Of a stretch of 64,000 bases of DNA, positions 1-64,000 are shown one piece after another; within the stretch, counting starts at the first letter, position 1, and every line of letters starts with the position of its first letter. The stretch covers positions 124,001-188,000 of the forward strand of contig PUQB01000080.1 of the NCBI GenBank assembly GCA_003024785.1. The letters are read 5' to 3'. The notes below the pieces were generated by a model. It was not told the origin of the DNA and searched no databases. It saw only the letters and a program-made list of their open reading frames with translations. This DNA comes from Selaginella tamariscina (taxonomy: Eukaryota > Streptophyta > Lycopodiopsida > Selaginellales > Selaginellaceae). The translations under genes and the position numbers were made by a program.

Positions 1-3000
1 ACTATGTTAATAATAGTATGTGGCGTTGTAGTTGTACACTTAGACCTTTATACGAGAAGGGTGGAAGGTGGTTAAGATTCTTTGATATATGGGCTTGGAT
101 ATGGAGGAACACTAGGGGGAGGCACATGTGAATCTATAGTGTGACACAACTTGTTCTTGACCCCATTGTATAAAATGCTTCAAGTGTTGCATATGTATAA
201 TCTCTAGAGAATTGGGTTTGAATGTTGTGCCAAACTTCATAAATTTACAAAACCCTATTTGCCATAGCACTCAATATGGTTCTTTTTACTAAACATGAAA
301 ACTCTTGATTAAACCATGTATTATAATTTGGGAAAATGAAACTCATCCACATTGTAATTTGAGGAGGACGATGATGAGAGCGTTGTCCCTTATAAACATA
401 CCCAAGTGTTTCTATAAATTCTACTTAAACCAATGGAAGAATGCTTGTCAAATACTAATAACATTAATAGTTCATGCCAAGTGCGAAGGTAGACCTAACT
501 CTATCATAATACTAGGTCATGACCATATAAGAGCTTCTATGGTGAAGTACTAATGGAACTCTGTACTCTAGTGACATAGACATATTGAACAGAAGGAAAT
601 GTTAAAAGTTTACTTATTTTGTGATTATCCCCTTGAAAATCATGACAATCCATTCCACCAAATATCTATCTGAGGATGATAAGTACTTATAAAAGTGTGG
701 CATATCCCTAACCTAGATGTCAAGACATAAAATGCCTCGGCCATAAACGCATGACCATTGTTCAAGAGAATTCATTCCAAATAAGAATGCTGGAACACCC
801 GATTAAGAAGAAAGTGGCCAATAACAAAAGTAGTTGCACTAGCAAGAGCACCAACTTCCACCCAACAAATTAGGTAGTCAGAAGCGATAATAATGTACTC
901 ATTGCCAGTAGTCGATCATAGAAAGGTCCCATTAAATTAAATCCACCAACTCAAATGGACGAATTGACTCCAACTGTACTTCTGAAGTACAAGGGGGAGC
1001 ATTGCGAATTTGATACCAAATACAACTATGCACATATTGAATCACATCTCCTAACAACTCTAGCCAATAGAAAGATTTATGTAACTTCTCAATCATCTCA
1101 TGTGCCCGCCAAGAACATGAGAGTCATAGTAAGCTCAGAGGAAGCGTGGAACAAAGACTGAAGGCACCACCAACTGCAAATGATTAATCCGAATTAGTTC
1201 TCATAAAATAAAGAAGGTTGTCCTAAAGACGATATTAAGAATGTAAGTGCCTAAATGACAAGTCATTAACAAGCAAAATAATTTCACTAACTTATTCTTA
1301 CATAGCCATAAAATGTTTTACGGTTATGGACATCAATGGATGGCAATGATGCAAGATTCTCAAACCTATCACAGAGCTTTCGAATTTATGGCTCAACCTT
1401 TTGAACTTCATGAACCTTATTCAAAGAAGGCAAATCCAACTTTGCACCTTGTGGATATTAAATATTCAACAGAATAACTACTAACGGCATTGAATCTTCC
1501 TCTAGAAAATCCACTGATGCTGGAACAACTGGCTCATCATGAACAAAAGAAGAAAAAGAAGGTGGAAGAAGAGCTCGAAAAAGAGCATCAACATCAATCA
1601 TATAATTCCTTGGGTGATGAATAACCTCGAAGTTGTAGATTTAAAGTTTCAAGGCCCACCTAGTAGTACGGCTAACCAAGTTCTTCTACTTCAACAACAA
1701 AATAACTACATCATAATCGCCTTCCAACAACGTTTGAGAACCATGTAGTAAGCATGGAACTTCTCAAAACCCTAAACCGCTATTAGACATTCTTTCTCTG
1801 TTTGGAGTAGTTCACCTTTGTTGACTGCAATGTAAGCTGATGTATGCAATCGTTGACTAGGCACACTTGTATTCTCTTTCATCAACACGCCCATGTCAGA
1901 AGCATCCATGTGCAAAATAAGGGACAAGTGTAATCATGTATGCCAAAACTAGAGGAGTCATTAACAACTCCTTAACACCTACTTGCAATCCTAGACCAAG
2001 CGGTAGATGATGTTGACAATTTTAACAACGCCCGCAATGGTGCAGTATGATTTGAAAGATGATCAACAAAATGACCAAGTATTATGCATTGCTAAAAAAA
2101 TGTTGCACATTGTTTACACACTTCGACTTTAGAATTATAACAAGTTTGTCAGAATCGATTTACAAACCTTCACAAAAATGTGATATCTAAGATAAGTGGT
2201 GGTCCTTAAATCCAAACACACACTTAAACCACTTCAGCTTCTAACCAGCTTCCCACACCCAATCCAAACCTTGTGTACATCATAGACTTACTCTTCCCAC
2301 ATCCTTTCCAAGTGGATCAAAATATCATTAATAAAGTCGGCAATCACCTCTGGCATATCATAAAGAACCTCGTCCATTATACATTAGAAAATTACTAAAG
2401 CATTGTTCAAACCAAAAGGCATCACCAAGAATTCATATAAGCCAAATAGTGTCTGAAAAATAGTCTTCAAAATATCCATGTTGGCCATCCAAACTTGTCA
2501 ATATCCAAAAGCGAAATCTAACTTGGTGAACCAATGGTTCCACCCTAATTGATCCAAAGATATGTGATATGAGAAATGGGTAAACATCCGAAATAGTCAT
2601 ATCATTCAACAAGCAAAAATCTATGCAGAATCAAATGTTCCCATTTGGCTTTATCACAAAAGAAGGTTGCACACTTAAGGACTTTGAGACTTCTGAATAA
2701 CACCCTTATTTAAAATCTCTTTAACATTTTGTAAGATCTTAAGCTCCTTTAGTGATCGACGCCGAACATGTATCTTGATCAGCCTAGCATCCTCATTTGG
2801 AATAGGGTGACATGTTGACATTGTCTCTCCCACTTGTAGCTTTGCATGCTCTAGTTCCACTTCATGTTGGGGATGGTCATGCTCCAACAGACATTGATGT
2901 TGTTGCTGCCATGTATCAAGACAAGGTTGGGTCATGGACATGGATGAGGATGTGCAGTCCATTGTTAGGCTTGTGATGTGGTTGGACACACATATCAACA

Positions 3001-3100
3001 TTGTCAACGTTTTCCCAATTGCATTCTTCATTTTCAGGGTGGAGGCCTTGGCATCACAACGTCTAGTTGGCACCACTATAGTGAAAGGTTTTGATGCAGT
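1..3100 (-). mobile_element. Degenerate Ty3/gypsy retrotransposon pol remnant
   Basis: Reading the minus strand, conceptual frames around 2,760-2,480 give the start of a Ty3/gypsy reverse transcriptase. A KEILNKGVI segment is followed, after a stop, by QPSFVIKPNG and then LLNDMTISDVYPF, matching the fingers/palm of chromovirus-type RT. Further down, around 960-700, the minus strand reads VDLMGPF and then a WVEVGAL segment, the start of an integrase core. Many stops and shifts separate these pieces, so the copy is dead. The 3' end runs off the left edge of the window; no LTR is visible at position 1. The first ~110 bases recur near 20,790-20,910, next to an LTR-like stretch, suggesting a second remnant of the same family there. 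Family assignment is good; exact limits are uncertain. Confidence 0.7.
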
Positions 3101-4367
3101 GAATCTTCTAGGAAACGAAGAATTGCATGAGTATATTAGGAAGGTTCTTGTGTGAATAAGTTAGTGACCCCTTCGTCTTTCTTTCATGAGTGTTATCAAG
3201 GGGTTCACTCGATACCAGTTCATTCGGTCTTTACTTTTTAAATTCAATTTGATAACATGACACGTTTGTTTTTTCTTTCAATACTAATTAATACATGCTC
3301 AAGTTTGTCTTCTATTCCTCATTCTATTACTATACATTGCCATCTTCATTTGTGTCGTGCGGTAGAACCAATTTTCATTCTTTATAGGAACGGACACACT
3401 CATGCTTGTTCACAGGATGAGACTGACATAGCCATTCGTGTGGACAATCGTGATCGTGAGCTTGAGCTTCAATTTTTGTGGGTGGTGCTGAGTCAAACTT
3501 TTGACTTTATTCTTAATATTAATTAATTAACTCGCAATCATGATAAGTGTGACTTTGAAAAGTCTTCCCTTGTTTGACTCTCCCACATATTTCTTCCATT
3601 CCTTTTAATTTTATCGTCTACTTTTACCTTTAATTCAATCACTTTTCTCTTATGCTTATTTCTTATTGTCTTTCCTTCATATTTTTCCATTCCTTCTCTA
3701 GATCCCTCAAATTATCGTCATGATGCAGTTGTTAATTAGCTTAAGAGGAAATATGTTAATCTCTTCAACTTTGACTTGTCATTCGGCTTTTATGAGTTCT
3801 TGGTGATGAACTGGTGACCATATGGCTTAATAGGGTGACATGTTGCAACGGTCACTGCATTGTGCAAATGAAGATGGTAATATATAGCAGTAGACTAAAG
3901 AATATAAAACAAACTCGAGCTTGTATCAAACACATTAAAAGAAAAACAGAACGGGTTGTGTTATCAAATTGAGCTTGAAAAGTAAAGACCGAATAAACTA
4001 ATGTCGAGTAAACCTTTGATGATACTCCTAAAAGAAAAAACTGAGGGGTCCCAACTTATTCACACAAAGACCCTCCTGATTCTTCATTTCCTAAAAGATT
4101 CACTGTATTAAGACCTTCCACTACAGCAGCACCAACCAGATGTTGTTGATGCCAAGGCCTTCACCCTGGAAATGGAGGACACCAATTGGGAAAATGTTGA
4201 CAACACTGATACGTGTGTCCAACTGCATCACACACCTAACAACAGACTGCATGTCCTTGTCCATGTCCATGATCCCAACCTTATCATGATACATGAGCAG
4301 CAACACATTAACCTCCATCATGAAGTGGATTTAGAGCACACAAAGCTACAAACAGGAGAGACGATGT
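2818..4367. repeat. Inverted repeat inside the retrotransposon remnant
   Basis: The segment about 2,818-3,268 reappears reverse-complemented at about 3,942-4,367. Both arms contain a stretch encoding a GETMS-like peptide next to EHxKLQ, a GGCCTTGGCATCA block, and the end GAATAAGTT. The arms are roughly 75-80% identical by eye and enclose about 670 bases with no recognisable gene. This could be an inverted duplication of the gag-pol junction of the surrounding Ty3/gypsy remnant. Confidence 0.7.
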
Positions 4368-5006
4368 CTTATATTATTGTGCCAGATACAAAACATTGTC
4401 AAGAGTCAATGGAGCCAGTACATGCACAAGCCCCACAAGGTTTTGATGAAGTGTTGGCCATAACATAATCTAACTTGATGCACTCCGATATGTTAGGTTC
4501 TTCATGAAGCAAAAGGCTTCAAAAGCAAACACCAAATTGCATAACCAACTCAGATGTCTCTTGGTGAATATGATGATTATCGAAAAGCATCATCATAGTC
4601 ATCATCATGCTCAAATGTGTATTTGAAGACCATTAGAAGAATACTCCAATCCCCACAAGTTGCTACGTCTAGACCATTATACCACTGCAACACCATCCCT
4701 TGAAAACAAATAGGAGACTCACGCAAACATCAAGCATTGTTCCATTAATGATATGTGGCGACCACTGTATTTATAATAGGAGCATGAGTAGCACCATGGG
4801 CTATGGACACCACCATCATTGAGTCTAATTGTTCAGCTGCACTTGCATGGCATTTAGCAATTACATGAGTAGTTGCTCCACAAAACAAAGGATTTGCATA
4901 TTATGCAATCATAAAAGAAAGAAGAGAATACAAATCTACAAGAATAGAACATATCTAACAATGGAAAAGCTAAATGCAAAAAACAGAAGATTTACACAAA
5001 ATGCAC
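4368..5006. other. Non-coding flank left of the TIR element
   Basis: No gene is supported. The stretch ends with the 17-mer AGAAGATTTACACAAAA (4,985-5,001), which recurs in the same orientation at 19,925-19,941, just beyond the other end of the large TIR element. It may be the tail of the minus-strand retrotransposon into which the element inserted. Confidence 0.4.
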
Positions 5007-5025
5007 GTTGTAACTAAAGTGGGCA
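5007..5025 (+). repeat. Left terminal inverted repeat
   Basis: GTTGTAACTAAAGTGGGCA, 18/19 identical to the reverse complement of 19,881-19,899. The following ~60 bases (GAAAATGGAAATAT, then AT-rich with TTAATTAA runs) match the left end of the MITE at 37,254. Confidence 0.75.
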
Positions 5026-5399
5026 GATACGTGAAAATGGAAATATAAAATAAATTACTAATTAATACTTAAATTTTAATTATTAATTAATCATTTAATT
5101 AATGTAATTAAGCCTTAAATATTAATTAATTAATTAATTAATCCTTCAATACCTTACTTAGTAAGGAATATTCCTAAAATATCTTAGAATATTCATATTA
5201 TTTTAAAAGTTTACAATAATGAAGAAATACTATCAAACATAATTACAATGAAATCATTTTCTTATCACAATTAATTTTTTATAAATACTTTCTTCCTATC
5301 ATACAAAGAAATCTTCTTATTTTGTCTAAATCATCACTCTCCGAATTAATCAAATCATTTTGGTCAATATCTTGATGTTGTTGCCACCACTTAACACTC
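5026..5399. other. AT-rich left subterminal region
   Basis: TTAATTAA-rich sequence without coding potential, including a small palindrome (TTACTTAGTAA near 5,153). It shares GGAATATTC-type motifs with the right subterminal region, as expected for element ends. Confidence 0.5.
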
Positions 5400-6640
5400 T
5401 CACGAATGCAATTGGGAGTTGCCCATCCTTGTTAATACATAAGATGTGATAAGAGAAGGTCTGCATAAAGGCTCATCTAAAACTGACGTTCTTAAGATAA
5501 TATTATAAAGCGCCCGATTGCTATCCTTCATTTTATAAAAATTCAATATCACGAGAAGAAAAGCTTCAGGAAATGTATGATACGGTGGATACTGCTCATA
5601 AAAATTTTCGAGATTCTTTCTTTCTGAGGCACGTATCCAAGTAGTTCACTAGCTCATCCATGATATCGGTATCAGAATATGGATCGAAAGTGATTGATGA
5701 ATACAAGCAATGTTTTGGTTGAGCATAGCCTTCTGAGGAGAATCGTCTACTACTAACATCTGTGCGTTCTTCATTATCCTTAAGCGACTGATCTCCCCAT
5801 GAGTCCCAATTATTCTTTCATTCTTGAAGAAGTACGGATTGCTTTCCTTTCTTATATTGTGAAATTCGAGAGGTTTATAATATTCGCTGGTCAAAAATCC
5901 AATCTTTTACGAATCACCTCTTCTGCAACACTACAATGTTTCTTAAGTAAATTCAACAGCGGTGTTAAGTTATGAATCTGCATGCATGACCAAATCCCAC
6001 AAGCGCACCCATCTCCTTAAGCTTTTGAAAGAGACGATCCAACCCTGGACGAAAAATAATATCATATCGAAATTTACCATGACAAGGAATGAAATCTCCT
6101 TGTTTGATTCTTTTTCCTATCCTTGGGCCTTTGTCGATGAAGTAGAACACCATTGACATCCAACAACACAATATGGCCATGATAACATGGGATAGCGTTG
6201 CCTCTTGAATACTTTGCAAATCACTTGTTTGCTCCCTTTCACATTTATCCATTGCCACTATCTCGTTGCCTATCCCTTCATCATTTAATTGTACATCATC
6301 CTTACAAGATTCAGATATTGCATACGCTGAAGAAATTGATTTCGGAACTGAAGCCAATAAAAATGATGATGAAGTGGCCCCATGGTAACGATGTTTTTGA
6401 GCTGCATTATTATCCATTTCCTGCATGAACTTTGTCATTCTGACATGTGGCACAAATTGTCGCCAAACCCCTCTCTTACCTTGCCAATGCTGAAAATCCA
6501 TGTTCTCAATTGTTTCATTACATCTGCAAAATGATAATTAGCTGACCTTAAAATTATTAGGTATATTATTTACCTTGTTAATGTGTGACCCATGTTTGAC
6601 TAAAAGCTTCATTAATCCTTGAGAATTTATTTTCTGTACA
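5400..6640 (-). CDS. FCP1/NIF-like HAD phosphatase domain gene (frame-broken)
   Basis: Reading the minus strand, a putative exon starts after a TTTGTACAG acceptor near 6,636 and another after TTTTGCAG near 6,524. The protein then has a polar, acidic N-terminal part of about 100 residues. HAD motif I follows as VLLDVNGVLLHRQ (around 6,170-6,130), then an FRYDIIFRPG segment, a YYKPLEF segment and motif III as VVDDSPQKAMLN (around 5,755-5,720). This order is that of plant FCP1/NIF (CTD-phosphatase-like) domains, which dephosphorylate Ser/Thr on protein tails using the first Asp of motif I. At least three frame changes separate the motifs, so it is either a pseudogene or carries assembly indels. 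It is the outermost cargo gene of the TIR element, downstream of the ParB-like gene on the same strand. Exon limits and the stop are approximate. Confidence 0.6.
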
Positions 6641-6700
6641 AATATAAAAGAAATATACAAAAATGCCTTATGTTACACTCATTTACAACTATTCGTCACT

Positions 6701-9700
6701 CTAACAATTCATTAACAATTCTTCTTCGCTATTACCTTCTGAGTGAGGCGAAGAAGGTCTAAGCCGCTTGTGAGATGGTTCAAGATCTTCTGCATCTTCT
6801 ATTGATGTTTCCATGGGTCTGGAGTGTGCGAATGTTCTGTACTCCTCGAGATAACTTCCGGTCTAATATCTGATTGAAGTTCGTTCTCAGACTCCGAGAT
6901 TGAACCAGATTCACCTTCAGAGCTATCGCACTTATCTGGAGGGAACTTTCTCAAATACGCCTTTATGGATTCGTTGGGGTACTCAGTTGAGAACCTCTAT
7001 CCACTTGTTCAGGTCCTCAACCATGGTCTTATCCTTTTCAACGGCAAACACACATGTATGCCGAAGGTAACACTCCTTCAAGACGGACCCCCTAGTGCAG
7101 TAGTCAAAAACCCACGCATCACTGTGAGGACCCCTATCAAGTTGACGATGCTCCGTGCCGCTTGACTTGTAATGTTTGGATAACGTACATTGCCGAATAC
7201 GTCACTCCCTATCGGTGTATCGGATGGAGGTTCAGGGCCGTTGGAGTGCAAACAGATGCCTGGCCAGTCATTTGGAAGCTTGAAATTGTTTGGCGCATTC
7301 CTAACAACCAAGTGAACAACGGTATCAATGCACTTGGGATTAGCATCGTTCATATAAAATCCTGTCCAACGATGTCTATTCTTCTTGGCGAAGGCGAAGG
7401 CAAAAGTATCGGTGACATGAGCAAGAATCAAGAAATAAATACCTGAAAAAGTAGGTATCAGTGAAGAGCGCAAGCATGAATTCAATAATAAATACCTTCT
7501 ATGTATATGCTTGCACGGCTAAGTTTCTCCACCAGATCCTCTAGTGCCCTATCTGTCGAAAGATTTTTTGACACCCGCCGATCCATCACGAACAATTGAA
7601 ACGGTTTCCTACAAGCAGTGATGTTACCCCATAAAGTCTCCGAATCTAACAACAAACATCTGTAGGGCTTGTCGTGATTCGTAGCATCCTCCTTTATAAG
7701 GTTCAATTCGGTTCTCCGCTGCTGAAGGACTGCCATAAGAGAAGGCGTCATCCCAATGTTCTCCTTTTTGGCGTTGGCGTGCAATAGATTCTTGCCTAGA
7801 TCTTCCGATTGGTTCACCCATTCGACAAGCATATCATCGTTCGTCACATGCAAATATTTGCTGACCTCTTCATATGTTGAAGTCGAGGTCCAACCCAGTT
7901 TGTGGCAGTGTATTCCCAACCACTCCTTGAAATGCCTGACCGTCTTCAACTCCATTGCCTTGAGATGAAAAGGAGAGGTTGGGCTGCTGTTATTAATTTG
8001 TAGTTTGCCATCGATCACCAAATCAGCCAAGACTTCCATCTCCTCCATCGTTGTTCCATTTAAAGGCTTCAACCATGTGAGCTTGAAATCGTTGTCTACA
8101 TCCTTTGTAGATTGAACAGACTTAGCCTTCGGCGTCTTACTGGGTTTCTTTGCAGACTTTTCTGAGGGCTCCCCTTCACTTGTCTGCTTCTTCTTCAGTG
8201 TTCCTTTTGAAAAGGATTCCATAATCCCCAACCATTTGGCAAAGATCCTATCTTCGGGGCAAGAAATCAACATCATCAGAAAGGATGTTTCCTTCCCGCC
8301 CACCTGGGCAAAATCAACTGCTGCAATTTCTTCAACTCTCTGAGAAAAAACAGATTAATATACCGGCGAGATAAATCCCGCCCAAACAATTTGCTTACCC
8401 GGTATTCCAGATTGTGTATTCCTGCGTAGCTCTTTGTGGTCGCTGAAGAGATTCCCACACGGCTCGCGTGTGTTTAAACTTCTCCCATATTTTGCTGTTG
8501 TAGTGGTTGGTGTCGGCAGCGTCCCATTCCGCCGATAACTTATGGTACTGCTCGATTGTGAGATTCGGCTTAGCTAAAAACGCCGATCTTTTTGTCAGCT
8601 TCTCACGGGTATGCTCGGAAAGTTTTGTTGCCATCGTTCCTTTGTTGTGTTCATCGAGAAGTCGTTGGGCTGCCGTTATTGTGTGCTGGCCACTAATGAT
8701 GTAGTACTTGATAGATTTTCTATTCTCCGTCTGAATCTTCATGAGTTGTTCTGGTGTTGTGATCCAGACTTTGTCAGCGCCCTTCCTTCTTTCATAGTAT
8801 GGACACAAAACAGCATTATGTGGAACGGTATAAGAATTGTCGTCCTTCATCTTCTCCATGAGCTCAGCTACACGTTCCTGGTTGAGTGGCCTGTAATTGA
8901 AGTTTGGGTTGACGCTGCAATATTTAACCCTACAAGGATAAATCTTTCATCCAACATCATTTCCTTGTGACTTATTGCAGCATGAGATGCCACAGGTGCA
9001 GCTGACAAAACGATTGATGATTTTCTTTTGCGATCCGAATCAACATGTGTGATCCCCGACTGCAGCTGTTCTAGTGTTCTCGGCACACTCTTCCAGCTCC
9101 CGAAGCTTCCTAAGCAAATTGAACGTGATCTGTAGAGAACCTGAGACCGAGCCACCCTCTCAATCTCCCTTATGATGTCGCTGTGTTCTTCTTCAATGTG
9201 AAGAGGGAAGATTGCTCCACTTGCTGATTTTCTGTATTGTGAAGCAATATCTCCTGACAATACACCTACTCGATGAGTCTGAAGATCTTCGAAGTAGACA
9301 TCCAGATGGATCCCCTCCATAGATGGGCTTTCGTTGAGTTGAAGAAGAACTCCAAGGTCAACATCATTAGTGAACACGTGAACGTCATTATCCACAAGTC
9401 GACAAACCACCCGAGATTAATGTTGTAACTGACGACCTCTGGATCCGAGAACGTGACATTGGATGGAACAAGGCATATCTGTCGAGAATCGTCCAATCTG
9501 GGTTCGCAGCCTGCTTTCGGGTGCTTGACTAGCGAATCTACTTTCCATTGTTTTGCTTGTCCATGAGATGTGACAGAGGTTAATTTGACAGCAACCATGG
9601 TTGCTCCAATGCGCTTCCCATTTATCTTAAAATATGGCCAAGTTGATTCCAGAATCCCCCTGCCCATCTCTTCTCCTGCTCTTGTCTTTAATGTCACCTC

Positions 9701-9800
9701 AATTCCACATCTGTATACAAAGTATTTAATTCTTCAAGCACATATCCGAGTATAACAGATTTTATTTTAATTCTTACCCTGAATTTGACGACGACTCCAT
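6701..9800 (-). CDS. ParB/Srx-like and methyltransferase-like protein of the TIR element
   Basis: The chosen start is the ATG at 9,798-9,800, just after a TTTTGCAG acceptor and conserved in the copy at 21,374. Three short introns with GT-AG ends fit (9,711-9,777; 8,340-8,397; 7,443-7,495). About 260 residues in, a ParB/sulfiredoxin-like segment reads NPNFNYRPLNQERVAELM, then after ~60 residues YYIISGQHTITAAQRLL, resembling the conserved boxes of ParB N-terminal domains. A Lys/Ser-rich linker follows. The C-terminal part has DAWVFDYCTRGSVLKEC and then FAVEKDKTMVEDL, resembling motif I and the following acidic strand of permuted N4/N6-type DNA methylases. No DPPY motif is visible, so catalysis is doubtful. 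An acidic Ser/Glu-rich tail ends the protein. At least four single-base frame breaks are present; the second copy is intact at two of them. Family calls rest on motif reading only. Confidence 0.6.
8365..8382. promoter_or_regulatory. Single palindrome copy inside intron 2 of the ParB-like gene
   Basis: GGCGAGATAAATCCCGCC, a variant of the array palindrome, lies within the 58-bp intron 8,340-8,397. The second gene copy keeps the same site at the same place (22,750-22,767, GGCGGGATTTATCTCACC) although the rest of the intron has diverged. Confidence 0.6.
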
Positions 9801-10177
9801 ACTAATCACTGAATCTCCTTATTTGATTAAATCGTCCTTCTGCAAAATAATACACTATGAATACAATTTATATAAAAACGCACAAACACTTGTCTAAACC
9901 CGAATATACAAAAATAATACACTGATAAATTCACATACACCTGAGAGAAGTGGACAGGATTAACTGTCCGAAGCTAACATTTGTGATAGTGCAAAAAACT
10001 GATAACATTTGGTTTTAGAAACCACAAATGTGAGCTTTGGACAGTTATACATGGTTTACTGGCTTTTACTCAAAATATTATGATAAGCAAAATATTATGA
10101 TAAGATGATAAAAGTAAACAAAATGAGATATGCAACTTATATATAGTCATAAACATATATATTCACATGGAAGGTGC
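9801..10177 (-). other. Leader region of the ParB-like gene
   Basis: The ATG is preceded within 50 bases by a good splice acceptor (TATTATTTTGCAG on the minus strand), so an upstream 5'-UTR exon probably lies beyond this stretch. An inverted repeat flanks the middle: GGACAGGATTAACTGTCC at 9,953-9,970, followed by TAACATTTGTG and its mirror CACAAATGTGAGC. No ORF is supported. Confidence 0.4.
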
Positions 10178-11117
10178 GGCGGGATTTATCTCGCCACATC
10201 TTTTATGCCTCCTAAAAGAGTGGGCGGGATTAATCTCGCCACCTTTCTGGAGGCCCTGAATGGGTGTGCGGGATTAATCCCGCCACCTTTCTCGTTCTCA
10301 GAGAGAATTGGGCAGGATTTATTTCTCACACCCCTTCAGGGGCTCCAGAAAGGCGGCGGGATTAATCCCCCACTCTTTTAGGAGGCATGGTGAAATTAAT
10401 CCCACCACCCTTCTCAGTTCCCTCCATTGGTATTTTGTAAACCTTCTCCGTCTCAGACAGAGTTAGTCGGGATTGATTCAACATACCAATGGAGGAAAAA
10501 AAGAAGGGTGGCGGGATTAATCCCGCCACCGGGCATAGAAGGTTCGGAGATTAATCCCGCCGCCCTCTCGTAAATCATGCGCTCACACATATATATTGGC
10601 TGCGGGATTAATCCCGCGGCATTTTGAACAGGGATGGGTGGGGCGGGATTAATCCCGCCGCTTATATCCTGCGGAAGTGCCTGAGCGGCGGATTAATCCC
10701 GCCACCCTCCGCGAAGGGCATGAGCATGGGGCGGGATTAATCCCGCCGTTCATGTCCTGCGTGAATTCCCTGGGCGGCGGGATTAATCCCGCCGCCTTAC
10801 ACGCAGGACATGTCATGCAGGCTCTTCGGTTAGCCTTCCGTGCAGGATCTTTCATGCAGGCTCTTCGGTTAGCCTCATGAGCGGCGGATTAATCCCGCCG
10901 CCCATCCCCTGTAAATGCCCTGTGCGGAATCCGGCGGGATTAATCCCGCCCATTAGGGCCTTCACACAGCCATTGCCGGCGAGATAAATCCCGCCGCATT
11001 CCGCACAGGGCATGGGTGGGCGGCGGGATTAATCCCGCCGCCATGGCCCCAACCATATAGCGGCGGGATTAATCCCGCCGCCGAGGCCAGCAGGCTATGT
11101 GGCGGGATTAATCCCGC
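10178..11117. repeat. Palindrome array 1 (GGCGGGATTAATCCCGCC)
   Basis: Seven exact copies of the 18-bp perfect palindrome (starts 10,510; 10,642; 10,730; 10,776; 10,933; 11,022; 11,062) and about ten variants sit in this 940-bp stretch. Spacing is mostly 38-46 bp. The spacers are themselves mirrored: GCCTCCTAAAAGAGTGGG at 10,207 and its complement at 10,369-10,386; CCTCCATTGGTAT at 10,421 and 10,483-10,495; CATGTCCTGCGTG at 10,751 and 10,800-10,812; ATGCCCTGTGCGGAAT at 10,915 and 10,998-11,013. The stretch is therefore a set of nested hairpins, GC-rich within an AT-rich element. It is non-coding; open frames across it are repeat artefacts. Confidence 0.9.
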
Positions 11118-11149
11118 TGCTCGAGGGCTTAGCATGTATGCGAGAGATA

Positions 11150-11199
11150 AAATTAATAAATAAAAAAATTATACAGATAAAAACACACACACATATATA

Positions 11200-11287
<88 letters not shown>

Positions 11288-12041
11288 TGTTATGTATGTA
11301 TAGGAGTGTACGTGTGTGTGCAAGAGATAGATAAATAAATAAAATTATACAGTACTGGTACAACATAATATATGTGTGTATATATGTACATAGGTATATA
11401 TATGTGTATATGTATATCGCGTGTATGCGTGTGAGCGAAACAAATAAAATCATACAGATAAACAAACACACACACACATATATATACACGGGTGTGCGTG
11501 TGTGTGCGAAAGATAAAACTAATAAATAAATAAAATTATACAGATAAACACACACATTATATATGTGTGTATATAGATATATAACCCATAGAGAAAGAGA
11601 GAGAGTCTATGAATATATAAGCATAATATATAAACTAGTTTGTATACTATTTGTTAATATGCATTTTATATATATATATATGTGTGTGTGTAAAGCAGTG
11701 TGCGTGTGTGTGGGAGAGATAGATCAATAAAATTTTTTTATAGATACTGGTACACATAATATATGTATGTATATATGTATATAGGTATATATATATGTGT
11801 ATATGTATATTGTGTGTATGCGTGTGTGAGTGAAACAATAAAATCATACAGATAAACAAACACACACACCACTATATATACACAGGTGTGCGTGTGTGTG
11901 TGAGAGATAAAACTAATAAATAAATAAAATTATACAGATAAACACACATATATATATGTGTGATATAATATTAACCCATATGAATATATAAGCATATATA
12001 TAAACTAGTGTTGTATACTATTTGTTAATATGCATTGATTA

Positions 12042-12102
<61 letters not shown>

Positions 12103-12790
12103 AAGCAGTGTGCGTGTGTGTGGAGAGATAGATCAATAAAAAAAATTATATAGATACTGGTACCATAATATATGTATGTATATATGTATATAGGTATATA
12201 ATATTATGTGTATATGTATATCGTGTGTATGCGGTGTGAGAGCGAAACAAATAAAATCATTACAAATAAACAAACACACACACAAATATATACACAGGAG
12301 TGTGCGTGTGTGTGCGAGAGATAAAACTAATAAATAAATAAAATTATACAGATAAACACACACACATATATTATGTGTGTATATAGATATATAACCCATA
12401 TGAATATATAAGCATATATATAAACTAGTGTTGTATACTATTTGTTAATATGCATTGATTATATAATTATATATATATATATATGTAAAGCAATGTGCGT
12501 GTGTGTGGGAGAGATAGATCAATAAATTTTTTTTTATAGATACTGGTACACATAATATATGTATGTATATTGTATATAGATATATATATATATGTGTATA
12601 TGTATATCGTGTGTATGCGTGTGTGAGCGAAACAAATAAAATCATACAGATAAACAAACACACACCCACACACACATATATATACACAGAGTGTGCGTGT
12701 GTGTGAGAGAGATAGATCAATAAATAAAAATTATACGCACACTCCTAATATATTACATACATACATATACACACACACACACACAGATCT
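11150..12790. repeat. AT/GT microsatellite-bearing tandem repeat, ~370-420 bp unit
   Basis: Long (TA)n and (TG)n tracts are embedded in a higher-order repeat. The landmark TTGTATACTATTTGTTAATA recurs at about 11,640, 12,012 and 12,432, and an AGATACTGGTACA block recurs with it, giving units of about 370-420 bp. No coding sequence; open frames reading YIYIYIY or THTHT are microsatellite artefacts. Confidence 0.85.
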
Positions 12791-12999
12791 CACCTGTGTG
12801 CACAGCCGCCGCCTCTTGAAAACCTTAAGAATATACCTAAACCCTAAAGGAATTAAATATATATATTAACCTTAATAGAATATTCCTTCTGAGAATATAC
12901 TAAACCCTAAAAAGAATAAAATATAGATTCGCCCTAAACGAATATTCTTTCATTATATTATTAGCGCGTGCGTGTGCATGGGTGTATCACATACACCCC

Positions 13000-14205
13000 A
13001 AAAATATAAATCATGCAAGAATTTAACATGTGTGTGTCCATGAGAGTGTTAAAGTTTCATGTGTATCAATACATACATATTACACATAGTTTTATACACA
13101 CATACATACATATTAGTACATAATATTAGAGAGACAGAGTACATATTATGGATCATATTGTGTATGTTTGAGAGAAGAGAGACAGTACATATTAACATGG
13201 ATCATGCATGGTGTGTATGCATGAGAGAAGAGAGAGAGTGTTAAAGTATTAAATTCATACACATTGCATATATTTAATACACATATATACATACATACGT
13301 GTATACACAGACATACATACATATTACATGGGTTTAGGGTTTAGGTTTAGGGTTTTTGGATTTAGGATGGATCATGCATGGTGTGTATGTATGAGAAGAA
13401 GAGAGAGTGTTGAAAAATTTATTTTTGTACACATTGCATATATTAGTACACATATATACTTACACATATTATACACAGATATACATACAATAATATGAGA
13501 GAGAGAACAGTACATATTATGAATCATGCATGGTGTGTATTATACACACAGACATACAGTATTGATGAGAAGAGGACAGCTACATATTATGGATCATGCA
13601 TGGTGTGTATATACACACACAGACATACATACATATTAATACATAATATTAGAAGACCGAGTACTACATATTATAGATCATGCATGGTGTGTATGTTTGA
13701 GAGAAGAGAAACAATACATATTAACATGGATCATGCCATGGTGTGTATGTATGAGAAAAGAGAGAAAGTACACATATATACATACAGAGTACACATATAT
13801 ACATACACACGTGTATACACACAGACATACATACATATTACATGAGTAAATTTCATTGTGTTACATATTAGGGTTTAGGGTTTAGGGTTTAGGATGGATC
13901 ATGCATGGTGTGAAGAGAGAGTGTTGAAAAATTGTATACACAGGGTTTTAGGATTTAGGGTTTAGGGTTTGTTCCCAACAAGCTTAATATAAATATTACA
14001 CATGTAAATTCAATGTGTTACATACACACAAATTGAATACATATATCATACATGCGTTGAACATGATGTTTTCAATAAAGAAGCAACATATTTCTTCAGT
14101 TTGGTTTAGGGTTGTGATTGTGTGTGCATATGTGTTTTTGTAAGTTCTTGTAATGCGTGTATAAATTTATGATTGTGTTTATATATGTGTGCAAAACAAA
14201 CATCG
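13000..14205. repeat. Irregular tandem repeat with telomere-like TTTAGGG tracts
   Basis: A block with GGATCATGCATGGTGTG repeats at about 13,148, 13,199, 13,367, 13,520, 13,589, 13,677, 13,727 and 13,896, separated by CATACATACATATTA-type sequence. Three short runs of the plant telomere repeat (GGGTTTAGGGTTTAGG type) sit at about 13,328-13,360, 13,867-13,893 and 13,943-13,970. No gene is supported. Confidence 0.8.
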
Positions 14206-15000
14206 AATAATTAAGAAAATAATATTAATAAACACACTATGAACATATTTTAAATTATACATAATAATATATGATTTTATTTAATATATAGCCATATATA
14301 GTTTTAATAATATATATATAATTTAATATTGATAAAAAGGTTTAACATTGAAATATTCTTGAAATAATAAGAAATTAATTGAGAAAAATCCCATTAATAT
14401 ATACAAATGTAAATTAAGTACTCAAATAAATAACTAAATTAATTATCATAATCATGTTTAATATTAGAATATTCTGGAATAATAAAAAAATAATAAAGAA
14501 TATCCCATTAATATAAAGAAGATTAATTACTCAAGTAATTAAGGAAATGATATTAATTACACACTATGAACATATTTTAAATTATACATAATAATACATC
14601 ATTTTATCTAATATATAGTCATATATAGTTTTAATAATATATATTATTTAATTAATAATAAGGTTTAACACATGAATATTCTTGAAATAATAATACAAAT
14701 TAATTCAGAAATCCCATTAATATATACAATGTAGAAATAATTACTGCAATAATTAAGACAATACTAATTTAATTATGAAATCAGGTTTAATATTAGAATT
14801 TCTTCAAATATTAATAAAATATTAAAAAGAATATCCCATTGATATAGGAAATGAAAAACTAAATACTCGAGTAAATTAAGAAATATAATTAATAATAAAC
14901 AGGACTATGACTATATAATTTTAAATGATAATATAATATAATATAATATTTATTATTGTATAAGTAAATATATATATATATATAATATAAATATACTTGA
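14206..15000. repeat. AT-rich ~330-bp tandem repeat
   Basis: CACTATGAACATATTTTAAATTATACATAATAATA occurs at about 14,235 and 14,566, and a decayed third unit starts near 14,896. Each unit is followed by TATAGTTTTAATAATATATAT and AATCCCATTAATATA. Non-coding. Confidence 0.75.
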
Positions 15001-15572
15001 ATACTAAGAATGTAGAATATAGTCTAAAATTTCGTAATATTAAACAGCTTGAATCACTTGAATAACATTAAATGCAATTTTAAAATACTCATTGGAACTG
15101 GAGAGTATATATGTCAGAGTGTCGGATATTTGTGTCAACTCATCTTAAATTTTATTTTCTGTTCTTTTTAAAAAATTTGAATTTCTGACATATGTATTGT
15201 CGGTCTGACATGTAAATTTGAAAATGCATTTAATTTCCCACTCAAATTCAGATCTGGTTCTTTCTCCGGCAAGGGTTTCTTCATTTCTGTATTTTTCACT
15301 CTTTAGATCTTCTTTTTTCTTCATAGTGATCATCTCAGGAGCGAGATTAAATTGGGTGCTATTCTTTATAGGAAAGCACGGCGCCTTCAGTGCTGTTTAC
15401 AAGTAAGTATTATAAACAAATTTAAAAATACTTATAAAGATTCACTCTCTTACATTCTCTCTTAAAATTACAATTTAGGGGTTTAGGAATGCATTAGGAT
15501 TATAATATATTCCGTTAGGGATTTATCCCGTTTAAATATCCTTTTAACTTAATATTCTAGGTTAACCGGGGC
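15001..15572 (+). promoter_or_regulatory. Putative leader exon of the transposase-like gene
   Basis: A less AT-rich pocket (15,215-15,400) ends in a good splice donor (TTTACAAGTAAGTA at ~15,397). The next good acceptor is TTATGTGCAG at 16,274, directly before the transposase-like coding region. A 5'-UTR exon spliced across palindrome array 2 is therefore plausible. The small open frame here has no family resemblance I trust. Confidence 0.35.
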
Positions 15573-16127
15573 GGCGGGATTAATCCGGCCATTTCTTTTT
15601 CGCCTCTTCGAAGAGGTGGCGGGATTAATCCCGCCACCATCTCTCGGGCAATGCTTCTCCGCCACTGAAAAAGAGTGGCGGGATTAATCCCGTCGATAAC
15701 CTTCTCAACTGATGAAGAGTTACCAGAATTTATTAGAAAGAGTTGTCGGCGGGATTAATCCCGCCAACCATTTTAGGAGGCAGGGAAGGGGTGGCGGGAT
15801 TAATCTCGCCACCACTTCCCTGTTTTAAGGATTTGGGGACAGGATTTATCCCGAGATCTCTTTGAAATCATAGTTTTGGAGAGAGTTATGTGCGGGTTTA
15901 ATCCCGCCACCCATTCCCCGTCGTAAGAATTGTGGGCGGGATTAATCCCGCCTTGGACTCCCTCCGACAAGGAAGAGCGGCGGGATTAATCCCGCCGCCT
16001 CTTCCTGTCGGGGGAGTCCGGCGGGATTAATCCCGCCGACTCTCTCCGAAGGGGTTGAGTCGGCGGCGGGATTAATCCCGCCGACCGTTCCTCGTCGGAG
16101 GGATTCGTGGGCGGGATTAATCCCGCC
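15573..16127. repeat. Palindrome array 2 (GGCGGGATTAATCCCGCC)
   Basis: Seven exact palindromes (starts 15,618; 15,748; 15,935; 15,979; 16,020; 16,065; 16,110) plus about six variants. The last five exact copies are 41-45 bp apart, close to four DNA helical turns. Mirrored spacers extend the palindromes: the segment starting GGACTCCCTCCGAC at 15,955 pairs with 15,999-16,019 around the copy at 15,979, giving a roughly 65-bp hairpin. The array ends about 150 bp before the transposase-like coding region. Confidence 0.9.
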
Positions 16128-16280
16128 CATCAGTTGTATTAATCAAACATGAGATATTATCTCTAAACATAATTATGTATTATTGCATATGCATATTATT
16201 AAGTAACCGTAATTCAGATTTCTTAAAATATTGCATAAACAGATATCATAAATAATACAATTATTTATGTGCAGGACAAT

Positions 16281-19200
16281 ATGTTTAATACTGGAGATAA
16301 AGTATGTCTTCTTCGGAACAACGAGATAGTTGGCACTGGAACTGTGGAAGTTCGAGATAATAATGCATCATGTCACAATATTGCCCAAGGATCTTGTGTG
16401 TACGTATGGGTGAACACCATTTACAAGCATGTTGAGGTTCTGGGAATGGAATTTGAGGAGGGTTCTCCTGTATTGTGGAATTTGGATGAAGTCAAGGCTG
16501 ACACAGAATATGCAGAGTCACAAACAAATAGTAGCACGAGTTTACCAGATGATGGCTTGCCTGCTGTGATGGATGAGGTGATTCTCTTTCTTCGTGAGAT
16601 TGAAGTCGGAAGAGGCATCATCACAGCTATAAATCCAATGGAAGCAGTGTCAGAAGAGAAACTAGGGTCCGACTTCGTGGGTGTAGTTGTGACAGAGGTT
16701 TCACCTAATGGCACATTGTATCCTGGATCCCTCGTGAGGTGGCGAACATCTGAATTAAGACGGCAAGATGGTTCAACATATTCTGGGTTGGATTTCAATA
16801 ATAACAACCCGGAAGAACAACTCATATTTGAAGAGGTTCCTTGCATTGGTCCTATTGTAAGAAAAAGGCGATTCATGGGTTGTAGATCTTCCCCTGCAAG
16901 TTTCAGCAAGAGGGTAAAGATGGATCCTACATCTTCCGAAAGTGTTACGAGCATTTCCACGATTGACTGTTGCAAGAAGAAGTGTTGTCAGATGGCAGAC
17001 CGGAATGAAATTACCCAATGTAGACATGTCTTTCGTATGCTCACCCAAAAGCAAAGGCATGAGTTTGTATATGCTGCACTAACTGGGTGTATTGATGGAA
17101 TGGCCTCGGACACAGGTTATCAGAGTACATCCATGGTATTTAATAAGGTGGCCATCTGCTTCAAAGCTTGGTACAGTATATACGGGATCCCAAAGACCAC
17201 GTTCTACCGTCGGAGGGATGAGTGGCTAGATGGAGCGCGAACCTCAGTTCATGGGAACACTCGCTTGGTCAAAACCCGCTCTCACATCATGGCAGCCATA
17301 GAGATACTCAAGGCTTTTGTGGAAGCAAATGCAGACAGGATGCCTCACAAATGCCGAACCACAAATGCAGGGGTCAGGGAAAATCTCAAGGTTTTGCCTT
17401 CAATCTACACTCAATTGAAGCTGTGTGAACATGTGAACAAGTGCCTCAGTTTGATGGGGCTCCAAGCAATCTGCACTGGTACCTTCAACAACATATGGAA
17501 TACTCATTTTAAGGATGTGGAGATTGCAAAACACTCTAGCTTTTCCAAGTGTGACACTTGTACATCATTGAAGGCTGCAGAGGCTTGTGCAAAAACCTTG
17601 GTGGAGATCACTACCATTCAAAAGAAGATGGAGGCCCACATGATTGCACAACAAACTTGCCGGTCTCAGTACTATGCACACCGCATGCTTTCTGTGTCAC
17701 GCCCATCAGAGTACCTGTGCTTGATCCATGACAAGATGGATCATTCAAAGACCAGCATTCCAAAGCTCTTTGCAACACCAAAGTGCCTTGGAAATGTCAT
17801 GAAACTTCCGATTTCATTGACAGGTGTGCTAACACATGGACACGGTTGTGAGTCATATGGACACTTTTCACTTCCACATTGGTCTAGCGACTCCAATTTC
17901 ACTATTGGGTCGTTAGCCATGTGTTTCAGAAACCTTGAAGCCCACTCACAGACAAGTCCTATCAGTGATCTCAAAGTGAAGAAACAACACCTTCAACCTT
18001 TACATAATGCTCTCATGAACACGTCTGCACTTGAGGCTACTTGGGAATATGAGAGGCATTGTCAACAGCCTGCACAAAAACAGATGGCCCTGTTGAGAGT
18101 TCTGGTTCAGTGGAGGGATCTAGCTCAAATAGTGTACATGTGTCCTCAACATCAAATAAGCTTCCTCGTCATTTGCTTTTACAGATGGATAATTGTGCAG
18201 GCGAGAACAAAAATAGGTAAATCATTTTACTTAAGGGTTTCTCAAGCTCATACTTACTTTTATTTTCTAGATATGTGCTAGCATACTTGTCAATGCTTGT
18301 TGCCAAAGGTGTGTTTGAAACAATCACGCTCAGTTTCCTTATGGTTGGTCACACTCATGAAGATATTGATGCGTTCTTCAGCAAGGTCTCCAACTCTACA
18401 AAAAGGACAAGTGCACTTACCTTACCGCATATGATGAATCTTTTTGAAAATTGCATCTCCAAAAAAAGTTGTGCTTTGCTTGTGACTGAGGTGCCAGACT
18501 TCAAAAAATTTCTCAAGGAGTATATAAAAGAAGGGAGTGATTCTTTAGTTGGTCACCTTGTGCCGCTACAATTCTTTTTCTCCATACGAGATGGTATACC
18601 TATTATGCAGTACAAGTTACGGCCATCAGAGCAGGAGTGGTTACCGAAAGAGGGCTTAATGCTCTTCAAAAGTGGAGAGGATGGAAAGCCACTTCTCCCA
18701 GAAGGACAACCAGACCCTATTCCATTGAGTGCCCAGCTCAAGGAACAAGAGGTTATTATTGATGGCATCAAAAAATATGTGGCATGGGTTCAAAAATCGA
18801 TGCCAAAGAATTCTGATAAGGCAACTGGTTACTCAGAACTATATAAGCATGTGGTCGACTATTGGGAGACTGTTGTTCGAGAGTTGGAAGGGCCTACTGT
18901 CACAAGTACAGAATTGCAACACCCTTTTGGCCTAAAACAAGGTGGCGAGAGGAGATTGAAATGACATCACTGAGCACAGACGACATAGAAGCCAGTAGTG
19001 ATGTGGAAGTGCAAACCCCACACTTTGTTGGACAAAGGAACCAAAAACCTAAAGCATACTTTGATTGCTGCAAGGATCTTCAAAAACTAATGATGGTTCT
19101 CATTACTCCAGATGCGTCATATAATCAGCCTATTTGGATGGGTCAAATTATCGACACACCTGAAGTAATCACAAAAAATAGTATTGTTAAGGTTGCATGG

Positions 19201-19398
19201 TTCAAACCACAAAAAAGGCGACACGAGAAGGAGAGCGAAAGATATAATGGATGCCTAGAGAAAACATGGTCTCCCAATCAAAAAGACCCAGCATGTTTTA
19301 TAAATGTTAAATCCATTCGATATGGGTGGATGTCAAGAAGCGTTGATAAAGTCACGATTAACAAAACTGCAAGGGAATGTATGTTTTCTGAAGCTTAA
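16281..19398 (+). CDS. DUF7869-type DDE transposase-like protein
   Basis: The chosen start is the ATG at 16,281, seven bases after a TGTGCAG acceptor. The N-terminus (GDKVCLLRNNEIVGTGTVEV) and a second segment near residues 100-180 resemble the small domain of plant TNP1/En-Spm-type proteins. A Cys-rich part and a YGIPKTTFYRRRDEW helix follow. The catalytic-core candidates are LIHDKMDHSKTSIP (~17,722), LQMDNCAGENKNR (~18,180-18,216) and MVGHTHEDIDAFF (~18,341-18,375), the arrangement known from DUF7869 proteins with an RNase H-like fold. A 54-bp intron (18,217-18,270, GT-AG) splits the codon for R in ENKNR. The C-terminal ~140 residues contain a WxGQI...VKVAWF segment like BAH/chromo-type tails. 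Two frame breaks are seen, between ~18,050 and 18,080 and at a T-run at ~18,923. The gene is probably the mobility gene of the TIR element; exact transposon superfamily unknown. Confidence 0.72.
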
Positions 19399-19880
19399 AG
19401 CAATTACAAAATTATAAAATATCATATATTTAATATTCATAATTATTATAAACTCTTTAATAATAGTACCAAATTGTATACTTAACTATATAAATTTAAA
19501 AAATGATATGGAAGATTGACTATATTATTATAGGATTTATATATATATATTATTACTACTACAAATTTTTAATTAATAATGTTATATTTAAATATTAATA
19601 TTTTAATAACAACATCAATATTTATATAATGTACCTCTTATGCTCTTCCTTAATTGTTATATTAGGCAATATATATATATAATTTAATACTTCTACTTTT
19701 ATAATGTTATTAATTTTTGTTCAATGAATGCTATAATTTATTAAAGGGTAGAATACAAAATAGAATATTCTAAAGAATATTCTTTTTCAAACATATATTC
19801 TAAAGAATATTCCTTTAATATTAGAAAATGCTAATTAAATAGCTAAAATTGCTAATTATTAGGAAATGGGACTATAGCCA
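19399..19880. other. AT-rich right subterminal region
   Basis: No coding sequence. The last ~100 bases (GGGACTATAG, TAATAATTAG, AATTAAATAG motifs) align closely, base for base, with the right end of the MITE at 37,254-37,473. Confidence 0.55.
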
Positions 19881-19899
19881 TGCCCATTTTAGTTACAAC
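19881..19899 (-). repeat. Right terminal inverted repeat
   Basis: TGCCCATTTTAGTTACAAC, the inverted partner of 5,007-5,025. Confidence 0.75.
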
Positions 19900-19924
19900 T
19901 TGCATAAAAAATGTAAAAAGACAA

Positions 19925-20790
19925 AGAAGATTTACACAAAAAGACATAAATCCGAGCACTTTGTAGAAACAATTAGAGGTGCCCCTTGATTGACGGTGGT
20001 TTGACCACCGTCAAACCACTAGCCGATGCGAATGAGTGATGGGATGGAGCACCGTGCAAGGAAGGCACCACAAGTATGAATTGAAAACGATAGCTGTTAG
20101 ATAGCACTTAACCAGGCATAGATCCGATCGTCAAGATCAATTACTCAGGGTACTTGAGACAGCACGTGTAAAGGAGGCGCATAAATGTGACATCTAGGAC
20201 TTTGTCACATGGAGGTAGACAAGTGAGAGAGTGCTACTTGTACCTAGGGTCTAGCACTAGCCGACCCACTATATAAGCAAGAAGGTTAGTAGTGGGTCAG
20301 GGTCCTTCTAGTCCAGTTTTTGTCTTGTATCTTGCTCCACCTTTTTGAGGCAGCTTGTGCTCAAGCAGACAATATATATAAATATATAAATACATGTTCC
20401 TTCTATTCACCATCTCTCTGGTAACTCTACAACATACTTAGTTACCAAGCGGCAGCATTGCTCTAGGAGAACTCCCCCACCCCTATACACAGACCTTCGT
20501 GGCATCCCAGTAGAGGCCATTCAACACCTTCCAGTACTCCCGAGGTAAGGCCGGCTTACCAGTGTGGACCTTCGGGATTGGACGCTATCCACAGCGTCTT
20601 GGCAACCACCGAGACTTCATAACAAACACCACATCTGGCCTGCGGAGTCCCTAACGACCACCCCTCATCTCCACCAATGTGAGAGCTCAAAATATAAAAA
20701 TGTGCATATTGTATTAGCCCAAAACCCTAACTTATACACATGAGCAAATGGTCCAAATTGAAACCAAATCTAATAGTTATCAAAATCCCA
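19925..20790. mobile_element. LTR-like or solo-LTR remnant
   Basis: This 0.85-kb non-coding stretch is more GC-balanced than its neighbours. It has an LTR-like layout in the plus direction: a CTATATAAGC TATA-like box (~20,270) in a promoter-like region, then a Cys-poor, non-coding leader. Near 20,655 a pyrimidine-rich CCACCCCTCATCTCCACC could be a polypurine tract on the other strand. The following ~110 bases match the first ~110 of the window, where a minus-strand Ty3/gypsy remnant begins. No second LTR is visible, so this is tentative. Confidence 0.35.
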
Positions 20791-21373
20791 TTATGCTAAT
20801 AATAAAATGTGGCATTGTAGTCGTACACATGACCTTACAACATAAGTCTCTATTTTAGGGCTAGGGTTTATGAAAGTCAATGGAGGGAACATGATGCATG
20901 CAGAGTGAGGGAGATTCAATTCTTTGATTCTTGTGACATATCACTTGTTGATTTGTAACAAATTTTGTATGTATTCCAAATCCAAATCTTTGTGTGTGAA
21001 CATTAGTCACATAGTTCATCAGTATCCGGATCATATATTAAGGTATGCATAGTACTTACATAATATACTCAAGCTATGGGGGTTGTGAGCTTTGAACACT
21101 TAATCCCGCCCACTTCTCTCTGAGACGAAGAAGGAATATGTGAATGTACCAGTGTATTAATTATATATAAGTACATTTTTCTGTATATTATAATTCCTCA
21201 CCATTTAATTAGTTTGAGCACTTCAGAGAAAATATGTATACCTGTAAAATTTTAATAGTATATTTGTATATTTGGGTTTATATAAGTGTGTATGAGTTTT
21301 TATAAGAATTGTATTCATAATGTAATATTGTGCAGAAAGATAGCTTAATCAAACAAAGTGATTCAACCTTAGT
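20790..21373. other. Retroelement 3' remnant and truncated leader of the second ParB-like gene
   Basis: 20,790-20,910 repeats window positions 1-110 (ATGTGGCATTGTAGTCGTACAC-type match). From ~21,090 the sequence resembles the leader of the ParB-like gene and retains only half a palindrome (TTAATCCCGCCC at ~21,101). An acceptor TTGTGCAG precedes the coding start at 21,374. Confidence 0.5.
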
Positions 21374-24300
21374 ATGGAGTCGTTATCAATTATGGGTAAG
21401 AATTAAAATAAAATCTGTTATATTCGGACATGTGCTTAAAGAACTTATCATTTTTGTATTCAGATGTGGATTTGAGGTGACTTTAAGACAAGAAGGAGAT
21501 GAGATGGGCAAGGGGATTTTGGAATCAACTTAATCATATTTCAAAATAAACAAAAAATGCATTGGATCAATCATGGTTGTTGTCAAATTAACCTTTATCA
21601 TATCGCGTGGATAAGCAAATAATGGAAAGTAAATTCATTAGTCAAGCACTCGAGGGCAAGTTGTGAACCGAGATGGGACGATGCTTAAATATATACCTCG
21701 TTCCATCTAATGTCACATTCTCGGATCAAAGGAGGCCAAATACGCAAGAACCTCGAGTGGTTCTGTCGGCTTGTGGATTACAATGTTTACGTGTTCACTA
21801 ATGATATCGACCATGGTGTTCTTCACTTAAACGAAAACCTATTTATGGAGGGGATCCGGCTAAATGTTTACTTCGAGGATCTCAATACCCCTCAAGTAGG
21901 TGTATTCGCAGTAGATATTGTTTACAGAACATCCACAAATGAAGCAATCGTCTCAACTCTTATTGAAAAAGAACACAACGGCATTATTAAGGAGATTGAG
22001 AGGATCTTTACAATCACATTCAATTTGCTTGGGAATCTTTGAAAGCTGAAAGTGTGTGCCAAGAACACTAGAACAACTACAATTGGGGCTTACACATGTT
22101 GATTCTGACTACATAAGAAAGTCATTTATCATTCTGTTAGCTGCACCAGTGGCATCCCATGTTGTGATAAGTCATAAATTGGATAATAGGATTTACAAGT
22201 GTAGGGTTAAGTATTACAACATTAACCCCAACTTTAATTATAGGCCATTCAATTAGGAATGTGTAACTGAGCTCGTGGAGAAGATAAAGGATGACAATTC
22301 TTACACCATGTTGTTTTGTGCCCATACTATGAAAAAAATAAAGACACTGAGATAGTATGGGTATGGGTGGTAACACCAGAACAAATCATGAAGATCCAAA
22401 AAAAATAAAAAATTAATAAGGTACTACATTATTAACGGCCAACACATGATAACAGTAGCCCAACAATTTCTCAATGAATACAATAAAGAAACGATAGCAA
22501 CAAAACTTTTTGAGCATACTCGTGAGAAGCTAATAAAAAGATCGACATTTTTAACTAAGTCGAATCTCATAACCGAACAGTATTATAAACTATCGACAAA
22601 GTGGGACGCTGCCGACACCAGCCACTACAACAACAAAATATAGAAGAAGTTCAAACACACGCGATCTATGTGGGAAACTCTTGGGCGGATGCAAAGAGCT
22701 ACTGTAGGGAGAGAACAAAGTGCGGAATATCGGATAAGAAAATTTTTTTGGCGGGATTTATCTCACCAGCATATTAATCTGTTAAATATTCCATCTGAAG
22801 AGAGCCAAAGAAATTGTAGCAGTTGATTTTGCCCAAGGGGTGGGAAAAAAACATCCTTTTTTATTATGTTAATTTTTTATCCCGAGGACAAGGTCTTCGC
22901 CAAATGGGTGGTGGAAATCATAAAATCATTTGTGAAAGAAACACTGAAGAAGAAGCAAACGGGTGAAGGGGAGCCCTCGGAAAAGTCTGTAAAGAAACTC
23001 AATAAGACTCCCAAGGCTAAGTTTGTTCAAGTTACAAAGGATATAAACAACGACTTTGAACAAAGGATATAAACATGGTTAAAGCCTTTGAATGGAACAA
23101 CAGTGGAGGAGATGGATGTGTTAACTGATTAAGTGGCTGATGGCAAATTACAGATTAATAATAGCAACCTACCTCTCCTTTTTATCTCAAGGTAATGGAG
23201 CTGAAAATGATTAAACACTTCAAGGAGTGGTTAGGAATACACTGCCATAAACTGGGTTGGACCTCAGCTCCAGCATACGAGGAGGTTAATAAATATTTAC
23301 ATATGATAAACAATGATATGCTTGTCCAATGGGTGAACCAATTAGAAGATCTAGGCAAGAATCTATTGCATGCTAGAAAGTAGAACATTGTGATAATGCC
23401 TTCTCTTATGGCAGTCTTTCAGCAGCAAAAAACTAAGTTCAACCTTATAAAGAAGAACGTTATGAATCATAACAAGCCCTACAAATGTTTGTTGTCAAAT
23501 TTGGAGACTTTATGGGGTAACATCACTGCCTATAGAAAACTGTTTCAAATGTTTATGATGGATCGACAGGTGCTAAAAATTCTTCTTCAGGTAAGGCGTT
23601 AGAAGATTTAGTGGAGAAGCTTAACCATGCAAGCATGTACAGAGAAGGTTTTATTATTTAATTTTTGCACACTTACTTGATATCTACGTTTTCATGTCAT
23701 TTGCTCATTTTGCTCATGTCACTGATACCTTTGCCTTTGTCTTTACCAAAAAGAACAGACATCGCTGGACTAAATTTTACATAAACGATGTTAATCCCAG
23801 GTATATTGATACAGTTGTTCACTTGGTTGTCAAGAATGCGCCAAACAATTTCAAACTTCCAAATGACTAGCCAGGCATCTATTTTCTCTTGAATAGGCCT
23901 AAACCTCCATATAATACACCAATAGCTAAGAGGGACATATTTGATAATGTAAATTATCTAAACGTTACAAGTGAGGTTACACGAAGCATCGTCAACTTAA
24001 TTAGGGGTCCTCACAGTGATGCATGGGTTTTTTACTACACATAGGGGATCCATCTTGAAGGAGTATTACCTTTAGGATACATGTATCTTTGCTGTTGAAA
24101 AGGATAAGACCATGGTTGAGGATTTGAACAAGAGGATAGAGAGGTTCCCAACTAACTACCCTAACAAACCCATACATGAGTATTTAGGAAAGTTCTCTTT
24201 AGAGAAATGCAATAGCTCTGAGGAGGAATCTAATTCAATGTCGGAGTCTGAGAACGATTTTGAACCATATATTACACCAAAAGTTATTTCAACGAGTACA

Positions 24301-24435
24301 AAACATTTAATTACTCCATTGACCATAGAAACATCAAAAGAGAAAATGGAAGATGTCAAACGATCTTCCAAACAGCTAAAACCTTCTTTGCCTCACTCAG
24401 AAGTTAACAACGAAGAAAAAATGATAATGTGTTGA
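21374..24435 (+). pseudogene. Second, decayed copy of the ParB/methyltransferase-like gene
   Basis: Colinear with the minus-strand gene at 6,701-9,800 and in inverted orientation to it. It keeps the ATGGAGTC start, the ParB-like boxes (NPNFNYRPFN at ~22,220 and YYIINGQHMITVAQQFL spread over two frames at ~22,425), the Lys-rich linker (KKKQTGEGEPSEKS), the ELKMIKHFKEWLGIHCHKLGW block, the methyltransferase-like end with VEKDKTMVEDLNKRIE and the acidic tail ending at 24,435. In-frame stops (for example in the GHT segment and at the DAWVF motif) and many A/T-ward changes mark it as a pseudogene. It lacks the palindrome array, the satellite and the neighbouring genes. Homology stops near 24,465. 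Confidence 0.8.
22750..22767. promoter_or_regulatory. Palindrome variant in the intron of the second ParB-like copy
   Basis: GGCGGGATTTATCTCACC at the position matching 8,365-8,382 in the first copy. Confidence 0.55.
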
Positions 24436-27400
24436 TAAAGTGACAAATAGTTGTAAATGAGTGTGTATTTCTAATGGAAGACAAATCCCCTCAAATGATA
24501 ATTTACATTTCCATATCAAGAGATTAAGGTTTAGAAATTGTATCTTTTAGTGGGATGAAATAAATCTTGCAGAGTGTTGGATATCTTCAAACACTAAGGA
24601 AAATCCCACTCATGTGGTTGCATATGCTGCACTTAAGATAATACACTCAAAGATTTATGATTTTATTCTCATTGAGTTAAAAAGAGCGAATGAGACAATC
24701 ACTTGTATCTCTAAAGCAACATAGCAAATGCCATAATAACGATTTCCAAATGCATTCAAAACACTATACAACAATGGCTTTTAAGGTTGTGAATTGATTA
24801 TCACATGTTTGTCTTTTCAATGAATGACAATATAAAGAACATAAGAAGATTTTGTATATAATAGGCAATATTGAAGTCATATGAGAAATAAATGTACAAA
24901 AGAATTTAATGAGGAGTTTAAAGCTACAAAATTCATTTTAAAATAGTGAGAATAATAACTATAGAATTGGTCATAAAGATACATGGGATTTGTATTGAAA
25001 AATTGTATATTAAATATTAAAAGATATATTGTTGAATATATAGATCTTTATTAACTTGTATAGTTATGCCGAACGATTGATGTTCCAAATTTATATAAAT
25101 TAATAAGTAATTCTAATGTTAAATTCATGAAAGTTATAAAAAAAAATACAGAAATTCCGATAGTGAGAGTAATAAAAATGTAGTAAATTTTTTAGGATTT
25201 ATCTTTTAATTAAGAATTCTAATAATTAATCATGACATTCTTTCTATAAACATAAAATATTCTTATATTAAATATTATATAATTATTAATAAATTTTAAA
25301 TAAATTATAAAAATTATTAATTATTATTAATTGAGACTTAAAGAGTCCCATTTTGATTTAAAAGTGCTTGTTTTGTCTAAGGTAGTTGCCGAGGATTAAT
25401 TGTGTTTATTTTCTTTTCAAGTTTATGCTATATATATTAATTAGTATTACACGAGTAAAAACCTTGCTATTTATAATAGTTACGTAAAGACCTCCATTTT
25501 GCCTCTTCCATATCTACTTGTGGCCCGAATTTTTATCTACACGTGTCGTACCGAGTTCAATGAGGATTTTATAAAAATATTTTTTAGAAGATTCCATATG
25601 GTTGTGCGTTCTTAAGCGCTCGTACGGGCACGTTAGTTGCTCTCCTCTTATATTGAGTTCTTTAATGATTTATATATATAATATGTAAGAGAGAGAGAGT
25701 CTATATATATAAGACATCAATATATAGATAGACAAACATAGAAGGTCACAGGCTTAAGAGCATATGTATGCTTGTATATACGGCTATATATGCTTGTGCC
25801 AGCATAATATACAGATATGAGAATGAATATACAGATACAGATACACTCTTTGTATACTAATTCTGCAGACCGACATACACATACACAAATAATTACACAG
25901 ACATGTGGCACATGAAAATCAACATACTATTATTCATTTTTTGATGTATATAAGTATAAATACACGCCTATCTTTATATAATATGTCCACTAGCTTACAG
26001 ACAGACACAACATTATTTATATGATATATATGCATGTGTATGTATGTTTATATACACATAGGTACACACATATATGTACATATGTGTCGTTTTATGCAGG
26101 ACCTCAGGAAGGCGTTTAGCAAACGATGGTGATTTAGAAAGCAGTGAATTCGAAGAGAAGACATCAGTTTTATCGGGTTTGCATATTGTGCATTGCAGCA
26201 TGATCCTCTTAAACAAGTATTTACTATATGGGTTTAATGCTGGTTAATATTTGATCAGGTAATTAATACAGTATATAAAAACTTATGCTAATCCATAATT
26301 TATGTTATGCAGAATCTTGTTAGTGTCATTGCTGTGAGCTTATTAAGTTGTTCGGGCATCATAACTATAGAATTATTATTTATCTCATAATAATACGAGA
26401 ACATTATGTGATAAGACGGTATAAGATATGAGATCTTAATGTGGTAAAAATGATACATTATCTTTTATCTAATCGAAATATTATAATAAGCTCATGTGGT
26501 TAAAATTTTCACGGTTCATATTTAATAAAGTCATTTAATTCAGGTAAATTATGCATCATTTGATTAAGTAATATATGAGTTACTTTTTTTTAATAATAAA
26601 TGCTCTGATACATGACACGAGAACATTAGTGTAATTAAAATAGTAAAACATTTATATAGTTAATATTGCACCAAATGTTTATACACTAAATGATATAACA
26701 ATAATAATGTGGTCGAAGATGATATAAAATATAAGAACACTCGTATAGTTAAGTGATAATACATAAAAACATTGATGTGGTTGAGATGATAATATATAAA
26801 AATATTCAGGTAATTAAGATGCATTACCAACATGATTAAATTCGTAGTCGAAAAATGTTACGGAAATATTTAATTATTAATTTAATTCTTAGTTTACTAA
26901 TTATTAATCCGTAATATTTTTTTACTACGGTATATATCACTGATTACAAGTAATATAATTGAAATGGTATATTAAATTATGCACTCAAAATGGTGCACAT
27001 AACGAGATGGTTTACCATGTGAAATTTAATATTAGAATTTGACATTTAACATGTGGACTAACCTTAATTATAATACTTTATCATTTTCACATTCATAATA
27101 TAATACTTAAGTGATAAGATAAAAACATTTAATATGAAATATTAAGTAATAACATAGTGATTTCATTATAACATTTTAAATATAAATTTATATACTTTAT
27201 TATTTTTAAATTTTAATGTTTTAATTAGTTATGGGATTGTACTCAAACATAAAAATTCAACTAATATTAATTTTAAAATTAAAATATTTACACTTATAAA
27301 TTTAATTTTAACATAATATGTGATTTTAATTAATTATATATATATACTCTAATGTATTTAATATAATTTTAAATTAAATTATGTAATATATAATTTTAAA

Positions 27401-28711
27401 TTGAAAGATTCATTCTCATTTAAATTGCATATTAAACATAATTATAAAATTGTATATGGTATATTCGTATTTTTGCTTAGTTATGAACTATGGAAAAATA
27501 ATATTATTTTTCAATTCTAAAAAAGGAAGTATAAGATTTATAATTATATACTTCTTAATATAGTCATATGATTTTAATTTTGCAACTAGCAAAAAGCAAT
27601 AAATGGCCAAAAATAAAAAAACAATAAATGTAAATGTAAGATTTGTATAAATAAAAATTCATTAGAACATGATATAAATTTAGTAAATTTAAAGATTTTT
27701 ACTAAGTTGTTTATAACATTAGGTATATTTATAAACAAAAACTCTCTCTCTACAAAAAAAATTAATAGATTTTATTAAGTAACAAAAAAATATTATTTTT
27801 ATATTAATTAAATTAATGTTCTAACATAATGACAACCTTTCATTAAATTTAAATAAAAGATGTGTTCCATAACAATATGGTCAAAGTGTTATTAGAATTT
27901 AAATACACATAATATGTGTGTTTTAAATATATTATATGTACATAAATATTCTTTAAGAAATGGTAGTGAATATACATAATGTGTGTTTTTGTAAATATAC
28001 TATATGTATATAAATATTCTAGTAAGTCTATATATTTAATAATTTTAATTTTAAGGTATAACACGTACACATATATATAAGTATATGTGTGTGTGTATAA
28101 TTCAAATTACATATGAAACATTAGAACTTTGATTGTCAACATGTTGTACTAAATATGAAAATATAAACCTTTTATATTTATTGAATATATGATCATGTAT
28201 GGTTTTAGATAAATGTATGCACACCTACATATTAATATAGTCATTAATATATATGAATATTATTATAGACATGATATTAATATATTTATTACACATAAGT
28301 AATTATATATCAAGTGTTCAAATCCAATTAAGGATTCTACTGTGGTGGATATAATATGTATATGTAAGTTCTTAGTCATCTCAATTTCTACATTTAATTT
28401 AATTAATCATCATAATTAAATATTTATTATCACGTCATATGACGTTTTCCCCCTCGTCACTTCACAAGGTCCAGGCTTCGTTTTCACACACATACGTCCA
28501 TGCCATGGATTTTGTATTCATAATATGTTTTTGACAAACTTAATGTTTAATACTTAACTTATTTTAGATTAATTTTATTTTAATTAATAACAGTAAACTT
28601 TTTTACTTTAATAATGGAGAATTAACAGCATCAAGGTAAAATGTCAACTTCGTTCAGTCTAACATGCATATATATATAACATTTATACGTGTCTCACCTC
28701 TGCCTCCAACC
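24436..28711. other. AT-rich intergenic region
   Basis: Mostly AT-rich sequence without supported genes. The only pocket of ordinary composition is ~26,095-26,220, following TTTATGCAG and ending AAACAAGTATT; it could be an isolated exon-like scrap encoding LANDGDLESSEFEEK, but has no partner exons. Microsatellites occur near 25,690 and 28,070. Confidence 0.5.
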
Positions 28712-29735
28712 AGGTATTTGCATCCAGGCAAGCCATTATACAAGCCGTACACCTAGCCTATCAGCCGTACGACCTCATATTTGCAGCAAACGGAGAGCAC
28801 TGGAACTGGAAGAACCTCAGGAAGATATGCAACCTGGAGCTCTTCACTGCCAAGCAGATACAGAGCTTCAGTGAGATGAGGAAGACGGAGGTAATGCAGT
28901 TCCTCTCCGATATAGCCCTTAATTCTGAGAAGGTCGATCTCAGTTCGAAGATGAGTGATCTCACATTGAATTTATGTGCTTTAGTAAGAGCTTCTCCCAG
29001 CACGACAAGGAGCGCGTCTTGCAGTTTAAGGAATACTCGATCGAGGCCTTCTCCAATATTGGGCGAGTGTACATCGGGGATGTCTTGTCTTACCTCAAGT
29101 TTATCGATACATTCTCGCTCAAAAGATTAGATATAGTCCATGCAAAAATGGATGCATTTATAGAGAGAGAAATCGAAGAACACGAGGAGAATTGGAAGAA
29201 GCGTGGGAAACGATCCTCCTCTCATTAGCACAAGATCGCAAGTAATTCCTTATTTTGTTTATAGGATATGCTCAGTGCAGGATGAGAAATTCTTCTCTTA
29301 TGGAGAAGGCCCAGAAAGAGATTGAGGAAGTCACGGGTATGCCAAATTACACACACATATAGAGAGAGAGCACGAAATGTAGGGAGGACCAAATTATGTT
29401 ACTTACAAGCGATTGTTAAGGAGACTCATCCACCAACACCGTTAATGGTCCCTCATGAGTATACTGAAGAAGGTAAGGTGCTTGATTACGTTAATGCAGG
29501 ACCCATTGAAGTTTGATCCGGACCGGTGGGTGTGCGTGTGCGTGTGCGTGTGTGTGCATTTTTGAATACGTCCATTGATGTTCGAGGGCCAATCAAATAC
29601 ATTTAATAAACTGCCAAGAACAAGCTGCCGGATGGTCTACGTCAGGAGGACCTCGATATGTCGGAAGGTTCCGGGGCAGTCGCTCCTAGAGCACGCCACC
29701 TTGAACTGGTTCCTCGTGTTAATAACGCATTTCAG
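28712..29735 (+). pseudogene. Cytochrome P450 fragment, copy 1
   Basis: It starts at the second exon of the local P450 family (CCAG then VFASRQAIIQAVHLAYQP) and continues through the [11 protein letters not shown] segment to the helix-rich EEHEENWKK region at ~29,205. The first exon (membrane anchor), most of the I-helix exon and the haem-binding exon are missing or reduced. What remains are pieces such as the HPPTPLMVPHE segment (~29,430) and the PRVNNAF C-terminus (~29,720). Frame changes are frequent. It is a relic of the same CYP71-clan family as the copies at 30,597, 51,727 and 62,517. Confidence 0.8.
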
Positions 29736-30596
29736 CTAATCTCTCTCCTCACACACAATATATATGTATGTGTGTGTGTGCGTGCGTGCGCGCGCGCGCG
29801 AGCAATAAAACTATACTTTCTCGATTGTGAAACTCTATATACATTCATAAATGAAACAAATAACAGATGCACAATTGTAAGCAAAATTATGTACTATATA
29901 TGATATTGAATATAGTTTATCATAGCCGATCGAGGTGACTTAGATGTTAATGATAAACATACCATCGTATATTCAAAACATTACAATAAGACATTATACA
30001 ACCACGTGACCATCCATCAATCATAAAGTTATATGCATCCCACGTCTTGCTACGTCAATTATATATTTATTTAAGGTTACGCAAAAGAAATTTAACATAT
30101 AGGAATTATCTTAAAGATTTAAATAGCATAAAATATCTTAATTTTTTAATATATTATATAGATATAAGCTCACTTATATAGAATATATAAAAATATTATT
30201 ATATATAGTTCCTTAGTCAAAATAAATACATATACATACAGAATGATACGGCTGTTTGAAAATATCGCAAATACTATTTTAATATATTACATTATTTTAA
30301 CTTTGGACCACGTATGTGTGTTTGACTATGAATTATAAGCGATTTACGTGCATTACATGCCAAATTAAGACATAAAGTCCATGTCATAGACTTTTTACTA
30401 GGTTTAATACTGACCCTAAATGGTTTAGAGGTTAATTTTCCATTCTTTATGTAATTATGTATTAGTGTATAATACCATGTATACCGTGTATCACGTTCCT
30501 TTGACCATTCTTCTATTTTATTCAAACTTTGATCTCTCTCTTAATATAAATAGGGCTCTATCTAGTAAGGAATGCCTACAACTCTTCCATCTTACT
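29736..30596. other. Intergenic region with P450 promoter
   Basis: No gene. A TATA-like AATATAAATAG at ~30,542-30,552 lies about 45-55 bases before the ATG of P450 copy 2, and the same TTAATATAAAT motif precedes P450 copies 4 and 5. Confidence 0.45.
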
Positions 30597-31980
30597 ATGG
30601 AGTTTGTTATTGCAGTCTTTTGCTTGGCACTCACGCTATGGTATGCGTTTCATTCTTACTCGCAAAAGAATAAGCTTCCGCCATCTCCCGTTTAGCAGTT
30701 CCCATAATCGGGCATCTGCACTTGCTGGGCAAATCTCTGCACGGTTCCTTGTTCGATCTATCTCAAAAGTACGGGGATTTCATGTACCTTAAGCTGGGGT
30801 CCGTCAACACTTCGTGGTGTCGTCGGCAACTATGGCGAAAGAAGTTTTGAAAACACACGACCAGATATTCGCGTCCAGCCCACCGTTATCCAAGCCGTAC
30901 ACTTTGCGTATCAGCCGCACGACCTCGTATTTGCCCCGTATGGGGAGCCCTGGAAGAACCTGAGGAAGATATGCAACCTGGAGCTCTTCACTGCCAAGCA
31001 GATACACAGCTTCAGCGAGATGAGGAAGACGGAGGTACTGCAGTTCCTGTCCGAAATAGCCGTTAAAGCTGAAAAGGGTAGGAAGGTTGATCTCGGTTCC
31101 AAGCTGAGCGACCTCACATTGAATTTCACGATGCAAATGTGCTTCAGCAAGAGCTTCTCTTCTACCGGCAATCAGCGCGACAAGGAGCGAGCCTTTCTGT
31201 TTAAGAAACACTTCACGGAGGCTGTCTCTGAGGGTGGACGTGTATACGTCGGCGACGTCTTACCTTACCTCAAGTTTATGGATACATTCGCGCTCAGAAG
31301 ATTAGACACTCTCTATGCAGAAATAGACGGATTTATAGAGAGAGAACTCGATGAACACGAGGAGAACTGGAAAAAGTGCGGGAAAAGATCAAAAAGACTT
31401 CATGGATATCCTCCTCTCATTAGCACAAGATCGCTCTCTAACCAAACTTAACATCAAAGGCGTAGCATTTGTAAGTCATACTTTATAACGTTTGTTTGTG
31501 TGTATGTGTGTACGTGCGTATGTGCAGGAGAGAGAGAGATAGAGAGACTAATTCATGGGTTTTGTTTATAGGATATCCTAACTGCAGGAACTGACACAAC
31601 ATCGATCTTAGTCGAATGGGCTATGTCGGAGCTTATACGAAATCCTTCTCTGCTCGAGAAGGCCCAGAGAGAGATTGAGACGTGACAGGTATGCCAAAAT
31701 ATACACCATTTTACGTATTTGATACCTATACATAAATACAGGGAGGCAAAGGCACCTGGAAGAGGAGGATGTTCCAAAGCTAAGTTACTTGCAAGCGATT
31801 GTTAAGGAGACTTTGAGACTTCATCCGCCAACCCCATTGATGATCCCTCATGAGTCTACTGAAGAATGTAAGGTGCTTGATTACGTTTGTACCTGCTAAA
31901 ACAAGATTGTACGTTAATGTTTATGCCATTGGAAGAGACCCCACCATATGGAAGGAACCATTGAAGTTCGATCCGGACAG

Positions 31981-32011
<31 letters not shown>

Positions 32012-32438
32012 GAGAGAGACGTGCAGCATTACCCTACATGCTGTCATCCCACATACGTAGAATATATGAAAGCCAGAGATAAACATGAGATTTTCCTTAT
32101 TACACGTATCCATGTACTGCAGATGCATTCTTAGAAGTTCTACCGACTGATTAATGTGCACGTGCAGGTTTTTGAATACGGCGGTTGATGTACGAGGTCA
32201 ACACTACGAAGTTCTTCCTTTCGGTTCCGGGAGGAGAATATGCCCGGGAGCTCAGCTAGCCATTGTTGAAGCACTCTATGTTCTTGGCAGCTTGTTGAAT
32301 GTCTTTGACTGGCAGCTGCCGGATGGCTTACGTCCGGAGGAACTCGACATGTCGGAACGTAACGGGGCAGTCGTTCCTAAAGCACGCCACCTTGAACTGG
32401 TTCCCCGTGTTAATAAGTGTTTTGCAGATAAACTGTAA
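30597..32438 (+). CDS. Cytochrome P450, CYP71 clan, copy 2 (frame-broken)
   Basis: Starts [18 protein letters not shown], a signal-anchor helix for the ER membrane, then NKLPPSP (proline hinge). Downstream are the [12 protein letters not shown]-helix segment, the I-helix [10 protein letters not shown] (~31,580), the K-helix [11 protein letters not shown] (~31,807), the KFDPDR PERF-like motif (~31,970) and the haem loop [15 protein letters not shown] (~32,219), ending at TAA 32,436-32,438. These are the marks of a plant A-type monooxygenase; the substrate cannot be read. Introns precede the I-helix exon, the K-helix exon and the haem exon, but unlike copies 4 and 5 there is no intron after KTHDQ. 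Breaks occur after PPSPV, in the VNTLVVSSA segment and near the end of the I-helix exon. Either recently damaged or miscalled. Confidence 0.8.
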
Positions 32439-32699
32439 ACAAGTTTTAACGTTTTAAAATACAGATAATGAGAAATTGTTTGTCTGATATACATATACAC
32501 ATGAAAGAATGGAAAAATAAATCTGAAATAATAAGAATTAATAAATATAATATAATAATTAATGTAATAATATATTTATTTTAACCACCCATAATATACA
32601 TACTGTTTTTATTATAAATACGTTATATGTTACTGGTGACGTGTAGTTCAATTTACGACAGCATATACTTAATATATGGTCACTATGACAAATGAGGTT

Positions 32700-33290
32700 T
32701 CTGAAAACACACGACCAGGTATTTGCATTCAGGCCAACCATCATACAACCGTCCTAGCGTATCAGACGCACGACCTCGAGCACTGGACCTCAGGAAGATG
32801 CTCTTCACTGCCAAGCAGATACAGAGCTTCAGTGAGATGAGGAAGACGGGGGTACTGCAGTTCCTTTCCGATGTAGCCCTTAATTTTGAAAAAGGTCGAT
32901 CTCAGTTCGAAGATGAGTAATCTCACATTGAATTTTTGTGTGCTTCAGTAAGAGCTTCTTCTCCCAGCACGACAAGGAGCACGTCTTGCAGTTTAAGGAA
33001 TATTTGATCGAGGCCCTCTCCAAGATTGGGCAAGTGTACATCGGGTACCGATCGATGTGCAGGTTTTTGAATACGTCCATTGATGTTCGAGCTCAACACT
33101 ATGAGGTTCTTCCTTTTGGTGCCCGGGAGCTCAGCTAGCCATTGTTGAGGCACACTCTGTTTTTGGCAGTTGTTGAATGTCTTTGACTGGGAGCTGCCGG
33201 ATGGGTTACGTCCGGAAGAACTCGATATGTCGGAAGGTTCGGGGGCAGTAGTTCCTAAAGCACGAACTGCTTCCCCGTGTTAATAAGTAA
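32700..33290 (+). pseudogene. Cytochrome P450 fragment, copy 3
   Basis: Begins with the end of exon 1 (KTHDQ) joined without intron to VFAFRP, loses part of the substrate-recognition region, continues with [12 protein letters not shown] and a CFSKSFF segment, and then jumps from the YIG region (~33,043) directly to the last exon (RFLNTSID). The haem loop is shortened (PFGAREL). The middle exons are deleted; non-functional. Confidence 0.8.
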
Positions 33291-33861
33291 TCTGATATGT
33301 ATATATGTTTGTTATCTAATTTATTCTCATTTGTATTTAAATATTCGCTGGAGCTAAATTAAATGTATTCACAATAAGCGTACATACATATGCATAGATA
33401 CATGCATACATACATTTATATTTTTATATGTATGTCTAGTGGTTATGAGTACATTTTCAATCTATAGTACTGTGTAACTCTATATAAATGAAACAAGAAT
33501 TATGTACTACATATGATGTTGAGAGCGTGCGTGGGTCCGTACGCAAGCTGTGTGTCGCAATCACGCACCACTATACAGAATCTCAAAGGAATATTCTTTT
33601 GCAAATTTTTGGTGCTCAGGATTGGGATACGCATCTTCGCCCTCACCAGTCAACAGAAATTTCCCATTCAAGACTTTGTATGGTCACGAGCCTATGCTAC
33701 TGCGGGCAATCGGGCTGAATCCTTAATAGGCATGATATATGAATGGCAGTTGTCCCCATATATCTCCAGCATCGTAATGCATGCCACACAGTCGAGCATG
33801 TGTTTAGTAGGTACCTTCCTAATGAAACAACTCTAGGTCACATTCTTAATTATGTAGTCAC
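33291..33861 (+). mobile_element. Retrotransposon integrase scrap (low confidence)
   Basis: Around 33,660-33,700 the plus strand reads FPFKTLYGHEP, resembling the end of a Ty3/gypsy integrase core, preceded by sequence with no recognisable domain. Stops surround it. The rest of the stretch is AT-rich and empty. Confidence 0.3.
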
Positions 33862-34071
33862 ATGGGCTCCGTCGGGAAAGCCGTTGAACACTTCTGTGTG
33901 ACAGTGAGAGACTTTGGGACTGTTCCCCGTGGTGACCATTACAGTGGAATGGTGGATGTGCTGGCTAGAGCTGGCCACGTGGAATATGCTGAGGAACTCA
34001 TTCAGAATATGCCTTTTGTTCCCACTCCCATGTGTTGGAGCTCATTGATGGCGGCTGAATTCAAAAGGTGA
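33862..34071 (+). pseudogene. PPR protein fragment (PLS/E-type)
   Basis: About 70 residues with the pattern GDHYSGMVDVLARAGHVEYA followed by LIQNMPFVPTPMCWSSLMAA, as in the last PPR repeats and start of the E domain of plant organellar RNA-editing PPR proteins. No other repeats are found on either side, so it is an isolated fragment. Confidence 0.6.
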
Positions 34072-34345
34072 ATGCGGTGTGAGAGCCGCTAATAATGCAT
34101 TGGATTTTGATGACATGAGTTCTCTTCCCTACCTACTGGTGGCAAACTTACATGAAAATTAAATAAATTCATTTTTATTAATTCAAAATTAAATATAAAA
34201 AGAATGCTTTTTAAATTCATTTAATATAGCATCATTCCACATCTTATTGAAGTTTTAATGTCGTGTTGCTGCTTCCTCAAGCTGGTACTCCCCACAATAC
34301 TTGCCTATAAATTGATGTCCATTGACAGTTTTCCACTGTAAGCAG

Positions 34346-35836
34346 CTACTGTTCCCTGGTGGAGTCACAATGAGGTAGGACGTGAGCTCCACTGTGGCTT
34401 GTCATCTCCCACATGAACGCTGCAGTCTCCGAGAGTTTCTGCTCCAGAACACTGTGCTTATCAGAGAGTGTGACTTTACCCATAATATTGGGCCTGAACA
34501 TTAGGAAGCTGATCAGAGGGTTCTGCTTCTCTGGGAGCCAGAGGTACTTCGTCAGATCCTCTCCATCTTCCTTTGCTTTCCGAATCTCAGCCAGGTATTT
34601 GTACTGCCTGATCCTCCTCTTCCCAACGTCGAGTGTCAGCAAAGATGGATAACCAGCTTGAAGAGTATCACCATCGCCGCCGATCGAAACCGCGGTAATC
34701 ACAGTCTCTCGCTCAGACCAAGAACGGGTCATCGCATACTCATATACATATCCGCGCAAGGAGGCAACGGACGCCTCACATTTTGACGTCACAAACTGCA
34801 CCACCTTCTCCTTCCTCTCCTCCCAAGAGTGGTCAAGGTAAGCCTGGGCAAGATAGTCGCTAGCAAACTCAACAGTGAACGTCTCGTACGACACAGGATC
34901 TGGAACCATGTCGAAGAACTTGCACTCTATTACACCACACTCCACTCGGACCGTCCTCCCAGCATATGCATAGGCACGGGCCAAGGGAACCTTTTCAATG
35001 GCTAGCCCCAGCATCCTCTCCTCCGTCTGTGGCATGCCACCCCTGAAGACTGCCCTCGGAACGTAGCCCCACTTGTCAACTATCTTATCCACCGCATCCC
35101 TGTCGAGATCTAGCTCTTTCTTCATTAGCTCATAAAACCCATCCCTTTCCTCCCTCCACGGGGGTAGAATCTTCGGAACCACCCTCACTCCCCCACTCTT
35201 GTCAATCCACTTTGTATTCTCCTAGTCTGGACTGGCAAAGACCATAACATCCCCCAAATGGTTCCCCGGTACTTCTGATCAACCAAATGCATGCCACTGC
35301 ACCGACGTTTGAGGTCCATGTAGCCGTGAAAACTGTAACCCACAGACCCGTCACGAAAGAACCCCACCCATGTTGACGTTTTGTGCTGCAGGCTGAGCTG
35401 AACTATCACATCAAAGTTCAAGTCCAACCCTGCCTCTGCCCCAGGATTTCCATTCACTGCTCCTACCATCATAACCACGTACCAGAGGAACGCCGACTTG
35501 CCAATGCCTGGTGGCCCGTTCACATGGACGTAGGCACGGGCCCGGAAAACCTCCAAGCATTTGAAGGAAATGCTTGAAGCATTTTCTTACCAAGAGCCTC
35601 TTTCTAGCAGGAACATTGATGTCGTGCGTCCAGTTGAGTTCAAACCACTCCTTCACTTCAACGTACCCCATGACATCGTCTGGCTTGCGACCCCTGCACG
35701 CCGACCAGAAACTTTGGAGCAAACTCAGCGTCTTAGGATCTGCATTAAGTAGCATTAACGCTTTTGCAAGCAGACGGGGCTCGTGGTCAGAACTGTGGTG
35801 GGAAAGGTCATGCAGATTTGAACTTGCAAATAACAA
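34346..35836 (-). pseudogene. Crinkler/RHS-like P-loop NTPase (frame-broken)
   Basis: Reading the minus strand, an N-terminal block (VEVKEWFE, then KRLLVRKCFKHFL, ~35,660-35,570) leads after a frame change to a Walker A motif GPPGIGKSAFLWYVV (~35,510). A second frame change and an in-frame stop fall near FASPD (~35,225); the remaining 280 residues include WGYVPRAVF (~35,070) and a charged C-terminal domain ending at 34,346. Walker A followed by a conserved W-x-PR segment and a long C-terminal domain is the layout of the Crinkler/RHS NTPase group known from oomycetes, fungi, trypanosomes and some early-diverging plants. No introns are evident and GC content is higher than the surroundings. The gene is disrupted; the domain call is from motif memory. 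Confidence 0.55.
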
Positions 35837-37253
35837 TGAGAAATTAGACCCAAGAAATTGAGAACAAACTTAATGCAACCAACAAGTGGATGTCTATCAG
35901 TTGTTTGGCGGGGTGATAACGGCAAGAAAGCAAGGGCTTATCGGGTAAGCAAGAGCAAAGACGAAGCTAGTTTTCTAGTCCGATTGGGTCAACTGTCACC
36001 AACAACAAAGAAATAAGCCTGACGTGGAACATGTACTCGACAAGACTTTTTAAGCAACTGTATAAGAACATTGAGTTTATAGCTCCTTGTCTCACCTATG
36101 ATTTAAATGAGCACTGTTAGGGAGTCATGATTAACATAATATAAAGACCAGATCTAAGATTATGTGGACATGGAGAGCATGGGAAAACAAGCATGAAAAA
36201 CAAGAGGGTTTTTCAAAACCAACAAAGGCGCTTACCGGTCATGGCTTCGGAGCCTTTACCTAACCCTAATTGAATTTGTTAAATGTAATCGAATATTCGT
36301 GTATCTCACCATCTACGGTTGAGATTGCAGCCTCTTAGAAACATTTGATATACATATATGACTGTATAATGCGCATATACTTCTTTACGTACATATTTGA
36401 TAATACTTCTTTACATACATGGTTTAGTAAATAATAACTAAAATGTAAAACTCTACAAATTGAAATTCTACAGTGACATATGTAAAAGACCGTGTATCTT
36501 TTTTTTTTTAAGTATATGTTATATAAGTTAATTTAAAATATTATATAGATTATATTAAAATTATGTTATTATTTTTAAACTTAAAATTATAAATTTAAAT
36601 ATTTTAATTATAAGTTTAGTAGATTTTCATTTTCAAATATAAATCTCTTTCTAATTTAAAATTTGAAATTAAAATATATAAATTTACATTTAATGAATTT
36701 ATTGTGTTGCTTTGTTACCATCATTGTCTTTTGATGTTTTTAAACATTAAAATTAGAGACCTAGTTAACTATTATAGGAGAAAGTTCTGCACACTCTATG
36801 TGTTACATATATAAGTCATTAGTTTACTTTTACTTTTAAGTTGTTAGTCAATTAAAAACTATTAGGACATTCCTTATCATTAATTAGATAAATAATGTTT
36901 CCGATTCATTTAAATATTTAGAATTTTATATTATATGTTTTCGTGATAAGTTATATTACCTCATCAACTAGATTAGTTATTTTTTAGGTGACCACACTAT
37001 AAAATTCATAAGTAAAAGTATAACAAGCAGTATAAAATCACTATTCATGTAGTGCATAAACATTATTATTATTCTAGTTTATTATTTAATTTATTTATAA
37101 ATAAAATTCATTATTCCATTTATATTAAATTCTTAGTTCCAGCCTTGACACTCACTATGTTATGCAATGATAATCGTTGAGCGTGTGTATAATATTTTTA
37201 TTCAAAATAAAAGAGTGTTCAACATGGATTAATATGTTCTACAACAGTGAACA
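35837..37253. other. Intergenic region
   Basis: 35,840-36,340 has ordinary composition without a supported frame; the rest is AT-rich. No gene is seen. Confidence 0.5.
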
Positions 37254-37473
37254 TTGTAACTAAATTGGGAATGATAAATAAAAATGGGAATATAAAAAAT
37301 TATTAATTAATATTTACATATTAATTATTAATATTTTAAATATACATTTAAAAAATTATTCTTTTTTAATTATTTATTATTCTAAATTTATTTATTTAAA
37401 AATACTAATTAAATAATTAAAATTGTTAATTATTAAAAAATGGGACTATAAACATTCTCATTTTAGTTATAAG
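37254..37473. mobile_element. MITE sharing both ends with the large TIR element
   Basis: Starts TTGTAACTAAATTGGGAATG and ends CATTCTCATTTTAGTTATAAG, an imperfect terminal inverted repeat. The left ~70 bases match 5,008 onward (AAAATGGGAATATAAAA, TTATTAATTAATATT) and the right ~70 bases match the sequence before 19,899 (AAATGGGACTATAAACAT, TTAATTATTAAAAAATGGG). It has no coding capacity, as expected for an internally deleted, non-autonomous derivative. Confidence 0.75.
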
Positions 37474-37677
37474 TTTGTAATAGTAATAATATTTTAATAC
37501 AAATCTTAAAAAAACTTAAAAGATAACTCTTATTACACTTATATTTATATACACACTACACCAGGACGTTCAAGTGTGTGCCACCCAAGGTGACATACAT
37601 ATATTTAGAACCATACTCCTGCATGTAACTTAATATAGTTTACAGTATATATGGAAAAATAGATGTTTAAAATATTC

Positions 37678-37761
<84 letters not shown>

Positions 37762-38064
37762 TCTGGTTCTTTTTCTTATTGATGAAGTCTTAAATATTAT
37801 TGTTTAGATTATTAAGATACATATTAAAATATTGAAGACTTTTAATATTTAAGAATATATTTTTATTTGACATTTTTATAAAATATATATGCATAATTAA
37901 ATACTCTTCACTATCTTCTTTATATAATATAATACCTAATTTATATTTCTATAGAATTATCAGACTTTTATATGTTTATATAAATATTAGGGTTTAAAAA
38001 AATAATTCAACGTTTTAGGGTTTTCAATTACTTTATGTTTAGGGCAGGAAGTTTTGGGTTTTCA
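37474..38064. repeat. Intergenic region with (TA)n(GA)n microsatellite
   Basis: (TA)n followed by (GA)n at about 37,681-37,757; the remainder is AT-rich 5' flank of the kinase gene. Confidence 0.7.
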
Positions 38065-40464
38065 ATGGAACACAGATCTGGAAAGCGGACGCGCTCGGCA
38101 TACGAAGAGGTAATCTCTCTAATTAGCATAAATGAGTGTTAGTGATATTCAAGACATTTTTAATAATTCTTATTTTAGTGTAAAATCATGTTTTTTTTAA
38201 TTTATTTTTTTTATTTTTATTTTTTAAATCATTAATTTATTTATATTCAGGAGGCACCCACATCTTCACATTACAATAGGCATCATAATGGAGTACATTT
38301 TGATAATAATTCGCCCCCATGGCGTCAAGACGATAAAGATGGACACTATGTATTTGAACTTGGGGAGAATATTACACCTAGATGTAATTATTTGCTATTA
38401 TTATTTATTTATTTTCATTTTTCTGACATTTTAATGTCCTTCCAGATAAAATTATTAGCAAGATGGGAAGGTATGTCTTCTTGTATTATTATATTGCATA
38501 TGTACAGGCACATATACATGTGTTGTGTGTTTGCAGGGACTTTTGGACGTGTGTTAGAATGTTGGGACAGAAAATACCAGGAATATGTGGCTGTGAAGGT
38601 AATAAGGAACATTCCAAAGTACAGGGATGCGGCTTTAATTGAGATTGATGTGCTTAGAGTTCTCGGAAGGCATGACAAACGAGGCACACAGTTAGTTATA
38701 TATACACATTATGAGTTGTGTATTGTACTACACACAATATCTAGACGTGTGTACGTGTATATACATATACGTATGTGTATGAACACCCCATGTGGTTTAA
38801 GTTAACTACTTGGTATATTGCAGGGGATGTCTTCAGCTGAAGGAGTGGTTTGATTATCGGAATCACATCTGCATCGTAAGTAGTATTGTTCTAATATTAG
38901 TGTATTTAATTATAGCAATAATCAAATCAATTTACATAAATAAGTAACGTACATTCCTTAATAGGTTTCGGAGAAGCTGGGGCCGAGTTTATACGACTTC
39001 TTAAAGAGGAATAACTACCGGCCATTTACGCCTGAACATGTGCGTGATATTGGCAGGCAGCTATTGATATCTGTAGCATGTATGACGCATTTAATTATTA
39101 TTAGTTTATTTTTATTGATGCATTGTTTATGTTTTTTATACATTTTTTGCCGTTTTCTTTGTTTTTCTATTTTATATAGACTTACATGAGCTATCTTTGA
39201 TTCATACTGATTTGAAACCGGAGAATATTCTTCTCGTGTCTTCCGACTATGTCAAAGTACCGGACTACAGGGTAAGATTATCAATTCCTTACCATTTGTG
39301 CTCTGTGTGTGTGTGTATTGAACTGCATATTACCCATAATAGTTGTATTACCATTAGTATGTGTATTATTATGTAAATGATAATCATATATGAGAATGAA
39401 TATATATGTTATATGGGCATGCATATATATCTGCTAGTGTCTACATTATTTACATCTATATATTAATATAATATGTGTTTACAGTCAGAAAGGCCAAAAA
39501 AGCACATGGTTCGATACCCGGTGTCGTCAGATATAAGGCTTATTGATTTTGGAAGTGCAACATTCGATAATCAACATCACTCTTCTATCGTTTCCACTAG
39601 ACAATATAGAGCTCCCGAGATCATCTTAGGTTATATATATATATATATATATAGTGTGTGTGTGTGTGTGCGTGCGTGCGTGGCGTGTATTTATGACGAT
39701 TATCGTTGTCCTAGGCCTTGGTTGGGCTTACGAATGCGATATATGGAGCGTGGGTTGCATTTTAGTGGAGCTTTTGACGGTATGTAAACTCAATCAATTT
39801 AGAGTTTAGTAACAATTTATGTATACTAGATATTATTCATATTAATTTGTATATATAATTAATCAATCATCATATTTTCAGGGAGATCCGTTGTTCCAGA
39901 CTCATGAGAATATAGAGCATTTAGCGATGATGGAACGTATACTTGGTCCTTTTCCTAGGCGAATAATTCAAAACGTCGAGTTAGTAATCCTTATACTAGT
40001 ATAGATATATGTAATACACACATCTTAGCATATAAGTATATATAAGTATGAACAGCTTATATATATTTATATGTAACGATACTATAATCCTTGCTTTTGC
40101 AGTAGGAAAGCAGAGAAATACTTCAGAAATGGGAGGGATCTTAACTGGCCAGAGGGAGCCTCCTCCTTGAAAGCATCAGAACAGTAAAAAGATTACCACG
40201 CCTCAAGGTCTCTCTCTCTTGCACGCACACACGCACACACAGTGTAACTGTTCATCTATATAAGTGTAAACATATTGAATATGCATGTTGTGTTTAAACA
40301 AATGTATATTTTTATTTGAACAGGAACTTGTGCAACAAAATGTAGTAGGATATTCAGCAAACTTATTGACAGATTTGCTTGAAGGCCTACTTGCATATGA
40401 AGCATCAGAAAGGTTAACTGCAAAAGAAGCCCTTAAACACCCTTTCTTTAGAGCCACACGTTGA
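38065..40464 (+). CDS. LAMMER (CLK/AFC-type) dual-specificity kinase
   Basis: An intron-rich gene (about 11 exons). Exon 1 encodes [15 protein letters not shown]; the next ends [11 protein letters not shown], the lead-in typical of AFC kinases. Domain marks in order are GTFGRVLE (Gly loop), VAVKVIRN (catalytic Lys), [11 protein letters not shown] (catalytic Asp), LIDFGSAT (DFG), STRQYRAPE (activation segment), DIWSVGC and [12 protein letters not shown], the diagnostic LAMMER motif, ending KHPFFRATR before TGA 40,462-40,464. These nuclear kinases phosphorylate SR splicing factors. Every intron I traced is GT-AG. Two one-base frame problems are seen: at the junction before GTFGRV (~38,470/38,537) and at ~40,170 after WPEGASS. 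Both break an otherwise very conserved protein, so assembly indels are more likely than loss of the gene. It is tail-to-tail with the CCR4-like gene, ~330 bases apart. Confidence 0.93.
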
Positions 40465-40796
40465 GATAAGTAAAACCTAAATAATTATTTTTTTTCCTTT
40501 GTTTAAATTCAGAATGTATTCACTAATAAACTTTAATTTTATCTAAATATCTGAATATACTTCGATTATAAGTCTAAAGTAAACTATATATATTCTATAG
40601 AAATTTTATATAAACTATATACATTTTCAGTAGAATTTTTATAACATAAGCTTCATATATATTTACAAAACATGCAGAAACTGGGACTTACAAAGTAACA
40701 GCAGTTAAACAGGTAATATACATATATGTGTGTGTATACACACACACACACATGCATTATAGTTGAGAGAAATAATAATAATTTAATTAAAAGTAA

Positions 40797-41586
40797 TTAA
40801 TAAATACTAAAATCTGCGCCAATAGGGAGATGGTCACTAGGATGTGCATGGTTTGGGAGACCCCCAAGCACATCCGGGGCATCAGGCCTCGATAACTCTA
40901 GAAAAGCCTTGGGCCTTAGAATATTCGACGGGCAAAAGAATATATAATCCAAAGTACCTGGATATATATGTTACACATGTACATACAATACATGTGTATG
41001 TATTAAGTACCTGTGAAACCTGGTGTGCAGTTGGTAAACGTTGGCTCGCCTTGTGCTGTAGCATATAAACTGTCTAAAGGAATCACAGGTGTTTTTAATT
41101 CCTTTAAATCCAATAAATTGTAACTGCTTTCCAAAGACTTATTTCTTAGTCCTGATATCATGTAGTTGTAAACCTGCATTTAAACACAATAATTTAATTC
41201 ATAATATAACGCTATATGTCTGCTGTGTGTTTGTAAGTGCATACATATAATACATACAGTATTGAGCTATATACATGTATGTATATGCAGCCTTCCCCCA
41301 CATATACATATACACACGCATAGGTCGATGTATATTAAACTATATACATACACGAACAACATAGTTGATACGTTATATACGTTGAAGATAATGTTAAACA
41401 CCACACACCAGAAGCTTACAGGATCGCCAGGTGTAGAGTTGAAGTCGCCTGCCACTAAAACAACAGGTTTAATGTTAAACTTGTCATAAACCTCTTTTTC
41501 AAACTCGCAAAGCTTTGCCAATAAATATTTGGCCTGTGCCAGTTTTACGTCCTGCAGCTCTGGATCCCTGAAGTTATGCACATTTA

Positions 41587-41632
<46 letters not shown>

Positions 41633-42895
41633 CCTATATACTATGTAGAAAATGTATGTTTACAGTATGTTACAGACCGATACATACACACACATACATA
41701 TATAAGAGTAGTTTGATAAACATACACTCACGCATATAAGCATACCAATATAAGTGAGTATTTGCAAGCACAATAATGTTGTTCGGTGCACGAGTAAGTC
41801 GGAAAGTCAGAATCCCCACACAATTCCTCCTGAATCTTACATATGGATCATCAACATTTTTATCATCTTCATCTGAAATAAAAAGAATCGTATAACTAAG
41901 AGAGAGAGGTAGAGAGAGATTACCAACGACTTTTGATTCATTTCCAGGTGGTACAAGATCGTTGTAGTCGATAAAACGCTTCTCCAACAATTCACACCTG
42001 TAGAACAAGCATGTTTCTGATACATCATGCACACACACACAAATCACATACACCAGTATATTGAATACGAACCATTGGTGCCTGTAGAATATACCACATC
42101 CATCACGTTTTTTCCCCGCTCTTTGGATATACACGTTATCGTAACCTTTGCTTTCTAAGTGAGGCCTGTAGAAGCTCTCAAATTCGTCTAGTTCCTTATT
42201 CACAAAGAAAAACTAGCTCTTTAGTATGTTTATATACATACATGGAAACATATGTTGTTACTAACCTGAATACAGAGAAAATCTGCATCCAAAGCCAAAA
42301 GCCGTGAGAGAACCTCCTGAGAGCGTTTCTTCCACCTTCAAAGCATCAATAATGACAGTAGATCATATATATAGCAACTTAGCTTTTCACACACACACAC
42401 ACACACACTACAATAACACCGACAATAATAGTAGTGCAATTCTTACTTCAAGCAAGGAGATGGGGAATGTGGGAACGTTGAGCTCTTCACATAGACCTGT
42501 TCTATGCACGGTATAAAACTTCACACATACGTCTCTCTCTCATACCTGAGCAAGTATATTGTATGAAACAAGTCGAAAACTTGCAGCTGCAAAAGTAAAT
42601 AAATAAATACATACAAATATTACATAAAACTTGAAAGTTACATTCTTGAAATCAACCCCGTCATTAAATTCAACAGGAATGAAGTTTGGAAACCAGACAA
42701 AAGGCTTTGTATCCATCCTTGCCTAAATAAAAGCGTAAGCTATGTGTGTGTCTGCTGCTACTACTGCAACACCACACACACACACACACATTATACACAC
42801 GCGCACAATGTACATACCGCAGTTGCCACTGGATGCGCTTGTTTAACGCGAGAGATCAGAGATGGCGACCCACGCGCGAGCCTGGGCGCAAGCAT
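40797..42895 (-). CDS. CCR4-type EEP nuclease/phosphatase (CCR4 homolog 4-like)
   Basis: Starts at the ATG 42,893-42,895 (MLAPRLARGSPSLISRVK, a basic Ser/Arg-rich leader that could target mitochondria). The exons then read MDTKPFVWFPNFIPVEFN; LVSYNILAQ; VYVKSSTFPHSPSPCLK; SRLLALDADFLCIQ; ELDEFESFYRPHL; FRRNCVGILTFRL...NTHLYW; LVAGDFNSTPGDP; the YNYMISGLRNKS exon; and GTLDYIFFCP...PSDHLPIGADFSIY, stop at 40,797-40,799. The QE, GDFNS and SDH motifs are the metal-binding and catalytic residues of the exonuclease-endonuclease-phosphatase fold. The closest family by my reading is plant CCR4 homolog 4, an mRNA deadenylase-like enzyme; the exact substrate is not visible. Introns are GT-AG and no frame break was found in the exons I traced. 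It is head-to-head with the WLM gene. Confidence 0.88.
41586..41632. repeat. (GT)n(GA)n microsatellite in a CCR4-like intron
   Basis: A pure GT run followed by a pure GA run, within the intron between the GDFNS exon and the THLYW exon. Confidence 0.9.
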
Positions 42896-43280
42896 TTCCT
42901 CCTCAAGAACCCTAAACCAGAACCATGAACCCTAATTTTAAAAACAGATATGAACCCTAAATAAATCCACGTGTCTTGACTTCATTTGCTCCGGTATATA
43001 ATATGCCGTATTCTAACATCGACTAGATCTGCCACGTCATATATTAGATCCGACGGCGCATGTGAACTCTCTAGAAGCTCATGAACATTGAAATTCTGCA
43101 TAGTGTGTATAGGGTTTCTTCTGCGACTACAGGTACCGATCTTAATTTATTTTCTTTGTTTTTCTGCTAATTATTGTGCTAGTTTTTTAATTCTGTGTTA
43201 AATTCAGCAGAAATTCTGTTGAATTTTTCAAAATTCATAGAATTTGCCAATTATTATTTTATTTTGCAGGAAATAATAAA
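42896..43280. promoter_or_regulatory. Shared divergent promoter of the CCR4-like and WLM genes
   Basis: Only 385 bases separate the two start codons. The interval contains a G-box core CACGTG (42,968-42,973, in CCACGTGTC) and CCACGTCA (~43,032). A probable WLM 5'-UTR exon ends at a donor (ACAG|GTACCG, ~43,132), with the acceptor TTTTGCAG at 43,269. Confidence 0.5.
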
Positions 43281-46200
43281 ATGGAGCTGAATTTCACATT
43301 TAGAGGGAAGAATTTGAGGATATATGCTGACCCAGAATGGGAAGTTATAAACTGGGGCAAGAGCTGCAAAAATTGACACAAGCTGCACCACATACAATGA
43401 AGTTATTGGTTCCTCAAGGTCCCCATGTATCTATTATGCCCTTCTCACGGAATACTCTTCACTCTCTCTTCAAGAATGTGGCCTTAAGGAGGTACGTATT
43501 ATTTTTATACACACACACACACACACACATAGATATATATATGTCTCTGTGTGTGTAGGTGTTCTATAGGAGATATATGTTTGTGTGTGTGTGTGTATAT
43601 AGACACACACACCATACACACATAGATATGTACACCTATATATACATATACATATTATATTGTTCTGAAAGAAAATACAATGTATGTATGTATTTGTGTG
43701 CATACGTGTGGAGAGAGAGAGAGAGAGAGTACAACTGTAGTGTATACCTTTGCTAGAGGGTTTAGTATGTATATATAGATACATTTGGTAAGTGAGTCTA
43801 ATCGTAGAAAACACACACACACACACACACACAATGCATATTTCTTATATATATTACAGGGGAAAATTATACGTATGATGGGGCATCTACAAATGAGCTA
43901 CTGGAAGTATCTGAGGCTTCAAAAAAGGAAAGAATTATTGGTTTTGAAGAAGAAGATGAACGAGCTAAACGGCGTTTAACCCCCACTAGTGGTAAACTAA
44001 GTTTGCCTCAAGGTCCCTATACATTTGCGAATTTTCGTACTCTTCAGCTTCCGGGTGTAGAGGTAATAATAATTAATTAAAAATTTATTATACATTTATA
44101 GTTTAATTTTTGTAATCATTTTAATTATTTACAGATGACACCGCCTCCTTCCAAGGCTCTTGAGCTCATGCATACATTAGCTAGTGACCGTGGTATAGTT
44201 GCTATTATGAAGAAGGTATTATATTGAATTTTATAATCAACTATTATTCTATAATGTATTACATGTGTTATAAATTTTATATGTTAATAGTGTTAATATA
44301 AAATTATATTTATAATAATATAGTTATAATAATTTTTATTTACAGCACAAATGGAGTGTGGGAATTATGACAGAGATGGCCCCTGAAGGTTTAGTGGGAA
44401 TTAGTCCGAAATGCTTGTTGGGTTTTAACAAGGTAAATTAAGGTCATCAATTTTTATATATCACACATAATATTTAATGTCTTTAATATTGATTAAACTA
44501 TATATATCAGATTTTACAATCTGATGTACATATAACTATAAAACTTATAGTTATAGTTACGTATATGTTTCTATGCACAGTATGCATATATATCTATATA
44601 ATGTACATAGACACATTCATAATATATATTTGCCAACACATGCACACGTGCATAATAATAATTAATAAACTGTAAATATATAGTAAATATTATTTTTAAT
44701 TTATTAATTTTACTATTGCAGAACCGTGGGGAGGAGATTTCATTACGTTTAAGAACAGACGATTTAAAAGGCTTCCGCAAATATGAGAGCATTAAGAAAA
44801 CCCTCCTTCATGAACTCGTAAGTTTATTAATTTATTAATATTATAATTAAATTATGTATTTTCTGGTTAAACATTTGATTAATTTCTATGCTAATTAATT
44901 GTACATTCTCTAGGCACATATGGTCCATGATGAACACGATGAAAACTTTCATCAACTGGACAGGCAGGTAAATTTAAAGTATTTGTATATATTAATATTT
45001 ATGTGTATATATCAATAAATTATAGTATATACATTACTTTTTTTTTAATTTATAATTATATTTTCAGTTAAATAAAGAGGCTATTGAACTTGATTGGACA
45101 AGAAAACAAGGACATACATCAAGTGGTGTGAAACCTCAAACATATATTGAAGATAACAATTCATATAATGTGAAAGGTTACAAACTTGGTGGTAACCTGT
45201 TATGCAAACCTCAGACAAGCAGCGGCGAATGCAGCATTGAACAGATTTATACATAGGAACCAGATTCGGAGGATCAAAAAGCAGAGAGATCAAAACACCT
45301 GGCCGAACCGTCCGGACGATCAAGTAGCAGAGATCAAAACACATTCCAGATGATCGGGAAGTACACATGGCAGAACCAGATCAGACGATCAGGAAAGCTC
45401 AAGAATGTCCAATAAAGAGGTAATATATATTGTATATGTCTGTGTGATATATGTATTATTATACATATAACTATATACATAATATTCCATATAATTAATT
45501 AAATTTTTACTTGTTGAAGACGAGTGAGATGGAGCCAGACCCAATGATAAGTTGGAGGTTAAACACAATTTAATTAATGAACCAGACCCTGATGATACAT
45601 GGAGTTGGAGCCTGATCCAGATGGTATGAAAAATATTATTATTAATTAAATATATAAAATAAGTTAAAAAATTTAAAAATATTACATAAGTTATTAAATG
45701 AATATTTATAATAAATTTTGCAGAAATGGTGAATTAGACGAATAGAAGATGCTTCTGCAGCAGCCAATATACGTTGCAGAGATTAATTCAAGATTAAAGT
45801 TGCAAGCTGTCCGAATGAAGCAGTAGTAGCTTTGCAAACTTTGTTCAGAATTTTAAGGTAAATCAATAAATACTGTATAATATATATATATATATATTTA
45901 ATTCTTAATTTTATATATATATTTCTTAATAAGTTATGTATTTTAACTAAATGATATAGTTTATTAGTTATGTAGTTATGTGTATTTCAGTAACGTGATG
46001 GAGCATCCAAATGAGGAAATATAAACGTTTGAAGAAGGTGACTAAATCTTTTCGTGTGTGTGTGGTGTGTGTGTCTGTAGAGAGAGAGAGAGAGAGAGAG
46101 AGGAGAGTGAGGAAGAGAGAGAGCGAGAGTGTGAGAGAGAGAGTGTGAGAGAGAGAGTGAGATGAGTGAGAGAGAGAGTGAGAGAGAGAGAGAGAGTGTG

Positions 46201-46620
46201 TGAGAGAGAGAGTGTGTGTGTGAGAGAGAGAGAGTGAGAGAGAGAGAGTGAGAGTGAGAGTGAGAGAGGAGAAGTGAGAGAGAGAGAGAGAGAGAGTGAG
46301 AGAGTGAGAGAGTGTGAGAGTGAGAGAGTAAGAGAGAGAGAGTTAGTTAGAGTGAGTTAGAGTGAGTTTGTTGTATGTGTATAAAAAGTACAACCCAGTT
46401 TTCCAAGAGCGTGTTGCGAGGTTTTGAAGGTACGAGTTAGATAGTTATTATTTTAATGAAATTTTATTAATGGTTTAATTTTTTAATAGTTGCCCTTGAA
46501 TTGCTGAAAATGGTGGGGTTTTCAGAAGAAGCAAAGGAGTTTTATGTTCTCAAACATAGTGATCCTGGACTATTATGGCTGGCAAAAGCATCTCTGGAAA
46601 GATTTAACCTTGTTAAATAA
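43281..46620 (+). CDS. UBL-WLM-PUB domain zinc metalloprotease (Wss1-like)
   Basis: Starts at 43,281 with MELNFTFRGKNLRI, the first strand of a ubiquitin-like domain, then LGQELQKLTQ and LSLQECGLKE. The WLM protease part follows in exons reading GFEEEDERAKRR...LPQGPYTFANFRTLQLPGVE, MTEMAPEGLVGISPKCLLGFNK, LRLRTDDLKGFRKYESIKK, and HELAHMVHDEHDENFH, an HExxHx8H zinc site (44,806-44,952, split by an intron). After a linker with repeated EPDxxD motifs comes a PUB domain (VVALQTLFRIL, NVMEHPNEE, YNPVFQERVARFE, LKHSDPGLLWLAKASLERF), ending TAA 46,618-46,620. Relatives cleave DNA-protein crosslinks and bind p97/Cdc48 through PUB. Frame breaks occur twice in exon 1 (~43,345; ~43,440), after GECSIEQIYT and around 45,720-46,025. 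They may be assembly errors. Confidence 0.88.
46060..46375. repeat. Intronic GA/GT-rich purine tract
   Basis: About 300 bases of almost uninterrupted GAGAGA with GT and GGA interruptions, in an intron of the PUB-domain part of the WLM gene. The sense strand is nearly all purine. Confidence 0.9.
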
Positions 46621-47368
46621 ATTGGTTTGTAATTTTTATATAATTATTTAGATAAATATTATATAATTTTAAATAGTATTTATATTTTCTTTGTAATATA
46701 ATAAATTTTAAATATTGAATTGTTTATAAATATATATTATTAAAAAAAACACATACTAAATTACTATAATGTTTTCTTAAATCATATTTAACCTAGTTTA
46801 AATTGAATAGTAAAATTCACTACATACATAAAAACATATGACATTAATTTAGGTAGTTTTATAAATATTTAATAAAAGTAAACAATTGTTGCAAACTGGA
46901 ATTACTTATTTAAGATTTAATTAGGAACATTTTTTTATAAATATCGATGTCATGGTTTGAAACTGCTGTTTCCACTTTTCCATGAGAACTGTATGAAAAA
47001 TAGAATTATAAAATATTTTTCACCCAAGCTTCTACAGAGAATATGCAAAGAAATCTAGCCACTGACAAGTATAATTAATTTTAATAACTTAAATTTAATA
47101 TATTCAATTTCCACTTATATATGGCAGCAGTTTTCATGTATCATCTGCTCAGATACTTCAGCTCTGCATAAAAAAAATGATATGTTTTATATAAGTTTCA
47201 ATTTGAAACTAGTTTTATTGAGATACTGTGTGTGTGTGTGTGTGTGTGTAAATTAATATCAAGAACTCAGCAATTCTATTTCATTAATGATATTGAAAAG
47301 AGTTTAACTTTCTGTAGTAGTTTGCATATCTTTGAACAGGGTAGATTCCATTTTAACCCACTATCTAT

Positions 47369-47399
<31 letters not shown>

Positions 47400-47555
47400 C
47401 AAACACACACACACACACACACCCACACAACACACACGTGTTTGTGTGTATAACTAGTCTCTTCTCTTTAGGGAGTACAAAGCCACAGCCATCACTGCCA
47501 ATACTATTACAAGCCTGCAATAACTCAATTATAAGACTATTAAAGCCTTAAACTA
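46621..47555. other. Intergenic region
   Basis: AT-rich; microsatellites (TG)n at 47,226-47,248 and (CA)n at ~47,400-47,440. No gene supported. Confidence 0.5.
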
Positions 47556-48434
47556 TTACCGAGTGATGTTCTCCTCTTTCTTCCCTCTCTGCTTCATTTC
47601 CACCAGTTTCTTTTCAAGTCTACAACCAGAAATATATATTTATTGTATATTACAAATAAAGATATATATTTAAATTCTTATTATTTAATTTCCACACGTA
47701 CTCATGTTTAAGGAGCAGCTTCTCCTTCTTTGCTACTTGAGCATCTTCATCCATTTGTTCAAACGTTCTGTATATAACTAAATTTAAGGAGTTAAAAACT
47801 AAAATATGAATAAAATCCTTTATTATTATTAAATAAACATTAATAATAATAAATTTATTATTATTATTTTATTATACCTTTTAACTTCGTTTAGACGTCT
47901 TCAGCCTCTTCGAGGGACCTTTCCAACTGAAAAGAAGTGTAGTGTAATGGAGATATGTCGTATTAACATATGCAGTGTGCATAGTAGTATAGTTGCAGTT
48001 AAATGCGTTCGGCTGCATATCCAAACGTTCGCGAATGCGTTCGGAAGTTGATAAACTAGTTGATATCAACTTCCGAACGCGTTTGCAAACGTTCGAATAT
48101 GCAGCTGAACGTGTTTGGCTGCAACTATGGTGCATACCCGTTTCACTTCGTCCATACGAAGATCAACAGCTGCCATTGTCTCTTCGACGACTCTCATTTT
48201 GCCATCCATTTCCTTGATTGTATGCTCTAAATCTCTCTCCATTTGCGACTACATGTTGTTAATAAATAACTTAATTATAAATTAAAATGCATAATAAGTT
48301 GTGTTTACCTTCTTCTCCAGTCTCTCCTCTAATTGCTTGGCACTATCTAAGGTTTGTAACAAGCTGTAGAGAAACAGTGTCATCCCCATGAGTATAAGAT
48401 TAATATATGTTTATAAACACACACACACACACAC

Positions 48435-48475
<41 letters not shown>

Positions 48476-49282
48476 TATATATAATCTAGAGGAAGTATGA
48501 CTTACCTAGTGCTGCACATCCTATGGTCACTCCTTGTCCCACACGAGTGATAAGTGTTCTGTGATCCTCCAACTATTAAAACGTAGTTATTGAAATGTGT
48601 GTGTATGTGCGCATTATAAAACTAATGAATTTTATTACTTACGAATAATAAAGTTATGAGTGTTACAGATAAAGTTGTTTACCAGACTTATTATAAAAAA
48701 GTACCAATACTAGACTTATTATAAGGAACTACCAATGCATATAAAACTTATTAAACTTCTTAAGTTGAGGATGACTTACAAAGTGAGTGCCGCTGTTATT
48801 ATTATAGATAAAGTTGTTCACCAAACTTATTACAAGGAAGTATTAATACTACCAATGCATATAAAACTTATTAAGTTGAGGATGACTTACAGAGTGAGTG
48901 AGTTTAGACTTTCCATAAGGTCGCTGTTATTATTACAGATAAAATTGTTCACCAGACTTATTATAAACTTCTTTAAGTTGAGGATGGCTTACAAAGTGAG
49001 TGAGTTTCGACCTCTCAGAAGGCCGCTCTGTGTGCAAATATTGTCTCTTCTGAAGAGCAAACCCAAGCATTTAGACAAGTGCCAAAATTATACAAAAATG
49101 AAGTGAAATTACATCAAGCAGAAGTCTAGAGCACTTCAGCGCTCGATTATAACTTGATATCATCCGCAAAGTAGTAAACATATCCGCACAGTGATGCTGT
49201 TAATATATATATATATATATACATCACAAACAGGCAGAAACAACAGTACCTCCCAAAGAAAGATGACGCCACTGCACCACAT
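47556..49282 (-). CDS. Unrecognised coiled-coil protein
   Basis: A series of short GT-AG exons on the minus strand reads LEDHRTLITRVGQGVTIGCAA, LLQTLDSAKQLEERLEKK, MERDLEHTIKEMDGKMRVV...MDEVKR, QLERSLEEAEDV (then a stop or frame shift), TFEQMDEDAQVAKKEKLLLKHEY and LEKKLVEMKQRGKKEENITR, ending at the TAA complement 47,556-47,558. Heptad-like leucines and charged residues run throughout; a short glycine-rich hydrophobic stretch near the start could be a weak membrane segment. I do not recognise the family. The 5' end is uncertain: ATG at 49,280-49,282 (MWCSGVIFLWE before a donor) is one candidate, and several exon-like repeats lie between 48,760 and 49,030. Confidence 0.5.
47989..48128 (-). repeat. 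140-bp imperfect palindrome in an intron
   Basis: ATAGTTGCAG begins the left arm and its complement CTGCAAC-like end closes the right. The two ~65-base arms share GCTGCATAT, AACGTT and GCGTTCGGAAGTTGAT with about ten mismatches. It lies within the intron between the ERSLEEAE exon and the MDEVKR exon of the coiled-coil gene, so the transcript would contain a long hairpin. Confidence 0.8.
48650..49025. repeat. Three-fold tandem repeat carrying exon-like segments
   Basis: The block AAGTTGTTCACCA, GACTTATTATAA, CTTATTAAGTTGAGGATGACTTACAAAGTGAGTG is repeated three times with ~110-150 bp period. On the minus strand each unit ends in CACTCACTTT or CACTCACTCT followed by GTAAG, a splice donor, so an exon may have been multiplied. 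Confidence 0.7.
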
Positions 49283-51584
49283 TGATGCCCCTCTAAACCT
49301 AACCCTTCTAGTATATTCTGTTTAAAGATATGCTAAACAAAACCTATTCTTTTATATTCTTTCTAAGATCTACGGTTGAGGAGGCATATACGTGTGAGTG
49401 TACATACATACATACAAATGTATGCAATCTAGGTGAAAAGAGGCGGGAGATACTTGGGGGGCTATATGTATCTTCTGATGTTATGTGTAGTTAATAATTG
49501 CTATAAACTATAAACGAAAGAAACGATAAAAATTAATTAATTTAAATAATTGAAACTCGTTACAATACTGTAATGCAACAACAAACATATACAATAAAAT
49601 GTAAAATAATATTTAAAAAATATAAAATCTAAACCATGTAACATACAATTATAAATTCAAAGATACAATTTTATTTTTTTTTAAATTTGATTATATAATA
49701 TTTTGTCTTACGTGTGGTGTAACCGTAATATAATAAAATTGCATTAATACTATCGGTTATATCTATGTGTGTGCGTAGATCTGATTGTTTATGCCATGTA
49801 AAATCTTATTTTATTGTTATTACTATATTATTATTATTATAATACCCTTATTAAATTAAGAAAATAAAAAATACCTAAATTACAAGATTATTATAAGATT
49901 TTTGTTTATACGTTGATAAATGATAATTTGTTATAGTTAATGTTATTTTAATTACTAAAGTGTGATTTTCTTAAGATGCATTGTTATCACTTATCGTATA
50001 TAACTGGTGAAATTTCTAAAAATAATACTTGGTGGAAAATTTATCATAATGTTCTATGTGTGAATAATAACAATGTACATTAACACTGCGTGTTTACAAG
50101 AACATGATGGTTCTTTATTCTATTTTGGTTAAAATCTTAATGATGTGGTAGTTTACATATACATACATGTATATATTATATTCATTTGTGCATCATCTAC
50201 ATTCATATAAATTTTTATATGTATGTCCATTGTATAATTTTAAAAAAAAAAACTCCTTCGAAGATATTCCAATACAAGCCCATCGTATTTTATATACAAC
50301 ATTTATATTAAATTTATTTAAACATATAATATTTGAATATACAGATTATATGCATATATATATATATATAATAGCATGTTAAACAAGACTCCTTCACATC
50401 ATTATAATAATTAATCATACCGATTTTCACTACTATTATATACATGTATCATGTAACATATTTATTATTTATACGTGTAATAATCGATATGTATTACGAC
50501 ATCGTATAAATATATACGCGTGCATGTGTGCTTAGTCACTATTTTATTATCCATATAGATAAATTCAAGTAAATGGAAAGTGAATATAGCACACATAAAT
50601 ATTGAAATTTTAATACAAAAAGATATATCTATATAGTATATATGAATATACATGCACACAAACGAAATACATATCTGTCAAATATAAGGTAATTTTCATT
50701 CCTTAATTAAGGTTAATTAAATTAATTATTTTAACAATTTTATATGCAATTTGAAAATATAGGTATGATTTGGAATATATAATTTATTAATATATGTTTT
50801 TTCTGATTTTAATATTTATCAATTAATTAAATTCTAATTAATTATCATTAATACAAAAAAGGGGCAAGCATAAGATTTAAGACACATGTCAACAATGTAA
50901 ACCATATTAGCTCCAATTATTTGCATATTAAAATGCTTTTAATATTTATCATATGCCTCTCCTTTTATACACACTCGATGACTATGATCTCATTGACATT
51001 ATTATAATTCCAGTAAACCATACTATTTATTTACTTGAATAAGCACGATGATGTTGCACACTTAAGTAAATTATAAGTGAAATAAGAGTTTAATAAAAAT
51101 ATTTTAAAAATTTTAAAAATTAATATGAGGTTCTTAGCTAGCGTTTATTATTACAATAAAACCCTTTAAAAGACTTAGTATTTCCGGTATTGCTAGTCAG
51201 AATCGATGATGTAGTATGTAAATGTCCTCGAGTGTGGGGAAACTTTTGAAATAAGAATCATATAAAATAAATATATATAAATTTAAGTTAATTTCAATTA
51301 CCTTATATTACACATAATTATAAACATATAATTTCAATTTAGATTATTAATTATAATAATGATGATTAATGATATAAAAACCTTTTAATTTGTTTTATAC
51401 TCCTTGTCCACGCTTGTATGCAATCATTAACAAGTGTTTATAGATGATTTACATATATGCAAGTTGTCATTACGTTGTTATACAGATCATACAATTTGAC
51501 TTTTACAGTCAGACAGTTGAGTTAACTGTTTGTTAACTTAACAACACGGCTAACCTTTGAAGCTGTCATGTACAGTGTTTTTTC
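49283..51584. other. AT-rich intergenic region
   Basis: No supported gene; scattered AT-rich and short microsatellite sequence. Confidence 0.5.
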
Positions 51585-51641
51585 ACTTTGACATTTCAAA
51601 ATTTGAATTGGTGAACTAGCTAGGGTTGCATGCATGCATTT

Positions 51642-51652
51642 AATATAAATCT
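51642..51652 (+). promoter_or_regulatory. TATA-like box of P450 copy 4
   Basis: TTAATATAAAT about 75-85 bases before the ATG at 51,727; conserved upstream of copies 2 and 5. Confidence 0.45.
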
Positions 51653-51726
51653 CCAGTTTCTAAACGAACAACGCACACTTTCTATTTTACAAGTTTCACA
51701 TACTTGACCATTGTCAATCTGCAGAT

Positions 51727-53464
51727 ATGGAGTTTCTTGTTGCAGTACTATTGTTAACACTCACACTCTGCTATGCATTTTATACATATTCCCGAAAGAA
51801 CAAGCTACCGCCATCCCCGGGAATCGCATTTCCCGTATTCGGGCATCTGCATCTCATGGGTAACTCTCCTCACCGTTCCTTACTGGAGCTTTCTCGTAAG
51901 TACGGGGATTTCATGTTTCTTAAGCTCGGATCGGTTAACACACTTGTAGTCTCGTCTGCGAAAATGGCAAAGGAGGTTCTGAAAACCCACGATCAGGTAT
52001 ATTCTCTCTCTCTCCCTCCCTCTCTGTGCTAATATACGGTGTCATCTCTAGGTATTCGCTTCCCGACCGATGGTTATCCAGGCAGTACACTTCGCATATC
52101 AGCCCCACGATGTCGTATTTGCCCCGTACGGAGAGCACTGGAAGAATCTGAGGAAGATATGCAACCTGGAACTCTTCAGTGCCAAGCAGATACAGAGCTT
52201 CCACGAGATGAGGAAGACGGAGGTACTGCAGTTCTTATCTGAGATAACCCATTACGCGGAGAAGGGCGAGAAGGTCGATCTGGCGGCCATGATGAGCGAT
52301 CTCACTTTCAACTTCATGATGAGGATGTGCTTCAGCAAGAGCTTCTTGTCTATCAACGATCAGCGCGAGAGAGACCGCGCTGTACAGTTTAAGAAGCAAT
52401 TCATGGAGGCACTCTCTGAAGGAGGGCGCGTGTATATCGGCGATGTCTTGCCTTACCTCAAGTTTATGGATACATCCTCGCTCAGAAGATTAGACACACT
52501 ACACGCAAAAATGGATGAATTCTTAGGGAGAGAGCTCCAAGAACACGAGGAGAACTGGAACAAACATGGGAAAAGATCAAAGGATTTCATAGATATCCTT
52601 CTATCACTAGCACAAGATCGTGCTCTAACCAAGAAGAACATCAAAGGGATAGCCTTCGTAAGTCAACTAACCACTTGCAACAACAACTGTACTAATCCTG
52701 TTTTGTTTACAGGATATGCTTGTTGCAGGGAGTGATACTACATCTATCTTACTAGAATGGTCCTTATCAGAACTTACCCGGAATCCATCTCTTCTCGAGA
52801 AAGCCCAGAAAGAGATCGAGGCGGTGACAGGTAAACACCATATCATATATTAAGCCATTTTTATTAATATAATTAATATAAATACAGGGAGAAAGAGGCA
52901 TCTAGAGGAAGAGGATATTCAAAGTTGAGTTACTTACAAGCGATTATTAAGGAGACTTGAGACTTCATCCACCAACACCACTAATGATTCCTCACGAGTC
53001 TACTGAAGAATGCAAAGTTCTCGATTACGTCATACCTGCTAAGACGAGGTTATTCGTCAATGCATATGCCATTGGAAGGGATCCCACTGTATGGAAAGAA
53101 ACCCTTGAAGTTTGATCCGGACAGGTGCGTGTGCGTGTGTGTGTGTGAGAGAGAGAGACGTATTTTTACTGATTAATGTGTATTTTTTACAGGTTTTTGA
53201 ATACATCTATCGATGTACGAGGACAACACTATGAAGTTCTTCCCTTCGGCTCCGGGAGGAGAATATGCCCCGGAGCACAGCTAGCCCTGGTGGAGACCAC
53301 ATTATGTTCTTGGGAGCTTATTAAACGTTTTTGACTGGCACTTGCCGGACGGTATGCGTCCGGAAGAGCTTGATATGTCGGAAGGCTTTGGGGCTGTCCT
53401 TCCTAAAGCACGCCACCTCGAACTGGTCCCCCGTGTTAATAAGTGTTTTGCAGATAAACTGTAA
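51727..53464 (+). CDS. Cytochrome P450, CYP71 clan, copy 4
   Basis: Starts [21 protein letters not shown] (ER anchor), then KNKLPPSPG and [11 protein letters not shown]. Downstream are [14 protein letters not shown] (C-helix region), [14 protein letters not shown] (I-helix oxygen-binding motif), [11 protein letters not shown] (ExxR, one base short here), a KFDPDR segment and [15 protein letters not shown] (haem Cys), to TAA 53,462-53,464. Four introns: after KTHDQ, after KGIAF, after AVTG and after DPDR. Frame breaks lie at ~52,920, ~52,956, ~53,100 and ~53,300, and none of these is shared with its twin at 60,774-62,517. The substrate cannot be inferred. It forms the left arm of an inverted repeat. 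Confidence 0.85.
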
Positions 53465-53537
53465 CATTGTTTAACATTTAATCAAAAGTTTTGTGTATTA
53501 TAAAAAAATGATCATTTTCAATGATTATAACTCATAT

Positions 53538-53702
53538 GTGATCTATTAAAAGGTGGGCACGTCTTATTAGAATACAAAGCCATATAAAAATTAGTTATAC
53601 ACAAAGTCAACAAATAGATATGATCTATTAAAAGGTGGGCACGTCTTATTAGAATACAAAGTCGTATAAAAATTAGTTAGACACAAAGTCAGCAAATAGA
53701 TA
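53538..53702. repeat. 82-bp tandem duplication
   Basis: The unit starting TGATCTATTAAAAGGTGGGC and ending CAAATAGATA is present twice in a row with a few differences. The other inverted-repeat arm has a single, more diverged unit (~60,610-60,680). Confidence 0.85.
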
Positions 53703-54193
53703 TGATATGTTTGTACATAGTCCATATCTATATACTTTATGAATCTATCCATATTATAAATGTTATTGTTATTAATTGACTTCTGTATAAAGACAAGCAT
53801 AAACAACTTTAAGTTTATATATGGTTTCTATATGTTCATACAATATCTAATATATGTTAATGCATTGATGGTCAGACCATGGATTTCGTATATATAGCTA
53901 GCTATGGATGTACTTTGCTTGGTTAGTTATTTTATTTATATTATGTTAATTAATAAAATAATTAATTTATGATTATGCAATAGCCGACATGTAGGAATAT
54001 TCAGGCCGTTACACGCTGTAATATTATATGTATCGATAATATTTGATAATATTATCCCACAGGAGTAATTGAAAACCGTTGGCTTCAATTTTGTTTTTTT
54101 ATTTATATTACATCTATATCTATTCACATTCTTGGTATATCTAATTAGCATGTATATATGTGTATATATAATAAAAATCTTATAATTTAATAC

Positions 54194-54367
54194 TGTAAGA
54201 TATTGTATACTGTATATATGCATGTGTATACACACATGCATAGTGACAGATGGGTGGTGATTTGGTCCCATACGTCAGTGCCACATGTTGGAAGGTCTCT
54301 TGTATATAAGCAGGGTTTTTAGCTTAATAAAGTATCACATTCTGTGCATATTTATTTATTTCTTTCA
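54194..54367 (+). repeat. 5' LTR
   Basis: About 174 bp, aligned with 59,053-59,239. It contains TATATAAGCAGGG (TATA-like) and TTAATAAAGT (poly-A-signal-like). Confidence 0.85.
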
Positions 54368-54429
54368 TTTGTGAAGAAGTTGGGTATTCCTTTTTTTTTT
54401 GCCTCTTCCTTTTCTTGTTTCCATGATAA

Positions 54430-55171
54430 TGAATATAGAGATGGCTTTTAACATTATCGCTACTACTATTGATGCACAAACTAAATTGTTGGAGTGCTTT
54501 GTTGAGGGTTCGTCCTTCTCTTCCCTGCCTGAGCCTCGTACTGGGGATCTACTTTCTAGTATTCCTTCATTTTCTTCACAGGCCACAAATCCGAGGGTTT
54601 GACCTTGATTTTTTTTGTGGTGATCCGGAAGATGATGTATAACAATGATTTAATTATTTTTAAGTTATTGTTCGTTACCATGGTTGGGATGAGGCCTGTG
54701 CTCTCAGAGAATTTCCTACATGTTTAAAAGGCCCTGTGCTTAAATGGTATAATGGATTGGCTACAGAGATTCAAGTCAATAATAATCGGTTAACGGAATG
54801 CCTCAAACGTATGTTTGGCAAAGTTGAGGATTCAGATGATGCTTTCCAATAACTGCATGCGATATAACAACATCCTGATGAGTATGTTATGCGGTTTAAT
54901 ATTAGGTTCGGGGATTTAGCTCGGCGTGCATATCCTAACATGCATGAGCCCATTAAGCTCGGTATGTTATGGCTGACTATGCGACCCAAACTTGTTCGAT
55001 TCATTCGGGCTCTTCGTCTTACCACATTGGAGGAAGCTTTTGCACTAGCTCAACGATTTGAGTTGGTGCCTGATGAGGGCCGTGGTCTCATAACCCTTGG
55101 CTTCCTTTCGAGCGGCCTGACACCATTCCATAAGCTTACCTACTATTGCATCGTACAAGAGTCAAGGTGTG

Positions 55172-55202
<31 letters not shown>

Positions 55203-55560
55203 AAATTTTATACCTTGAAAACTCGTGTAGAAACATCGACCCGAGCCAACCTAGCATTTAGATCCTTTTGATTTAAGAAATGCTTCAAAGGTCCCCTTGG
55301 GTTATTTGCTCCTCCTATTCAGCGTGCTGATCCAATGGAGGTTGATGCTACTACATGTGCCCGCACGACAAGCCCTTTGTGGTCGACCTCGGGGCCCACC
55401 TCCACAAAATCGTCCTGCACTTGCTCCAGTTTCTGCCCATGGTGATCAAAAATCCACGGATTCGTGACAGGAGGAATTGGAATAATGCAAGTCAACCCAA
55501 TCAAGTTCATTGTTGGGCATGTTGGGCACCTAGACATAGTTGATGAACATGTGATGTGTA
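54430..55560 (+). pseudogene. gag remnant
   Basis: Conceptual frames give the retrotransposon gag signature REFPTCLKGPVLKWYNGL (~54,703-54,760) and FALAQRFELVPDEG (~55,037), and near 55,510 a CWACWAPRH segment that looks like a decayed CCHC zinc knuckle. Several stops and shifts interrupt the frame; non-functional. Confidence 0.75.
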
Positions 55561-55689
55561 TCCTGATTGGCGTTTACCACATCCAGGCTGGCAACTATAT
55601 GTTCCGGATGGTGTACATGTGGCGGCCATTATGTCTAATGATGAGCTTCCAAATGACGAAGCCTCTCTTGCAGGTGGATCTGTTGCGGA

Positions 55690-58600
55690 AAATCAGTAAT
55701 TGTACGGGCGACGGAGAAATCCCGTGTGATGGAAACTCCACCTCCATGTTTTTTCCACTATGTATATCAAGGGTTGCAAGTTCCACCAAATCATCCAGTT
55801 TTCACATTTTCTACACGAGTGAATGATTTTTCAGTCACAGTGCTTGTAGATAAAGGATCTAGTATGTCTTCCATTACTACTTCTTTGGCACATCGGTGCT
55901 CATTACCTTTAAGACATGCAGATAAGGTCTTGCACATTTTATATGATAATGGAATCTTGTGCAGTATCATAGTACACCACTTCGACTACGTTGGTTATGG
56001 GTGCCAATTGTAAGTTTCCCTCTGGGTCTCTTAGGTTGTCCCTTCCCAAGTCTTGACATTATTCTGAGGATTGATTGGTTAAAGCAGTTGAAAGGTATGT
56101 ATGATTTTTCACTCTCTCCTCCTGTAGTACACTTGGAGTCTGTGTCTCTGCAGTATGTTCCTTTACATCCAGAAAAACTTGTTGCTGTTTGTATCACGCA
56201 TACAACTCCTTTGATTCTGGTCTTGGGGTGGTGTTCATCTCAACATGTTCAAATGCCGGATCCGTCACCTGAGTATCAAACACAGTGTATCGAACAACTT
56301 AAGCAGCAGTATGCAAATTTGTTCAAATTTGATCTGTCCCAAGATGCACGTGTGAAGACTCGACACTATATACCCACTAGCAATGCAAAGCCTTTCAAAG
56401 TCTCGATTTGACGTAGGTCACCAAAAGAGTTATTAGCCATGCAAATAACTGTTACGATACGATCGGTAAGCGGGTGTGTCGTCCATCACGGAGTCCATGG
56501 GCATGTGAATCTTCCCAAGCCTGATGGATCTTTACGATTTTGTGTGGATTACCGACCTCTCAACGATGTTATCATCAAAGATGTTTATCCACTTCTGAAC
56601 TCTGCCGATCTATTAGATCGTTTGGGTCAGATTCAATGGTTTACTAAGTTGGATTTGGCATCCAGATATTGACAGGTTCTTATGGCTGAGGAGGATATTT
56701 CAAAAATGGCCTTTCAAACACACATTTGGTCTTTACGAGTTTTTGGTCATGCCCTTTGGATTGACTTCTGCTCTTGCTACCTTCAAAGCATGATGGATGA
56801 GCTTTTTTTATATATGCTCGATATCACTGCCGATTTCATTTGATAATGTGCTAATTCCTGGGTCTAATTCTTAGGAGGATCACATTCGTGATGTATGGCA
56901 AGTTTCTTAATCGATTTTGTGAGAAGTGGGCTTTGAAGTTTAAAACCTAAGAAGTGTGTGTTCAGATCGATCAACACCACTTACTTGGGTTACCGTATAT
57001 CTCGAAAGGATTTACAGGTGAATCCAACAAAGTTGCAAATTGTTCGAGAGTTCCCTTGTCCCTGTACAATACAAGAAGTCCAGCGTTTCTTGGGCAAGGT
57101 GCAGTACTTGAGTCAATTCATTGATCATCTCACTGATCAAATCGCCCCTCTTCAAGAGTTAGTTCGTCCACAAGTACCTTTCAAATGGACTTGTAGATGT
57201 TAACAGACATTTAACCAGTTAAAAGAGTTTTTAACAACTCCACCATTGCTTCAATACCAGATTTTACTTGTCTATTCATTTTATGAGTAAATGCCTCAGA
57301 TATTGGTATTGGTGGTGTGTTGATGCAAACCGATGCTACAGATCCTTCAATTCGACACCTGGTGGCTTACATTAGTCGAGTACTCAAGCCTGTTGCAGAA
57401 TTATTCAACTATTGAAAAAGAATGCCTTTGTTGTGTTTGGGGTTTTGAACGACTTCATGCCTACTTACATGGGAGTGAAATACTTTTGGAGTGTGATCAT
57501 GTTGTGTCACTTATTAAAATGGAAGAATTTAGTGGTCGTGTACCAGATGGGCATTATGTCTCTAAATATATAACTTTAAGGTGGTGCACAGGCCTGGGCA
57601 AACAATAGTGGATGTGGATGCACTTTCTCGAGCACCCCTTCCCGATTCCACTTTGCCTGCTCATGAATCGCTCTAGCATTTGGTTTAATACAAGCCCCTT
57701 AGGTATTCGATGCCAACTTACCATTCTTGAACAGTGGCAGGATGCTAAAAACATAACCATGGACGAGGCAATTACGCGATGCATTTTGCAAATCCGTCTT
57801 CGAACCTCGGTTTCGACAATATCATGCTCAGTTTCGACTTCATGGATGGTTTATTGTATTTTATTGGACAAATCCAGAATAGATGGCGTTTGGCTATACC
57901 CTCTACATATGTTCCACACCTTCTTCGAGCATATCATGATTCACCTTATTGTTGGAGGTCATCTTGGTCACCAACAGTGTTGGAGAAGCTGCATCATTTT
58001 ATTGGCCCAGCATGCGTGGTGATGTGATCAGGTATATTCAAAGCTGTCCCATTGTCAAACTCGGAATTCCTCTACGACTCGGGCCATGGGGGTGTTGAAT
58101 CCATCAATGTCTCTCGCCCTTTTGAGTTAATTGCAGTGGATTTAATGGGACCTTTTCCACGTTCTTCTCAAGGTAACCAGTACATCATTGTTGTATCTGA
58201 TTATTTAACTCGATGGGTGGAGGTTGGTGCTCTTCCGGATGCAACTGCCATGTCAACAGCTTTGTTTCTGTTCGATAATGTGGTTTTGCAGCATTCTTGT
58301 CCAGAGCGGATGTTATCAGATAATGGCCCCGCTTTCATTGCAGAGGTATTCCGAGTGTTGTGTGAGAGGTTAGGGGTAAAACATTCATTTGCCTCTCCAT
58401 ATCATCCACAAACTGATGGTTTTGGAGCGATTGAATCGGACCTTCAAGGGTATGATCTCGAAGTATGTGAACTTCAATCACACGACTGGGATTGGTATTT
58501 GCGATGTTGAGATTTGCTTATGTAACAGGCATTCAGAGTTCGATTGGTATCTCTCCATTCAAGGCATTGTATGGATATGATCCTAAGTTGCCTAGTGAAT

Positions 58601-58960
58601 TGGGATTATCATCGAATCTGCCACGTGCCGAGGATGCAAAGATGTGGGCTCGACATTTGGATGTGTTTTGCCTCTTCTGCGTGCAGAGTCTGCTGAACAT
58701 CTTGGTCAAGCTCAAATATAGCAGCAATCTTCTTACAATGCACGACCATCAAATTCCACCAGATTTTTGAACGGTGACTTAGTATGGTACGTTTTCCCAA
58801 GCTGACTGCACCTGGCTTGCAACTGGTTTATTACATAAGTGGCTTGGTCCCTACCGAGTACTAAAGGTTGGTCCTAGTTGTATCAAGTACAGTTGGTGAT
58901 CTCATGAGGTTGAGATAGTTCACGTAGTTCGAATGAAACGGTTTGTCGTTCGAGACCTTT
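55690..58960 (+). pseudogene. pol remnant (protease, RT, RNase H, integrase)
   Basis: Ordered pieces in changing frames: a retropepsin-like segment (VLVDKGSSMSS, ~55,845, with the usual DSGS altered to DKGS); RT (PDGSLRFCVDYRPLN, ~56,520-56,565; WFTKLDLASRY ~56,640); KVQYLSQFI (~57,095); an RNase H-like segment (~57,290-57,500); and an integrase with VDLMGPFP, LSDNGPAF and FASPYHPQTDG (~58,130-58,420). Stops and indels divide it throughout; there is no intact reading frame. Confidence 0.85.
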
Positions 58961-59052
58961 AGTACATTCGGTCATACCTTAGATGGCCCAGCTCACACAG
59001 ATCCAGGACCATCAGATCCATCACCATCTACACAACGCAGAGGGGAGGATAA

Positions 59053-59239
59053 TGTAAGATATTGTATATTGTATATACACGTGTATACACACATGCGTAG
59101 TGACACATGGGTGGTGATCTGCCCCATGTGTCAGCACCACGTGTTGCATGTGTGCCATGTGGCAGAAGGTCTCTTATATATAAGTAGGGTTTTAGCTTAA
59201 TAAAGTATCACGTTGTGTGCATATTTATCTATTCTTTCA
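59053..59239 (+). repeat. 3' LTR
   Basis: About 187 bp; pairs with the 5' LTR with ~80-85% identity by eye, plus a GTGTTGCATGTGTGCCATG-type insertion. The divergence shows the insertion is old. Confidence 0.85.
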
Positions 59240-59837
59240 AACCTAATATTAAATTAAAAAGTTCATTATTAAGTTAAATATATTTTAAAACATTAATTAT
59301 TATTATTAAGAGAAGGGGTGAAAGTATTTTCTTTCATACTAAAATACATCCAAATAAGTAAGCTTTAATATTCTATAATTATTTAACTTCGTTGCAGTTT
59401 AAATTTATAATATATCCTTAGTAAATTTAAATATAATATTATAATTTTGTATGTGTGTATATTCAACTACATGAAGCTGTCACGTATACACCAATCATCT
59501 GCATTTATATACTGTCATAATGAAAATATACGAGCATCCAACTGTATTCCACAGTATTGTGTGTATATACATATAAATTCACTATAGAAATACTGGTTTA
59601 AGCTATCCATGCATATTAAATCCACCTTTTAAATTATCCACATATAATATCAATTATATGTTAATGCATTGAATATAATTTAGTCATCGTATAGCAAGCA
59701 CAATAACTAATATATATTTGTTCTATGATCATTTGATATAGTTTTAATATAATATTATTGGAAAACAATACATCACTTCCTAAATATATTCATATAGATT
59801 AACTTTATATTATTGAAATTATTTAAGTTATAAAGGG
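59240..59837. other. AT-rich spacer
   Basis: No gene supported. Confidence 0.5.
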
Positions 59838-59909
59838 TGGGACTTAGTCTAGTGGTATGATTCTCGCTTAGGGTGCGAGAGGTCCCGAGTTCAATTCTCG
59901 GAGTGCCCC
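59838..59909 (+). tRNA. tRNA-Pro (anticodon AGG)
   Basis: The anticodon arm CTCGC-TTAGGGT-GCGAG gives anticodon AGG. The D-arm region GTCTAGTGGTATGAT and the T arm CCCGAGTTCAATTCTCGG match plant tRNA-Pro. The 3' acceptor strand AGTGCCC expects GGGCACT on the 5' side, but the sequence has GGGACT with one C missing, leaving the acceptor stem imperfect. Either a one-base assembly deletion or a decayed gene. No intron and no CCA. Confidence 0.85.
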
Positions 59910-60535
59910 ATTAATGTATTTTAAATTAATATTATTTTGAAATAAACTTCTTTAATAATATATCAATGTCTTCGTTATGATAAACTAAATTAATAAAATT
60001 TTAACTTAATTTTTCATTGCAAAAGAACTTCTATAATTTAATAATAATTAATTAAATAAGTTAATTGTCCTAATTTAACTTACCTAAACTACTTTAACTT
60101 ACTAATTAATTTTATAAATTAATAATCTTTATATGTATATAGGAGTTCTATTATATATACACTATGTGATCCCAAACAATGTGTATACACTTTGCTAGTT
60201 TCTTTAAAGAAAAAACTAGCAACTCCTGCATAGTAGAAGATTCGTATAGACGGATGAAGCTGGTGGTATTTGAAATAAACATTATATGATTATATAAAAA
60301 CATATTTATATACTTACAAAATTGTTTATATCACGTAAGGTAAACTAAAAGTAACAACAATAAAGAAGTATAATTTGAATAGCCTTTTAACTTAAGGTAG
60401 CATTGACATTTCAATTCTACATATGATTTTGCTTCAGCAGCTCTATTTTATTCCAGCCCCACCTATAGTTTTCATAATATATTATATATAGTTTAAAACT
60501 TATCTAAACTATTACCTGTTTATTGTTATTCCGTT

Positions 60536-60539
<4 letters not shown>

Positions 60540-60571
<32 letters not shown>

Positions 60572-60695
60572 GAAAATGTTGAAATATGCACACGTATCAT
60601 ATCCATTGACTTTGTGCGTAATTAAGTTTTATGTCTTTGTATTCTAATAAGACGACACACCTATTAATAGATCACGTGTAACAGTAGGCGTTACT

Positions 60696-60732
<37 letters not shown>
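60540..60732. repeat. (TA)n and (AG)n microsatellites
   Basis: (TA)n at ~60,540-60,571 and (AG)n at ~60,697-60,732. The AG run interrupts the 3' flank of the right P450 arm and is absent from the left arm. Confidence 0.85.
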
Positions 60733-60736
<4 letters not shown>

Positions 60737-62660
60737 GTAATACACAAAAAATTTGATTAAATGTTAAACTTGTTTACAGTTTATCGGCAAAGAACTTATT
60801 AACACGGGGAACCAGTTCAAGGTGGCGTGCTTTAGGAAGGACAGCCCCAAAGCCTTCCGACATATCAAGCTCTTCCGGACGCATACCGTCCGGCAGCTGC
60901 CAATCAAAAACATTTAATAAGCTGCCAAGAACATAATGTGTCTCCACCAGGGCTAGCTGTGCTCCGGGGCATATTCTCCTCCGGAGCCGAAGGGAAGAAC
61001 TTCATAGTGCTGTCCTCGTACATCGGTAGATGTATTCAAAAACCTGTAAAAAATACACATTAATCAGTAAAAATACGTCTCTCTCTCTCTCTCTCACACA
61101 CGCACACACGCACACACACCTGTCCGGATCAAACTTCAAGGGTTCTTTCCATACAGTGGGATCCCTTCCAATGGCATATGCATTAACGAATAACCTCGTC
61201 TTAGCGGGTATGACGTAATCGAGAACTTTGCATTCTTCAGTAGATTCGTGAGGGATCATTAGTGGTGTTGGTGGATGAAGTCTCAAAGTCTCCTTAATAA
61301 TCGCTTGTAAGTAACTCAACTTTGAAATATCCTCTTCCTCTAGATGCCTCTTTCTCCCTGTATTTATATTAATTATATTAATAAAAATGGCTTAATATAT
61401 GATATGGTGTTTACCTGTCACCGCCTCGATCTCTTTCTGGGCTTTCTCGAGAAGAGATGGATTCCGGGTAAGTTCTGATAAGGACCATTCTAGTAAGATA
61501 GATGTAGTATCACTCCCTGCAACAAGCATATCCTGTAAACAAAACAGGATTAGTACAGTTGTTAAGCAAGTGATTAGTTGACTTACGAAGGCTATCCCTT
61601 TGATGTTCTTCTTGGTTAGAGCACGATCTTGTGCTAGTGAGAGAAGGATATCTATGAAATCCTTTGATCTTTTCCCATGTTTGTTCCAGTTCTCCTCGTG
61701 TTCTTGGAGCTCTCTCCCTAAGAATTCATCCATTTTTGCGTGTAGTGTGTCTAATCTTCTGAGCGAGAATGTATCCATAAACTTGAGGTAAGGCAAGACA
61801 TCGCCGATATACACGCGCCCTCCTTCAGAGTGCCTCCATGAATTGCTTCTTAAACTGTACAGCGCGGTCTCTCTCGCGCTGATCGTTGATAGACAAGAAG
61901 CTCTTGCTGAAGCACATCCTCATCATGAAGTTGAAAGTGAGATCGCTCATCATGGCCGCCAGATCGACCTTCTCGCCCTTCTCCGCGTAATGGGTTATCT
62001 CAGATAAGAACTGCAATACCTCCGTCTTCCTCATCTCGTGGAAGCTTTGTATCTGCTTGGCACTGAAGAGTTCCAGGTTGCATATCTTCCTCAGATTCTT
62101 CCAGTGCTCTCCGTACGGGGCAAATACGACATCGTGGGGCTGATATGCGAAGTGTACTGCCTGGATAACCATCGGTCGGGAAGCGAATACCTAGAGATGA
62201 CACCGTATATTAGCACAGAGAGGGAGGGAGAGAGAGAGTATATATACCTGATCGTGGGTTTTCAGAACCTCCTTTGCCATTTTTGCAGACGAGACTACAA
62301 GTGTGTTAACCGATCCGAGCTTAAGAAACATGAAATCCCCGTACTTACGAGAAAGCTCCAGTAAGGAACGGTGAGGAGAGTTACCCATGAGATGCAGATG
62401 CCCAAATACGGGAAATGCGATTCCCGGGGATGGCGGTAGCTTGTTCTTTCGGGAATATGTATAAAATGCATAGCAGAGCGTGAGTGTTAACAATAGTATT
62501 GCAACAAGAAACTCCATATCTGCAGATTAACAATGGTCAAGTATGTGAAACTTGTAAAATAGAAAGTGTGTTATTCGTTTAGAAACTGGATATTTATATT
62601 AAATGCATGCATGCAAACCCTAGCTAGTTCACCAATTCAAATTTTGAAAGTGTCATGTGC
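60570..62660 (-). repeat. Right arm of the 2.1-kb inverted repeat
   Basis: Reverse complement of 51,585-53,720; arm centres are about 9 kb apart, with ~6.85 kb between arms. Confidence 0.88.
60774..62517 (-). CDS. Cytochrome P450, CYP71 clan, copy 5
   Basis: Twin of the gene at 51,727-53,464, with the same four introns and the same motifs: anchor [19 protein letters not shown]-helix [29 protein letters not shown], and a haem loop reading PFGSG followed by a shift before the GAQLA end. The C-terminus reads [16 protein letters not shown]. It has two frame breaks: CTCT versus CTCTCT at ~61,832 and a missing G in the haem loop at ~60,982. At both places copy 4 is in frame, while copy 5 is in frame wherever copy 4 is broken. 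That complementarity suggests indel errors or very recent decay. Confidence 0.87.
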
Positions 62661-63704
62661 GTGTGAACGTTTACAAGGAGAAAACACGTAAACTGTTCAA
62701 TTCAACTGTCTGACTGTTGACCAAAACGGGACACAAAAAGTCAAATTGTAACAACGTAACGACAACCTATCGTATATATACGTCAACATTACATCGGTGT
62801 ATGTTCGTAAATATAGAAGCGTGTACGCGTGGTGTATATCTGTTGTTTTTCCCAAAATGTCGCTAGCTTTACGTGTACGAATGGTTAACTGATACGCCTC
62901 CTCTATAACAAAAACATATTGTATTATATAATGAGGCAACATAACCACGCAACTACACATTCATCGTTTACCTTTTAGGTGATTTGAACGGTCTGGATTT
63001 TACTGGCGGCAGCCATCGATACTTAACATCATGCATACGTAGTCCGTATATTCAATTTGATTCGGCGCGCAAGATATAAATAAAAGCCACGATTGGAGAA
63101 TTTAATCTAGTCAATGCAAATAAATACATTTTAATAAATAATTTAAGAAATATTTGTTACGTTTCAAATAATGCGTGCGTTTTATATATATATATATATA
63201 TATATTACACAGATAACTCTAGTGACGTCAATCCTCGGCTTAAGAGAACTCAACGTTGACGTATTCTGGGGACGTAGATAACGGACCACATATTAAAGTA
63301 AATGCAAAGTGGTATTTTAACATTTTATATGCACAGATTATACTCTATACTATATGTTATGTATGTATACTTGTACAATGTGCAGTTTTGTATGTGCTAG
63401 CTCAGTATATTATATGCACAGATACTAAATATGAATATCCTAACACAAAGTATATGCCAGCTAAACAATGCTTTCAACACACACACACACACACACACAA
63501 CATTTGTACACGTACTCAATAAAAAACGATGGTAGATTTAGTAAAAATAATGCTTAAACAGATGTGGGAGAAAGGGGATATTCTTTTTTATAGATAACTC
63601 TGCCGTTCTTCACTGCTCCGATTGAACTATACTATTTCTGTAACAAAATAAGCAACTAACAAGCTTGGTTACGCTTTATGTTTCACACTATCTTATAAAT
63701 ATAT
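62661..63704. other. Intergenic region
   Basis: 5' flank of P450 copy 5 and AT-rich sequence with (TA)n at ~63,184 and (CA)n at ~63,478. No gene supported. Confidence 0.5.
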
Positions 63705-63944
63705 TTGTATATATTATTATTCTATTGTTATATAGAAGTTGTTATGAGAATGAAATATATAAACAACTTATATGTGTGTGCGTGTATGGGTCTAGAACTG
63801 AACGTCACAGAGGAACAAGCAAGTAAGGTAATGGGGTTGGACCTGATCGAGCATGCTCCCTTTAACTTTAAGATGGCTGATCAAAGAAGTGAAGCCCGTA
63901 AGAATAGTGAGAGGAGTTGCTTCAGTAAAAAGATTCTAATATAA
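63705..63944 (+). CDS. Possible terminal exon of an unidentified gene
   Basis: An open frame from ~63,770 reads LELNVTEEQASKVMGLDLIEHAPFNF and ends at TAA 63,942-63,944. It has better composition than the flank. The EExxxxxGLDxxEH pattern faintly resembles the cytosolic tail of MEP/AMT-type ammonium transporters, but nothing upstream in the window supports a transporter. It could also be spurious. Confidence 0.25.
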   Translation: MYILLFYCYIEVVMRMKYINNLYVCACMGLELNVTEEQASKVMGLDLIEHAPFNFKMADQRSEARKNSERSCFSKKILI

Positions 63945-64000
63945 GATATTCTTGTTTTTCCTTGTGGCATGAAAGAATATTGTTTATATTATGCTCTTAA

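Follow-up and report, generated by a model that had tools for sequence, protein, structure and literature searches.

The stretch of Selaginella tamariscina DNA analysed here (64,000 bp, hereafter the window) carries a large element with inverted ends, divergently oriented genes and two arrays of palindromes. Matching ends had been marked in the initial annotation at positions 5007-5025 (GTTGTAACTAAAGTGGGCA, 19 bp) and, in inverted orientation, at 19881-19899; they agree at 18 of 19 bp, and a 12-mer of the end is found exactly at 5007 and 19888. Comparison with other copies in the genome corroborated these ends and moved them 6 bp outward on each side, to the 27-bp form ATGCAMGTTGTAACTAAARTGGGCATG, giving an element of 14,905 bp that spans window positions 5001-19905. 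The left terminal inverted repeat (5001-5027, plus strand) reads ATGCAC GTTGTAACTAAA GTGGGCA... and is one base short of the 27-bp form, with one T missing near the end of the 27-mer; the right one (19879-19905, minus strand) reads ATGCAA GTTGTAACTAAA ATGGGCATG on the minus strand. The annotated divergence of the genes was also recovered, with the left group on the minus strand and the right group on the plus strand. An AT-rich low-complexity core (11131-15240) contains CA/TA repeats and telomere-like TTTAGGG runs, the latter being present in the core of 8 of 11 copies, window copy counted.

The right-hand gene (16281-19398, plus strand, predicted intron at 18217-18270) had been read as encoding a DDE-type enzyme, and profile search bears this out: it belongs to the DUF7869 DDE/D family (Pfam PF25273), which the second exon of copy L019 matches at 94.1 bits against a curated cut-off of 26. 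PF25273 is annotated as a domain of unknown function, and no paper using the name DUF7869 was found in the open-licence literature searched. The protein has 108 homologues, with relatives occurring in mosses and a liverwort as well as in molluscs, a coral and lancelets, and the structural model of a 52%-identical homologue displays an RNase H-like core; Foldseek matches are weak, the best one (E 0.017) being to Tn5. From the family, the fold of this relative, the invariant acidic residues and the linkage to the element ends we infer that this DUF7869 protein acts as the transposase. Its reading frame changes, in the window copy, near the end of the first coding exon.

Positions 6700-9800 of the minus strand harbor a gene for a protein of about 975 amino acids, for which the labels ParB-like and methylase-like, given from motifs recognized by eye, are plausible. 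Its exons, likewise placed by eye, lie at about 9800-9779, 9710-8399, 8337-7496 and 7442-6700; the window copy carries several frameshifts, and longer open exon frames are found in copies L017, L027 and L019. The protein is an orphan, with no homologue in protein-database searches and no match naming ParB in Pfam, PHROGs, NCBIfam or PDB. Pfam gave sub-threshold matches only (e.g. PH_BUD3_C, E 0.067), PHROGs returned one unknown family (E 0.025), and neither tblastn against phages nor a pattern scan of viral contigs provided support. PDB matches to designed repeat proteins, none scoring much above 5 bits for any stretch, were set aside as chance. A stretch resembling an AdoMet-binding motif, FDYCTRGSVLKE...FAVEKD, was noted by eye. 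The classic catalytic motif of N4/N6 DNA methyltransferases, [DNS]PP[YFW], is absent from frames of at least 60 aa in the ParB-like gene of the 11 copies (that of L011 being partly N), and Pfam and NCBIfam gave no methyltransferase profile match.

The third gene, which the initial annotation had left unnamed, lies toward the left end (5300-6550, minus strand) and encodes a NIF/FCP1-like HAD phosphatase. Its frame is interrupted in the window copy; the open frame of L011 matches Pfam PF03031 with E=5.1e-12 and 46.2 bits (curated cut-off 21.8), and phosphatase DNA, 94-97% identical, is present in all ten of the other copies examined whole. Probably it is an accessory gene that the element has retained.

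A second copy of the ParB-like gene, old and heavily decayed, was observed at 21084-24464 of the window (78% identical over 3.3 kb), without an array. The end of this relic at 25346-25367 looks, by eye, like the left end of the main family. Even with 1 mismatch allowed, the genome has a single occurrence of it, so a second family marked by this end was rejected and the copy is treated as an isolated relic.

Genomic copies and target sites

The assembly (300.7 Mb in 1,391 contigs) contains 2,259 exact copies of the 27-bp end (control, 0), 3,995 copies of its 12-bp core (97 for the reversed control) and 27,128 exact copies of the 18-bp palindrome GGCGGGATTAATCCCGCC (control, 0). Among 40 sampled ends, 26 show the exact 27-bp form. 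Pairing of the ends was surveyed at the first 100 listed of the 3,995 12-mer places, where 19 neighbouring pairs face inward at a distance of 10-16.5 kb, three face outward and one lies on the same strand; strand shuffling produced a mean of 5.7 and a maximum of 12 inward pairs. Ten of the 19 pairs were taken whole and the other nine were probed by two 1.2-kb stretches each. The whole copies measure 11.8-15.4 kb, nine of them at least 13.8 kb; members of the family are mostly 13.8-15.4 kb long. Phosphatase, ParB-like and DDE gene DNA is present in all ten. In L011 most of the ParB-like gene is replaced by 2,500 consecutive N, and a run of this kind covers array A and the core in L015. ParB-like and DDE DNA was found at the expected places in eight of the nine probed pairs, the remaining one (C42, 10.1 kb) having DDE DNA only, and in neither of two control stretches from outward pairs. 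The initial annotation had proposed a search for both ends, inverted and separated by 10-25 kb, that enclose the same gene set. All but one of the 19 inward pairs have this arrangement, 18 of them enclosing both transposase and ParB-like gene DNA. It had also held that genes occurring elsewhere without the palindromes and ends would speak against its reading; the relic described above, a decayed ParB-like copy without an array, counts against it in this respect.

If the 100 listed places are typical, a rough extrapolation gives about 760 end-to-end copies, amounting to 11 Mb or near 4% of the genome. The 11 copies hold 198 exact palindromes, that is 18 per copy, and dividing the genomic palindrome count by this figure yields about 1,500 copy equivalents, fragments included.

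Exact 4-bp target duplications lie directly outside ATGCAM in 9 of 21 insertions (ten whole copies, the window copy, nine further pairs and one short derivative), compared with 0.87 in shuffled pairings. The duplicated 4-mers are ATGT, TAAT, TCTT, CAAT, ATTA, ACTT, TAGA, AAGG and TTAA. Flanks are inexact in the other 12 insertions, including the window copy (CAAA/AAAA, 3 of 4 positions), and target duplications of 5-10 bp were unsupported among the 21. Copy L015 is nested in another copy of the family, and the corresponding empty site, with a single TAAT, is present in six uninterrupted sequences. L015 is inserted in its host copy at the 5' side of the transposase gene. Shared inverted ends, a duplication of fixed length with an empty site, and a DDE/D transposase with an RNase H-like fold are the marks of a TIR DNA transposon. 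The duplications, the empty site and the linked genes of the 18 pairs give good support to the undescribed giant transposon that had been suggested.

Short derivatives were found as well. L048, of 245 bp, retains both ends and a TTAA duplication, and a MITE-like deletion derivative of about 228 bp at window positions 37248-37475 also retains both ends; neither contains the palindrome core. Because such derivatives exist, the arrays are dispensable in cis for movement. Ends were observed in other arrangements, too: L049 (G000:C1:2394538-2395395) has two left ends back to back, separated by about 250 bp of other DNA, and C80 has two left ends in the same direction, 249 bp apart.

The palindrome arrays

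The window contains 33 sites within 2 mismatches of GGGATTAATCCC, against 2.4 expected, in agreement with the two arrays that had been annotated: 18 sites lie at 10181-11115, 13 at 15518-16124, and two lone sites at 8368 and 22753. Array A (10165-11130; 18 sites at up to 4 mismatches) is located 5' of the ParB-like gene. The transposase gene's predicted 5' intron holds array B (15515-16130), which in 11 of 11 copies is flanked by conserved donor-like and acceptor-like sequence ahead of the transposase coding start. The first lone site (8365-8382) falls in one of the introns predicted for the ParB-like gene; 10 of 11 copies have a site here, at a distance of 3353-3448 bp from their left end, L011 being N there; the second, at 22753, occupies the matching place in the relic ParB-like gene. 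Across the 11 copies there are 402 sites within 4 mismatches, with a commonest spacing of 44-46 bp. Within the palindrome each base carries 1.2-2.0 bits of information, and outside it mostly below 0.7, single spacer positions of array B reaching 1.1; the choice of sites by likeness inflates these values, yet 198 of the sites are exact. Between neighbouring repeats the palindromes are 92% and the spacers 32% identical (312 pairs, the palindromes being picked by likeness). Among perfect 16-bp palindromes with at least four G/C it is the most frequent by a wide margin, accounting for 215 of 244 in the copies and for 0 of the 1 present at window positions 20000-64000.

This pattern could arise if the palindromes of the same transposon were bound by a host transcription factor, tying both genes to the host cell cycle. 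The half-site GGCGGGA resembles E2F sites, the site is a clean double-stranded motif and both arrays lie 5' of genes. Such a host factor would, however, be heavily titrated by 27,128 exact 18-bp sites, and the E2F site is short, so that a perfect 18-bp palindrome repeated at 44-46 bp is more than it needs; we regard binding by a host factor as unlikely.

Transposons with subterminal repeat arrays are known, and the arrays might instead be internal binding sites of the transposase itself, used in assembling the ends as are the subterminal repeats of CACTA elements. The N-terminal part of the transposase does give a weak match to TNP1/EN/SPM, below cut-off at E=0.059. In the window copy, however, array A starts 5.2 kb from the left end and array B stops 3.8 kb from the right end, and the 245-bp L048 has moved with both ends and its TTAA duplication while carrying no palindrome, all of which makes this role quite improbable.

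The location of array B and one further site in predicted introns would also suit palindromes that work in RNA, as intron hairpins serving, for example, as a source of double-stranded RNA or in splicing control. Changes to base pairs were counted over 417 sites at up to 5 mismatches. Complementary changes make up 11 of the 23 both-sided ones (8 of the 11 at pair 3), and 102 changed pairs keep a G-U (54 of them at pair 5), as a hairpin would allow; against these stand 430 one-sided changes. The least changed positions, 7 and 8, adjoin or sit in the would-be loop, and the middle pair was changed 51 times. On balance, the conservation pattern points to a dimeric protein that binds the palindrome as double-stranded DNA more than to a hairpin in RNA, and we judge a function in RNA to be very unlikely.

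The element might also be a domesticated replicon of viral or plasmid-like kind, as had been offered, or an integrated one, with the arrays as partition sites; the ParB-like motif, the palindromes reminiscent of parS and the large size of the element would be in line with this. The proposal found no support: pattern scans of viral contigs yielded no relative of the ParB-like protein or of the transposase, such absence not being proof, the palindrome occurs there in one contig at one site, and Pfam scans of the element's frames detected no replication gene. Target duplications, the dispersal of copies and the existence of short derivatives all characterize a transposon, and we find the replicon hardly credible. 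Ordinary tandem repeats spread by slippage or duplication would explain the 40-45 bp units detected by Tandem Repeats Finder in parts of both arrays, and are just as hard to credit beside spacers so much less alike than the palindromes (chosen by likeness as these are) and a lone site that recurs in an intron.

Proposed mechanism and relation to known transposons

The element is, in our assessment, probably a young, high-copy cut-and-paste DNA transposon with protein-bound palindromes; 27-bp inverted ends, 4-bp duplications, one empty site, three linked genes, palindrome arrays and abundance come together in it. The DUF7869 protein would cut and join, and the palindromes, to judge from their conservation, would be docking sites for a dimeric protein. 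Since array A precedes the ParB-like gene on its 5' side and array B lies in the 5' intron predicted for the transposase gene, such a bound protein would most likely control both genes. The most likely binder is the ParB-like protein of the element itself, a proposal that we hold to be about evenly balanced. It would repress or mark its own copies; DNA methylation by its C-terminal part is conceivable, although the classic catalytic motif is missing. As the copy number rises, the sites, which number tens of thousands in the genome, would titrate such a protein. A complete scheme of self-marking and copy-counting, in which the ParB-like protein loads at the arrays, spreads over or marks the element, controls the transposase gene and its own, and is titrated genome-wide, is put forward tentatively and may well prove wrong. 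If true, it would place partition- and iteron-like logic aboard a land-plant transposon.

Bacterial ParB-parS systems have palindromic sites in clusters, and the clustered palindromes and the ParB-like motif recognized by eye are similar to them; unlike those systems, the element shows no ParB profile match, no ParA was found, and its copies are dispersed in chromosomes. The suggestion that the arrays are protein-loading sites fits the sequence pattern, whereas the ParB homology did not emerge from profile or sequence searches. CACTA/EnSpm transposons of plants likewise carry several genes and repeats of a binding site, and their ends begin CACTA or CACTG. The present element does not belong to them, its ends beginning ATGCA, and differs also in its 4-bp duplications and internal arrays. 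Kolobok and piggyBac follow a TTAA-only rule of target duplication, according to the passages of PMC9587614 on these groups, and were ruled out: the nine exact duplications are varied and TTAA is only one of them. Sola2 elements with Fanzor1, as presented in the relevant passages of PMC3627910, have TIRs, accessory genes and 4-bp, mostly AT-rich target duplications; TIRs, accessory genes and 4-bp duplications are all seen in the present element, a likeness to the Sola superfamily at the level of described features.

Within that superfamily name, Sola1-1_Ec32 of the brown alga Ectocarpus is described as a giant DNA transposon of 21.5 kb whose ParB-like and DNA methyltransferase protein (1104 aa) is encoded opposite to the transposase (PMC12477816). 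Giant size and a ParB-like/methyltransferase-type protein opposite the transposase are shared with our element, the proteins being likened by description only; in contrast, the passages of PMC12477816 describing Sola1-1_Ec32 mention neither palindrome arrays nor a phosphatase. The combination had been taken to suggest an undescribed giant transposon. It does have a precedent: a giant transposon with a ParB-like/methyltransferase protein is a known kind, and the arrays, their placement 5' of two genes and the phosphatase appear to be new. Among the matches listed and in the open-licence literature, we found no such transposon with dense palindrome arrays 5' of two genes and a phosphatase, and no such element beyond that of PMC12477816.

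The ParB-like/methyltransferase proteins of algal transposons have been suggested to bind and mark their own element, no binding site being named in those passages (PMC12477816). The candidate site is now precise, an 18-bp palindrome with 27,128 genomic copies that lies 5' of two genes and is kept while the spacers differ, and transposon self-control, self-marking and copy-number sensing are therefore directly testable. DUF7869 proteins, whose function is listed as unknown, are now tied to a transposon for which the ends and the 4-bp duplications are defined.

Elsewhere in the window, related copies or fragments of cytochrome P450 genes were observed at 28.7-33 kb, 51.6-53.4 kb and 60.8-62.6 kb (PF00067 on four frames); the translations of the latter two regions share stretches of up to 100% identity. 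Retrotransposon remains lie at 55.6-58.5 kb, with a match to an integrase core and an aspartyl protease match below cut-off.
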